This document shows, piece by piece, positions 1 to 40,253 of a DNA stretch of 40,253 bases; the first letter of the stretch is position 1, and each line of letters opens with the position of its first letter. Where the stretch lies: the IMG/VR virus record IMGVR_UViG_3300028392_000130, positions 1-40,253 of that record. One strand, 5' to 3'. The notes below the pieces were generated by a model. It had not been told where the DNA came from. It made no database searches and was given only the letters and a program-made list of their open reading frames with translations. The stretch comes from a virus. A program made the position numbers and the translations under genes.

Positions 1-122
1 CGCTCGGTTATTAAATCTTTTTCTTCTTTGGGCAAAACTTCCAAAAATGTACAAAATGTACATTTGCCTCTGCTGGAATGTAGAAAGTTAGCAGGATTAT
101 TTAGATCATCGAGTAATCCCAT
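1..122 (-). CDS. Small CxxC protein, possibly a helix-turn-helix DNA-binding protein, C-terminus cut off
   Basis: Reading starts at the ATG at 122-120 and runs off the left edge after 40 residues (MGLLDDLNNPANFL...). The visible part has a CTFC motif at residues 21-24 followed by LEVLPKEEKDLI. A short leader, a CxxC pair and then an LP-E-E segment recalls small actinophage proteins that carry a C-terminal helix-turn-helix, but the diagnostic helix would lie outside the window. The start overlaps the stop of the upstream gene by one base (TAATG), so the two are probably translated together. Function is not established. Confidence 0.6.
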   Translation of the reverse strand, partial: MGLLDDLNNPANFLHSSRGKCTFCTFLEVLPKEEKDLITE

Positions 123-361
123 TATGCCTCTATCATTGTAATACCGTGGCGTATGTATCCAAGTTTGTCTTGCCAAGAATCTTGGTGATAAGGATTAGCA
201 ATACACCTAACGGATTTAAAAGCATCCATCATTAGCGCCACTTGCCAAGCAGGAATATCGTCAGTCTGAAGCATAGCGCCCCAGATACGACCAGTTATTG
301 AGAAATTGACTTCGGCATCGCCGTATTGTTCTTGACGATCTTCAAGAATTTTATCAATCAT
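122..361 (-). CDS. Small DUF6378-like protein (MazG-like helical fold suspected)
   Basis: 79 residues. It carries EDRQEQYGDAEVNF, then IWGAML, then WQVALMMDAFKSVR and DSWQDKLGYIRHG. The pattern R-x-x-x-Y-G-D ... W ... D-x-x-K-x-x-R ... D-x-x-D-x-x-G-Y resembles the phage family DUF6378, which relates to the all-alpha nucleotide-pyrophosphohydrolase/modification group. The family assignment is from memory of the motif, and no catalytic activity is claimed. It lies downstream of the late-operon terminator at 436-470, and its ribosome binding site (AGAAAGG) sits inside a stem-loop at 363-387, so its expression may be controlled separately. Confidence 0.75.
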   Translation of the reverse strand: MIDKILEDRQEQYGDAEVNFSITGRIWGAMLQTDDIPAWQVALMMDAFKSVRCIANPYHQDSWQDKLGYIRHGITMIEA

Positions 362-362
362 T

Positions 363-387
363 GTTCAACCCTTTCTAATGGTTGAAC
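363..387 (-). promoter_or_regulatory. Stem-loop presenting the ribosome binding site of the 122-361 gene
   Basis: A perfect 8-bp inverted repeat, GTTCAACC (363-370) and GGTTGAAC (380-387), is separated by 9 bases. On the minus transcript the loop reads ATTAGAAAG, and the 3' arm begins with GG, so the Shine-Dalgarno AGAAAGG straddles the loop and stem. The 3' arm ends one base before the ATG at 361. This could be a translational operator or RNA-protein recognition hairpin; the role is inferred from geometry only. Confidence 0.5.
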
Positions 388-435
388 GAAGGCTAACAGA
401 TTACGGCAGATATATCTCCGACACGCAAAGAAAAA

Positions 436-470
436 CCCCCACAAGTGATCGGACTTGTGAGGGTCAGGGG
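436..470 (-). terminator. Rho-independent terminator of the late structural operon
   Basis: On the minus strand, ACCCTCACAAGT and ACTTGTGGGGGT form a 12-position stem with one mismatch around a 6-base loop, followed by a T-rich tail (TTTTTCTTTG). It lies just after the stop of the 481-750 gene. The plus-strand reading has no T run, so it acts for minus transcripts only. Confidence 0.85.
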
Positions 471-480
471 CGCAACGAAA

Positions 481-750
481 TTATGATACCTGAAAACTAC
501 CACAATCTATAACAGGAATCTCTGGCGAGTCGGTGATTTGCGCCCATACTTTCCAAGTTCCCTTAGCGTAAGTGCCGGTTAGAAAGCCTGTAGCGCCACT
601 TAAAAGGGTCGCATCAAACCAGTCTGAGGTTTGTGGTCTATCTGTGGTTGTAAGGACTGCAAATTGAACTGCGGTAGTGATAACCGTGTTGTCTAAGGTG
701 ATGAGAACAGGTTGAAATTCTACGCTCTCCCGAGGATAGATATTGGTCAT
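481..750 (-). CDS. Small tail-associated protein, unknown
   Basis: 89 residues from the ATG at 750, chosen because it overlaps the upstream stop as ATGA; the longer reading from 768 lacks such coupling. The sequence (MTNIYPRESVEFQPVLI...) predicts mostly beta strands, with TGTYAKGTWKVWAQI in the second half, like small Ig-like or jelly-roll phage appendage proteins such as the 6202-6543 protein of the same operon (both have an N-terminal segment followed by F-x-x-x-I and a late W/Y strand). It is the last gene before the late terminator. No catalytic motif was seen. Confidence 0.7.
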   Translation of the reverse strand: MTNIYPRESVEFQPVLITLDNTVITTAVQFAVLTTTDRPQTSDWFDATLLSGATGFLTGTYAKGTWKVWAQITDSPEIPVIDCGSFQVS

Positions 751-1631
751 TGAAGGGTTCCTTCCCATCGCCTATCGGCTAATGTCGCAAACTTATTACG
801 ATCCACAAGGATACCACTAGCCCAACGCTTAGTCAGGAGAGTACCTTCCCAGTTTCTTTGATCGGCTACTTGCCCTACCCATCTTGGGTCAGCTATCAAA
901 CCTGACCAACGGCGAGGCATTACCTCACCAAATACCACAATATCGTGATCGGTAAATTGGTTAGATTTCTTTACTTTGGCAGAAAATAAAGTTGTAACTG
1001 TTAAAGATGAATTAGCCAACACGTTTAATGAAACAGTCGCTGGCAAATTAACGCTTATGTTTGTATTTGTATTAACTAAACTATTTACAGAAGCGCTAGC
1101 AGTAAGTCCGGCAGATACTGCGGTTGATGAATCAGATACAACTGTCTTGTTTACAGCCGAAGTAACAGTTGCAGTTATTGGTGCTGATGAATTGGCAAAT
1201 TTTGCAAATATTATTGAAGCCGAAAGATTTGCAGTTACTGGCGTTGATGAACTTATGCTTTGGTTTTTTACACCATCAGTTGCAATGGTTGCATTTATTG
1301 GAGTTGATGAACTTGCAGTTTGGTTTTTTACAACATCAGTTGCAAGAGTAATTGTGATTGGAGATGAAGTTGAAAGATAAGAATTTTGAAAAGCATTTGC
1401 ACTTGGGGTTACTATGAAATTATTTGATGTTTGAGAATATCTAGTTACGCTAGCATCTGCCGTAAGGTTTGCAGCAAAAGAAGATGATGCTCCTGTAAGA
1501 GTAAGGAGTGTTGCTAAAACTGTGGCAGTTGAAGAAATGGCAATAGACGAACTAACCGTATAAGCAGTTGATGCTGAGTTATAAGTAACTCCGGCTGCGT
1601 TATAGGCAACACCTTGATTGTAAATTGCCAT
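747..1631 (-). CDS. Repeat-built tail fibre or spike protein with an exact 20-residue period
   Basis: 294 residues. The N-terminus has short Y-N-rich repeats (GVAYNAAGVTYNSASTAY). From about residue 48 to 215 it repeats with a period of exactly 20 residues: Ser/Thr-Ser-Ser-x-Pro-Ile at 88, 108, 128 and 148, with degenerate copies at 168, 188 and 208. The unit alternates hydrophobic and small residues, as in beta-roll or beta-helix fibres. The C-terminus (about 239-294) switches to a Trp-rich repeat (RRWSG, DPRWVG, RNWEGT, KRWASG, DRRWEGT). It sits in the fibre cluster. A surface or receptor role is inferred from architecture and place; no family was recognised. Confidence 0.8.
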   Translation of the reverse strand: MAIYNQGVAYNAAGVTYNSASTAYTVSSSIAISSTATVLATLLTLTGASSSFAANLTADASVTRYSQTSNNFIVTPSANAFQNSYLSTSSPITITLATDVVKNQTASSSTPINATIATDGVKNQSISSSTPVTANLSASIIFAKFANSSAPITATVTSAVNKTVVSDSSTAVSAGLTASASVNSLVNTNTNISVNLPATVSLNVLANSSLTVTTLFSAKVKKSNQFTDHDIVVFGEVMPRRWSGLIADPRWVGQVADQRNWEGTLLTKRWASGILVDRNKFATLADRRWEGTLQ

Positions 1632-1637
1632 TGAGAG

Positions 1638-1802
1638 CTACTCCGAAACTGTTGGGGATTGTTCTTCCGTCTGCGCCGTCAAGACATAATCGCCCTGCCC
1701 GCAGATATTGCATTTAGTCATTACTTGCTGATCTTCAGGGTTGCGTATTTCAATATAGAAATGGTTGCAACAATCTGAACTGTATTCGTATTTTATAGCC
1801 AT
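1638..1802 (-). CDS. 54-residue zinc-ribbon-like mini-protein
   Basis: ATG at 1802, preceded by a good AAGGAGAAA ribosome binding site, and TAG at 1638. The protein reads MAIKYEYSSDCCNHFYIEI... with CC at residues 11-12 and CNIC at 31-34, enough for one zinc site, and an acidic Thr/Glu tail. It fills the gap between two fibre genes in the same direction. Function unknown. Confidence 0.7.
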   Translation of the reverse strand: MAIKYEYSSDCCNHFYIEIRNPEDQQVMTKCNICGQGDYVLTAQTEEQSPTVSE

Positions 1803-1811
1803 AGTTTCTCC

Positions 1812-2633
1812 TTAGAAATAGATTCTTACTTCGCCGCGACCACCAGAGCCAGCAGTTCCTAATGTGGAAGCGCCGCCCCCACCACCGCCACCATCTCCGC
1901 CGTTACCGCCATTTTTACCCGAAGCGTCAATACCAGCACTAGAAATTCCAGCACCGCCACCACCACCGCCAAAAGTAATTCCTGTGCCTGATGAACCATT
2001 ACCGCCAGCAAAGAAATCGCCAGTTCCACCATTACCGCCTGTGCCTAAACCTGCGGTTCCTACGGCTGCGCCACCACCAGTAATTAGCCCTTGAGCGCCA
2101 GCATTTGCAGTTTGCGTTCCAGTTGTTGTTGCACTTCCACTACCGCCTCCGCTTGAAACACCAGCGTTACCATTTGCCGCAGCATAACCAACTGATGCCG
2201 ACGCGCCTGGCGCTCCAGTATAAGAAATAGTTGAAGTAGCACCAGTTGAAGTTGTTGCTCCACCACCAGAACCACCAAAAACGCTATTTTGTCCACCAGA
2301 ACCACCGCCAGCAAAAACCATTCCGTAAATACTTGAACCGCCATTTGCACCAGCACCCGCAGTTGAAGTTCCTGTGCCACCTGCTCCAACAGTTACGGAA
2401 GTTGTAACATAAGTCCAGCCTGCGGAATAACCACCAGCACCGCCACCACCGCCACCACCAGTTGTTTGAGTGCTTCCTGCGCCACCACCGCCAATAACAA
2501 CTACATAAACTCGGTTGATACCAGTAGGAATATCTGTAATTGTATTTGTTCCTGTTGCGGTAATTGTGCGTTGCAATTTCAACCCATAAGGAGAATCAGT
2601 AAATGAAGGATTGCTGTAAATGGATAGGCTCAT
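1812..2633 (-). CDS. Glycine-rich tail/adhesin-like protein (paralogue 1 of 3)
   Basis: 273 residues. The N-terminus shares SPYGLKLQRTITATG...IPTGINRVYVVVIGGGGAG with the next two genes. The rest is built of poly-glycine runs (up to eight Gly) separated by Ser/Ala/Thr and a conserved VFAGGGSGG block. It ends GGRGEVRIYF. Such runs are typical of polyglycine-II helices in phage adhesins; the comparison is structural analogy, not detected homology. Good AAGGAG sites precede it. The neighbouring paralogues indicate gene duplication. Receptor binding is a reasonable inference. Confidence 0.85.
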   Translation of the reverse strand: MSLSIYSNPSFTDSPYGLKLQRTITATGTNTITDIPTGINRVYVVVIGGGGAGSTQTTGGGGGGGAGGYSAGWTYVTTSVTVGAGGTGTSTAGAGANGGSSIYGMVFAGGGSGGQNSVFGGSGGGATTSTGATSTISYTGAPGASASVGYAAANGNAGVSSGGGSGSATTTGTQTANAGAQGLITGGGAAVGTAGLGTGGNGGTGDFFAGGNGSSGTGITFGGGGGGAGISSAGIDASGKNGGNGGDGGGGGGGASTLGTAGSGGRGEVRIYF

Positions 2634-2643
2634 AATTTACTCC

Positions 2644-3531
2644 TTAGTAATAAAGTCTTACTTCGCCGCGACCACCAGCACCAGAAGTGCCACCAGTAGA
2701 AGCACCGCCACCACCACCGCCGCCTAATCCACCATTACCGCCATTTTTACCAGAAGCGTCAGAACCAGCAGACGAAATTCCTGCTCCACCACCGCCTCCA
2801 CCAAAAGATGTTCCTGTGCCTGATGTGCCTACACCACCAGCAAAGAAATCGCCCTGACCACCAGCGCCGCCTGTTGCTAAACCTGATGTTCCCGCAGAAC
2901 CACCGCCGCCAGTAATTAGTCCACTACCACCAGCTCCACCAGTTATTGTTCCAGTTGTTCCTGTTGCGCCACTTCCACCAGCAGAACAAACACCCGATCC
3001 ACCAGTATTACCTGTTGAAGCACCAGCAGTCTGTCCACCTGCGGCATAGCCAGTTCCACCAGTAGCACCTACTACACCTGTTACAGCGGGCGCTCCCGTG
3101 TAAGAAATAGTTGAAGTAGTTTGAGTACTTGTTCCAACAGTTGTTGCTCCAGCAGCAGCGCCTCCAGAACCAGACGCAGGGCCGCCTGAACCGCCACCAG
3201 CAAAAACTATCCCATAAACACTTGGCTCTCCAGGCTTACCAGTAGCACTTACAGAACTTGTTCCACCCGCACCGACAGTTACGGTATTTGAAACATAAGT
3301 CCAACCAGCAGAATATCCGCCTGCCCCGCCACCGCCACCACCACCAGTAGCCGTAGAGCCGCCTGACCCACCACCGCCAATAACAACTGCGTAAACTCTT
3401 TGAATGCTTGCAGGGATTACGGAAGAACCAGTTGCCGTACCCATAGCACCGCTACCTGTAATTGTTTGTTGCAGTTTTAGCCCATAAGGCGAATCAGAAA
3501 TTTGTGAATTGCTATATATAGAAGCACTCAT
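2644..3531 (-). CDS. Glycine-rich tail/adhesin-like protein (paralogue 2 of 3)
   Basis: 295 residues. Head: SPYGLKLQQTITGSG...IQRVYAVVIGGGGSGG. The middle has GGYSAGWTYV, VFAGGGSGG, DFFAGG and FGGGGGGAGISSAG, matching the downstream paralogue almost word for word. End: GGRGEVRLYY. It is closest to the 1812-2633 copy, and the middle portion varies most (extra Ala/Gly/Thr repeats), as expected of a host-range determinant that recombines. Separated from its neighbours by about 10 bases with AGGAG sites. Confidence 0.85.
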   Translation of the reverse strand: MSASIYSNSQISDSPYGLKLQQTITGSGAMGTATGSSVIPASIQRVYAVVIGGGGSGGSTATGGGGGGGAGGYSAGWTYVSNTVTVGAGGTSSVSATGKPGEPSVYGIVFAGGGSGGPASGSGGAAAGATTVGTSTQTTSTISYTGAPAVTGVVGATGGTGYAAGGQTAGASTGNTGGSGVCSAGGSGATGTTGTITGGAGGSGLITGGGGSAGTSGLATGGAGGQGDFFAGGVGTSGTGTSFGGGGGGAGISSAGSDASGKNGGNGGLGGGGGGGASTGGTSGAGGRGEVRLYY

Positions 3532-3540
3532 AGTTTACTC

Positions 3541-4482
3541 CTAGTAAAAAAGGTAAAGGATTCCTGCGCCGCCGTTGCCAGCCGTGCCTGAAGTTGTTGA
3601 TGCGCCGCCACCACCGCCACCAAGACCGCCATTGCCACCATTTGTTGAAGTTGCTGGATTTCCATTACCTGCTATACCAGCACCGCCACCACCTCTGCCA
3701 ATTGCGCCTGAAGCAGCAGAAAAACCACTTCCACCTGTTGTTGCTGTATTAGTAAGAATGTTTATTCCATTACCGCCATTACCGCCAACATTGGGAGTGC
3801 CAGTTCCAGTTGATAGCAAACCAGTTCCACCACCACCGCCCGCTAAACCATTACCACCAGCACCGCCAGTATTTGTTGCGCTACCCGCTCCATAACTTTG
3901 CCCGCCACCGCCACCTGAAATTCCATTACCACCAGAGCCAGCAGTTGCTCCATTTGTATTGGCTGTAACACCACCACCCGCACCTGACCCTGAGTTTCCA
4001 TTTCCTGATGAAGTGGAAGCACCTGGAATTCCCCAATAATTTGTTGCGCCACCTACGGCGGTGAGGCTACCACCACCACCTGCTCCACCTAAAAAGCCAC
4101 TAGCAGAGTTAGGCCCACCACCGCCTGCAATTATATTTCCATAGCGTGTGTAGTTACCGTTAGTAGCACCACCACCACCAGTTCCAACAACACAAGAAGA
4201 AGTTGCTATTGTCCAACCCCAAGCGACTCCACCTGCCCCGCCACCGCCAGTTGCAACCAATCCAGTAATTCCACCACCACCGCCACCACCAACGGCAATG
4301 GCATAGACCCAAGTAATACCTGCGGGGATGGTTACTGTTGTATCGCCAGCATTTTTGGTTTGTTGTAAACGCAAGCCATAAGGCAGAACAAAGTGGGTAT
4401 TAGTCCAAGGCGTATAGTTACCGCCCTGCATAGAGTTTCTAGTTGGCTCACCTGATGAGCCTCTGCGGTTTGGATTAGCCAC
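3541..4482 (-). CDS. Glycine-rich tail/adhesin-like protein (paralogue 3 of 3)
   Basis: 313 residues. It has a longer, different start (MANPNRRGSSGEPTRNSMQG) before the shared core LPYGLRLQQTK...IPAGITWVYAIAVGGGGGGG, and ends GNGGAGILYLFY instead of the charged EVRLYY. The glycine runs and the Gly-Gly-Asn pattern persist throughout. It is the most diverged of the three tandem copies. The start overlaps the upstream stop by one base. Confidence 0.85.
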   Translation of the reverse strand: MANPNRRGSSGEPTRNSMQGGNYTPWTNTHFVLPYGLRLQQTKNAGDTTVTIPAGITWVYAIAVGGGGGGGITGLVATGGGGAGGVAWGWTIATSSCVVGTGGGGATNGNYTRYGNIIAGGGGPNSASGFLGGAGGGGSLTAVGGATNYWGIPGASTSSGNGNSGSGAGGGVTANTNGATAGSGGNGISGGGGGQSYGAGSATNTGGAGGNGLAGGGGGTGLLSTGTGTPNVGGNGGNGINILTNTATTGGSGFSAASGAIGRGGGGAGIAGNGNPATSTNGGNGGLGGGGGGASTTSGTAGNGGAGILYLFY

Positions 4483-4844
4483 TAGGAAATCCTGTTTACA
4501 TAACCTGAAATTGTAACTACTGAGGCAGTTGCGGCAAATGCGCGAGTTGTTGTCGCGTTTGTGCCATCGCCTGTTAGCGGAAGTCCAGCAACAATTAGAA
4601 CATCGCCTGATTGTGGCGCAAGAGTAATTGGCTTGGCGTTTTGAACCGAGCCAGTACCGCCAAATTGAACTGTAAGCAAGACAGGAGATGTTGAAGTGTT
4701 ATTGGCATATAGCCAAATCTCGTCAATAACTGATGATGAAGTTCCTGTTGCGTGGATAGTTGTACCAGTTGAGGCAGTTTGGACAACAGTTATTGGTTGC
4801 CCTTGTGATGACGCTGAAAGTAATACCTTTGTATATGTTGCCAT
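4482..4844 (-). CDS. Small beta-rich virion accessory protein
   Basis: 120 residues, MATYTKVLLSASSQGQPITVVQTASTGTTIHATGTSSSVIDEIWLYANNTSTSPVLL... The layout T-K-V-L-L-S-x-S-x-x-G-x-P-I-x-V, a GTTIH box and a W-L-Y-x-x-N strand resembles small phage decoration or fibre-tip proteins that bind the virion surface. It sits between the collagen-like fibre and the glycine-rich paralogues. The role is inferred from composition and place only. Confidence 0.75.
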   Translation of the reverse strand: MATYTKVLLSASSQGQPITVVQTASTGTTIHATGTSSSVIDEIWLYANNTSTSPVLLTVQFGGTGSVQNAKPITLAPQSGDVLIVAGLPLTGDGTNATTTRAFAATASVVTISGYVNRIS

Positions 4845-4852
4845 TTATATTC

Positions 4853-6205
4853 CTATCCGAATACTTGCATTGAAATTACGGCTTGGTCTGTATCGTAAAC
4901 TGCATTTGTTCCATTTGTACCATTAGTTCCGTTAGTACCGTTGGTTCCATTTGTTCCTGCTGCACCACGCGGAATTGTAAAATCAAAAATTGCCGCGCCA
5001 GAAGTTCCTGAGTTTGTAACTGTCGCCGAAGTTCCTGCTGCACCTGTTGTGGTAGTTCCAACTGTAATAGTTGCTGCTGTTCCATTGGTACCATTAGTAC
5101 CTGCAGCACCAGTTGCACCTGTAGCACCAGTTGCTCCACGTGGAATTGTAAAATCAAAGATTGCGGCACTTGATGTACCAGAGTTAGTTACACTAGCAGA
5201 TGTACCCGCAGCACCAGTAGTAGTACTGCCCGCAGTTATAGTTGCAGCAGTACCATCAATGCCATTAGTGCCATTAGTGCCGTTGGTGCCTCTTGGAATG
5301 GTAAAATCAAATACGGCAGCACTAGAAGTTCCGCTATTGCTTACTGTTGCGCTGGTTCCCGCTGCGCCTGTTGTTGTAGTTCCAGCAGCGATTGTTGCGG
5401 CTGCTCCATTTGTGCCATTAGTTCCATTAGTGCCTGCAGCACCCGTAGCCCCTGTGGCTCCAGTGGATCCTGTGGGACCCGTAGCACCTGTATCGCCCTT
5501 TGGTAAGACTAAGTTAAGTATCTGTGTAGGTGTTGTTCCAGTGATAGTTGCACTTGCAGATACACCACCAGTAACAGTTCCAATTGAAAGAACGTTACCA
5601 GGCCCAGTATTACCTGTACTTCCAGTATCACCTTTGGGTCCCGTAAATCCAGTATCACCCTTAGTTCCCTGAATGCCTTGAGTTCCTTGTGGTCCAGTAG
5701 GGCCAGTGGGACCAGTATTTCCTTGAATTCCCTGTGGTCCAGTAGCACCAGTAGCGCCGGTAGCGCCAGTAGCACCAGTTGCTCCTGTGGCACCTACGGG
5801 AATTGTAAAGTTAAATACAGCAGCACTAGTTGTGCCTGAGTTACTTACAGATGCAGAAGATCCAGCAGCACCAGTTGTTGTGGAGCCAACTGATATAGTT
5901 GCTGCTGATCCAGTATCACCTTTAGGTAAAGTTAAATTTAAAGTTTGTGTTGGGGCTGTTCCAGTAATTGTTGCTGCTGCACTTGAACCACTAGCAACTG
6001 TTCCAACTGTTAATGTATTGGCTGGTCCTGTCGCTCCAGTATCGCCTTTAATACCCTGGGGACCTTGATCATTTGCTACTACAACTGTTGTATCTGGAAC
6101 AGAAATTGGTTCAACGATAACATCAATAGCATCTGTTGATGGACTAACATTTACAGATATATCGCTAGTTGCTGCTTGTTGAACAATTACAACAGTTTCA
6201 CTCAT
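4853..6205 (-). CDS. Collagen-like tail fibre protein
   Basis: 450 residues. After a beta-rich N-terminus (about 1-50) come Gly-X-Y collagen tracts ([33 protein letters not shown]) alternating with two kinds of globular module. One, ending [12 protein letters not shown] or [12 protein letters not shown], appears twice. The other ([33 protein letters not shown]) appears four times. Collagen tracts in phage fibres trimerise the shaft. The repeats at DNA level invite recombination and length change. It overlaps the upstream gene by four bases (ATGA). Confidence 0.9.
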
Positions 6206-6543
6206 GAAGTCACCGATGCTGTTACTACAAACTTACCCTCAAGCAATCTTGTAACAACAGTGCCAGAGTTAAGGATAAAATCATATACATATTGTCCAGC
6301 ATCAATCGCTGCAGTAGTTGCTGCACTTAAAGTAACTGCAACGGTTCCAGCAGTACCACCTAAAACAATTTTTCCATTGGCATTGGTTGCAGATACTGTA
6401 GTTGTTGTAGATCCAATAAATGGTCGAATAGTCATTGTGGCGGTATAGCCTGTAAGATTCCAAGCAGTATCGCTTGTTTTAATAGTAAAATTAAAGGTAA
6501 AAGTTGCTCCTTGTTCACATACTAAATTATGTTTAGCACTCAT
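6202..6543 (-). CDS. Beta-sandwich tail/fibre accessory protein
   Basis: 113 residues. It reads [41 protein letters not shown]..., continues with an [19 protein letters not shown] block, and ends with YVYDF...RLLEGKFVV. This Q-G-A-T-F ... W-N-L-T-G-Y-T-A ... R-L-L-E-G pattern is common in small phage proteins next to fibres (BppU N-terminal or Ig-like type). A role in attaching or decorating the fibre is plausible. It is coupled on both sides: ATGA to the collagen-like gene and a one-base overlap with the upstream stop. Confidence 0.7.
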
Positions 6544-6812
6544 TACATATTTACCCTTCTAAGTGCTTCGGCTGCCCCTAAACCGACAGTACCAGCAATA
6601 GCATTACATGCGCCTTGTAGATCTTGCCATTTACCAATAGGTAAATTTGCATAGATATTACAAGCACCAGTAGCAGCAAGTCCAGATGTACCGGCAAGTT
6701 TATTTGCTGCGCCATCATCATCTAACCATTGTGTCTTTGGTGGTAATGTTCCACCGAAGGCAAGACGATTTAACTCTTCTACAAGAGTGCTACCTGGTCT
6801 ACCTGTTGCCAT
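6543..6812 (-). CDS. Small structural-cluster protein, unknown
   Basis: 89 residues. It contains LVEELNRLAFGGTLPP, WLDDDGAANKLAGTSG and GAAEALRRVNM. The middle part recurs internally (NKLAGTSGLAATGACN and NAIAGTVGLGAAEA), so the protein is a short two-fold repeat, and each copy is preceded by a W. It lies between a glycosyltransferase and the fibre accessory gene. No motif of known function. Confidence 0.65.
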   Translation of the reverse strand: MATGRPGSTLVEELNRLAFGGTLPPKTQWLDDDGAANKLAGTSGLAATGACNIYANLPIGKWQDLQGACNAIAGTVGLGAAEALRRVNM

Positions 6813-6818
6813 TGATTG

Positions 6819-7538
6819 CTACTTTCTATGATGTTTTGGTAATATAAGATTTGATTTTTTTTCTTCACCAGCAAAAAATGCTGCATAATAATGTTCATCA
6901 AATGAGAATCGTTTCATATGAGGAACAGTTGCTCCTGTATGGCAGTACAATGAAACTTCGGCGGTATCACATAGGGCAAAGAAGAAGATATCTTCACCTA
7001 TAAATTTAGTGCCTCTTCCCATTTCCATAAACATTTGACCATCTGGTGCTACGGCTTTAACTTTTTCAACTACACTACGATGCATTAAGATAAATCCAAA
7101 TCCCGCTGCATCTACTTTAATAAGTTGATTCTTTGGTAGTGGATGCATTCTAGTTAATCCAAAAGATCCATCACCTTTATTAGTAAAACTAAAAACTGTT
7201 GGCATAGGAATCATTAAAGGTTCTTCTGGGTTATCTGTTGTAAAATAAACACCAGTTACTAGTGGGCGTTCTACTGCATCTTTATTATCCCAAAGTAACT
7301 TAAATTTTTCTGGACTAATTACAACATCTGAGTCTACCCACAATAGCCAATCAGACTTAGATTTTTCATACCAATATTCAATTACTGTTTGCCTTTGTCT
7401 GGCAATTTGATTGCCTTGACTTCGCAAAGTAGAAGTAAAATTTATTCCAGACTTTAACATTACATCTGTTACGCCTTGCATAAACTTTCCATCAACCATG
7501 CCATTATCACACCAAGCGATAGATACTGTCTCTTGCAT
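6819..7538 (-). CDS. Family A-type glycosyltransferase
   Basis: 239 residues from the ATG at 7538; a GTG at 7547 is possible, but the site GGTGGGGA suits the ATG. Near the N-terminus GNQIARQRQ is followed by WLLWVDSDVVI, giving the metal- and nucleotide-sugar-binding D-x-D at residues 69-71. Further on are DAAGFGFILMHRSVV and GEDIFFF, the usual acceptor-side acidic loop. Length fits a single GT-A domain. Placed in the structural operon, it may glycosylate capsid or fibre proteins; target unknown. Confidence 0.8.
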   Translation of the reverse strand: MQETVSIAWCDNGMVDGKFMQGVTDVMLKSGINFTSTLRSQGNQIARQRQTVIEYWYEKSKSDWLLWVDSDVVISPEKFKLLWDNKDAVERPLVTGVYFTTDNPEEPLMIPMPTVFSFTNKGDGSFGLTRMHPLPKNQLIKVDAAGFGFILMHRSVVEKVKAVAPDGQMFMEMGRGTKFIGEDIFFFALCDTAEVSLYCHTGATVPHMKRFSFDEHYYAAFFAGEEKKSNLILPKHHRK

Positions 7539-7552
7539 TGTCCCCACCTTTT

Positions 7553-7840
7553 CTATTTCTTTTTATTTCTAGCAGATATTGCTGCTGCCTTTTTCTTGGC
7601 ATCAGCCTTTGAACTAGCACCCCAAGCATTTAAAGACAATAGCAACCGTGTAGGTTCGCCATTAGGTTTACGCTCAGGTCCTGGCATGCTACCCATGCGG
7701 GCTAGGAAAGATGCCCTTCTAGGGTTGTCTCCAGCCTTTACAGGGGCTTTTAGAGTGCCACCCTTATAGGATGCCCTACCCTTAGCATTCAAGCCTCCCT
7801 TGGGGTTCTTGCCTTCTTTACGTGTCCATGCTGCTGTCAT
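7553..7840 (-). CDS. Lysine-rich small protein (DUF6321-like)
   Basis: 95 residues. The start is MTAAWTRKEGKNPKGGLNAKGR, then FLARMGSMPGPERKPNGEPTR, then a basic tail (KKKAAA...RNKKK). This pattern W-x-R-K-E-G-K-N-P-x-G-G-L-N-x-K-G-R ... M-P-G-P ... K-P-N-G-E-P-T-R is shared by a widespread phage family of unknown function that I associate with DUF6321. The many Lys/Arg residues suggest nucleic acid contact. First of seven consecutive small genes leading back to the capsid gene. Confidence 0.75.
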   Translation of the reverse strand: MTAAWTRKEGKNPKGGLNAKGRASYKGGTLKAPVKAGDNPRRASFLARMGSMPGPERKPNGEPTRLLLSLNAWGASSKADAKKKAAAISARNKKK

Positions 7841-7852
7841 GATTGTCCCTAC

Positions 7853-8017
7853 TTACATCTGCTTTGAGTTATATGCCTTGTCCATTGAATTTGTTGGTTT
7901 CTTGACATAAGCCTGTGCGGGACCTGGCTTTGAACCTGGCTTATGAAATGGTGAAATTGAAGAATGATCTTTCGCATTATTGCGAGAATTAAGATTAGTA
8001 ATTGTTACTTTTGCCAT
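7853..8017 (-). CDS. 54-residue basic protein, unknown
   Basis: ATG at 8017 overlapping nothing and TAA at 7853. It reads MAKVTITNLNSRNNAKDHSS... with PFHKPGSKPGPAQAY and ends MDKAYNSKQM. It is polar and rich in Lys/Ser/Pro with no hydrophobic core, so probably extended or disordered. The KAYNS motif near the end is also present in the 8891-9199 protein. Part of the run of small genes between the glycosyltransferase and the capsid gene. Function unknown. Confidence 0.65.
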   Translation of the reverse strand: MAKVTITNLNSRNNAKDHSSISPFHKPGSKPGPAQAYVKKPTNSMDKAYNSKQM

Positions 8018-8158
8018 TTATATTCCTTTGCCTGCTCTAGTGTCTTTGGCTGGTCTGTTAACTACAGGACCAGTTTTCTTTTTAGGTTGCTTGGCTACAA
8101 TGCCCATCTTTTCAAGATTGACTTTGATGGCCTTACCTTTAGGTTTATTAACTTTCAT
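8018..8158 (-). CDS. 46-residue strongly basic protein, unknown
   Basis: Starts at ATG 8158, overlapping the upstream stop as ATGA, and ends in TAA directly before the next start. Of 46 residues about a quarter are Lys or Arg (MKVNKPKGKAIKVNL, QPKKKTGPVVNRPAKD). Likely a small nucleic-acid or head-binding polypeptide, but that is only composition. Tight spacing and coupling support it as a real gene. Confidence 0.65.
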   Translation of the reverse strand: MKVNKPKGKAIKVNLEKMGIVAKQPKKKTGPVVNRPAKDTRAGKGI

Positions 8159-8454
8159 ATCTTGTATTTTGGGGCTGAGGCTTTAGGTTTATTAACACCA
8201 TATTGACCTTGACCAATTGTTCCTAGTGGGCCAGGTGAAGCACTTGGCTTATTAACAGCATTTTGGAAACGTGTATCACCATATAAGCGACGAACGCCTT
8301 CTGCAAAAGCCTTTGCTGTTGAATCTTGTTTGGCAGCCGAGTTTGCGCCCTTAACACTATTAAGAGCAGCAGTCATTCCCATTTTTTTAATTTGATCTAT
8401 TGTGCCTTGAGATACTTTTGTTTTTAAATCCCATTTGCTTTTATCAATTGCCAT
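8155..8454 (-). CDS. Small basic protein, unknown
   Basis: 99 residues. It begins MAIDKSKWDLKTKVSQGTIDQIKKMG, a short amphipathic helix region, then AAKQDSTAKAFAEGVRRLYGDTRFQ, and ends with a Gly/Pro/Ser-rich basic tail. The segment with the VNKP repeat (AVNKPSASPGP and GVNKPKASAP) also resembles the start of the next small gene (MKVNKPKGKA). Overlaps by one base with its upstream neighbour. No domain recognised. Confidence 0.65.
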   Translation of the reverse strand: MAIDKSKWDLKTKVSQGTIDQIKKMGMTAALNSVKGANSAAKQDSTAKAFAEGVRRLYGDTRFQNAVNKPSASPGPLGTIGQGQYGVNKPKASAPKYKI

Positions 8455-8729
8455 TATTTCTTGCCTTTCTTAGTAGTTTTAATTTGATTTCCTGTTTTAT
8501 CATCATAACGGCGACCTTGTGTAAGAGCACCAATCATTTGACCAAATTGTGAATCTTGGTTTTGGCGAGAAGCATTTGCTTGACCTCGGTAAAACTCTCG
8601 ACCTTTGCCACCTTGAGCCATATCATTTGGTGGATATGTGCTACCTTTGTAAGAATTTTCTGAAGTTTTATCCATAGCCTTTTTTAAATCTTTGGCTTCC
8701 TTCATCAAATTTTCTAGATAACTTGCCAT
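8454..8729 (-). CDS. Small polar protein, unknown
   Basis: 91 residues. The N-terminal helix MASYLENLMKEAKDLKKAMD is followed by a low-complexity Gly/Gln/Asn/Arg stretch (GGKGREFYRGQANASRQNQD), then FGQMIGALTQGRRYDD and a Lys tail. No membrane segment. Its start directly follows the upstream stop. Belongs to the basic mini-gene run; possibly virion-associated. Confidence 0.65.
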   Translation of the reverse strand: MASYLENLMKEAKDLKKAMDKTSENSYKGSTYPPNDMAQGGKGREFYRGQANASRQNQDSQFGQMIGALTQGRRYDDKTGNQIKTTKKGKK

Positions 8730-8891
8730 TTACTTCTTCTTGCCCATCTTCTTTACCATAGACTTTTTAGCAGATGATTTAATTACATCTTTGACATTAT
8801 TCTTCTTTTCGAATGCTGCCATCTTCTTACCTTCGCTTTTTTCATGAGCCTTCATTGCGCTCTTTGATGCGTATGTTTCTACTTTAGCCAT
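8730..8891 (-). CDS. 53-residue lysine-rich protein, unknown
   Basis: ATG at 8891, sharing one base with the upstream stop (TAATG); stop TAA at 8730. Seventeen lysines in 53 residues (MAKVETYASKSAMKAHEKSE ... AKKSMVKKMGKKK) make it one of the most basic products in the window. It predicts a single amphipathic helix. Coupled spacing argues it is translated. It could neutralise DNA charge, which is inference. Confidence 0.65.
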   Translation of the reverse strand: MAKVETYASKSAMKAHEKSEGKKMAAFEKKNNVKDVIKSSAKKSMVKKMGKKK

Positions 8892-9199
8892 TATATTTGC
8901 CCGATCTCTTTAAGTACTGCTGCGGATTTTTTATTTATATCTTTTGCTTTAGGCATAGTCTCAGAATTATAGGCTTTGCCTAAAGTCTCTGAGGCTTTGT
9001 ATGCTTCCTGAATATGCCGCATACTGGTTCCTGCTGGTTGCATTCCCTGAGATCTTGCGTCCCTGTAGGCTTGCAATTCTGCTGTCCATTTTTTATCTGG
9101 GATATCTCTTGTGGCATCCCCTGTATTCATTTGTAAACCAGATGCTTTACAACCAAAGCAATTATCTTGGTATTCTGGGTGATACTCCCAATGTTTCAT
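8891..9199 (-). CDS. Small protein with CxxC motif next to the capsid gene, unknown
   Basis: 102 residues, MKHWEYHPEYQDNCFGCKASGL... The N-terminus carries CFGC at 14-17 with two nearby His (H3, H7), enough for a zinc knuckle. The remainder is helical with IPDKKWTAELQAYRDARSQGM and YKASETLGKAYNSE. The W-E-Y-H-P-E-x-x-x-x-C-F-G-C-K opening looks like small actinophage proteins near the head genes, whose role I do not know. Confidence 0.7.
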   Translation of the reverse strand: MKHWEYHPEYQDNCFGCKASGLQMNTGDATRDIPDKKWTAELQAYRDARSQGMQPAGTSMRHIQEAYKASETLGKAYNSETMPKAKDINKKSAAVLKEIGQI

Positions 9200-9206
9200 A
9201 TGCCCC

Positions 9207-9476
9207 CTATTGCAACTTAAAGTTTGCTTCTGTTACCCCAACCCCACCTGCTATGAGTTCGGCCTTTATAGTATCATCTACGGTATGGTTATACCCACCC
9301 CTATAAACTGCTGTATAAGCCAAAAGATCTTCATCTACCGGGTTTCTTATTTGAGAATAAGTTGATCCACTTTTTACTATAGTAAGACCTTTATTCTGTT
9401 TTCTAAAATAAAATAAACGATGATCACCAATTGGACCTTCAGATACTGTAGGTGTAACAAATGTATAAAATGCCAT
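9207..9476 (-). CDS. Small protein following the capsid gene, possible head-tail or decoration protein
   Basis: 89 residues, MAFYTFVTPTVSEGPIGDHRLFYFRKQNKG... with strand-rich TIVKSGSTYSQIRNPVDED and a VYRGGYNHTV box. The opening Y-x-F-x-x-P-x-V-x-E-G-P and R-L-F-Y-F/W-R are typical of short proteins encoded right after actinophage capsid genes. Which virion position it takes is unknown. Spacing to the capsid gene is about 60 bases. Confidence 0.65.
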   Translation of the reverse strand: MAFYTFVTPTVSEGPIGDHRLFYFRKQNKGLTIVKSGSTYSQIRNPVDEDLLAYTAVYRGGYNHTVDDTIKAELIAGGVGVTEANFKLQ

Positions 9477-9539
9477 TGCTCTCCTTAATGAACTTAATGT
9501 AAACCAGGGATTTGCACCCCTGGCCTACTTTCAATCAAC

Positions 9540-10496
9540 TTAGGAAGCGATTGATGAACCTGATTCGATTCGGTATAGTGCTTCTTCGCGGTAGCGAGCA
9601 AAGCCAAGTACGCCGTACCAACCCATTGGGCGGTGACGCATCAACTTGTCAACTACTGGTCCGATTACTACATGTGGCTCTTCAGCAACTGCTTCTGCAA
9701 GTGCTTGCTGTCCAGCGATGATTGTACGGTAGTTACGTGCAGATGATGCACCGTCTGTAGCATTGTATAGACGTGGTGATTCAACAAAGAATGCACCTTC
9801 GTAGTTACCGATTTCTCCTGCCCAAATACGGTCTTGTGCAGCACCATATTGGTTAGGGAGCAACCAGCCTGCTGAGCCTGTTTCTGCACGAAGATCGTGT
9901 GAAACTTCTGGGTGGATACCAGCCCAGTATAGTGAGCCCTTGCGAGCAATAGACTTTCCAGCACGCAACTTTGCAACGGCCTTGCGGACGTTAGCAGAAG
10001 AAAGTGTTGCAGCAGCAGTAACTGTTGCTGTTGATGTTGCTGTAGAACCTGAGTAAATTACGTTAGTTCCACCGCGAAGTGCAGTCATTGCAACGCCGTC
10101 GATTGAATCGGCAAGGTTGAATGCGATGATGTTAGCAATTGCTGGATCTACGTCAGCAAGGCTGAATAGTTCCAAAGCACGTGTAACAAGTACTGAGTTA
10201 CCATACTCTGCAAGAGTGATGGTTACAGATGTTGGTGTAGATAATGCAACTGCATCTGGATCGACATCTTCTGTCAATGTTCCAGTTACTGCTGCTAGGT
10301 CAACGTACTTCTGTAGAACTACAGTTGATCCTGGGATTGCTTGCTTTGCTGGGCGCTTGTCTGCGACTGAACGAATAAGTGGTTCAGAACGGAGAGCGAA
10401 TTCCAAAAGACGATCATAAGCCTTTTGAACTAGACCAGCGCCACCAGAGGTACCTCCAAGAGAGGAAGAACCTGTTGTTGTGTAGACGTTTGCCAT
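9540..10496 (-). CDS. Major capsid protein (N4-gp56/HK97-fold type)
   Basis: 318 residues. An extended N-arm (SSLGGTSGGAGLVQKAYDRLLEFALR) is followed by RSVADKRPAKQAIPGSTVVLQKYVDL. Then come LTEDVDPDAVALSTPTSVTITLAEYGNSVLVT, LADSIDGVAMTALRGG, a P-domain with HPEVSHDLRAETG, and GWYGVLGFARYREEALYRIES at the end. Together these match the N4-gp56-like family of HK97-fold capsid subunits. It follows the scaffold gene and has a strong ribosome site (AAGGAGG) just before the start. It builds the shell around the DNA. The N-arm could be the target of a maturation protease. Confidence 0.9.
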   Translation of the reverse strand: MANVYTTTGSSSLGGTSGGAGLVQKAYDRLLEFALRSEPLIRSVADKRPAKQAIPGSTVVLQKYVDLAAVTGTLTEDVDPDAVALSTPTSVTITLAEYGNSVLVTRALELFSLADVDPAIANIIAFNLADSIDGVAMTALRGGTNVIYSGSTATSTATVTAAATLSSANVRKAVAKLRAGKSIARKGSLYWAGIHPEVSHDLRAETGSAGWLLPNQYGAAQDRIWAGEIGNYEGAFFVESPRLYNATDGASSARNYRTIIAGQQALAEAVAEEPHVVIGPVVDKLMRHRPMGWYGVLGFARYREEALYRIESGSSIAS

Positions 10497-10536
10497 TGTG
10501 TCACCTCCAAGGTGATTAAGTTAAACTATGATATTA

Positions 10537-11010
10537 TTACGAACGGAGAATATCTAATAGCGCGTCCATAGAATCCGCACTATCAATTCGCATATTTAAA
10601 TCTTCCATTCGGTCAGGGGTAAAAGCACTAGTTGTAACGGCATCTTGCTGACGCAAGGCTGCACGATCATTATCTGTTGCTTTTGGCTCTGGGGCATCTA
10701 CTTTAATTCCAAACAATTCTGCATTGTCATCGAGCCAGTTATTAACTGAATCTTCGCTGACATCATCAATGTCTTTAAGAATTAAGCGAGCCGCCTTAGC
10801 ATTTACGCCCTTCTTTTCTAGGACTTCTTTGACTGTACGCTCACGCTGCACCTTGGATAAACCCTCAAGTTGCTCTGTAAGTTCTTTGATACGTTTTTCA
10901 TCTGAACGTTTGGCTTTCCGCAACTTTTTAAGTAAATCGCTTCCATCCATCTGTACATCCAAGTCGGTATCTTGGTCGTCTTCGTCTTCATCCCAGTAGT
11001 TGTTGCTCAT
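10537..11010 (-). CDS. Scaffolding protein
   Basis: 157 residues. It starts very acidic (DEDEDDQDTDLDVQMD), then a charged coiled coil (residues about 24-70: LKKLRKAKRSDEKRIKELTEQLEGL), an AARLILKDIDDVSEDSVNNWLDDN helix block typical of actinophage scaffolds, and ends with a helix (MDALLDILRS). Acidic head, coiled coil and position directly upstream of the capsid gene agree with a capsid-assembly scaffold. It would be removed or cleaved during head maturation. Confidence 0.85.
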   Translation of the reverse strand: MSNNYWDEDEDDQDTDLDVQMDGSDLLKKLRKAKRSDEKRIKELTEQLEGLSKVQRERTVKEVLEKKGVNAKAARLILKDIDDVSEDSVNNWLDDNAELFGIKVDAPEPKATDNDRAALRQQDAVTTSAFTPDRMEDLNMRIDSADSMDALLDILRS

Positions 11011-11132
11011 AGCAACCCACCCTTCTATTCGTTGTTAGTCGCAAGCCTCAAATTCATTCGGGGAAATGGTTTGGCTCTTGCTATCGGACTAATACACCGC
11101 ATGGGGCCGATAGATCCATGTCGGGAATTTAG
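11011..11132. other. 122-bp gap before the scaffold gene with an inverted repeat
   Basis: No open frame with a ribosome site was found here. A 7-bp inverted repeat, CTATCGG (11081-11087) and CCGATAG (11107-11113), spaced by 19 bases, could form a hairpin in the minus transcript between the 11133-12443 gene and the scaffold gene. It has no T run, so it is not an obvious terminator. An RNA processing site or a promoter for scaffold and capsid would fit but is not shown. Confidence 0.4.
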
Positions 11133-12443
11133 TTAAAACGCGCCAGATTCTGACTGACGATTTAGGTATTGGGTAGAGAATGCTCCCTTAGAAGCACCAC
11201 TAGTTCCCTGGAAACCTGCTTGCTCTCTGGCTGCTAGCAATTCTAATTTACGTTTTTCAGAAGCCATTCCAAGAATATTTGCTTTTTCTGATTCTTGCTG
11301 TCCATATTGGGCTAACTGACCACCATATATGGAACTAAGTTTATTTGCTATTGGTAACTCAGTAGCAATTTGTTGATAATCTTTTTTCGCTCCCGCTAGA
11401 GTTTCCCCACTATTAGCAATAGTTTCAGCACCAATAGTTCCACCAGTTACATTGCTATATCCACTAGTACGATTATCCATAATTGTTGACTGTGCTAGTG
11501 AGGCATTAAGTCCTTGAGAAAGTGCGGCTCCACCAATTTCAGCAGCCTGTACTTTGCGTTCCATAATAGGTAATTGATTCTTTGGATCTAACATTGTAGC
11601 AACTAAATCTGATGTGGAAAGTTGTGGGTAGAATTGTTGCCAAGCATCTAGTGTGCCTTTATCGGCATGAAGAACTCTATCATAAGCAAGAGAAATGCGT
11701 TTTCCGGCAGATACAACATCCACATTGTTGCCAATTAGTTGTTCATATTGCCCTGTATTATCAAAGGTATTTAAATTGTAACTTTTAAAAAGTTGAGAAT
11801 ATCCTTGTTCCATTTCAAGATATGTCTTTTCATCAATCATACCAAAACCATTTTTGGCTCTTATTTGATTTCCAGAAAAACGTTTAGTATAATCAGCATT
11901 ATATCGTGAATCATAACGAAGCAAATCCATAGCATCTGCACTTGATATATCTGGATAATCTTTACGAATTTTTCCAAAAGCCTCAGCAAGGTTAGATATA
12001 TTATAACGGCTCATAAGGCTAATCATAATATCAAATTGAGCATCTGCTAGTGATTTAGTAGCATTAGTTATCACTTTATAACCAGGAACATTTAATGATG
12101 TAAATGCCTGACTAACAGATTGAGTAATTGGATCTGATCCAGAATCCATTGCATCTATTTGTTTTTGTAAAATATCTGCTTCGGTATTATTTGCATTAGT
12201 AGCATTGGTATTTTCTTTAATAATGCCTGGCGCTGATTGTTGAAGACCTTTTACTTGCCTTGCTAAATTATCAGCAGCCTGTTGCGGAGATACTGTAGAA
12301 GTAATAGGACCCGTATTGCCACCAGCCTGACCAAATGGAGTACCTACGGCAGGTGTTGGTGCCGCTTTTACTGGTGTTGTTTTAGTTGAACCCACTGCAT
12401 TAACAAATGGGTTACCAGACATTGGATTATATGGGGTTGCCAT
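11133..12443 (-). CDS. Putative internal virion (ejection-type) protein B
   Basis: 436 residues, mostly helical, with a low-complexity start (MATPYNPMSGNPFVNAVGST...) rich in Gly/Thr/Pro/Ala. A long helical region follows (FDIMISLMSRYNISNLAEAFG, DAMDLLRYDSRYNADYTKRF), then AAEIGGAALSQGLNASLAQS and a C-terminal QQESEKANILGMASEKRKLELLAAREQAG helix. No signal peptide and no enzyme motif. The neighbouring 411- and 1589-residue genes and position between portal and scaffold suggest a set of proteins packed inside the head; that is inference from context. Confidence 0.6.
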   Translation of the reverse strand: MATPYNPMSGNPFVNAVGSTKTTPVKAAPTPAVGTPFGQAGGNTGPITSTVSPQQAADNLARQVKGLQQSAPGIIKENTNATNANNTEADILQKQIDAMDSGSDPITQSVSQAFTSLNVPGYKVITNATKSLADAQFDIMISLMSRYNISNLAEAFGKIRKDYPDISSADAMDLLRYDSRYNADYTKRFSGNQIRAKNGFGMIDEKTYLEMEQGYSQLFKSYNLNTFDNTGQYEQLIGNNVDVVSAGKRISLAYDRVLHADKGTLDAWQQFYPQLSTSDLVATMLDPKNQLPIMERKVQAAEIGGAALSQGLNASLAQSTIMDNRTSGYSNVTGGTIGAETIANSGETLAGAKKDYQQIATELPIANKLSSIYGGQLAQYGQQESEKANILGMASEKRKLELLAAREQAGFQGTSGASKGAFSTQYLNRQSESGAF

Positions 12444-13679
12444 TTAAATAGGCCCCAATCCAAATGTTTGAATCATAGTTCTCATGTCATTAGCCCGCAT
12501 CTGTTGATATGCCTGTGTTTTTTCAATTCCATCAGAATTCCAAATTACTTTATCAACTTCTTCTTTAGGAAGGATACTTGTACCACCAGCAATTTTTGAA
12601 AGAAAATTTTGTGGAACTTGATTTGCTTTAATCCCAAATGTTGTGGCATAAGATGAAATAGGAGCATCTAATAAATCTGAAACAGATTGTCCATTTTTAA
12701 TACCATCTGCTATAGCAGGGTAGTACTGTGCTGCTTTTACAGATATATTTTGCAAAGTATTTTGAAGTGCTTGTGAACTGCGAGTGGCATCAATAGCATC
12801 TTTATAAACTTTTTTATCATCAGCCGTAATATAGTTATCGGCATAGGCTGATCTTATTTTATTTATAGTTGTTCCAAATGCTCCAGCAGTTATTTTTTGA
12901 GTTTTTCCATCTGGAGTTGTAGCAGCATTAATTAAAGTATTTGCTTTATTAACAATATATTTATGAAATATACTTTCAATTGCGGTTTGACTTAAATTGT
13001 TAGCACCGCCAACACTTTGTTCTGCTTTAAGAACTTCATTAGAATATGCTTGAGCAGTTTTTTTATCAACTGGAGTATCAAACATATCCATAAATTTATT
13101 ATTAATATCAAGTTGTAAGTCTGTTGGATTAGATAATACTATTTTTTTTGCTGTTGTTGGAGTTCCAAAATATGATTGTGCTAATGTTGGAGCAGATATA
13201 AACTGTTGTATGCTATCTGTATAAGTTTTTCCAGATTGATCAGCATGTGCCATAAGTTTGCCAAGAGCAGCAAAATCTTCTGGTCTAAATGTTACAGCAT
13301 TGCCTTGACTCCTAATAAACGATTCAGCAGTAGCCCCAGCCAATGGATCGTTTTTAGAATATAATCCTTTAATTTTTGACATTTGGTAAAGAAGATTTGC
13401 TCTACCAGCATTATCTAAGGTACTATATGTTATTTGAGGAGAATCTGGTGTATATATAGGGGTTGTAAATCCTTGGCCAGTTTTAACCTTTATATCTAAT
13501 GGCAAACCACTAATGCTTTTTTTGCTAGCAGTATTCTTTGGAACTGGAGTAACATTTGTAGCAGAATCAGATGGCTTTAATGCCCCATTAGGTTTCTTAA
13601 CAGTTGGTGCTTTTTTAGCAGATTTGGATTCTGGTTTTCCATTAACCCCTATAAGAGGGATTTTACTTAGATCAGCCAT
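12444..13679 (-). CDS. Putative internal virion (ejection-type) protein A
   Basis: 411 residues. The N-terminus is a basic, Ser/Lys-rich, disordered stretch (about 1-70). Then a helical protein with YQMSKIKGLYSKNDPLAG, FAALGKLMAHADQSGKTYTDSIQQFI, SQTAIESIFHKYIVNKANTLINAA and LSKIAGGTSILPKEEVDKVIWNSDG. The segment near the end (TQAYQQMRANDMRTMIQTFG) is short and amphipathic. It shares a one-base stop/start overlap with the 1589-residue gene, so the three are made together. No known family was recognised. Confidence 0.6.
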   Translation of the reverse strand: MADLSKIPLIGVNGKPESKSAKKAPTVKKPNGALKPSDSATNVTPVPKNTASKKSISGLPLDIKVKTGQGFTTPIYTPDSPQITYSTLDNAGRANLLYQMSKIKGLYSKNDPLAGATAESFIRSQGNAVTFRPEDFAALGKLMAHADQSGKTYTDSIQQFISAPTLAQSYFGTPTTAKKIVLSNPTDLQLDINNKFMDMFDTPVDKKTAQAYSNEVLKAEQSVGGANNLSQTAIESIFHKYIVNKANTLINAATTPDGKTQKITAGAFGTTINKIRSAYADNYITADDKKVYKDAIDATRSSQALQNTLQNISVKAAQYYPAIADGIKNGQSVSDLLDAPISSYATTFGIKANQVPQNFLSKIAGGTSILPKEEVDKVIWNSDGIEKTQAYQQMRANDMRTMIQTFGLGPI

Positions 13680-16600
13680 TATTTCTCCAACTCTGATTTA
13701 AAATATGTATAAAATATTTTTTGGAAATCTGGATTACGTTTTAAAATATCTTGTGCCTGTTGAGCCAACCAGGTTCTTTGTGGTGCTGATGCTGCATTAT
13801 TTAATGTTGTCATTCCACTAGCCTTAATGGCTTGGTCTCGTAGATATAGATAATCACGAACACCAGTTAAAGCATCTGAATCAGCCAACTTTGGATCATA
13901 AGCAGCAGCCTTTAATTGGGCAATTACTCTATCATGGCGTCCAGTATCAAGCGTAAAAGATAGATCCATTTGTTGATATGCTTTAGACAAAGATTGGCTT
14001 GCTGATTTAAATTCAGCACTGTCCCAGCCTTCGGCAGCAGATCTAGTTCTAAGTCTATCTAAAGCAGCATAGTATCTAATTTGAGTAGCCTTTTGCATTA
14101 TTTCTTTAGGTGCCAACTTACTAAAAGAACCACGCTGTTGTTGATAGCGATAAAGTGCTTGAGATAGTTCTCCGTTAGGATAAAATAATCCATATACATC
14201 TGAATATTTATCTACAACTGATGGATCACGTTTAATCAAGTTATAAGTAGGTAGATTTGTAGGTTCTTGATTAGTTGTAGTATTGATAATAGCAAATATC
14301 TGTTCTGGACCATAAGTATCTAAGAAATCAGCATATGCTTTATTCTTATTTGATCCAGCATTCTTTTCAAGATTTTTAAAGTCTGACCATAAGGAAGTGG
14401 CTAAAACTGTATTTCCATCTTTGTTTTTTGCTAATGCTTCTGGGCGAAGTGAGAATGGAATAGGCATAAAGGCACCAAATATACCACGCCACATTGTAAA
14501 GTATTTAGCAAGGTTATATGAATCTTTAATCAATCGTTTTTGATCCATTGGATCATCAAGATTGTAATCACTACTATTAGCAAGGTAATTCATAGATGGA
14601 GCAAATGCTGATGCAAATGCTGGTTCTACACCAGATACTGAACTTAAAATTCTGCTCCAGTTAGAACTCAAAAGAGCAGAGTTTAATATTCCGCTATTTT
14701 TAAGATCTGGGGTTCCAAATGGAAATAATACTCTATATGCTTCTTCTTCTAATCCCGCAGGAAGTAATTTCATTGGGTTTTTATCTAAGGCATCAAGAAC
14801 TGCCGCAGAGATACTTACGCCTGGACCAAATCCTGGCATAACCCCACCATTACCAAGAGCAAAGTTAAACGATTGTGGAGTTGCAGATAATGCAAAAGGT
14901 CCACTAGTTCTAGGATGTCCGGACATTCCCTGTAATAGGTTTAATGCTGCTCCGGCAAAAGGCATAAAAAATTTACGCTCACCCGTTGTAGGATCTTTAA
15001 AGAAAAATCCTTGATTTGGATCATAGTAATCCTTGGCATCTGTCATAGTATATAATGCTGATGAATCAGCAGAAGATAACCAATCTAGTGCTTTAGTAGC
15101 CTTATAAATTTGAAGTGGGTTTTCTTTTGCTAAATTACCCCATGCATGAATAGTATCAAACCAGGCCTGACCAAATGGTGCTATAAGACGTAATTGATGG
15201 AACAATAAACGTTTTTTGCTAGCATCATAAAATAGATTTGATACAGTTTTATTTGCCACATTTGCAGCATATTGGTGTGCTTCGTCAAGGGTAATATTTC
15301 CATCCCCTGCAGCGTATTTCATTCTTTCCCATACTGGATGTGTTCTTCCAATATTACTTCCAGTAAATGGATTACGCAAAGGTCCTAATGATTTAGGGGC
15401 AGTTTCTCTAAGCGCAGCAAGTGCCTCTTTATCTAAAGCACCAACTACATTATGAATGGCATCCCAATATGACTGACGCCACTCTGGACCCATTGTTGAT
15501 AGTTTTTCTAATTTTATAGCGGTGTCAAAAAACTTATCAACTAATTGTGATACTGTACCTTTTTTATCACCAATTCTTTTAAATGATTGGGTAGGGACAG
15601 TCATTTTAACATTATCCCAATTGCCGGTATTTTCAAAAGCAGTTTTTATTTGTTTTGTAAATTCTGCTTGAGCATCATTTAAAGGTTTACGACCTTTGGA
15701 TATTTGAGAAGCATTTTTGATAGAATTTTCTGCAGTCTTGGCAGATCCAGGAATCTCTAATGTTTGATTACCAATTTTTACTTTTCCATCAGCAAGCAAT
15801 TTCTTTATAATGCTTGAGGATTTTCCACCCGCACCAGCAAGTTCTTCAATGCGAGCAAGAACAGATGCTTGTTGCCCATCAGTATTAATGCCTTTAAATA
15901 GATATTGCATTAAACCATTTTTTGTATTTAAAAATTGTTGAACATCTGTGCTTTTATTTTTTAAATAATAATCTAAAGTTTTGCGGCCTCCACCTTTTAG
16001 GAAGTAATCTACAGTTCTTCCTTCTTGTCCAGGTTTAGTTGCTAGCACTCTTTGAACAAATTCTGAATTGTGAAGAATACGAATTTGATTTGAAAATCCG
16101 TCCCACCATAGTGGATGTCCATAAACTTCTTTTTGGTATCCCAAGTTTCTTACAATTTTATTAATTTCGCCATCTCCGCTGGCACCGACTAGGGAGGTTC
16201 CCATAAAATCAACATATGGATTTATTAAATCCATTGCTTTTTCTTCTGATTTTAAATCTTCTGCAGTAGATACTGACTTGAATGAATCTCCATAGACATC
16301 ATTACGGACTTTATCAAATTTGTTTAATAATTCACGCCATTTAGGTCCATCATCTTTGCCCAAAAACATTGCTATGGCAGAAAGAGGATGGTTAAAGAAT
16401 GATGAGTGACCAGTAGCAAATACGCGAATTTGTTCTTCTGCAATATTTCTAGTTATGTATGCAGGCCGAACCATCACAGATTTTTTCCAAATACTAGTTC
16501 CTTGGGTCAAGGCATCATCAAGTTTTACCCTAAGATCACCAAATTTTTTAGCAGATTTAATAAAATTTGTTATTTCTTCACCAGAAGGAATATATACAAA

Positions 16601-18448
16601 TGAATTCAATAATTCAGAGTCTAAATGAGAACTATGTAATGTTACTGGTTTACCATTAGATACCATAAAAGTAATATCTGAGCCTTTGGCATGTTGTTCT
16701 GCCCAGTAGGCTTGAGTATTTTTGCGTTCAGTTTCAAATACTTTAGTTAGATTTTTGAATTTATCTAACTGCTCTCCAGTAAATCTATCAGCATATTTTG
16801 CATATACAGCATCAAACAATTTTGCAGAGGCAGTGTATCCGGAAACAGTAGGATCTGATGAAAGGGCAATAGTATCTAATAAAGTTTTTATTGTAGCATT
16901 ATCTAATTTAAGAGAACGTGCTACGCCATTAACTGTTTCTACTAACTTATCTTTATCAGAAATATGTACTAATGTTCCACCTTTATCTGGCACATAAGCA
17001 TGATATTTATTTGAAATACCTTGTAATAAATCATGTATTGGTTTTCTAGAAAGGGAACTTGCTTCCCATCCCTGCATTGTTTGGGTTGCAACAGGTGAGT
17101 TACCTTTTACAATTTTTGATAGTGCACGAGTTGTAGTTGTTCCAGTTTCAAGAACACCTTGCATAACTTTGCCATTTGCAATGAAGGGAGCAATTGCTTG
17201 AAGTGCTTCTTCTCTAGTTGTTGCTTTTGCAAGCGTCACTGCTTCTTCAACAGTTAAACGTCCCTTTGCAAGTTTTTGAATTTTTTGCCAGTCATCAATA
17301 TTGGCAATAGTATCAATAATATGAGTTCCAGCAGATCCACTTAAGAATGAAGCAATGCCATCATAATCAATATTTATTTTGCCATACTCATCTTTAATTT
17401 TTACCATATTCTGATAATTCTTAAGATATGCAGCAGTTTTTTGTTCTTTAGTAACAGCACTGGCACCATGAACTTGTTTCAATGAATTATCTACAGCCGT
17501 AACTGCTTCATCAAGTTGTGCCTTAAGTAATGACGCTTCTTTGGCAGATTTAGCGGCTTTAAGTCCAGTAGAACCTTCTGATGCTAATTGGGCTAATTTT
17601 GTTGCTTGTTTTAATTTTCCAAAAGCAAGTGTTGGATCTGTTGCCACACTTAATCCAATATCACCAATTGCTGTAATAACTCTAGCAGTAGAACTTTCTG
17701 GATGACCAAGTGTAAGTAAATATGCTGCTGGATCAAATACGCTATATGGACGGTAATAAGTTTTTCCGCCAACCTCAAAGGCTACTTTTGCTTGCTTCAT
17801 CTGTTCTTGACGAGCAGCAAATCCAGCACCAGTTTCTTCAGATGGGAAGAAGCCAGCACCCAAATCTACTTTACCACTTTGAACTAATTCTTTAGTTGCT
17901 TGAAATAATGTTGTTTGTCCAGGCAATGCTTCTAATCCTGTTGGAATAGTGTGTGTATAAAAACTTCCAAATCCACCTTTACCTGCAGTGTCATTTTGAT
18001 AGTCTTTGATACCTTGACGTATTGGAGCACTAACTACTTCAAGTCCAGTTTGTCCAGCAACTGCTAGTCCTCTTACAACACCTTTAATGCCAGACCAAAT
18101 TTGTCCAATTGGAGTGGAATTAAACTTATCTGTTGAAATGCGGTTGCTTTCTTTTTTAATATCCAATTGGCGTTGAACTTGAGTTTGCTTATCAATTGCT
18201 GTTAATGCATTAACTAATGGATTATTTGGCATTGCGCCAACTTTAGCAAGTCCACTTATAAGGCCAGCAGAAGCGGTTGGATTGGTTGCTAAAAGATTGC
18301 GAAGTTTATCGCCATCTGGTCCAGTTACTAATTGGGCAGCCTTAAGCGTATTTGAATAGTCGGCTTGCTGTTGAGTTAATTGCCTTTCCTCAACACCAAT
18401 AAGCGTAGGTAAACCATTGGCATCTTTGCCAACTCCTGGTAAACTCAT
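13679..18448 (-). CDS. Giant 1589-residue internal virion protein candidate
   Basis: By far the longest gene in the window. The N-terminal third has a Gly/Ala-rich amphipathic stretch (SGIKGVVRGLAVAGQTGLEV, about 119-138) and RVITAIGDIGLSVATDPTLAFGKLKQATK, like membrane-active segments of ejection proteins. The middle and C-terminal parts have TRNIAEEQIRVFATGHSSF, NVVGAL and an aromatic block HQLRLIAPFGQAWFDTIHAW, then MPFAGAALNLLQGMSG. No glycosidase, peptidase or polymerase signature was identified. Size, place between portal and scaffold, and lack of a tape measure fit a T7 gp16-like or N4-like DNA-ejection component; function is inferred. Confidence 0.65.
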   Translation of the reverse strand: MSLPGVGKDANGLPTLIGVEERQLTQQQADYSNTLKAAQLVTGPDGDKLRNLLATNPTASAGLISGLAKVGAMPNNPLVNALTAIDKQTQVQRQLDIKKESNRISTDKFNSTPIGQIWSGIKGVVRGLAVAGQTGLEVVSAPIRQGIKDYQNDTAGKGGFGSFYTHTIPTGLEALPGQTTLFQATKELVQSGKVDLGAGFFPSEETGAGFAARQEQMKQAKVAFEVGGKTYYRPYSVFDPAAYLLTLGHPESSTARVITAIGDIGLSVATDPTLAFGKLKQATKLAQLASEGSTGLKAAKSAKEASLLKAQLDEAVTAVDNSLKQVHGASAVTKEQKTAAYLKNYQNMVKIKDEYGKINIDYDGIASFLSGSAGTHIIDTIANIDDWQKIQKLAKGRLTVEEAVTLAKATTREEALQAIAPFIANGKVMQGVLETGTTTTRALSKIVKGNSPVATQTMQGWEASSLSRKPIHDLLQGISNKYHAYVPDKGGTLVHISDKDKLVETVNGVARSLKLDNATIKTLLDTIALSSDPTVSGYTASAKLFDAVYAKYADRFTGEQLDKFKNLTKVFETERKNTQAYWAEQHAKGSDITFMVSNGKPVTLHSSHLDSELLNSFVYIPSGEEITNFIKSAKKFGDLRVKLDDALTQGTSIWKKSVMVRPAYITRNIAEEQIRVFATGHSSFFNHPLSAIAMFLGKDDGPKWRELLNKFDKVRNDVYGDSFKSVSTAEDLKSEEKAMDLINPYVDFMGTSLVGASGDGEINKIVRNLGYQKEVYGHPLWWDGFSNQIRILHNSEFVQRVLATKPGQEGRTVDYFLKGGGRKTLDYYLKNKSTDVQQFLNTKNGLMQYLFKGINTDGQQASVLARIEELAGAGGKSSSIIKKLLADGKVKIGNQTLEIPGSAKTAENSIKNASQISKGRKPLNDAQAEFTKQIKTAFENTGNWDNVKMTVPTQSFKRIGDKKGTVSQLVDKFFDTAIKLEKLSTMGPEWRQSYWDAIHNVVGALDKEALAALRETAPKSLGPLRNPFTGSNIGRTHPVWERMKYAAGDGNITLDEAHQYAANVANKTVSNLFYDASKKRLLFHQLRLIAPFGQAWFDTIHAWGNLAKENPLQIYKATKALDWLSSADSSALYTMTDAKDYYDPNQGFFFKDPTTGERKFFMPFAGAALNLLQGMSGHPRTSGPFALSATPQSFNFALGNGGVMPGFGPGVSISAAVLDALDKNPMKLLPAGLEEEAYRVLFPFGTPDLKNSGILNSALLSSNWSRILSSVSGVEPAFASAFAPSMNYLANSSDYNLDDPMDQKRLIKDSYNLAKYFTMWRGIFGAFMPIPFSLRPEALAKNKDGNTVLATSLWSDFKNLEKNAGSNKNKAYADFLDTYGPEQIFAIINTTTNQEPTNLPTYNLIKRDPSVVDKYSDVYGLFYPNGELSQALYRYQQQRGSFSKLAPKEIMQKATQIRYYAALDRLRTRSAAEGWDSAEFKSASQSLSKAYQQMDLSFTLDTGRHDRVIAQLKAAAYDPKLADSDALTGVRDYLYLRDQAIKASGMTTLNNAASAPQRTWLAQQAQDILKRNPDFQKIFYTYFKSELEK

Positions 18449-18915
18449 ACACGCTCTTGTTTCGCAAGATTTTCAAACATATAACCTAAATCTCTATTAC
18501 TCGGATCCATCATATACATAGCCTGAACCATTTGAATAGCACGTTCTGGTTGAGGCACTGCCATGGCAGGTTGAGGGATAGCATCTGGTCCTATTGGTGA
18601 ACCATGAGCAAGGCCATCTGTAGGATCTGAGCCATGATTAATATCAGTTAAACCCGGAATAGGTGGAAGTTGTGGTGCGCCTTGTGAGGCTGCTGAAATA
18701 TTACTGGCAACCCCTGCTGTAGTATCTCCAGCCAAAGGCGCAGACTTTTCAGTATTAAAAGTTGATTGGCCCTGACCCCAAGGTTGACCTGGGATATACA
18801 TTGCTTTTTGAGTACTAGTAGCCATTTGACCATTGCTTCCATTTGGTGAAACATTCATAGGATTATATTGTGGGCCACCATGAGCGCCGCCGCTCCTGCC
18901 TTTGACTCCAGCCAT
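18445..18915 (-). CDS. Low-complexity head-cassette protein, unknown
   Basis: 156 residues. Gly/Asn/Pro/Ser/Gln-rich throughout: MAGVKGRSGGAHGGPQYNPM, then GQPWGQGQSTFNTEKSAPLAG, PGLTDINHGSDPTDGLAHGSP, and a short helical end (ERAIQMVQAMYMMDPSNRDLGYMFENLAKQ). The disordered body with a terminal helix is like minor head proteins that bind DNA or portal. Overlaps the giant gene by four bases (ATGA). Function unknown. Confidence 0.65.
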   Translation of the reverse strand: MAGVKGRSGGAHGGPQYNPMNVSPNGSNGQMATSTQKAMYIPGQPWGQGQSTFNTEKSAPLAGDTTAGVASNISAASQGAPQLPPIPGLTDINHGSDPTDGLAHGSPIGPDAIPQPAMAVPQPERAIQMVQAMYMMDPSNRDLGYMFENLAKQERV

Positions 18916-18923
18916 ATTACCTC

Positions 18924-19469
18924 CTACTTGGAATATTGTATTTTAGTTATATAAGGACCTGATGTAAATGCAGTAAGTTTTGCAGCAATTTCCATTGCTT
19001 TCATTGGTTTAGCACCAGCATGTAATGCTCCGATAGCATATGGTGAACCAGATCCTACTCCATATATGCCATCACTGCTTTTCATTACGGCTAAATCTTG
19101 ATCTACATCAAATATTTCGCCATTACAAGCAATTAAAAATTGAAACCTTGCACCTGAATCTTTATCATGTGATTCATCAAAATTATATCCATTTGCTTTG
19201 AGTGCTTCACGCAGAGAAGGCATAACTTTTGATATCATAAAATGATAAACATTTTTTTTATCTGTTGCAGTTAATGATGGTGGTTTCCATAAATGTTGGG
19301 CAATATCGCATGGACTAACCTCTCCACTGCCACCTATAATAAATGAGCCAACCTCAGTTAACTTTTCCATTTCTGGATGTGTATAAATTCTTCCACTATC
19401 ATCAGTTACCCTATTGTCAGCAATTAGGGTACAACTGCCATCGTGCTGTATACCAATAATTGTTGTCAT
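18924..19469 (-). CDS. HslV/proteasome-like Ntn-hydrolase peptidase in the head cassette
   Basis: 181 residues, starting MTTIIGIQHDGSCTLIADNRV. Removing Met exposes Thr2, matching the N-terminal nucleophile of HslV and proteasome beta subunits. D18 (in ADNRV) and K36 (in PEMEKLTEV) line up with the two other active-site residues (D17 and K33 of HslV) allowing a two-residue insertion. IIGGSGEVS, FQFLIACNGEIF, then GVGSGSPYAIGALHAG (137-152) and AMEIAAKLTAF match the family's conserved GSG-P-A stretch and following helix. Length equals HslV (about 175). It lies between portal and the 156-residue protein, where other phages place their prohead protease; none of the usual types is seen. Role as capsid maturation protease is inference. 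Confidence 0.85.
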   Translation of the reverse strand: MTTIIGIQHDGSCTLIADNRVTDDSGRIYTHPEMEKLTEVGSFIIGGSGEVSPCDIAQHLWKPPSLTATDKKNVYHFMISKVMPSLREALKANGYNFDESHDKDSGARFQFLIACNGEIFDVDQDLAVMKSSDGIYGVGSGSPYAIGALHAGAKPMKAMEIAAKLTAFTSGPYITKIQYSK

Positions 19470-19483
19470 TGTCCCCTACTTAA

Positions 19484-21283
19484 TTATTTGCTTCTGGTAA
19501 CTGTTCTTGCTGCAGATGTGGAATTTCCACTACCTGACATTGTAGAAAATAAACTTTGTACTGTTGGTGGTTGTGCTTGTATCTGAGGTGGCACTTGATT
19601 TAGTGGCGCACCTTGTGCTTCTGGAGGAGTAGAGCCTCCTACTGGAGCACCAGCGGGAACAGGGGACGTTTGCTCAACCGACGGCGTGGCCCCAGCAGGA
19701 GGAACCTGTGGCGCGAATATGTCCCCAATGGAATCTTCGATAGATTTTCCACCTTGACGCGCTCTGATAACCTCAGCAACCTTACGAATGATATCACTTG
19801 GGTCTCCCCCTTGTGCTGCCATTTGTGGTATTGCTTGGGTGTATGATTGAAGTGATGCAATAAGCGCATTGCGCATATCTTCAACTTCAATTTTTTCTTG
19901 TTCTTGAGTTACATTTACATTGAATGGTAATTCGCGCATAGCCATATCTTTAGATATTAACTTGCCACCAAGTGCTTGCAGCATAAAAATAAGTCCCTGT
20001 GCTGGATTAAGACCAGCCAACATTCCATAACGAACATCAGCAGAGTAATCCCCATTGATGTCTTTGCTTGGAGTGTATGTAATTACGTATGGTGATCCAG
20101 CATCTACACCGCGAATTGTTTTTTCAAAATTGAAATAGGTTTCATCCATTTCAAAACATAGAGATATTACATCGCGCAATGCTGCAGCAAAGATGGCTTG
20201 AGATGATTTAACTTGAGTATCAAATGCTCCCATGAGAGCCTGCACACCTTGCCCAGTAACAACAGATGCGTTGATATTTCCAGTACGTCCTTCTGGATAA
20301 CGTGCTCCAACGCGGAGTTCTTGGTTAAGTAAACCTTGTTCTGTAAATGCACCTTGTGGTAGATTAAGATCTACGCGGCGTACACCTTGTGGGTTTGCTG
20401 TACGTATAACAGCATCTCCGCCAAGTTGAAGTTCTTGAACATCTTGTGGAAGAACAATTGGAGCCTGTACTGATTTTTCAGCGGCTTCCATGGCAAGCAT
20501 AGCAAAACGATTGCGAAGCAATTGAATTCCAAGTACATCATCAAACTGGCCACGCATCTCAGAGTCAATAGAGGGACGTTTAGCAATTACAACCATCATT
20601 TTGCCCAATGGGTTTTTGGCTTGAGAAAGAACTAGATTATGGCGTGATGGGACATAGACTATTGATTGATCTTTGTCATAGTAACGTATAATTTCAATTT
20701 GGCTATTAAGGTCCTGCTTGTAACCATCGGAACCTAAAAGTTGCCCACTATATTCAGGAAACTGAGTTACTAATTCGCCTAGGGTCATTATATAACGCTT
20801 AGCGTATGCTACACAACGGCCATACCGATCAAACTCTGGGTAGGCATGACGTGGATTTTCAATACGAATTCTAGGTAAACCAGATTCATCATCTATTTCA
20901 ACAATGAATGGGATAAAGCCATAAGTTATATAATAGTCTGCACCTGTGTACATATGAACTGAAAGATCTGAATGCACAAAATAATTTGCTGCAATACGTG
21001 TGCGCTTATCAGCAAACTTACGCGCTTTATCATTTACAGCATTTGCTGCAGAGCAGTTGATTGCTGGCAATGGTGCCATTACTTCTGATAAATCTCGCGC
21101 TACTACATCAATAAAGTTTGCTACTACGTTAGCGTCTACACCATCTGGAAAAAAATCTGGGTATACTTCTGAAATTTTACCTTGACGAACAGCAAGAACA
21201 TCGCCTGCCTTGGCGTCTCTTTCATTGGCACGGTAGCGTAGGGCTGCCACCCTAGTAACTACTTGATCCATTGTTAATGCCAT
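19484..21283 (-). CDS. Portal protein
   Basis: 599 residues. The body contains VVARDLSEVMAPLP, a clip/stem region with LLRNRFAMLAMEAAEKSVQAPIVLP, the crown-side NINASVVTGQGVQALMGAFDTQVKSSQ, and a Pro/Gln/Ala-rich C-terminal tail (last about 80 residues). Length, helix pattern and position immediately after the large terminase agree with the ring-shaped DNA entry channel at the capsid vertex. Its gene is separated from terminase by 7 bases and starts with a good site. The Pro-rich tail may extend into the head. Confidence 0.88.
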   Translation of the reverse strand: MALTMDQVVTRVAALRYRANERDAKAGDVLAVRQGKISEVYPDFFPDGVDANVVANFIDVVARDLSEVMAPLPAINCSAANAVNDKARKFADKRTRIAANYFVHSDLSVHMYTGADYYITYGFIPFIVEIDDESGLPRIRIENPRHAYPEFDRYGRCVAYAKRYIMTLGELVTQFPEYSGQLLGSDGYKQDLNSQIEIIRYYDKDQSIVYVPSRHNLVLSQAKNPLGKMMVVIAKRPSIDSEMRGQFDDVLGIQLLRNRFAMLAMEAAEKSVQAPIVLPQDVQELQLGGDAVIRTANPQGVRRVDLNLPQGAFTEQGLLNQELRVGARYPEGRTGNINASVVTGQGVQALMGAFDTQVKSSQAIFAAALRDVISLCFEMDETYFNFEKTIRGVDAGSPYVITYTPSKDINGDYSADVRYGMLAGLNPAQGLIFMLQALGGKLISKDMAMRELPFNVNVTQEQEKIEVEDMRNALIASLQSYTQAIPQMAAQGGDPSDIIRKVAEVIRARQGGKSIEDSIGDIFAPQVPPAGATPSVEQTSPVPAGAPVGGSTPPEAQGAPLNQVPPQIQAQPPTVQSLFSTMSGSGNSTSAARTVTRSK

Positions 21284-21290
21284 TGTTGTC

Positions 21291-23147
21291 CTATCCGTAA
21301 GTTTCTACCCATTGCTCTGCAAAGGCTTCATCTAATTGTATGGATCCACGTTGTGCTTTTTGAGCACGGGTAGCCCATCTATTATTTTGGTATTGATTTA
21401 CTCTTGAATTTTGTTGCATTAATTCTCGTATGCGGATGATGGCAAACCATAAAGCCATAACTGTATCCGTTGGGTTTTTAGTATCTGGCTTCCAAGTGAT
21501 TAGTTGCTGGACTAAGGTCTTGAGACCCTCAGAACCTTCATTGCTTGGAAGTTCGATTATATTGTTATCTTGAAAACGACCATCTCTGATTGTTCCAAAT
21601 AACGAAGCCATAGAGGCTACACCATAAGATGTATCCCATTTATTTTTGCCTGTAAAGTGTGACTCAAGTCTTGTACCATATTGGGCTAGCCAGTTACGTA
21701 AATCTTCATCTAGGGCATAAGCCTTTTGATGTGCGTTAATTTCAATACGTAATTCTTGAGGTCTATACTTGTCAACCCATTCTTCAATCAAGGCTCTAAT
21801 CTTCATTGGGTTAGGTTCTGTCATATTGACTGCATCTAAAACATATATTTTACTATCAGCGCGGTTGTAAGACAAAATTACCGCACCGGTGTTTCCAGTC
21901 ATTGCCGGGTCGAGACCCATAACTGTGTATGCAGACTCAACATGCTTTGGATGTCCAGGGACCCCAGGTTTGAGTGGCCCTCTTTTTCGCATGCCATTAA
22001 CGGAACCTGCGATTGCGGCTGGGGCAAAGATTGAATCTTCTTGAACGTCTTCCTGCTGGTAAACCATAGCCCAGACTGACGGAGCAACTTCAGACCTTCT
22101 TGTAAAGAGCGATGGTCCATCCCACTTGGTGTATAAGCCGTTTTCGTCTGGCTCATCTATATCTCCTTCTGGCCGATCTGTCTTTGGCCATAAGGCTTTC
22201 CAGTTTACAGGCTTCTCATCAAATTCTAATACTGCTGGTTGGGCAAAATATGTAAAGGGGCTTTTGCCACCAGTCCATTGTGACCCATCTCGAATCATTT
22301 TATAAAGGTCAATAGGTGCGACACGTGTTCCTACAATAAGCAGTTTTCCGTGCCGCCCTAAGCGCGTGATAACTTCCTTTTGAAGCCATTCGATTTGCTT
22401 CTCCCACTCATGGGCGTTTGAGTTCATCACAACGTCATCTAGGATAATCAAATCGGCACGTGCGCCATAGATTTGAGATCCGAATCCGAGAGCCTGAACC
22501 GTTGGGTCCTTCTCGCCAGAGTCGCGTCCTGTGCCTAGATAAATCATGTCTGCTGACCACTGAGTAGCGTCTTGCTTATAACCACCAGAAGGGCCGAAGG
22601 CCACTTGCAGTTTGGTGTATGCTGGGTGGCTTAACCTTGTCTTGATTGCCCCTAGAAACTTGCGGGCCATACCCTGGGTCTTAGAGACGATAATGACTCG
22701 GGCATTGGGGTTAGTTACAATTTTGTAGGTCACATAGTTCGTGGTGACGACTGTTGACTTGGCATGTTCTGGGGGTACGTTGATAAGGACACGGTTTAGG
22801 GCGCCTTGCTCAAAAGTCATAGAGGGGTGAATCCACCGAGGCTCACGGCCTTCTATAAGGTCGAGCCAGTCAAGGTGATGATCAAAAAGTTTAGTATCTA
22901 GGAACTGCTCACAGAAATCGGGGTAGGATATGTCCTTGAGTTCGGCTAAGTCTTGTTGGATTCCTTTACCTGCAAGGCGGGCTTTCTCAGCCTTCTCTTT
23001 AAACTCGGGGTCCTGGAAGGACCATTGACGGTAGGATGACTCTGTTCGTCCTACATTTTCCATAGCCAGTTTAATGGATGAGCCCTGCTCAAGGAGGGCG
23101 AGAACCTTCTTTTGGGAGTCTTCTTTGGATAGGTTCTTACTTGCCAA
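21291..23147 (-). CDS. terL: Terminase large subunit with an N-terminal small-terminase-like domain
   Basis: 618 residues. The first about 60 (KVLALLEQGSSIKLAMENVGRTESSYRQWSFQDPEF, read as two helix blocks) look like a helix-turn-helix DNA-binding domain of the small terminase type. The ATPase has a deviant Walker A, PPEHAKST (125-132), Walker B LIILDDVV (233-240) and coupling motif GTRVAP (273-278). The RNase H-like nuclease has D413 in VMGLDPAMTG, E469 in LRIEI, and D561 in TDTVMALWFA. It packages DNA and cuts concatemers. The start is TTG with AGGGG seven to ten bases upstream. No separate small terminase gene was found. First gene of the late operon. Confidence 0.92.
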   Translation of the reverse strand: MASKNLSKEDSQKKVLALLEQGSSIKLAMENVGRTESSYRQWSFQDPEFKEKAEKARLAGKGIQQDLAELKDISYPDFCEQFLDTKLFDHHLDWLDLIEGREPRWIHPSMTFEQGALNRVLINVPPEHAKSTVVTTNYVTYKIVTNPNARVIIVSKTQGMARKFLGAIKTRLSHPAYTKLQVAFGPSGGYKQDATQWSADMIYLGTGRDSGEKDPTVQALGFGSQIYGARADLIILDDVVMNSNAHEWEKQIEWLQKEVITRLGRHGKLLIVGTRVAPIDLYKMIRDGSQWTGGKSPFTYFAQPAVLEFDEKPVNWKALWPKTDRPEGDIDEPDENGLYTKWDGPSLFTRRSEVAPSVWAMVYQQEDVQEDSIFAPAAIAGSVNGMRKRGPLKPGVPGHPKHVESAYTVMGLDPAMTGNTGAVILSYNRADSKIYVLDAVNMTEPNPMKIRALIEEWVDKYRPQELRIEINAHQKAYALDEDLRNWLAQYGTRLESHFTGKNKWDTSYGVASMASLFGTIRDGRFQDNNIIELPSNEGSEGLKTLVQQLITWKPDTKNPTDTVMALWFAIIRIRELMQQNSRVNQYQNNRWATRAQKAQRGSIQLDEAFAEQWVETYG

Positions 23148-23684
23148 TGTGTGCCCCTAATAACGAATATAACGGTTCCTGTTAACGGGCATAGATATCC
23201 CATTATATATATTATTATATATAATTATATATTATATAGGAGACTGTGTAGCCTTAGCGGAGCAGGCTCCGTATATGTATTTCTATACATATAAGATAAC
23301 CTGTTCAAAACTGAAAACCGAACGGTTTTCTATGATATATTTTAGAAATCGGGTAAATAAGGGCTTTTATTATACATAAGGGGGGCTATATGTCTATATA
23401 ACAGAAAGTTTTAGGGTGAGACATAAATCATTCTCGGGGGCCCCATTTAATAACCCTACCGCCAAATAATCCTAGTAAAGAGATCATCCATCCATCCATC
23501 TATTCATCCATCTATCATTAAATAATTCATTCCGATCTTTCCGGACGAGAGCATAATTAGTTTAAGTTTCAACAATTCCAAAGTGCTATTCGGCACGCGA
23601 CTATCCACCCGACCCTATTCCCCCCGCATTAAATCCAAAATTAAAATTCAATATCTCCTGGAATTGTCGATAAATTGACTAGGT

Positions 23685-23699
23685 GTATGAAATTCATAC
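23685..23699. promoter_or_regulatory. Palindromic site 1 (GTATGAAATTCATAC)
   Basis: First of ten exact copies of a 15-bp palindrome, 7-bp half-sites GTATGAA and TTCATAC around one central base. Preceded by CTAGGT, as at site 2. It lies 139 bases before the first plus-strand gene. Sites of this kind usually bind a dimeric repressor or activator; the protein is unknown. Confidence 0.75.
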
Positions 23700-23780
23700 G
23701 GCGAAAATAAATTGCGACACGTCTTGCTTTTGACCCCGACCTATGGGACAATTTTCTTGGTGGAATAAATTCCGCTAGGT

Positions 23781-23795
23781 GTATGAAATTCATAC
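23781..23795. promoter_or_regulatory. Palindromic site 2
   Basis: Exact GTATGAAATTCATAC, with the same upstream CTAGGT as site 1, making the pair a 96-bp spaced duplicate. It ends 28 bases before the ATG at 23824, so bound protein would overlap the start region of that gene. Confidence 0.75.
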
Positions 23796-23823
23796 ACTTC
23801 CCAAAATGAAATGAGAAAAAAAA

Positions 23824-24498
23824 ATGGCAACAACAACCGCTAAAAAATCTCCAAAGGTAATCCCCGCAAAGGCTCCAAAGATCAAGGTGGCAAAGATCAA
23901 AGCTTCTCCAGTAGTAATCGAAGCAGATCAAGAAATTGTTGATCTTTACTCTGGGCTAATAAATCAACAAGGTGAAATCCAGTTCATCATCGAACTGGCG
24001 CACCGCTTGGCTAGTGGCTCAACATCTGTCCGTATCATCCAAGCATCCATTGACCTAGCGTCGGAGATGGGAACCGCCCCTACGATCAAGAAAGGACACG
24101 CGCAATATATTTTGACCGCGTCCAAAATTCTCGACACGCAAGAGGGTGCCGATACTTGGCCAGTTGCCAAGTTACTTAAACTTGCGACCCGACTACAACG
24201 CCATGCGGGGGTCGAGAATATCGAAACCGCGTTACAAGTAACGGACAACATCTCGGAACTCAATGAAGCGGTGCCAGTAATAAACACCAAGAAGCGTGGC
24301 ACCAAAGGCACCAAGATTAAAGAAGTCGCAACCGCGCCAAAATTGCGGACAGTGGATGAAGTCTTGGCAGTAACTCTCGCGGGTCTGCTCTCGATCTCTA
24401 AAAATCCACGCGACTTAAAGTCTGCCGATCTAAAAACGCTAAAAGCAGTTGCCGATCTAGTGTTGGTAATCGTGGGTAATTCCGCACCTAAGAAATAA
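23824..24498 (+). CDS. 224-residue Lys/Ala-rich protein, first gene of the plus block; possible regulator
   Basis: The N-terminal about 32 residues are a basic, Pro/Lys/Ala-rich arm (MATTTAKKSPKVIPAKAPKI) of the kind that wraps DNA. The central part is helical (DLYSGLINQQGEIQFIIELAHRLASG, TIKKGHAQYILTASKIL, KLLKLATRLQRHAGVENI). The C-terminus has RTVDEVLAVTLAGLLSI and SADLKTLKAVADLVLVIVG. No known domain was recognised. The start has only a weak ribosome site after an A-rich leader. It has its own terminator and two palindromic sites directly upstream, so it is a candidate for the palindrome-binding protein or a gene under its control; neither is shown. Confidence 0.75.
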   Translation: MATTTAKKSPKVIPAKAPKIKVAKIKASPVVIEADQEIVDLYSGLINQQGEIQFIIELAHRLASGSTSVRIIQASIDLASEMGTAPTIKKGHAQYILTASKILDTQEGADTWPVAKLLKLATRLQRHAGVENIETALQVTDNISELNEAVPVINTKKRGTKGTKIKEVATAPKLRTVDEVLAVTLAGLLSISKNPRDLKSADLKTLKAVADLVLVIVGNSAPKK

Positions 24499-24513
24499 TC
24501 TCCACAAGAATAG

Positions 24514-24540
24514 CCCCCGCGAAAGCGGGGGTTATTTTTT
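24514..24540 (+). terminator. Strong rho-independent terminator
   Basis: Perfect stem CCCCCGC-GAAA-GCGGGGG (24514-24531) with a GNRA tetraloop, then TTATTTTTTT. It lies 15 bases after the stop of the 23824-24498 gene and separates it from the rest of the plus block, so the following genes need their own promoter. Confidence 0.92.
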
Positions 24541-24541
24541 T

Positions 24542-24842
24542 GCCTAAAAATTCCGCCGCATTATCCGCGCCCCGCACTCTGGGCCCCGCGCCCCGTATGA
24601 AATTCATACGCGCCGGACGCGCCAAAAGTTTGTGTTGGCACTCCTTTACTACGCGATTGGTTGGCAGAAAATTTGTGTTGGTTTGTGTTGGTTAGGCACT
24701 CCTTCACTACGCAATCGGACGCCACCGGCACGCGCAATAGTCCAAAAGATAATACGGCCAAAAGGTCGAACCGGCTTGCTTTAGGTATTCATATCGGGTA
24801 TTCTTAGGTTATCTAGTTGAGCCATGCCCGACAAGATATGGT
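24542..24842. repeat. Gene-free GC-rich segment with two long direct repeats
   Basis: 24553-24594 is strikingly C/G-rich compared with the surrounding DNA. Two imperfect repeats follow: GTTTGTGTTGG + GCACTCCTT.ACTACGCGATTGG (24628-24660), and TTTGTGTTGG, GTTTGTGTTGG, then GGCACTCCTTCACTACGC (24672-24718). The 11-mer GTTTGTGTTGG recurs at 29934-29944, after the terminator at the end of the plus block. Palindromic sites 3 and 4 flank this segment. An iteron-type origin or regulator array is conceivable; an open frame on the minus strand here has no ribosome site and is not called. Confidence 0.6.
24595..24609. promoter_or_regulatory. Palindromic site 3
   Basis: Exact GTATGAAATTCATAC inside the GC-rich gene-free segment, 55 bases after the terminator. 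It is the only copy not close to a start or stop codon, 270 bases before the next start, which leaves room for a promoter between. Confidence 0.7.
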
Positions 24843-24857
24843 GTATGAAATTCATAC
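24843..24857. promoter_or_regulatory. Palindromic site 4
   Basis: The symmetry extends to 19 bp here, GTGTATGAAATTCATACAC (24841-24859). It ends 22 bases before the ATG at 24880. The spacer holds the ribosome site GAAAGG, as at site 5. Confidence 0.75.
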
Positions 24858-24879
24858 ACTCTTAGCGAAAGGTTAAGTT

Positions 24880-25044
24880 ATGACTAACGCACAACTTCTC
24901 GCTCGCATAGAAGCGATAACCCAAGAGTACAAGCAAGCCCAACACTTGGAAGTTCTTGCCAATATCGAAGCAGAAAAGAAAATGAAAGAAGCCATCCGTA
25001 AGGCTGGCATAGAAGCAATCGAGAAGGCGAGGACTTTCGCATGA
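24880..25044 (+). CDS. 54-residue helical protein, unknown
   Basis: ATG at 24880 with GAAAGG upstream and TGA overlapping the next ATG (ATGA). The peptide is one long charged helix (MTNAQLLARIEAITQEYKQ ... EAIRKAGIEAIEKARTFA), likely a coiled coil that dimerises. Pairing with the acidic 62-residue neighbour suggests a two-protein unit. Function unknown. Confidence 0.7.
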   Translation: MTNAQLLARIEAITQEYKQAQHLEVLANIEAEKKMKEAIRKAGIEAIEKARTFA

Positions 25045-25229
25045 GCGATAGCGATTATACTTTCAGCGATGAAGAGTTATTAGCAATAGCCCATGAAATC
25101 TTCACTGATGAAGAATTAGCGGAGATTTTAGATGAAGAGGATTTACTAGGGGTAGATATATCCTTAGATGAACTCTATGATGAATTAAATGAGGAGGATG
25201 ACGAAGCATACTCAGATTGGGCTGAGTAA
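25041..25229 (+). CDS. Extremely acidic 62-residue protein, DNA-mimic candidate
   Basis: 26 of 62 residues are Asp or Glu, with no Lys or Arg (MSDSDYTFSDEELLAIAHEI ... DELNEEDDEAYSDWAE). Regularly spaced pairs of acidic residues on a probably helical chain resemble DNA-mimic phage proteins that block restriction or host DNA-binding proteins, such as T7 Ocr, though no sequence match is claimed. It is translated with the preceding helical protein. Function as an inhibitor is inference. Confidence 0.75.
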   Translation: MSDSDYTFSDEELLAIAHEIFTDEELAEILDEEDLLGVDISLDELYDELNEEDDEAYSDWAE

Positions 25230-25235
25230 TTCCGT

Positions 25236-25290
25236 CAGGTAGCCCGCGCTGGTGCGTGGTTCGTAGGTTCAATTCCTACGGCGGGTACTG
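25236..25290 (+). other. tRNA-like hairpin (T-arm and acceptor-like stem), not a complete tRNA
   Basis: CGTAGG-TTCAATT-CCTACG (25262-25280) is a faultless T-arm with the conserved TTCAA loop. GCCCGC (25242-25247) pairs with GCGGGT (25281-25286) as an acceptor-like stem directly flanking it, and CAGGTA/TACTG extends the pairing with two bulges. Only 14 bases lie between the stems, too short for D and anticodon arms, and no CCA is encoded. It could be a tRNA remnant, a tRNA mimic or an attachment-site core copied from a host tRNA 3' end, though no integrase gene is in the window. Confidence 0.5.
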
Positions 25291-25291
25291 T

Positions 25292-25306
25292 GTATGAAAT
25301 TCATAC
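25292..25306. promoter_or_regulatory. Palindromic site 5
   Basis: Extended 19-bp form GTGTATGAAATTCATACAC (25290-25308), touching the tRNA-like element. Ends 22 bases before the ATG at 25329, the same spacing as site 4, with AAAGGAG between. Confidence 0.75.
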
Positions 25307-25328
25307 ACTAGCAACGAAAGGAGATACC

Positions 25329-25529
25329 ATGAAGCCTACTTGTAGTAATTGCGGAGTATTCCTCACACATGAGGAAATCACAGAAGCAATTTATTTCGCA
25401 GTAGTAATAGCCGAATATGAAGGTAGTCCAGCATTTGGTACTTGTAATAAATGTATGGACTTTAACTACGCAATAGATAACGCCTTAGATCAAGGCCCAT
25501 CTCACCCTAAATATGATTGGACAGAATAA
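25329..25529 (+). CDS. 66-residue zinc-ribbon protein
   Basis: Start ATG 25329 after AAAGGAGATACC; an earlier in-frame ATG lies within palindromic site 5 and has no ribosome site. CSNC at residues 5-8 and CNKC at 41-44 form one likely zinc ribbon, with acidic/Asn-rich connecting helices (EEITEAIYFAVVIAEYEG). No enzyme motif. It opens a three-gene coupled set. Confidence 0.75.
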   Translation: MKPTCSNCGVFLTHEEITEAIYFAVVIAEYEGSPAFGTCNKCMDFNYAIDNALDQGPSHPKYDWTE

Positions 25530-25711
25530 TGAATATAGAATTTGGCTTTAGCGCATCAAGATATCTATTACACTTAACCATAAGCGTAGGCAGATACACC
25601 TTGTGGCTTAATATAGTTGCCACTAACTGGCGATCTATTAGTTACCAAAAGGATTTTAGGGATAGTCATATGGGATGTTTTTCTGTATTCACATTCGCAT
25701 TAACTAAGTAA
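25529..25711 (+). CDS. 60-residue protein, unknown
   Basis: The stop of the previous gene and this ATG share a base (TAATG), which fixes the start. The sequence MNIEFGFSASRYLLHLTISV... is strand-rich with aromatic residues and ends GCFSVFTFALTK. No motif recognised. Translational coupling is the main support. Confidence 0.65.
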   Translation: MNIEFGFSASRYLLHLTISVGRYTLWLNIVATNWRSISYQKDFRDSHMGCFSVFTFALTK

Positions 25712-25720
25712 GGAGATATC

Positions 25721-25891
25721 ATGATTACACTTGATCTAACTGATCGGCAGGTTGTGGTTATACGCCAAGCCTTACGCCTTCAAGAGGAGGCACACAAGCG
25801 TAATGGTTTCATTACCCTAGAAGCGGAAGCCTCTAGTTTAAGATCGCATATTGCTGACGCGGTAATTGACAATGCTAAAGCGGTAGTGTAA
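25721..25891 (+). CDS. 56-residue helical protein, unknown
   Basis: ATG at 25721 with TAAGGAG ten bases upstream. MITLDLTDRQVVVIRQALRL then QEEAHKRNG and RSHIADAVIDNAKAV: two amphipathic helices, with an opening that resembles small actinophage proteins of the form (L-T-x-x-Q-x-x-x-I-x-x-A-L-x-x). Likely dimeric. Function unknown. Confidence 0.7.
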   Translation: MITLDLTDRQVVVIRQALRLQEEAHKRNGFITLEAEASSLRSHIADAVIDNAKAVV

Positions 25892-25920
25892 TATAGTTCC
25901 TGTAATCAAGCAGTATCGCT

Positions 25921-25935
25921 GTATGAAATTCATAC
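25921..25935. promoter_or_regulatory. Palindromic site 6, before the amidoligase gene
   Basis: GTATGAAATTCATAC extended by matched C/G to a 19-bp palindrome CTGTATGAAATTCATACAG. Ends 24 bases before the ATG at 25960, with GAAGGGAAA in the spacer, as at sites 4 and 5. It would control the amidoligase and amidotransferase genes. Confidence 0.75.
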
Positions 25936-25959
25936 AGTATCTATCAGAAGGGAAACGAT

Positions 25960-27153
25960 ATGGAAACTGACGAAGTCCTTAACTGCGTAAGTTGCAATAA
26001 GGATGCAAGCCTAATAACTAGCGACGGCAACACTGTATGCCACGATTGTGTGCGTGTATGTGAGCGTTGCAATACGATAGGTTCAGAAAGTTGGGACTTT
26101 CGTACAGTAGATGACGCAATATGGTGCGAGCCATGTGCTGAGAGTTACTCTAACTACTGTGAAAGTTGTGAGGTGAACCACACTGGCGACAACTACTATG
26201 CTGAGGATCGTAGCGGTACATGGTGTGAGGATTGCTGGAATGATACTCTCACCTACTGTGAGGGTTGTAGTTGCTATTACTACAATCCTTGTGATTGTTA
26301 TGATGAGAATATTGATATTCATGACTACTCATATACACCCGATCTAGAGTTCCACTCTAATAATGATAACCCAACTAGCCCCGCAGATCATCTCTACTTT
26401 GGTATAGAGATCGAAGTCGAAGCCCCTAGAGGGGATTGGGGTATTCGCAAACAAGCAGCCGCATTTGCTACTGCTAACTTAGAAAGTTACGACCTAGCAT
26501 ACCTTAAGTCTGACGGCTCACTCGAGTGCGGATTTGAAATCGTTACTCACCCAATGACCCACGACTATTTCAAGAACTCTGCCGATAAGTATTGGGAAGT
26601 TCTTGAGCACCTGCGTAGCCATTACCGCATGCGGTCTTGGTCTGCTGGTACTACTGGCCTTCATATCCATATATCTAGGGCAGGATTTAACAATGGTGCT
26701 CACTCACACCGCTTCTTACAATTAGTCTACAACAATGAGGAATTCTATTCCAAGATCGCTGGCCGTACTTCAGGCCGTTGGGCTAAGTTCGATGATGTCC
26801 ACCAATGGGACAGCACCAAAGAGAAGTCTGTTAAATCATTCAAGCGTAAGTTAGCCCCTTATCGGGCCAATACTTCTGATCGGTACTCTGCCGTCAATAC
26901 TCTCAACCGCAATACATTTGAGATGAGAATATTCAGGAGTACCTTAAATGGAAATACAGTTAAGTCTGCGCTTGACTTGGCGCACGCCAGTGTCGAGTAC
27001 ACGCGCAGTCTTACTGTGAACCAAGTAGTCAATGGTGCGCTAGAGCGTATGAATTTCATACAGTTCATATACAACAATAGCGACACCTACTCGCACTTAA
27101 TATCCCGCATGGACAGATTGTTCATCGGAGCCAACAACCAAGATACAGAATAG
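25960..27153 (+). CDS. Cys-rich amidoligase (glutamate-cysteine-ligase-like, Amidoligase_2 type)
   Basis: 397 residues. The first about 115 form a chain of CxxC knuckles (C9/C12, C27/C30, C34/C37, C56/C59, C67/C70, C89/C92, C100/C103, and a CDC end). The ligase domain (about 145-330) has the family signatures: FGIEIEVEAPR with E150 and E152, KSDGSLECGFEIVTHP (183-198), GLHIHIS (233-239), RYSAVNTLNR and EMRIFRSTLN (321-330). Enzymes of this fold use ATP to join a carboxyl to an amine. It is followed after 10 bases by a class II glutamine amidotransferase, which could supply ammonia or a related amine. Palindromic site 6 is upstream, and site 7 lies inside the gene. Substrate unknown. Confidence 0.88.
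   Translation: METDEVLNCVSCNKDASLITSDGNTVCHDCVRVCERCNTIGSESWDFRTVDDAIWCEPCAESYSNYCESCEVNHTGDNYYAEDRSGTWCEDCWNDTLTYCEGCSCYYYNPCDCYDENIDIHDYSYTPDLEFHSNNDNPTSPADHLYFGIEIEVEAPRGDWGIRKQAAAFATANLESYDLAYLKSDGSLECGFEIVTHPMTHDYFKNSADKYWEVLEHLRSHYRMRSWSAGTTGLHIHISRAGFNNGAHSHRFLQLVYNNEEFYSKIAGRTSGRWAKFDDVHQWDSTKEKSVKSFKRKLAPYRANTSDRYSAVNTLNRNTFEMRIFRSTLNGNTVKSALDLAHASVEYTRSLTVNQVVNGALERMNFIQFIYNNSDTYSHLISRMDRLFIGANNQDTE
27047..27061. promoter_or_regulatory. Palindromic site 7, inverted, inside the amidoligase gene
   Basis: GTATGAATTTCATAC, the reverse complement of the usual orientation, within codons for RMNFIQ (363-368) of the amidoligase. Occurrence inside coding DNA shows the motif is kept for its DNA sequence, or arose by chance with unusual luck; such intragenic sites can act as roadblocks. 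Confidence 0.65.
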
Positions 27154-27163
27154 GAGATATACT

Positions 27164-28030
27164 ATGTGCTTACTCGCAGTATGTGAGCCAAACTCTACAC
27201 CCAAGCGTAAAGAACTTGAGTGTGCTTCATGTAATAACCCACACGGATTTGGGTATGCTATCATAGCAGATGGCGAGATCATTACTGGTCGCGGTATGTC
27301 TGCTAAGAAAATCGTATCCGAGTTCCTATCCCTTCGTAAGCAATACCCTAGTGGATACGCTATGTTCCATGCTAGATACGCTACGCATGGGGTTAAGAAT
27401 GAGGATAACTGCCATCCGTTTAAGGTAGGAGGGTCGACACAAACCTATCTAGCGCACAATGGTATTCTCGATGTCGAGATCCACGCAACGGATAAGCGTA
27501 GCGATACGCGTGTATTCGCTGAGGATGTGTTACCCGCCATGGGTGGCGTGGCCTCATTAGATAATGACAATGTGTGGAAGATCCTTAGCAAGTGGGCCAC
27601 TGGTAGCAAGATTGCTGTACTTACCTTAGACCCGAGTGCTAAAGATGTCTGCTATATCATCAACGAATCGTCAGGCCATTGGGATAATAATGGCATATGG
27701 TGGAGCAACTCTACCTACAAAGAGGATAGTTGGTCGCGCTATATCGGTATGCCTAGCGTAAAGAGCGATGATAGTGTATCTGTAATGGACGGCGAAACAG
27801 AATGTCCGGGCTGTGGTGCGTTCCTCTTAGAGGATAGTAATCCATACTATTGCGAATTCTGTATGACCTGCTATGATTGCTTCGGGATCTATGAGCAAGA
27901 TTGTATGTGCTATATGCCCGAGCGAGATGAGCATGCTCTCAAGGTAAGGAATGCTGGCAACTATCAGGGTTACTTTGACTTCGACAAAGAATACCAACAA
28001 GCCCACGAATACCACAACTACTACAAGTAA
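27164..28030 (+). CDS. Class II glutamine amidotransferase with a zinc-ribbon C-terminus
   Basis: 288 residues, starting MCLLAV: Cys2 becomes the N-terminal nucleophile. HGFGYAII (27-34), FHARYATHG with R71, the LAHNGIL loop with N99-G100, and SDT (113-115) match the Ntn glutaminase domain of the PurF/GlmS class. There is no phosphoribosyl or isomerase domain, so it is a free-standing glutaminase. The C-terminus (about 214-250) has ECPGCG, CEFCMTCYDC and CMC, a zinc-binding tail. It is expected to release ammonia from glutamine for a partner, most simply the amidoligase just upstream with which it shares the Cys-rich addition. Ribosome site AGGAGA. Confidence 0.88.
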   Translation: MCLLAVCEPNSTPKRKELECASCNNPHGFGYAIIADGEIITGRGMSAKKIVSEFLSLRKQYPSGYAMFHARYATHGVKNEDNCHPFKVGGSTQTYLAHNGILDVEIHATDKRSDTRVFAEDVLPAMGGVASLDNDNVWKILSKWATGSKIAVLTLDPSAKDVCYIINESSGHWDNNGIWWSNSTYKEDSWSRYIGMPSVKSDDSVSVMDGETECPGCGAFLLEDSNPYYCEFCMTCYDCFGIYEQDCMCYMPERDEHALKVRNAGNYQGYFDFDKEYQQAHEYHNYYK

Positions 28031-28039
28031 GGAGATGAC

Positions 28040-28228
28040 ATGTCGTTCAAGGAAAATATTGAATGGGATGAGCAGGGCGTTTATCTTAATTGGAATGCGA
28101 TAACTGAACTACGAGTTATGCTTAGAGATTATCTCCAAGCAGTAGGAGTACACAGCAATGTGTATGAAATTCATACAGAGAATAATGTAAGAGAAGTACT
28201 AAAAGGGTTAGGAGATCGAAGTGTCTAG
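28040..28228 (+). CDS. 62-residue protein, unknown
   Basis: ATG at 28040 with AAGGAGATGAC. It reads MSFKENIEWDEQGVYLNWNAITELRVMLRDYLQAVG... and contains palindromic site 8 encoding VYEIHTE. Its stop overlaps the next gene's GTG start. The site inside the frame forces a MYEIHT-like peptide. No motif known. Confidence 0.65.
   Translation: MSFKENIEWDEQGVYLNWNAITELRVMLRDYLQAVGVHSNVYEIHTENNVREVLKGLGDRSV
28162..28176. promoter_or_regulatory. Palindromic site 8, inside the 28040-28228 gene
   Basis: Exact GTATGAAATTCATAC within the coding frame, 59 bases before the GTG start of the next gene. A downstream operator for that gene or a roadblock is possible. Confidence 0.65.
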
Positions 28229-28484
28229 TGAAGTAACTATAAAAGAAGTAATGTCCAAGTATGATGTTCTGCTTAAGTTTACAGACTATCTAAGTTGGAC
28301 TAAGACCATACGCTTCATAGATCGAGAAAGAAAATCTTACAATGGCATCCTCCATTGGGATGCCAGCAATGGATATGCGTTAACGTTCCCTGCTGATGTG
28401 CCTAAAGATCTATTAGAGATGTCTACTAGGCCCGAGTTCGAATATGTGCTAGATTGTATTACGGAAGGGGATACTGGTGACTGA
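28221..28484 (+). CDS. 87-residue protein, unknown
   Basis: GTG start with GGAG nearby (GTTAGGAGATCGAA), overlapping the previous stop by eight bases. MSSEVTIKEVMSKYDVLLKFTDYLSWTKTIRFI ... VLDCITEGDTGD. It has a helical N-terminus, IRFIDRERKS basic patch and acidic end. No membrane segment. Coupled on both sides, so part of the operon. Confidence 0.65.
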   Translation: MSSEVTIKEVMSKYDVLLKFTDYLSWTKTIRFIDRERKSYNGILHWDASNGYALTFPADVPKDLLEMSTRPEFEYVLDCITEGDTGD

Positions 28485-28587
28485 GGAAGCCTGTAGCATG
28501 TGTGATGAAATCCATGATGAAGGAGAATGCGGGGTGGATAATCCTGATCCCGATTACCTGTACGATCTAATGAATGAGGTTGATTGA
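28477..28587 (+). CDS. 36-residue acidic Cys peptide, tentative
   Basis: A GTG at 28477 inside the end of the previous gene begins MTEEACSMCDEIHDEGECGV... with three Cys and many Asp/Glu, stopping at 28585-28587 directly before the next gene. GGAAGGGG precedes the start. Very short, with a rare start, so it may be only an untranslated stretch; a shorter reading from ATG 28498 is possible. Confidence 0.35.
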   Translation: MTEEACSMCDEIHDEGECGVDNPDPDYLYDLMNEVD

Positions 28588-28704
28588 TTGTCATTTATCA
28601 AACTATCGGTGGGCTTATTCTGCTTAGGAATACTAGGAGGGGCTAGCCCACCAACTTTACTACTACTACTACTAATAATATATATATGGGGGGTGTTAAT
28701 ATGA
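28588..28704 (+). CDS. 38-residue membrane peptide upstream of WhiB, tentative
   Basis: TTG start at 28588 immediately after a stop. The peptide MSFIKLSVGLFCLGILGG ... LLLLLLIIYIWGVLI has a membrane segment encoded partly by a TAC/TAA microsatellite (28655-28684). The stop TGA overlaps the WhiB start ATG (ATGA), and GGGGGGT inside it can serve WhiB. Alternatively this is just an untranslated leader; no clear ribosome site precedes the TTG. Confidence 0.35.
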   Translation: MSFIKLSVGLFCLGILGGASPPTLLLLLLIIYIWGVLI

Positions 28705-29087
28705 CGCGTGAAAGAGATGAATTCATAAGCGGTAAACGCAGAACGGAGGCATACATTGTTGGCGATTGTTCAGGCCATGAGAATCCTGATCTATGGTTTC
28801 CGGAAGGTATGGGGCCAGGTGGCAAGACAGATGAACAAATAAAAGAAAGAGCGAGAGAAGTTAATACTGCGCTGGCCATATGTAACTCCTGCTCAAAGAA
28901 AGATGAATGCTTAACCGAAGGCATGCGACCCGAGAATATTGTACATGGTATATGGGGTGGCATGCTTGCTGGTGAACGAATACTAAACGCTGGAATAAAC
29001 TATGGGGACTACAGCCAGTGGAACCCTCATACTCTAGCCTTAGATTTTCATAGGAGAGTATTACCATACTTAAGGAGTAGTGTATGA
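28701..29087 (+). CDS. WhiB-family Fe-S transcription regulator
   Basis: 128 residues. Four Cys as in the family (C23, C61, C64, C70; C-x2-C-x5-C) hold a 4Fe-4S cluster, followed by the conserved HGIWGGM turn (82-88). The start chosen, ATG 28701, overlaps the preceding TGA; GGGGGGT lies seven bases upstream. WhiB proteins are confined to actinobacteria and their phages and bind host sigma factor to change promoter choice, so this is a strong host indicator and a likely agent of host control. A tail of about 30 residues follows the turn. It overlaps the next gene by four bases. Confidence 0.92.
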   Translation: MTRERDEFISGKRRTEAYIVGDCSGHENPDLWFPEGMGPGGKTDEQIKERAREVNTALAICNSCSKKDECLTEGMRPENIVHGIWGGMLAGERILNAGINYGDYSQWNPHTLALDFHRRVLPYLRSSV

Positions 29088-29096
29088 AATTCATAC
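29082..29096. promoter_or_regulatory. Palindromic site 9, overlapping a stop and a start codon
   Basis: GTATGAAATTCATAC covers the WhiB stop TGA (29085-29087) and the ATG (29084-29086) of the next gene, encoding its MKFI. Bound protein would sit on the coupling junction. AAGGAG lies just upstream. Confidence 0.7.
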
Positions 29097-29473
29097 GGCC
29101 AGTATCATTTATAATGATAATATTGTTTATCATTGTAGGGGTTAATAAGATTGGCGATAGCGAAATTGACCACGCAAGAGTGTGGACTATAGATGATAGT
29201 AAGTCTTATGCTAGAGATAAGTTAGAAATATATACCGATAAACAATGGCAGTGTCTCAACAAGTTATGGACTGCCGAATCACACTGGAGAGAGAAGGCAT
29301 ACAATCGTGTAAAAGTTATGGGCAAACATGCTGGTGGCATACCACAGATATTAGATATGTCGCCTAAGTTAAATCCTACATCTCAAATAGATAGAGGCTT
29401 ATCTTATATTGAGTTCAGATACATTACGCCCTGTCGGGCATGGGAACACCACTTACGAAAGGGTTGGTACTAA
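29084..29473 (+). CDS. Exported lysozyme-like (APF C-terminal type) cell-wall protein
   Basis: 129 residues. A hydrophobic segment at about 5-20 (RPVSFIMIILFIIVGV) is a signal or membrane anchor. The domain (about 55-129) reads CLNKLWTAESHWREKAYN, AGGIPQIL, NPTSQIDRGLSYIEFRY, TPCRAWEHH and GWY. This is the pattern of actinobacterial aggregation-promoting-factor/transglycosylase-like domains (W-x-x-E-S-x-W; G-I-P-Q; Q-I-x-x-G-L-x-Y-I-x-x-R-Y; W-x-H-x...GWY), with E65 as the likely catalytic residue. Placed after WhiB rather than in the lysis cassette, it may remodel host wall or block superinfection. Overlaps the next gene start (TAATG). Confidence 0.82.
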   Translation: MKFIRPVSFIMIILFIIVGVNKIGDSEIDHARVWTIDDSKSYARDKLEIYTDKQWQCLNKLWTAESHWREKAYNRVKVMGKHAGGIPQILDMSPKLNPTSQIDRGLSYIEFRYITPCRAWEHHLRKGWY

Positions 29474-29709
29474 TGAGAAATGTTTTCAGGGTTGGCGGTA
29501 TCAACTCTAATACGCTTAAGCAAACCGCTATGGACTTACGTGGTAAGCCAATCACAGTATGTATATGCGGTTCTGAGGTATGGAACTTACAAGTTAAATG
29601 GGATGATGATGGGACTATAGGCATGTACTTCATGAACATGTGGTGTCCATTGTGTGATACTGTAGCAACCGCACCGATACCAAAGGACGCTCAAGATGCC
29701 GAACTATGA
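29473..29709 (+). CDS. 78-residue two-knuckle zinc protein, unknown
   Basis: ATG at 29473 sharing a base with the upstream stop. Contains CICG (position 29-32) and CPLC (60-63), spaced as a zinc ribbon, and strand-rich connecting sequence EVWNLQVKWDDDGTIG. One of many short CxxC proteins in this block. No further assignment. Confidence 0.65.
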   Translation: MRNVFRVGGINSNTLKQTAMDLRGKPITVCICGSEVWNLQVKWDDDGTIGMYFMNMWCPLCDTVATAPIPKDAQDAEL

Positions 29710-29872
29710 ATATAAATGTAGTGACTGCGGTACTTCGGAAGAGCACTACAGAACCGTAGAAAGTAGAGACAAGTTTCCTAATTGTCAATACTGTCAAAAA
29801 GAAATGACACGCGTATGGCAAGCCAACCCAGTTAAGTTCAACGGCACTGGGTTCTACTCAACAGGAGGATAA
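29696..29872 (+). CDS. FmdB-like zinc-ribbon protein
   Basis: ATG at 29696 within the end of the previous gene. 58 residues, beginning MPNYEYKCSDCGTSEEHYRT with CSDC (8-11) and CQYC (30-33), and ending FNGTGFYSTGG. MPxYEYxCxxCG and the closing F-x-G-x-G-F-Y-x-T match the FmdB putative regulatory family, found in bacteria and phages. Last gene of the plus block, ahead of site 10 and the terminator. Confidence 0.85.
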   Translation: MPNYEYKCSDCGTSEEHYRTVESRDKFPNCQYCQKEMTRVWQANPVKFNGTGFYSTGG

Positions 29873-29881
29873 AGAATAAGT

Positions 29882-29896
29882 GTATGAATTTCATAC
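29882..29896. promoter_or_regulatory. Palindromic site 10, inverted, against the terminator
   Basis: GTATGAATTTCATAC, the reverse orientation, three bases before the terminator stem at 29899. A site at the end of a transcript cannot control initiation there in the plus direction, hinting at a roadblock or structural role. Confidence 0.7.
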
Positions 29897-29898
29897 AG

Positions 29899-29932
29899 GG
29901 GCTGGCCAGCATAACGCTGGCTGGCCCTTTTT
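29899..29932 (+). terminator. Terminator closing the plus-strand block
   Basis: Twelve-pair stem GGGCTGGCCAGC/GCTGGCTGGCCC with two G-T wobbles around ATAAC (29899-29927), then TTTTT. It lies between the convergent FmdB-like gene and the sigma-like gene. No T run on the minus side. Confidence 0.9.
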
Positions 29933-29947
29933 GGTTTGTGTTGGATT

Positions 29948-30631
29948 TTATTCTAACTCTACTATGTTTAATTCCTCTGTTGGTTCATCTTGATTATTTG
30001 TATCTTCATCACGATAAGGTTTATAACCACCGATTTTATTAAGCAGTCTACGGATTGCTCTCTTACAACGCATTCGCGCAGCGTCTTCACTAGGTATATC
30101 TAATTCATTTGCTATCTCTGAGAATGGAATCGATTCAGCATACTTTAAGAATAAAATCTTTCGATCTTCTTTATTTAATTTCCAATAACCATAATCAACT
30201 TCAATCATAATAACGGTAATGTTGCCTCCTTCAGAAGGCGCTGAAGGTCTTGATGGCCCGCCTAAATTAAGTTGATGTGTTACACCAATCTCACCGCGCA
30301 ATACAGCAGGCAAGATTGCTTCTATTAATTCAGGGTCATAATAATAATTATCAGATACTTCATAACCTATAGACTTGGCTTTCCATCTTTGACAGTAGTC
30401 CAAGGCTTGGTTACGAAGTGAGCGATATATAAGGTTTTTAGCGTCTTTTTGACCTATTGCTTCCCAAGTATCTAACTTATTTGGGTGCTCAATGAACCAC
30501 TGATACAACGCTTGTTTGATATCTTCAAGTTCAACCATATCATATTTTTTATGATACTCAGAAGCAACTCCGATAACAATGTAGTCCCAAGGTTCTATGC
30601 GGTTCCAATCAATCATTTCTTTTACTACCAT
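29948..30631 (-). CDS. Sigma-70-like factor
   Basis: About 227 residues. The N-terminal region holds VELEDIKQALYQWFIEHP and LIYRSLRNQALDYCQRWKA, like a diverged sigma region 2. The C-terminal part has LNKEDRKILFLKYAESIPFSEIANELDIPSEDAARMRCKRAIRRLL, a good region 4 helix-turn-helix. An acidic tail ends it. Start is uncertain between TTG 30637, ATG 30631 and ATG 30616; ATG 30631 overlaps the upstream stop. Encoded at the end of the replication operon, it may redirect host polymerase to late genes. Region 2 is weak, so it could also be a region-4-only regulator. Confidence 0.72.
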   Translation of the reverse strand: MVVKEMIDWNRIEPWDYIVIGVASEYHKKYDMVELEDIKQALYQWFIEHPNKLDTWEAIGQKDAKNLIYRSLRNQALDYCQRWKAKSIGYEVSDNYYYDPELIEAILPAVLRGEIGVTHQLNLGGPSRPSAPSEGGNITVIMIEVDYGYWKLNKEDRKILFLKYAESIPFSEIANELDIPSEDAARMRCKRAIRRLLNKIGGYKPYRDEDTNNQDEPTEELNIVELE

Positions 30632-31365
30632 CTCCAAGTTTTACCATCTACGGTAAATGAGTTATTAATAATAGGTACGAGTTGTGGTACTACAGTTTTG
30701 CCATCAACTTTAAGGATACCAAATCCCTGTTGCCAGGTGAATAGTCCAGCCTTAATGTATTTAGCATTTCGATAATCCATCAGGTTACCAAGTTCCATGC
30801 CCCAAATAGTTTTAGGTTTACCACCACGATATGTTTGAGTCTGATGAGTTAATCCCATGCGATGTGTATGTCCACACACTACTGACATGCCTGAACGCTT
30901 GGCTAAGCCTAACGCAGTAGCACCCGCTGTTGGTTGTACATTGCCTTCATCTCCATGCATTAGAAGCCAACCTGGAGCCAATTCATATGGATCCTTATGG
31001 TATTTAATTTCTAATTCATCAAGGCCTAAAAAGTTTTCTAGTTCCAATTCAGGTAATCCCAACAATCCCGGAGCCCTCATAGCAACTGTATTAAATAAAC
31101 GATCTGTATGATTACTGCGAACCATATGTTCAATAGTTAAGTCATACAGAACTTGACGAGTAAGATCTCTATCACGTCCAATAGAACGCTCATACTCTAG
31201 TTCGGTTCCTTTACTCCACTTACTGATTGTCTGCATATCCATCTCATCACCGCAAGACACTACAGTATCAGGTTGATATGCCTTAATGAATTTTGCGACA
31301 GCCTTGGTTGCTTCCACATCATGGTAAGGTACTTGTAGATCTGATATGCATACAATAGTTTTCAT
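30625..31365 (-). CDS. Calcineurin-like metallophosphoesterase
   Basis: 246 residues. The metal ligands are all visible: ISDLQVPYHD (D9, H15), CGDE (G39-D40), NHTDR (N85-H86), HGD (137-139) and GHTH (165-168). It removes phosphates from nucleotides, nucleic acids or other esters with two metal ions; the substrate cannot be read from the sequence. Start ATG overlaps the upstream stop by one base. Confidence 0.88.
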   Translation of the reverse strand: MKTIVCISDLQVPYHDVEATKAVAKFIKAYQPDTVVSCGDEMDMQTISKWSKGTELEYERSIGRDRDLTRQVLYDLTIEHMVRSNHTDRLFNTVAMRAPGLLGLPELELENFLGLDELEIKYHKDPYELAPGWLLMHGDEGNVQPTAGATALGLAKRSGMSVVCGHTHRMGLTHQTQTYRGGKPKTIWGMELGNLMDYRNAKYIKAGLFTWQQGFGILKVDGKTVVPQLVPIINNSFTVDGKTWRW

Positions 31366-31655
31366 TACTTCTTTTTCCCTCTAACTTTGTTTTCTTTAGC
31401 AACGTTCTTGCTATGAGATAACGCGTCTAAATTAGAAATGGCATCGCTACCAGCGCGACCTTTATTATTTTTGTGGTCTACATCTGTGGAACGACTAAGT
31501 TTTTTACCAGTGGCTTTCTTAAAATCAAGGCGAGCCTTGTTGGTAGATGTAGTTTCAGTAGTGCCATCTTTCTTTTTCTTTTTGATGACATAGATAGGTC
31601 TGCCACCATTTTGTTTACTTCCCTTGTATGGTCCAAATATTTTCACTTGTTCCAC
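31365..31655 (-). CDS. Small HNH-type nuclease
   Basis: 96 residues. DVDHKNNKGRAGSD then SNLDALSHSKNVAKENK gives the H (61), N (75) and H/N (81, 84) of a beta-beta-alpha metal finger. The N-terminal half is lysine-rich and binds DNA. GTG start with AAGGAAA, overlapping the upstream gene by 13 bases. Could nick DNA in packaging or recombination; not intron-encoded as far as seen. Confidence 0.78.
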   Translation of the reverse strand: MEQVKIFGPYKGSKQNGGRPIYVIKKKKKDGTTETTSTNKARLDFKKATGKKLSRSTDVDHKNNKGRAGSDAISNLDALSHSKNVAKENKVRGKKK

Positions 31656-32041
31656 TTTCCTTTCAGTACAAGCAATCCAATGATTGCATAGTTAGCCATA
31701 TCTCTAAATGAATCTTCAAGAGATTCATGTTCTGGATTTATATCTTTGTCTACTAAATTATTTATGCGAGCCAACTTATCATGCATTCTAACTCGCAAAC
31801 CATTAAGCGGACCACCAGGAGCATCCGCTATATTTTTTGGGCCATAGTCTTTATGCTTAGATAATAACAAGGCTTGAAGTTCATTGAAGATCTTTTCTAC
31901 TTCTGCTTCAAATTTGACAGGAGGGGTATTTTTAGGGACAGGCTTAAGTGCTTCTTGCTTATCCCAAAGTTCATGGCCTCTTGAATCTCGTATGCTGTAA
32001 CTTGGAATCCTTGGTTTGCTAGGTAATTTAGGATCAACCAT
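31643..32041 (-). CDS. Nmad1-like (DUF1599) nucleotide-modification-associated protein
   Basis: 132 residues. The domain (about 47-132) has LLSKHKDYGPKNI, GGPLNGLRVRMHDKLARINNLV, then HESLEDSFRDMANYAIIGLLVLKGKW. These K-x-x-D-Y-G ... R-x-x-x-K-x-x-R ... E-S-x-x-D-x-x-x-D-x-x-x-Y motifs are those of DUF1599, which sits near nucleotide modification genes in phages. Exact reaction unknown. A Pro-rich lead precedes the domain. Confidence 0.82.
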   Translation of the reverse strand: MVDPKLPSKPRIPSYSIRDSRGHELWDKQEALKPVPKNTPPVKFEAEVEKIFNELQALLLSKHKDYGPKNIADAPGGPLNGLRVRMHDKLARINNLVDKDINPEHESLEDSFRDMANYAIIGLLVLKGKWNK

Positions 32042-32047
32042 ATTTCT

Positions 32048-32395
32048 TCACTCTCCACTTTCTGTATCATTTATTAGGTTCTTCAATTCTTCGTCGATGT
32101 TGGCCATGTTTTGATCTACTACAATATCTTGAATGATATTTTTCATTGCTCCTGGATTAGTTTCGGCTGCATACAATATGCCGTATGTGCTTTCGCATAC
32201 CTTCATTACATCCTCAGGATAATTTGCTAATTCATAAATGCGTCGAAGCAATGAACCTATCATGAGTGAGTATCCATTTGGCAATATTAGTTTAGGATCA
32301 AACTCTTCCTCATTCTCTTCAAGTAGATGATCTGCTGCCTCAAAAATGTTTTGAAATTCTTCATTACATATTGGACATGGTGGAATCTTATTCAT
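32048..32395 (-). CDS. 115-residue protein with an N-terminal CxxC-H motif, unknown
   Basis: It opens MNKIPPCPICNEEFQNIFEAADHLLEE..., with CPIC (7-10) and His 23, like a C2H2-type finger that lacks a second His nearby. The rest is a helical acidic domain (LRRIYELANYPEDVMKVCESTYG). The start overlaps the primase stop by eight bases. Possibly a replication accessory protein. Confidence 0.7.
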   Translation of the reverse strand: MNKIPPCPICNEEFQNIFEAADHLLEENEEEFDPKLILPNGYSLMIGSLLRRIYELANYPEDVMKVCESTYGILYAAETNPGAMKNIIQDIVVDQNMANIDEELKNLINDTESGE

Positions 32396-33011
32396 TTAGT
32401 CCTGCCTTTTGTCGTATATAATCTGCGCCGTATTTGACGTAGACACTATTAACATCTTCTCCATCAGGCATGGATACGATAGTAACTGGTAACTCCCTAG
32501 CAAGACTAGAGGCAAATTCTTTTCCTGGCTGATCTCCATCCGCAAAGACAAAGATTCTTTCAAAGTCTGCAAGTATTCTATTATAATGTTTCTTCCATGA
32601 GTTAGCACCTGGAACCCCAATACAAGGAATGCCAATGCAACCACTAAGAGTAATGGTATCAAGTTCACCTTCGCATACACCTATCCAATCCCCTGCTCGC
32701 TCAGTATCTATTACATTATACATTTTAGTTTCAACACCAGTCATGCCCATGTACTTAGGTTCAACTGCTGGATTAAGACTACGAAAACGTAAATCAACAA
32801 CGCCTGTCTTGGTGATATACGGAATAGCCAATCGTCCAATGAACGCCTCATGCCCAACCTCAGGCTCCGAGACTACGCCTAATCGTGCCACCCGAGCCAC
32901 TTCCCTTGTTATACCCCGACTTGCTAGGTAATCTTCGGCCAGATGAATATTTCCCGCGTACTTCAACGTGGCTTTGGCCAGTAATTCCTTCTGCGAAAGA
33001 TTTTGCTTCAC
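32388..33011 (-). CDS. DnaG-type primase TOPRIM part
   Basis: 207 residues from a GTG start. LAEDYLASRGIT (25-35) is the usual linker before the TOPRIM domain. Next comes RLAIPYITKTGVVDLRFRSL, VCEGELDTITLSG with E114, and VFADGDQPGKE (155-165) with D158 and D160 for Mg. It lacks a zinc finger of its own: that is encoded by the overlapping 32860-33234 gene. The two frames overlap by 152 bases; fusion would require a +1 shift. No helicase-binding domain follows. Confidence 0.88.
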   Translation of the reverse strand: MKQNLSQKELLAKATLKYAGNIHLAEDYLASRGITREVARVARLGVVSEPEVGHEAFIGRLAIPYITKTGVVDLRFRSLNPAVEPKYMGMTGVETKMYNVIDTERAGDWIGVCEGELDTITLSGCIGIPCIGVPGANSWKKHYNRILADFERIFVFADGDQPGKEFASSLARELPVTIVSMPDGEDVNSVYVKYGADYIRQKAGLNE

Positions 33012-33234
33012 GTATATCTACCTTTTCCTGTCTTGCTATAAGTTGCAAACTGTTGCCCTGCATACCACAGGCAAAGCAATTAAAAATATTATCTCTTGTA
33101 TTAAAACTTGCACTGGCATGTGAATCATCGTGAAACGGACACTTGATATTCACTTGGCCAGATGTTCTGCGAACTACTGCGCCGTAGTGCTCAAGCACCA
33201 TAACTATATCTGGTAGATCTCCATTAGAAAACAT
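32860..33234 (-). CDS. DnaG-type primase zinc-binding (CHC2) part
   Basis: 124 residues. KCPFHDDSHASASFN and FNCFACGMQGNSLQLIA give Cys32, His35, Cys53 and Cys56, the CHC2 zinc ribbon that reads template DNA in primases. After residue 75 the sequence loses similarity and becomes Gly/Ser/Arg-rich, running through the overlap with the TOPRIM gene. Either a separate subunit or the front half of a frameshift product. Overlaps the upstream nuclease gene by 11 bases. Confidence 0.88.
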   Translation of the reverse strand: MFSNGDLPDIVMVLEHYGAVVRRTSGQVNIKCPFHDDSHASASFNTRDNIFNCFACGMQGNSLQLIARQEKVDIREAKSFAEGITGQSHVEVRGKYSSGRRLPSKSGYNKGSGSGGTIRRSLGA

Positions 33235-33586
33235 CGCCCAACCTTAATACTAAATATGCGTCATCTATAGACTTGCCTCTTGCTTTGATTACGACGGCAG
33301 GTAATACCGTGTCGCGTCCAATCTTTCTCGCTTCTGAATAATGCGTTGCTTCTGTTTGAGCCTCTTTCGTCCAACCGCTGAGGTCAATAGCATTCCCCGC
33401 CCCTGGGGCTTTGCACTCGATAACTCCAATGTTTCCGAGAAAATCCGCCCGAATTGCAACATCTCCCTCATCTTTAGCACCAGTGCGAGCAAGACGCTCT
33501 GCGTCATAGCCCCGACTACGAAACCAATCACGAATGTCTGTTTCAAAAGTTGCTCCCCTTACCTTATGTGATTTTCTAGTGGTCAT
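33224..33586 (-). CDS. Hjc-like Holliday junction resolvase / PD-(D/E)XK nuclease
   Basis: 120 residues. RGATFETDIRDWFRSRGYDAERLARTG, with E15, then KDEGDVAIRADFLG with D42 and VIECKAPG with E57-x-K59, is the PD-(D/E)XK arrangement of archaeal-type junction resolvases. The small size fits a single nuclease fold. Stop and start coupling (ATGA) with the helicase gene. It may resolve branched replication or packaging intermediates. Confidence 0.85.
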   Translation of the reverse strand: MTTRKSHKVRGATFETDIRDWFRSRGYDAERLARTGAKDEGDVAIRADFLGNIGVIECKAPGAGNAIDLSGWTKEAQTEATHYSEARKIGRDTVLPAVVIKARGKSIDDAYLVLRLGDVF

Positions 33587-34365
33587 GAATTTTCCGGAAT
33601 GTCTTCGATATACATGTACTCGGGATTAAATGCTAGCCAAGTCATAAGAGTCCCTCCCGCATCTGCTCTACCGTAGCGATTCTTGACAGACGCCACGCCC
33701 ATTGAAGTCCCCACAGTCCCGAGAGTGCAAATGAGGGCAGGTAATTGTGATACCTTGCCTTGGATAGCGGACCGTGGCTGGCAAGGGGTACCAGGTATCG
33801 CTTCACTAGTATGATGAAGCACCACAATCGCAGCATTGGTCGCTCTCGCAAGATATTTCAACTCCTTCATAATGGCTCGCATAGACGCGAACTCTTCTCC
33901 GCCATCTGTGGCTACGTCCATCAAGTTATCAAGGATAATCATTGATGGAGCGCAACCCCAGACTTCTTCAAATGCTAGAACTTCTTCCGATATATCTTCC
34001 AAGGTTGGAGATGATTCGAACGACCAGACTATATGACTTCCTTTTTGGAGGATTGCTTTAGTCCAACCAACATCAGTATTAAGTTTCTGCTCTACATCAC
34101 TCTGGCTCTTGCCAGATATCATAGAAGCCAAGCGCATAGCCATTGTATGGGCGTTTGTGTCGGCTGATATGTACAGAGTTGGAACATTAGTTTTGAGTGC
34201 AAGAGCAAGGGCAAGAGTTGACTTGCCCGCTCCTGGCGCACCTGCAAACATTGAAACTTCTGAACGACGAATGATAATCTTGTTCGCTTCGAATGCCTTA
34301 AAGCAACTAGGTAGGGGTTCGCCCCCGATGGATGCTCGGCCTACTGACCTTACTAACGTTCTCAT
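33583..34365 (-). CDS. RecA-fold (RepA/DnaB-like) ATPase, probable replicative helicase
   Basis: 260 residues. Walker A GAPGAGKST (42-50), Walker B SMIILDN (141-147), LHHTSE (183-188) as the sensor loop, and KNRYGRADAGG (228-238), near the arginine finger position of hexameric RecA-fold helicases. It lacks a DnaB N-terminal domain, like RepA-type helicases. It would unwind DNA beside the primase encoded downstream. Good ribosome site AGGGGGTAG. Confidence 0.87.
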   Translation of the reverse strand: MRTLVRSVGRASIGGEPLPSCFKAFEANKIIIRRSEVSMFAGAPGAGKSTLALALALKTNVPTLYISADTNAHTMAMRLASMISGKSQSDVEQKLNTDVGWTKAILQKGSHIVWSFESSPTLEDISEEVLAFEEVWGCAPSMIILDNLMDVATDGGEEFASMRAIMKELKYLARATNAAIVVLHHTSEAIPGTPCQPRSAIQGKVSQLPALICTLGTVGTSMGVASVKNRYGRADAGGTLMTWLAFNPEYMYIEDIPENS

Positions 34366-34410
34366 GCTACCCCCTACCTAATGTTTAAAACGGAAACAGT
34401 TCTGTTTGGC

Positions 34411-34794
34411 TTAGTTGACTGGACGACATTGATCCGTGCCCTGAGGCATCGGACAAACCCACATCGCGTAAGGTTTTCCTGTCTTGGACGAGACTCCCGC
34501 CTTGTACTTCCGCGCTCCGTGCTGACATGTTGGAGCCGACGTACCTGGTACTTCCCCCGCCTGGGTCGGAGCCGAGTACTGCGGTTGCTCTATGTTTGCT
34601 GTGATACTCGGCGTCGATAAAGGGATTGCATTGTATGCGCCCAGTACCAACTTCTGTACTGAGGCAATCTGAGTTGCATAATCACCAACTCCTTCAAGTA
34701 ATACACTGAGTTCATCAGATGTATTGGCGCGGACATTTATCATGTCCCCTGATGGTGTCTTGTAGGACACCTGCAGTTTCCATTCTTCGCTCAT
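34411..34794 (-). CDS. Zn-ribbon protein of the recombination/replication block
   Basis: 127 residues from the ATG at 34794, which overlaps the nuclease stop (ATGA). The N-terminal about 60 residues form an alpha/beta domain (EEWKLQVSYKTPSGDMINVRA). A Pro/Ser/Thr linker follows. The C-terminus TCQHGARKYKAGVSSKTGKPY...WVCPMPQGTDQC carries three Cys and a His as a zinc ribbon, a pattern often found at the end of actinophage single-strand-binding or annealing-related proteins. The DNA role is inferred. Confidence 0.7.
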   Translation of the reverse strand: MSEEWKLQVSYKTPSGDMINVRANTSDELSVLLEGVGDYATQIASVQKLVLGAYNAIPLSTPSITANIEQPQYSAPTQAGEVPGTSAPTCQHGARKYKAGVSSKTGKPYAMWVCPMPQGTDQCRPVN

Positions 34795-35408
34795 TTTTCT
34801 TCTTTCTTTGTCGAGAACTGACAGAACTGTGTGAGCCCACACCGATACTGACAGTTATTAGTGTTTGGTAGAAAAATCTTTTCCTTACGTGCTCTATCAA
34901 AAGTATCAACAAGATACTCCATCTTGTCCCTGCTGTATTGATGCAGGTCAATCATGGAAGCAGTGCCGGAATCTCGAGACATGTAATAGTTGCCCCAGTT
35001 AACTTCAATACCAAAAGTCTGCTCTAAACCTAACTTATAAAATCCTAATTGCAAACTACTAGTTGGAAGTTGTTGAGATGTTTTAAGATCTACAACTATT
35101 AGTTGACCATTGACTTCAAATACGCGGTCAATAATCATCTTGATAGTAACACCATTCACAACAGGCATTAGTTCAAGTTCAATTGCTGGTATACCCTGTG
35201 GGGTTATCCAAATCTTCCAATCAGGGTTGGCCTTGCGCCAATTGATATAATTTTGGACCCAAGTTGGGCCAGTGCTTTGCCAAAAGTTCACATCTTCTTT
35301 ATTTGGATTTGCTTTAGTAGCACGGCCACCAACGCGAGCATTGGTTAAATCGGTATCACCTTTGCACTCAATCCATGCCTCATCCCACAGTTGTTGCACT
35401 TGGCTCAT
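34791..35408 (-). CDS. RecB/Cas4-like nuclease, catalytic C-terminal part of a split gene
   Basis: 205 residues. E77/E79, IIDRV with D94, VVDLKT with D107 and K109, and LQLGFYKLG with Q120 and Y124 form the RecB-family nuclease core. Three Cys at the end, CQYRCGLTQFC (186-196), match the C-terminal ligands of a 4Fe-4S cluster as in Cas4 and AddB. The first cluster Cys would be C25 of the upstream gene, whose stop overlaps this start as ATGA. Role likely recombination or end processing. Confidence 0.86.
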   Translation of the reverse strand: MSQVQQLWDEAWIECKGDTDLTNARVGGRATKANPNKEDVNFWQSTGPTWVQNYINWRKANPDWKIWITPQGIPAIELELMPVVNGVTIKMIIDRVFEVNGQLIVVDLKTSQQLPTSSLQLGFYKLGLEQTFGIEVNWGNYYMSRDSGTASMIDLHQYSRDKMEYLVDTFDRARKEKIFLPNTNNCQYRCGLTQFCQFSTKKEEK

Positions 35409-35596
35409 AGTGTGCTCTTATCGTAGTTCTCACAGGCAAGGTGAAAAGTAGAACCGCCAACAGACCAGACTGAGGGTTCCTCTTGCTTTTGGAGTAGGCG
35501 ACCTAGGTAATATTGGTAGCCACAATCTATAAATGTAGTAATAGCCGAGTACGATATGTGCTCGGGTAGGGTATATTCTTCAAGTTGTATCGTCAT
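35405..35596 (-). CDS. RecB/Cas4-like nuclease, N-terminal part of a split gene
   Basis: 63 residues from ATG 35596; TTG codons upstream could extend it to 35617. MTIQLEEYTLPEHISYSAITTFIDCGYQYYLG, then WSVGGSTFHLACENYD: the opening S-x-S-x-x-x-x-F-x-x-C and the G-x-x-x-H motif are the N-terminal signatures of Cas4-type nucleases. C25 is the first Fe-S ligand; the rest of the enzyme is in the next gene. Stop TGA overlaps the next ATG. Probably works as a two-chain enzyme or by frameshift. Confidence 0.8.
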   Translation of the reverse strand: MTIQLEEYTLPEHISYSAITTFIDCGYQYYLGRLLQKQEEPSVWSVGGSTFHLACENYDKSTL

Positions 35597-35635
35597 AGGT
35601 GTATGATGGGGCAACAAGCCCCAAAAAGCAAACTC

Positions 35636-35651
35636 ATCACCAATTGGTGAT
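35636..35651. promoter_or_regulatory. 16-bp palindrome upstream of the consensus promoter
   Basis: ATCACCAATTGGTGAT is perfectly symmetric and ends five bases before the -35 box at 35656. It is a plausible operator for the plus-strand unit, the minus replication operon, or both. Differs from the ten-copy palindrome. Confidence 0.65.
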
Positions 35652-35655
35652 TAAT

Positions 35656-35685
35656 TTGACAATACTCAGTTGGTATGAGTATAAT
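35656..35685 (+). promoter_or_regulatory. Perfect sigma-70 consensus promoter with internal operator
   Basis: TTGACA at 35656-35661 and TATAAT at 35680-35685, spacing 18. Between and over the -10 lies the inverted repeat ATACTCA-7-TGAGTAT (35662-35682), well placed for a repressor. The transcript would begin near 35692 and covers the 54-aa gene. Confidence 0.85.
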
Positions 35686-35713
35686 TGATATTAATAGATA
35701 TTATATATAATAA

Positions 35714-35733
35714 ACGAACGCTTAGGCGTTCGT
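35714..35733 (+). promoter_or_regulatory. Stable 5'-leader hairpin of the 54-aa gene
   Basis: ACGAACGC-TTAG-GCGTTCGT, eight perfect pairs, flanked by TATA tracts on both sides. It is inside the leader of the transcript from the 35656 promoter, about 44 bases before the start codon, and may stabilise the RNA or regulate translation. Confidence 0.7.
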
Positions 35734-35776
35734 ATATATAATATATATATTATAATATATATCTCTAAGGAGTACT

Positions 35777-35941
35777 ATGTCAAATTTATTTCTATCAGTA
35801 TTTTATGGAACCCTAGCCTCTGGCGTGGCAATCCGTGTAGCAGAAGAATTAATTCATGAATACAACGCAAGGCAACAGGAAAAGCGTCTTGCCTATGTCC
35901 TAGATATTATCGAATCGGCTGAAGATTACGATGCAGATTAG
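35777..35941 (+). CDS. 54-residue protein from a dedicated strong promoter, unknown
   Basis: ATG 35777 with AAGGAG five bases upstream; TAG 35939-35941. MSNLFLSVFYGTLASGVAIR forms a hydrophobic, possibly membrane-inserted helix. HEYNARQQEKRLAYVLDIIES is a charged amphipathic helix, and the end is acidic. Only plus-strand gene between the replication and lysis blocks, with its own consensus promoter and terminator. Could be a small inhibitor, antiholin-like or regulator; none is shown. Confidence 0.8.
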   Translation: MSNLFLSVFYGTLASGVAIRVAEELIHEYNARQQEKRLAYVLDIIESAEDYDAD

Positions 35942-35960
35942 CCTCTAGAAATGACAAAAG

Positions 35961-36000
35961 ACCCCCTCGCCCTAGGATTACTCCTAAGGTAAGGGGGTTT
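35961..36000 (+). terminator. Terminator after the 54-aa gene
   Basis: ACCCCCT and AGGGGGT arms (35961-35967 and 35992-35998), with inner CCTAGG/CCTAAGG pairing, then TTTCGTCGTT. It also faces the minus lysis genes ending at 36036; on that side AAAAGA gives TCTTTTGT, so it may work both ways. Confidence 0.85.
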
Positions 36001-36035
36001 CGTCGTTCTAAAGGCCGTTTAAAGCCGTTTAAAGG

Positions 36036-36233
36036 CTATTTCTTGGAGCCTAGTCCAAAGTCTTTTTCAGCCTTATCTGCCCACTTAGCCAATGGTGCGG
36101 CTACTGATCCAATCAGAATGGCATATTCTGGCTTTAGGTTTGATGCTAAAGCAATCGCCATGGTTATGGCTGATGCTAGAACAGCGCGGAGATATGACAT
36201 CCCGACTGCTTTTAGTTTAGGGTCTACCTTCAT
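36036..36233 (-). CDS. Holin-like protein
   Basis: 65 residues. A short basic start (MKVDPKLKAVGMSYLRAV) is followed by two hydrophobic segments (about 15-33 LRAVLASAITMAIALASNL and 36-50 YAILIGSVAAPLAKW), then KADKAEKDFGLGSKK, a charged tail. Size and order directly after the endolysin fit a two-span holin. The start used is ATG 36233, overlapping the endolysin TGA with GGAG upstream; ATG 36245 is also in frame. Confidence 0.75.
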   Translation of the reverse strand: MKVDPKLKAVGMSYLRAVLASAITMAIALASNLKPEYAILIGSVAAPLAKWADKAEKDFGLGSKK

Positions 36234-36733
36234 ATATTGCTCCATTTCGGTTTGCCAAATCCCACAATGAAGGGGGTTAGATGGCGTTTGTTGTTTGCTT
36301 TATAAGCGCGGATTCGTTCTGCAACTTCTCCGCCATTATCTTGCGAACCTTTGGTCTTATGTTCAGGGGAAGTATTGCCTTCGATAGTAGTAACTGTACC
36401 ATCGCCATTGTCTTTTAGAACAATGCCAACATGTTCAGTTTTTGGACCACCTTTAACAAAATCAAAGAACACAATGTCGCCTGGCTGGGGTGTTGAAGTT
36501 TCGGCATTTGACCAAGCACCCAACCCTTGAAATCCAGTCATCCCTGCTGGAGTATATACACAATTAGGGATTTTAATCTTTGCTTGTGATGCACACCACA
36601 TGACAAATGAACCACACCAAGGTTGCCCATCATGACCAGTAAACTTGCCATACTTAGTTAAGTTGTCGCCAGTTTCTACTGTACCAATCTCAGCCTTGGC
36701 TACTTCAATAAATTTACTTGATTGAATATTCAA
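36230..36733 (-). CDS. CHAP-domain endolysin
   Basis: 167 residues. PWCGSFVMWCASQ (C40), then TPQPGDIVFFDF, THVGIV-like EHVGIVLKD with H101, and VTTIEGNT with E118/N120, are the NlpC/P60-related CHAP amidase/peptidase triad. It cuts peptidoglycan peptide bonds for lysis. No separate cell-wall binding domain is seen, and no signal peptide, so release depends on the neighbouring holin-like proteins. Overlaps both neighbours. Confidence 0.9.
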   Translation of the reverse strand: MNIQSSKFIEVAKAEIGTVETGDNLTKYGKFTGHDGQPWCGSFVMWCASQAKIKIPNCVYTPAGMTGFQGLGAWSNAETSTPQPGDIVFFDFVKGGPKTEHVGIVLKDNGDGTVTTIEGNTSPEHKTKGSQDNGGEVAERIRAYKANNKRHLTPFIVGFGKPKWSNI

Positions 36734-36927
36734 AACTTTTCTGCAATCAATTTAAATAAATCATCAACTCGATCTTCTAAACGTTTTACTGAGTCCTTTA
36801 AAGATGAACCACCATTAGGTTTCAATTCATATAAATAATGTTTAACCATCCAGCGCACAGATCCAGCAAATGCTGTGATAATTGCAATTATTGCTATGAT
36901 TACTGAGGCCCAATTGGCGACTGTCAT
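36730..36927 (-). CDS. Small membrane protein with coiled-coil tail, lysis cassette
   Basis: 65 residues: one hydrophobic helix (WASVIIAIIAIITAFAGSVRW, about 6-26) then a charged heptad segment (LKDSVKRLEDRVDDLFKLIAEKF). Similar single-span, coiled-coil proteins are encoded by holin-adjacent genes of actinophages. Overlaps the endolysin by ATGA and the tail gene by one base. Second holin or holin regulator. Confidence 0.72.
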   Translation of the reverse strand: MTVANWASVIIAIIAIITAFAGSVRWMVKHYLYELKPNGGSSLKDSVKRLEDRVDDLFKLIAEKF

Positions 36928-38897
36928 TAGATTGTCCTAACCGTTACGTTCAGAATTCCGCCGAATCCTGTGTATCTTTTGTCTGATGGTGTAGTATTAA
37001 TAAACTGTATTTCTTCAATGATTGCAAGATAGGATTCTCCAGTTCTAAAATCATCAATTTTAATTGTATCTCCATTATTTTCAACTATTTCAAGATCTCT
37101 AAGTCTATCATAAGCCGAACCTTCATGACCAACTTCTACTCCAAAAGAATCTAATTCCTTATCAAATAAAGACACTGGGTAGGTAATTAAACGTTGACGT
37201 GGTATTGCTGGTAATGATTTAAGTTGATATCCAGAAAACACTGGTCCAAGCGTTGAGTCAGTAGATAAACGTTTTAATGTAAATCTAAATGACATATATT
37301 CTTGAGCACCAACTGGGTAGGGTATATTAACCTCTGGGGTAAAATCTCCTTCTGCAAAAGTACCAATTAAATAACTTTGGTCAGTTGTATCTATAGACTC
37401 AATAGATAAACCACCATTAGTATTATTAATTCTGCCTTTAAGATTTTTAAATACTTTATTTTCAAGAGTTGCATATCTAATTTTTCCAGTAGTTATATAA
37501 CCACTAGGAACTAGTGAGGTAGTTTGATTATATACATAACCAACACCAGAGTTTGCATATGCTGTAGAAAACATAAGAATAGTGCTATCGCCAGCAAATG
37601 CACAACCAGTAGTAGGATGACCAGTTACGCCATCGTAGTAAATATCATTAGCATAAGAAAACCTTAAAGGTTCTAACTCACTACCTAAATCAATTCTAAT
37701 AGTTCCCGGAACGCCGTTTACACCAGTAGCACACCAAACATATTTATCGCGGGCTGCAAAATCATAGCATGGTTGAGTTGTTTCTACAATAAGTGGCCCA
37801 TAAGAAATAGAACCATCCTGGTCATTAACCAAAGATGCTCTAAATCCCCTGCTTGTACCTATCATCATATAACCAAGATAATAAAAAATCTTATGTACAA
37901 TTTCTCCAACTGGAAGTTCTGCTGCAACAGATGCAGAGGTTAAAGTTGGAAGTGTTCCACTTGATGTTAATGTAAATTTTTGAATTGTAGATTGGATTCC
38001 ATTATATCCAGTAACATATATAGCGGGACCAGATGCTGTTATACTGGTATATACATAGTTTGTGTTGGGATGTGTATATATGGGTGAAGGCAAGGTTGTT
38101 GAACTAGATGTTAATTCATAAATAGAATTATTAATAGCCACTATAATACGTTCTTTGACATATTCCATTGCGGCATTTGCTAAAACTATAGTTCCATGTG
38201 TAAACATTTCGGTATCTGCTGTTGTAGAATCACCAGTTAATGCTTTTTTGTACATGGTGAGTTTATTGCTTCCAGTTTTATTGGTAACCCAATACGCATA
38301 TGTACCATCATCACATACAGCATAAACTGGATAATCTATGCTAGAACTATAATCTACAAAATGTGTTAATGTTCCATCAGATGCAAGTTTATCTAAATCA
38401 TATCCATCATGAAGTAGAACACCATTAGTGCTTCCCCATTTAATTGAACGTAAATGTTGAGAAACTTTTCCAGCATATGTTCCAGAAGTTGAAATAGCAC
38501 TAGTTGTATTATGTCCTTGATTACAAGAATTTAATAAAGTAATCTTGCCCTTTGTCCATATATCAACACCCTTGCTATCAGCAAAACGATGTGCAACAAT
38601 TTCTCCAGCAGATGGGTCATAGAATTTAATTCCACTTCCCTTATGAAAAGACGATTGAGCGCGCACCCACCAACCTGTAATTGATTGTTCACCAGGTTCT
38701 GATGATTGATCAATTTGTTGCTTGCGATACTGTGCCGTTTGTCTGCGATAAGGATATGTATCTCCAGTTGCTAGAAAAAACGGCAAACCATTAATTGATA
38801 TGTCATATGATTCAGCAGTTGAAGAATAACTAACAGTGCCAACTGGGTTGGATAATACGTATGGTAAACCTTCGGTTATATCACTGCCGTATGCCAC
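36927..38897 (-). CDS. Propeller-like tail protein (tail nozzle or hub candidate)
   Basis: 656 residues. Between about 130 and 430 runs a set of repeated blades: DDGTYAYWVTNKTG, KERIIVAINNSIYEL, GPAIYVTGYNG, YLGYMMIGTSRGF, KYVWCATGVNG and DSTILMFSTAY, each about 40-50 apart with a short Y/W strand. The N-terminus (FATGD-like QTAQYRKQQIDQS) and the beta-sandwich C-terminus (SYLIGTFAEGDFTPEV, YMSFRFTLKRLSTD) flank it. A six- or seven-bladed propeller fused to a tail-binding domain resembles the nozzle of short-tailed phages in layout only. It is followed by lysis genes. Confidence 0.72.
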   Translation of the reverse strand: MAYGSDITEGLPYVLSNPVGTVSYSSTAESYDISINGLPFFLATGDTYPYRRQTAQYRKQQIDQSSEPGEQSITGWWVRAQSSFHKGSGIKFYDPSAGEIVAHRFADSKGVDIWTKGKITLLNSCNQGHNTTSAISTSGTYAGKVSQHLRSIKWGSTNGVLLHDGYDLDKLASDGTLTHFVDYSSSIDYPVYAVCDDGTYAYWVTNKTGSNKLTMYKKALTGDSTTADTEMFTHGTIVLANAAMEYVKERIIVAINNSIYELTSSSTTLPSPIYTHPNTNYVYTSITASGPAIYVTGYNGIQSTIQKFTLTSSGTLPTLTSASVAAELPVGEIVHKIFYYLGYMMIGTSRGFRASLVNDQDGSISYGPLIVETTQPCYDFAARDKYVWCATGVNGVPGTIRIDLGSELEPLRFSYANDIYYDGVTGHPTTGCAFAGDSTILMFSTAYANSGVGYVYNQTTSLVPSGYITTGKIRYATLENKVFKNLKGRINNTNGGLSIESIDTTDQSYLIGTFAEGDFTPEVNIPYPVGAQEYMSFRFTLKRLSTDSTLGPVFSGYQLKSLPAIPRQRLITYPVSLFDKELDSFGVEVGHEGSAYDRLRDLEIVENNGDTIKIDDFRTGESYLAIIEEIQFINTTPSDKRYTGFGGILNVTVRTI

Positions 38898-38921
38898 TCT
38901 ATCTCCTTAGTTTGTTCCAAT

Positions 38922-38944
38922 AAAAAACCCCGCCGAAACGGGGT
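38922..38944 (-). terminator. Internal terminator in the tail/lysis operon
   Basis: On the minus strand ACCCCG-6-CGGGGT followed by TTTTTTA (38926-38921). It lies between the stop at 38963 and the start of the propeller-like gene at 38897, whose RBS CTAAGGAG is just after it. Likely partial read-through, or the propeller gene has an own promoter not seen. Confidence 0.82.
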
Positions 38945-38962
38945 TGGTAATGCTTGTGTTAC

Positions 38963-39193
38963 TTAGAGGATTGCTGCCACTTCATCGGCACTTAGCCCAA
39001 GGGCTGCCAACTTAGCCATCGCAGATGCCTTGGCATCAGCCTTGGCCTTATCCTGCGCCTCTTGCGCTGCCGCTTGGTCAGCCGCAGCCTGGGCTGCTAC
39101 TGCCTGCGCCGCAATTTCATCGGCGGTAAGTGGGCGGGTAGTTACCTCGCCAGTTGTGCAGTTGACTTCAACCGCCTGTGGTGTGTCGGTCAT
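38963..39193 (-). CDS. Ala-rich small helical protein, unknown
   Basis: 76 residues. After an N-terminal strand (VEVNCTTGEVTTRPLTADEIA) comes a long helix of AQAAADQAAAQEAQDKAKAD, then ASAMAKLAALGLSADEVAAIL. The layout E-V-x-x-x-T-G-E-V-x-x-R-x-L-T-x-x-E ... L-A-x-L-G-L-T-x-x-E is common for small phage proteins beside tail-fibre genes, sometimes named fibre chaperones. The role is inferred. Confidence 0.7.
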   Translation of the reverse strand: MTDTPQAVEVNCTTGEVTTRPLTADEIAAQAVAAQAAADQAAAQEAQDKAKADAKASAMAKLAALGLSADEVAAIL

Positions 39194-39205
39194 TTTTATT
39201 TCTCC

Positions 39206-39691
39206 TTAGATTCCGTATAGATAGAAGGTTGAGTTGGCTGCAAATTGCGAACCAGAAATAGTTATTGAAGTAATTGCTCCAGTTGCTTGAAGTAACATAG
39301 CCGCAATCATTGTATAAACACCAGTGGCACTATTAGATTCAGTAACACCAAAAGATGAAAAACATTTATTGTTTGATGAGGTGTAATTTGGAATATAGTA
39401 TTCTGAATTGGAAAAAGCATTTGCAGTAAAAGTAGCAGCATTTACATTTTGTGGATTTAGCAAACTATCTCTACCAGAACCAGCAGCACTCCCATCGCCG
39501 TATAAATATGTTTCTGATTTAGTTCCTGAAATATTGAACGCAATAGCACTATTTACACTACTAGCGGCTGAATACCTAAAACTCATTCTAATTACTAAAT
39601 CAGTATAAGTGCTTGGGATAGATGAAAAAGTAGTAGAACTTTCAGAACCAGTTGCAGTATAAGAACTGATGAGTGTGTATGTAGATGCCAT
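39206..39691 (-). CDS. Tail-tip or fibre protein with a GI-terminal beta domain
   Basis: 161 residues. MASTYTLISSYTATGSESSTTFSSIPSTYTDLVIRMSFR, then FSNSEYYIPNYTSSNNKCFSSFGV, ending ITSITISGSQFAANSTFYLYGI. The opening Y-T-L-I-x-S-Y-x-A-x-G-S and the closing strand pair ending in LYGI are a recurring phage receptor-side domain. Its ending matches the cut gene at 40109-40253 (ITSINISG...LYGIKSA), so the two are paralogues. Confidence 0.75.
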   Translation of the reverse strand: MASTYTLISSYTATGSESSTTFSSIPSTYTDLVIRMSFRYSAASSVNSAIAFNISGTKSETYLYGDGSAAGSGRDSLLNPQNVNAATFTANAFSNSEYYIPNYTSSNNKCFSSFGVTESNSATGVYTMIAAMLLQATGAITSITISGSQFAANSTFYLYGI

Positions 39692-40105
39692 TTATGCCAA
39701 CCTCTCAGGTGCGTATTGTCGCAGGATTTCAATAGCGTGTGCCACTTTGTCCTCTACTCTCTGCCCATATGGTTGAGCCTCTGACCATAGTTCTAGGTTC
39801 TCTGGTCGGTTATCATTACGAATACCGTTTTTATGGTGGACTGTTTCACCCTTTACTAAAGTGCGCCCTATCAGTTGTTCCATTACTAGGCGATGTTCAT
39901 AAGTATATTTTCCAAACTTGCCATCTCCAGGAATAGTTCTTACCTGAACATAACCGCCTTTATCTTTCTTGATTCCTATGTTCATCTTTATTGTTGCATC
40001 ACCATAAAGCCTGAATCTGCGGTAGTGCATTTGGCAATAGCCAATAGCACGATAAGGTTTATCACAATCATCTAATGTGCAGTAATCTGCAATTTTAGCG
40101 GTCAT
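39692..40105 (-). CDS. HNH endonuclease with zinc-knuckle N-terminus
   Basis: 137 residues. C9, C14, C24 and H27 (CTLDDC, YCQMHYRR) form a treble-clef-like knuckle with GYCxxHYxRxRxYGD. The catalytic part has YTYEHRLVMEQ (H71), ETVHHKNGIRNDNRPENLELW (H90/H91, N100 region). This is a typical free-standing phage HNH homing-type endonuclease. It lies between two paralogous tail genes, the usual place of mobile nucleases. The next gene starts immediately. Confidence 0.88.
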   Translation of the reverse strand: MTAKIADYCTLDDCDKPYRAIGYCQMHYRRFRLYGDATIKMNIGIKKDKGGYVQVRTIPGDGKFGKYTYEHRLVMEQLIGRTLVKGETVHHKNGIRNDNRPENLELWSEAQPYGQRVEDKVAHAIEILRQYAPERLA

Positions 40106-40108
40106 AGG

Positions 40109-40253
40109 CTAGGCGCTCTTTATGCCATAGAGAGTGGCGGTTGTGCCAGCATCAATGTTGCCATCTCCACCTGAAATGTTGATTGAAGTTATTGCAGAAG
40201 TGCTACGCCATAACCCAACTCGTGAATCAGTTGCACCTGAACCATTTTCATCA
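40109..40253 (-). CDS. Tail-tip paralogue, C-terminal fragment (cut by the right window edge)
   Basis: 48 codons visible, ending in TAG at 40109-40111. The end reads TSAITSINISGGDGNIDAG...ATLYGIKSA. It matches the end of the 39206-39691 product. The rest lies beyond the window. Separated from its paralogue by the HNH gene. Confidence 0.72.
   Translation of the reverse strand, partial: DENGSGATDSRVGLWRSTSAITSINISGGDGNIDAGTTATLYGIKSA

Follow-up and report, generated by a model that had tools for sequence, protein, structure and literature searches.

Gene organization around the peptidase gene

The DNA analyzed here, hereafter the window, is a viral sequence of 40,253 nucleotides (IMG/VR record IMGVR_UViG_3300028392_000130, positions 1 to 40,253). 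The only ORF in the interval 18924-19469 is read on the minus strand, from 19469 to 18924. It belongs to a minus-strand run in the order terminase large subunit (TerL), portal, peptidase, a 156-aa ORF, a 1589-aa ORF, ORFs of 411 and 436 aa, a scaffold-like ORF of 157 aa, and the major capsid protein. The features referred to below are as follows.

23396-23369, minus strand: promoter-like site upstream of TerL (consensus match only, from a scan that did no better than on shuffled sequences)
21291..23147, minus strand: terminase large subunit, first gene of the run (phrog_38, E 3.1e-65)
19484..21283, minus strand: portal protein, 599 aa, directly upstream of the peptidase (phrog_104, E 1.3e-26)
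18924..19469, minus strand: proteasome/HslV-type N-terminal threonine peptidase, 181 aa (PHROG, sequence, AlphaFold, fold comparison)
18445..18915, minus strand: 156-aa ORF rich in Gly, Pro and Gln, after the peptidase
13679..18448, minus strand: 1589-aa late protein, family not recognized
10537..11010, minus strand: scaffold-like protein, 157 aa (phrog_7813, E 1.1e-29; weak phrog_648 scaffold match)
9540..10496, minus strand: major capsid protein, 318 aa (phrog_1357, E 1.5e-78; Phage_capsid_3)
28686..29087, plus strand: WhiB-like regulator, an actinophage marker (PF02467, E 3.6e-8)
36230-36733: CHAP/NlpC ORF, endolysin-like (Pfam)

The peptidase gene starts 14 bases past the portal stop and is followed by the next gene after 8 bases; a stretch resembling a ribosome-binding site precedes both the peptidase and the 156-aa ORF. 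Promoter and terminator scans of 18400-23900 gave results no better than those for shuffled sequence. Because the gene lies inside the TerL-portal-capsid transcription unit, we infer that it is expressed late. An initial annotation had placed it within a head-assembly cassette, between portal and head genes. TerL and portal are indeed upstream and scaffold and capsid downstream, but the arrangement is looser than described, as the latter two genes are 8-9 kb away. The 1589-aa protein, judging from its place and size, is possibly an internal or ejected virion protein. Pfam scans of the 36 window ORFs revealed no S14, S49, S78 or S80 protease, in agreement with the initial annotation; the only peptidase-like matches were a weak Proteasome match and the CHAP/NlpC ORF. 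Nor did these scans reveal an HslU/AAA+ unfoldase among the 36 ORFs.

The closest cultured relatives of the window phage, E7 (OX376640) and F5 (OX376641), infect Ca. Planktophila (PMC10202952). Given this relationship and the WhiB-like gene, the window phage is most likely an actinophage, infecting freshwater actinobacteria. Of 20 records searched for WhiB, 10 contain it, among them those of L004-L007, L102 and L104; many of the rest are fragmentary. Elsewhere in the window, a plus-strand ORF matching Amidoligase_2 (25960-27153, E 2.5e-7) is followed by one resembling class-II glutamine amidotransferases (27164-28030; GATase_6 E 4.5e-5, below cut-off), i.e., a possible amide-ligase pair in an actinophage. 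The primase is apparently split, with a CHC2 zinc finger and a Toprim domain on overlapping minus-strand ORFs (32388-33011 and 32860-33234).

Family, fold and active site of the peptidase

The product of the gene had been annotated as a proteasome/HslV-like threonine peptidase on the basis of its N-terminal TT, D18, K36 and a GSGSPYA stretch, and our analyses of the ORF uphold this assignment. The profile phrog_1040 ('peptidase HslV family') matches residues 1-176 with E 5.3e-29, and the nearest solved protein by sequence is BPH (5ovs, E 1.5e-5). The Pfam Proteasome match, at E 0.0012, falls under the family cut-off and is only suggestive. HslV proper was considered and rejected, with scores of 21.7 bits against a cut-off of 157.75 for TIGR03692, and of 20.1 bits against 137 for NF003964.

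The AlphaFold model, a monomer built with 44 natural sequences, has a mean pLDDT of 92.4 and a pTM of 0.89. It displays a four-layer alpha-beta-beta-alpha fold, with helices at 51-60 and 70-92, and is similar to BPH, HslV, 20S beta and Anbu at Z 16-18. All 50 structural matches among those listed are chains of proteasome, HslV, BPH or Anbu. BPH and HslV occupy the top ranks in Foldseek, with BPH first, and VIA-align superposes 163 residues of the model on BPH (Z 18.0, rmsd 2.6, 28% identity); HslV and 20S beta, each at Z 17.3, are tied with it. Among viral structure models, the top matches come from phages, and the first of these proteins is named HslV peptidase subunit. By sequence and predicted fold, the window protein is a proteasome-like threonine peptidase, the similarity being far above chance.

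The protein begins Met-Thr-Thr and has no propeptide; that is, a threonine directly follows the start Met. Asp18 corresponds to Asp17, Lys36 to Lys33, and Thr2 to Thr1 once the Met has been removed. Proteasome-like Ntn peptidases with Thr/Ser1, Asp17 and Lys33 are of the MEROPS T1 type. Thr2, Asp18 and Lys36 are invariant in all 96 distinct sequences compared (the window peptidase and 95 relatives), as are Gly139 and Gly141 of the GSGSPYA stretch (139-145); Ser140 is found in 88 of the 96, and 84 have a glycine at the position of Gly47, which we aligned with the oxyanion glycine. We divided the sequences into subfamilies by assigning each to its nearest representative, outgroup phage sequences included. 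The position of proteasome Asp166 is Thr in 60 of 78 members of subfamily A, and Asp in 9/9 of B and 7/8 of C, so catalysis may differ in subfamily A. A loop at 93-108, positioned from the secondary structure of the model, is net negative in every one of the 96 sequences; this putative pore loop (residues 101-110 at pLDDT 68) is the least confident part of the model. The median dN/dS is 0.09 for the peptidase (573 usable pairs) and 0.11 for the portal (491 pairs), and we conclude that the peptidase is under purifying selection.

Among known systems, BPH (5ovs, 5ovt, 5ovu) is the nearest solved relative, and likewise has an acidic pore loop and is not known to have an unfoldase. This loop is elongated in BPH, which is described as inert in the published assays (PMC5777263). 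BPH is, however, a cellular protein with a proven ring, whereas a ring is a prediction for the window peptidase, and HslV and 20S beta are tied with BPH within Z 1. The phage homologs in PHROG 1040 have the fold and catalytic residues in common with the window peptidase; in the named phages that we opened they are mostly in early, lysis or accessory regions, whereas the window gene, from an actinophage of 40 kb, fills a late position following the portal. PPH, AAH and CPH resemble it in being group-I, phage-borne and without a recognized AAA+ partner. Fuchs, Alva and Lupas (2021, PMC8665760) report neither a function nor an AAA+ partner for any of the three, and no AAH-encoding actinophages; PPH is given as having about 140 residues and no helix H2. 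Membership in PPH was rejected for the window peptidase, which has 181 aa and both helices. A jumbo phage is reported to have three separate prohead protease genes in addition to two HslV-like ones (PMC7823757). In the open-access literature searched, we found no paper on the function of the slot gene or on a proteasome-type head protease, and no report of a refilled slot behind the portal. The paper on Sulfitobacter phage phiGT1 mentions none of peptidase, protease, HslV, Ntn or proteasome. Phage proteasome homologs are thus already known; the unusual part is the fixed, refilled slot in an actinophage lineage.

Occupancy of the slot behind the portal gene

The initial annotation had proposed a search for the same gene at the same place in relatives, and by its outcome the gene is tied to this head in part. 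Among portal relatives (the best 80 of 513, 75-92% identical, near-copies included; three contigs end too early), the peptidase gene lies directly behind the portal in 75 of the 77 with room downstream. Phages E7 and F5 share the head cassette of the window phage (80-82% identity for the capsid, 75-79% for the portal), and their slot too is occupied by a homolog, though one of another subfamily, only 40-41% identical to the window peptidase; the main text of the paper on these phages does not name it (PMC10202952). Relative to the window capsid, those of F5 (L083 29782-30981) and E7 (L084 from 17567) have about 80 extra residues inserted in their C-terminal third.

The gene is, however, missing from the remaining two portal relatives, L102 and L104, and from four Streptomyces podophages. 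In L102 and L104 the slot is empty, and an ORF similar in size and composition to the 156-aa ORF begins within 23 and 9 bases of the portal, respectively. Both are closer to the window than E7 and F5 are, with TerL 88-89%, portal 81%, and capsid 82% and 87% identical. No phrog_1040 match was found anywhere in these records (39.5 and 39.1 kb, i.e., about the size of E7 and F5, with completeness uncertified; many IMG/VR records are fragments), in a search that does find the E7 and F5 genes. The Streptomyces phages (the Beephvirinae Manuel, Treat and Dennebes, and Abafar, which is unclassified in its record and was grouped with them by gene order) have the same type of TerL, portal and capsid, and a scaffold-like gene before the capsid; at the position of the 157-aa ORF, Dennebes has an annotated scaffolding protein. 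The peptidase gene is absent from all four of these whole genomes. Their capsids are 53-55% and their portals 42-44% identical to those of the window (41-45% in the comparison of Beephvirinae portals). A search for S78 or ClpP-type proteases in L102, L104, the four Streptomyces phages, E7 and F5 found none, and the control genomes were positive.

The head proteins of phages with and without the peptidase were also compared. The window, L102 and L104 capsids have coinciding N-termini, and the N-terminal end is only 8 residues shorter in the Streptomyces capsids; the alignment with these peptidase-less relatives revealed no N-terminal propeptide or delta-domain-like segment in the window capsid. 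The scaffold is 61-65% identical in phages without the peptidase. The large late protein behind the portal (window 13679-18448; L083 21470-26605; L104 6017-11113) exists in two types, recognized in 40 of the 88 loci searched (22 and 18 loci). The head cassette is the same for both types, and each is represented among phages that carry the peptidase and among phages that lack it; both occur with peptidase subfamilies A and B.

Exchange of the peptidase gene

The peptidase in the slot does not follow the genes around it. L091 and L092 have portals 91-92% identical to that of the window, with a peptidase only 57% identical; in L091, TerL is 98%, the scaffold 90% and the 156-aa ORF 72% identical. 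Conversely, the L002 peptidase is 88% and its portal 75% identical. Over 1830 pairs from 61 slot loci, the median identity is 0.81 for the portal and 0.59 for the peptidase (Spearman 0.35). By nearest subfamily, the 75 slot genes divide into 56 of A, 11 of C, 7 of B and 1 of D; proteins of the last three subfamilies share 33-46% identity with the window peptidase. In a tree of 46 peptidases (30 from the slot, 16 from elsewhere), the slot label needs 6 changes (4-6 across bootstraps); the well-supported branches force at least 2 changes between slot and elsewhere, with long branches as a caveat. These sequence comparisons show that the slot behind the portal has been refilled by exchange with other phages, and indicate that the ancestry of the peptidase is uncoupled from that of the portal and capsid.

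Relatives of the peptidase in other contexts

Relatives of the window peptidase itself (the best 80 of 399, each with at least 666 bases upstream) adjoin this type of portal in 16 cases and do not in the other 64. Those located away from this portal, in other phages, include proteins 66-79% identical to the window peptidase. In L063 the neighbor is an endolysin gene, and in L004 the peptidase gene is isolated on the opposite strand, surrounded by genes for RecT, a DNA methyltransferase and an exonuclease. The records behind L004 and L006 contain remote relatives of the capsid (36%) and portal (25%), 13 kb from the peptidase, and that behind L028 a capsid 28% identical, 15 kb away. Phages with 36% capsid and 25% portal identity carry a peptidase that is 77-80% identical. 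Phages whose heads differ markedly are thus served by peptidases 73-80% identical to that of the window. One 4.5-kb phage contig, L010, has two peptidase homologs, at 667-1206 (plus strand) and 2261-2812 (minus strand).

We also surveyed 11 named phages outside the lineage, chosen (not at random) from 217 phage records with a match; our own profile confirms the homologs in 8 of the named phages, with E below 1e-10. In 10 of the 11, the homolog is outside the head cassette. It lies upstream of the terminase in Microbacterium phage LeeroyJenkins, which also has an annotated capsid maturation protease; beside WhiB in DSL-LC01; just before the holin genes in D'Alembert, AG11 and Snoke; near PhoH and lysozyme or endolysin genes in phAPEC8 and Shewanella phage 1/4; on the opposite strand within the tail module in IME346; and by RNA repair genes in RpAliso. 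The homolog in RHEph10 is outside the head cassette as well. The one head-cassette case is Sinorhizobium phage phiM5, in which the homolog is between TerL and portal. The GenBank notes for phiM5 flag the portal, scaffold, capsid and many other proteins as particle-detected; the peptidase is not so flagged.

Cellular relatives were sought in two contig scans. Of the 128 candidate stretches from the scan with alignment A1, none was confirmed, and the single-protein scan confirmed 1 of 24, namely L180 6380-7009, 29% identical. L180 is a 21-kb contig of a gammaproteobacterial MAG with a run of small ORFs, from which it looks like phage DNA.

Discussion

Homology, a conserved active site, the predicted fold, the place of the gene, purifying selection, exchange, and absence from sisters with the same head together form the basis on which its function can be considered. 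We favor, with moderate confidence, a late-made, exchangeable and probably ring-forming threonine peptidase that has no dedicated unfoldase, is not the maturation protease, and acts in the infected cell. The enzyme would be produced late, with the TerL-portal-capsid unit, and host methionine aminopeptidase would remove the Met and expose Thr1. The subunits would probably assemble into a closed homo-oligomeric ring resembling that of BPH or HslV, in which the active sites would face the interior and an acidic loop would be located at the pore. With no recognized phage unfoldase, such a ring would digest peptides, or proteins that are unfolded or specially presented, and within the infected cell its likeliest substrates would be host or regulatory proteins. 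The enzyme would thus be an exchangeable accessory that this lineage has almost always kept. Host shut-off, counter-defense, amino-acid recycling and assembly clean-up are candidate jobs. A self-compartmented peptidase acting on host proteins had been the second proposal of the initial annotation; it fits the data better than the first, a maturation protease, with both the rings and the host targets standing as predictions. Against the favored reading, the near-fixed slot and the independent position of the phiM5 homolog, between the TerL and portal genes, suggest that the job may be connected with head assembly or its timing. Also against it are the Thr at the Asp166 position in most of subfamily A, with which catalysis may differ, and the inertness of BPH in the published assays.

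It is conceivable, if speculative, that the portal slot is a dedicated exchange site for interchangeable mini-proteasomes, made late and tuned to different targets of host defense or shut-off, with one function kept across the four subfamilies. A related reading, in which the enzyme is specifically a counter-defense or host-takeover peptidase with a variable target, would explain why divergent subfamilies have refilled the slot, and would agree with the presence of four of them at one slot, with the lower median identity of the peptidase than of the portal over the 1830 pairs, and with the occurrence of homologs beside accessory genes in diverse phages. Nevertheless, neither a host target nor a linked anti-defense gene was identified, and the low dN/dS offers no hint that amino acids change rapidly within subfamilies; we regard this reading as unlikely.

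Rather improbable, too, is a non-essential helper of late assembly, which would improve yield by clearing surplus or released scaffold or misfolded head proteins, or by trimming the 1589-aa protein. The tight packing in a late gene run, the near-fixation of the slot, the acidic pore loop and the lack of an unfoldase among the scanned ORFs are in its favor. However, phages without the peptidase still have a scaffold that is 61-65% identical, both types of large protein are found with and without it, and other phages have homologs in early, lysis or DNA-metabolism regions. Obligate processing of the 1589-aa protein was rejected, since both of its types occur without the peptidase.

That the enzyme is a prohead maturation protease cutting the capsid or scaffold, which would be an unusual fold for that job, we consider very improbable. 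This idea, the first proposal of the initial annotation, draws on the place of the gene between portal and head genes, kept in 75 of 77 relatives, on the lack of S14, S49, S78 or S80 proteases among the 36 ORFs, and on the second head-cassette occurrence in phiM5. It does not accord with the natural absences: L102, L104 and the four Beephvirinae-type phages, with capsids 53-87% identical, lack both the gene and any S78 or ClpP-type protease. Nor does it accord with capsid N-termini that nearly coincide, within 8 residues, and include no propeptide or delta domain, or with a peptidase ancestry uncoupled from portal and capsid, as where 77-80% identical peptidases accompany a capsid 36% and a portal 25% identical. 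On these three grounds we reject it as the leading view. Equally improbable is a specific peptide-bond transferase, like connectase, or an inactive relative, rather than a general protease, which the Thr at the Asp166 position in subfamily A, the inertness of BPH in assays (PMC5777263) and the presence of a ligase in the family (PMC8665760) would suit, but against which stand the Thr1, Asp17 and Lys33 equivalents, invariant in all 96 sequences.

Location within a head operon, as this lineage shows, is not enough to identify a peptidase as a maturation protease. Proteasome homologs occur widely in phages, without known function, and this lineage gives a handle on them: a cultured host, Ca. Planktophila LanE-43, with phages E7 and F5; a fixed slot; natural sisters without the peptidase; and four subfamilies in one slot.

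Follow-up and report, generated by a model that had tools for sequence, protein, structure and literature searches.

Introduction

The repressor of the temperate phage phiC31 recognizes conserved inverted repeats, which are dispersed as palindromic sites in the early region of this actinophage. The stoperators of L5 and the other cluster A phages, which are also temperate, are 13–14 bp long, have no dyad symmetry and are bound by a monomer (PMC6550527, PMC9283540). In cluster K, the SAS is asymmetric, overlaps the ribosome-binding site and has words that are nearly constant across the cluster, and the ESAS contains inverted repeats with SigA-like promoters (PMC3203893, PMC11373665). In plasmid RK2, KorB, a CTP-dependent clamp of the ParB family, uses operators, some of which are kilobases away from the promoters that are silenced (PMC11790492).

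The window analyzed here, which is an entire virus record of 40,253 bases, carries ten copies of a palindrome within a block of plus-strand genes that includes the gene for a 224-residue Lys-rich protein (ORF224). From comparison with related phages, we consider it likely that these palindromes are the operators of the phage's own ORF224, changing together with it, and that the bound protein probably acts as a repressor or roadblock on the plus-strand block. The system resembles that of L5 and cluster A in having many near-identical short sites that are spread across the phage genome and located in promoters or in short gaps between genes, a phage-encoded candidate reader with its own autoregulatory site, a site that diverges with the reader, and a strand preference. 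It differs in that the sites are perfect palindromes of 14–19 bp, that ORF224 was unrelated in all searches and that no integrase or ParA was found. Thus, the likeness to stoperators drawn by the sequence-only reading is reasonable as a description of how the system may work, but as judged by symmetry, homology and temperate genes, it falls outside the cluster A stoperator family. Like the SAS and ESAS, the palindromes are actinophage repeats located just 5′ of the start codons of some genes, here with a peak at 10–29 nt for the sites that precede a start, whereas the SAS word GGGATAGGAGCCC is asymmetric and 13 bp long and the repeated words found here are palindromes of other sequence. Palindromic operators and a single global regulator, as proposed here, are shared with KorB, although ORF224 has no detectable ParB domain. 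The sites of phiC31 are similar in being dispersed and palindromic, but its repressor is not known to be related to ORF224.

Palindromic sites and genes of the plus-strand block

The pattern GTATGAA[A/T]TTCATAC occurred exactly ten times in the 40,253-bp record, always within 23685–29896, in agreement with the sequence-only reading, and the two copies that it had taken to be reversed are those with a T at the center (Table 1). The central base was the sole difference, the arms being identical in all ten copies. The earlier statement that the window holds no further copy was borne out even at up to three mismatches, with no other match in the record against 1.89 expected from dinucleotide shuffling, and the read-backwards control pattern gave no match in the record either. 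The spacing of sites 4, 5, and 6 from their start codons was reproduced, and the 19-bp symmetry reported for these three sites was also present at site 2. Some sites (7, 8, and 9) are intragenic or overlap a start codon.

The block is flanked by the leftward TerL operon, which starts at 23147, and by the convergent genes of a sigma-like factor and a phosphoesterase (30637 and 31365), and it contains ORF224, small ORFs, an amidoligase, a class II glutamine amidotransferase (GATase), a WhiB-like protein and a transglycosylase-like protein. A megablast search of the block against annotated phages gave no match. The ORF224 gene is probably monocistronic because it is followed by a terminator-like hairpin with a T-run; the hairpin was also detected in two further scans, one of which assigned it to the minus strand. 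Two 31-nt direct repeats that are 81% alike (TTGTGTTGGCACTCCTTTACTACGC...) are present between sites 3 and 4, at 24630–24660 and 24688–24718.

Table 1. Palindromic sites, genes and signals of the plus-strand block (window positions)
Feature	Position	Strand	Remarks
Site 1	23685..23699	.	GTATGAAATTCATAC; A center; ORF224 start 124 nt further
Site 2	23781..23795	.	A center; 19-bp symmetry; ORF224 start 28 nt further
ORF224	23824..24498	+	proposed palindrome-binding protein; all-helical core, residues 31–152 (window 23914–24279)
Terminator-like hairpin and T-run 3′ of ORF224	24513..24541	+	read from sequence
Site 3	24595..24609	.	A center
Site 4	24843..24857	.	A center; 19-bp symmetry; ends 22 nt ahead of ATG 24880
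Site 5	25292..25306	.	A center; 19-bp symmetry; ends 22 nt ahead of ATG 25329; tRNA-like RNA directly 5′
Sigma70-like promoter TTGACA-17-TAATAT	25866..25894	+	−10 box 39 nt ahead of the center of site 6
Site 6	25921..25935	.	A center; 19-bp symmetry; ends 24 nt ahead of amidoligase ATG 25960
Amidoligase_2-like protein	25960..27153	+	E 2.5e-7; gene downstream of site 6
Site 7	27047..27061	.	T center; within the end of the amidoligase ORF; GATase 102 nt further
Class II glutamine amidotransferase-like protein (GATase)	27164..28030	+	
Site 8	28162..28176	.	A center; within the 28040–28228 ORF (62 aa); 44 nt ahead of GTG 28221
WhiB-like protein	28686..29087	+	E 3.6e-8
Site 9	29082..29096	.	A center; includes ATG of the 129-aa transglycosylase-like ORF at 29084
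Site 10	29882..29896	.	T center; block end
Terminator	29897..29929	+	directly after site 10

Palindromes of related phages

Relatives were gathered from IMG/VR using ORF224, the amidoligase, TerL and GATase as queries. Six related contigs carried the same word as the window in 6–9 copies each, and more distant relatives had a different repeated palindrome at matching places of the same block, giving about 20 words with 3–10 copies per relative. The words fall into two classes, odd (7+1+7) and even with a TA center. The left arms of the odd words include GTATTAA, GTATGAT, GTCCGAT, GTAAGAT, GCCGTAT, ACTTTAT, ACTATAT, ATATTAT, GTCATAT, GTCTGAA, GTACGAA, and others, and the even words are TTCGGTTAACCGAA, TCCGTTTAAACGGA, TCGGGCTAGCCCGA, TCGGGATATCCCGA, GTCGGCTAGCCGAC, TTCGTGTACACGAA, and CGGTCATATGACCG. 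Relatives with 88–90% identical TerL used different words. An iterated profile (HMM) detected an ORF224 homologue in every locus reaching the block head, and ORF224 had diverged down to 30–38% identity, whereas GATase was still 63–81% identical.

Co-variation of the palindromes with ORF224

The distance between words was correlated with the distance between ORF224 proteins (r 0.78–0.80), and the correlation persisted in partial Mantel tests given each of six other proteins (r 0.67–0.80, p 0.0005). In the converse tests, given ORF224, the correlation was near zero for the amidoligase, GATase, WhiB, phosphoesterase, and lysozyme, and was 0.155 for the sigma-like factor. These results support the 224-residue Lys-rich protein, the first candidate named by the sequence-only reading, as the reader; once ORF224 is accounted for, WhiB does not co-vary with the words and the sigma-like factor does so only slightly.

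The words could also be predicted from the segment of ORF224 around His92. Among 11 loci without a previously detected repeat of a perfect palindrome, all had 7–9 copies, mostly imperfect, of the predicted word or one close to it. A further 19 loci were retrieved afterwards; 18 of them contained the word that was predicted, and exact copies of the other tested words were found in none of the 19. Taken together, the prediction and distance tests show that protein and word travel together, although this alone is no proof of contact, and relatedness contributes. The co-variation is partly shared descent, and a single recombining block could bring the protein and its sites jointly.

The presence of the palindromes was compared among 34 TerL relatives whose contigs cover 4 kb or more upstream in this region. 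A strong palindrome set was found in all three with ORF224 and in one (L206) of the 31 without it, nine of which retain the amidoligase and eight of those nine also GATase. The repeat of L206 is an unrelated 10-bp word, GTCTTAAGAC, with ten copies in 1429–9593, several of them directly before AGGAG ribosome-binding sites, and is apparently a second, different start-associated system without an ORF224 homologue. In the cultured phages E7 and F5, ORF224, GATase, the amidoligase, and a comparable palindrome set were all absent. Small basic proteins of ~87–107 aa occupy the place of ORF224 in L176, L165, L174, L187, and L196, which have GATase and the amidoligase but no ORF224.

Placement and symmetry of the sites

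Among 503 sites, 230 (46%) were located up to 70 nt before a ribosome-binding site and start codon, mostly at 10–29 nt, compared with 18.6% of random positions. The placement was also syntenic, a site being present 5′ of ORF224 in 47 of 52 loci, 3′ of ORF224 in 54 of 54, 5′ of the amidoligase in 61 of 64, and 5′ of GATase in 49 of 62. A promoter-like sequence was found 36–66 nt upstream on the block strand at 48 of 250 sites, compared with 3.7% at random, and on the other strand at 2 of 250. Since the promoter is upstream, the site would lie in the early transcribed region, which is consistent with a roadblock. The sites, their common placement, their co-variation with ORF224 and the success of the predictions are read directly from the sequences. 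The earlier proposal that the plus-strand block is marked by a set of dimer-type operators is supported.

The central base of the odd words on the block strand was A in 229 cases versus T in 43, and A was preferred in every odd word, an excess that is not accounted for by the symmetry of a dimer alone. Mismatches within the palindromes were concentrated at the center, and 29 of 49 were not G-U compatible; this clustering and the lack of compensation indicate DNA half-sites more than an RNA hairpin.

An RNA of ~57 nt resembling a tRNA was observed at 25234–25292 (+) of the window and at 47 other loci. It comprises a 6-bp acceptor-like stem, a T-arm-like hairpin (GGTTCGATTCC) and one tiny extra arm, with no D or anticodon arm, and lies 5′ of a palindrome, within 60 nt in 37 of 43 cases. 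Its covariation was strong, with pairing in 94.8% of cells, changes on both sides in 12 of 14 pairs and a score of 0.509 versus 0.245 when shuffled. ARAGORN found no tRNA and Rfam no credible match at this locus. The RNA model matched the cultured phage AprE7 (L298) at 2157–2216 (−) with an E of 6e-4, and because ORF224 is absent there, this RNA may predate the palindromes and their reader.

Family searches and predicted structure of ORF224

No credible family was found for ORF224 in Pfam, PHROGs, or the PDB sequences, and 47 homologues searched against Pfam and PHROGs gave scattered, weak, chance-like matches only, with no known repressor or recognized HTH family. Residues 31–152 were modeled confidently as an all-helical domain (pLDDT 95.8, pTM 0.89), and in the full model the variable segment lies at the N-terminal end of the helix of residues 90–105. 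Foldseek found no significant match of the full-length or core models to solved folds, the best match of the core being the ParB-parS structure 6t1f (TM 0.46, E 2.3), which is weak. Homology to ParB had been suggested by a GHA-like segment, but was not supported in a comparison with 20 ParB proteins, hhalign giving a probability of 3.6% with the ParB HTH.

Column scans for specificity residues were dominated by the odd/even difference when all classes were included. Within the even class, residues 90, 93, 94, and 96 were among the top nine, and within the odd class the top columns were outside helix 4. The assignment of DNA-contact residues to helix 4 is hypothetical because the scan favors this helix in the even class only. 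In addition, the word GCCGTAT is common to two divergent groups of ORF224 homologues, and CTATAT to several, despite different residues in helix 4. Overall, ORF224 would represent a new protein family, unrelated to known ones, that appears to work like a dispersed-operator phage repressor.

Proposed mechanism and alternatives

In the mechanism that we propose, an ORF224 homodimer would bind the palindromes via its all-helical domain of residues 31–152, with the helix around His92 probably near or at the DNA, and each phage lineage would have altered ORF224 and all its sites in concert. When bound in a leader 5′ of the ribosome-binding site or within a gene, ORF224 would most likely block RNA polymerase, either soon after initiation or during elongation, so that the plus-strand block (amidoligase, GATase, WhiB, and small ORFs) and the ORF224 gene itself would be held down or timed. 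We infer DNA binding, dimerization, repression, and timing by ORF224.

It is rather unlikely that ORF224 binds the sites as an activator instead, with the palindromes serving as promoter elements in transcription timed by the phage and the A-rich center of the odd class (xATAAT) doubling as a −10 box. The cores of the odd class often match TATAAT at five or more of six positions, A is favored at their center on the block strand, and transcription starting just 3′ of a site would give a short leader that fits the spacing of 10–29 nt. However, a −35 signal for such a core was no more frequent than the estimated chance, the even-class palindromes are placed alike without a −10-like core, and good promoters are found upstream of the sites instead. 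The odd-core −10 box was rejected for lack of a matching −35. That the palindromes are leader RNA hairpins for the control of translation, or ORF224 an RNA binder, would agree with sites 5′ of ribosome-binding sites and with the strand bias of the central base, but is very improbable given that the arms are identical in ten copies, that the one-sided mismatches are central and mostly uncompensated, and that some sites are intragenic or at the block end.

The weak Foldseek match to ParB-parS, the position of the ORF224 gene next to TerL and the use of scattered palindromes by KorB could point to partition or packaging sites, with ORF224 as a ParB-like or small-terminase-like DNA marker. This is hardly probable, however, as the ParB HTH profile comparison was negative, no CTP domain was seen in ORF224, ParA was absent from 23 contigs and the site positions follow gene starts. 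A host transcription factor, which the sequence-only reading had also listed, could in principle be shared within a probable host of the Nanopelagicales type, but it is exceedingly unlikely to read the palindromes, since close relatives by TerL use different words and the words track ORF224, not the remaining genome.

Host, lifestyle and implications

The TerL of the window is 80% identical to those of AprE7 and AprF5, which we matched by name to E7 and F5, two phages that were isolated on 'Ca. Planktophila' (PMC10202952), and this makes a related freshwater actinobacterium of the Nanopelagicales type the probable host. When most of the larger ORFs of the window were scanned against PHROGs, genes for replication, packaging, tail, and lysis were found, but no integrase. 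Matches to PF00589, PF00239 or PF13614 (tyrosine and serine recombinases and ParA) were absent from all 23 contigs of 38–42 kb, which may be incomplete, and a GATase search of genome contigs gave one fragment only and no prophage. If the contigs are near complete, these phages may have stoperator-like control without recognized lysogeny genes.

This study suggests a likely function for an uncharacterized gene family of abundant freshwater phages. The dozens of natural protein–operator pairs proposed here should make it possible to test how a regulator and its scattered operators change specificity jointly, and they raise the question of why orthogonal, immunity-like operators occur in phages without recognizable lysogeny genes. 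We put forward more tentatively, as a possibility at somewhat less than even chances, that ORF224 is the first member of a new family of proteins that bind DNA sequence-specifically in such phages, and that its target palindromes have turned over to about 20 different words at fixed places. If true, this would represent a readable protein-to-operator code that arose in nature through competition between phages infecting the same cell, and an orthogonal, immunity-like control without lysogeny.
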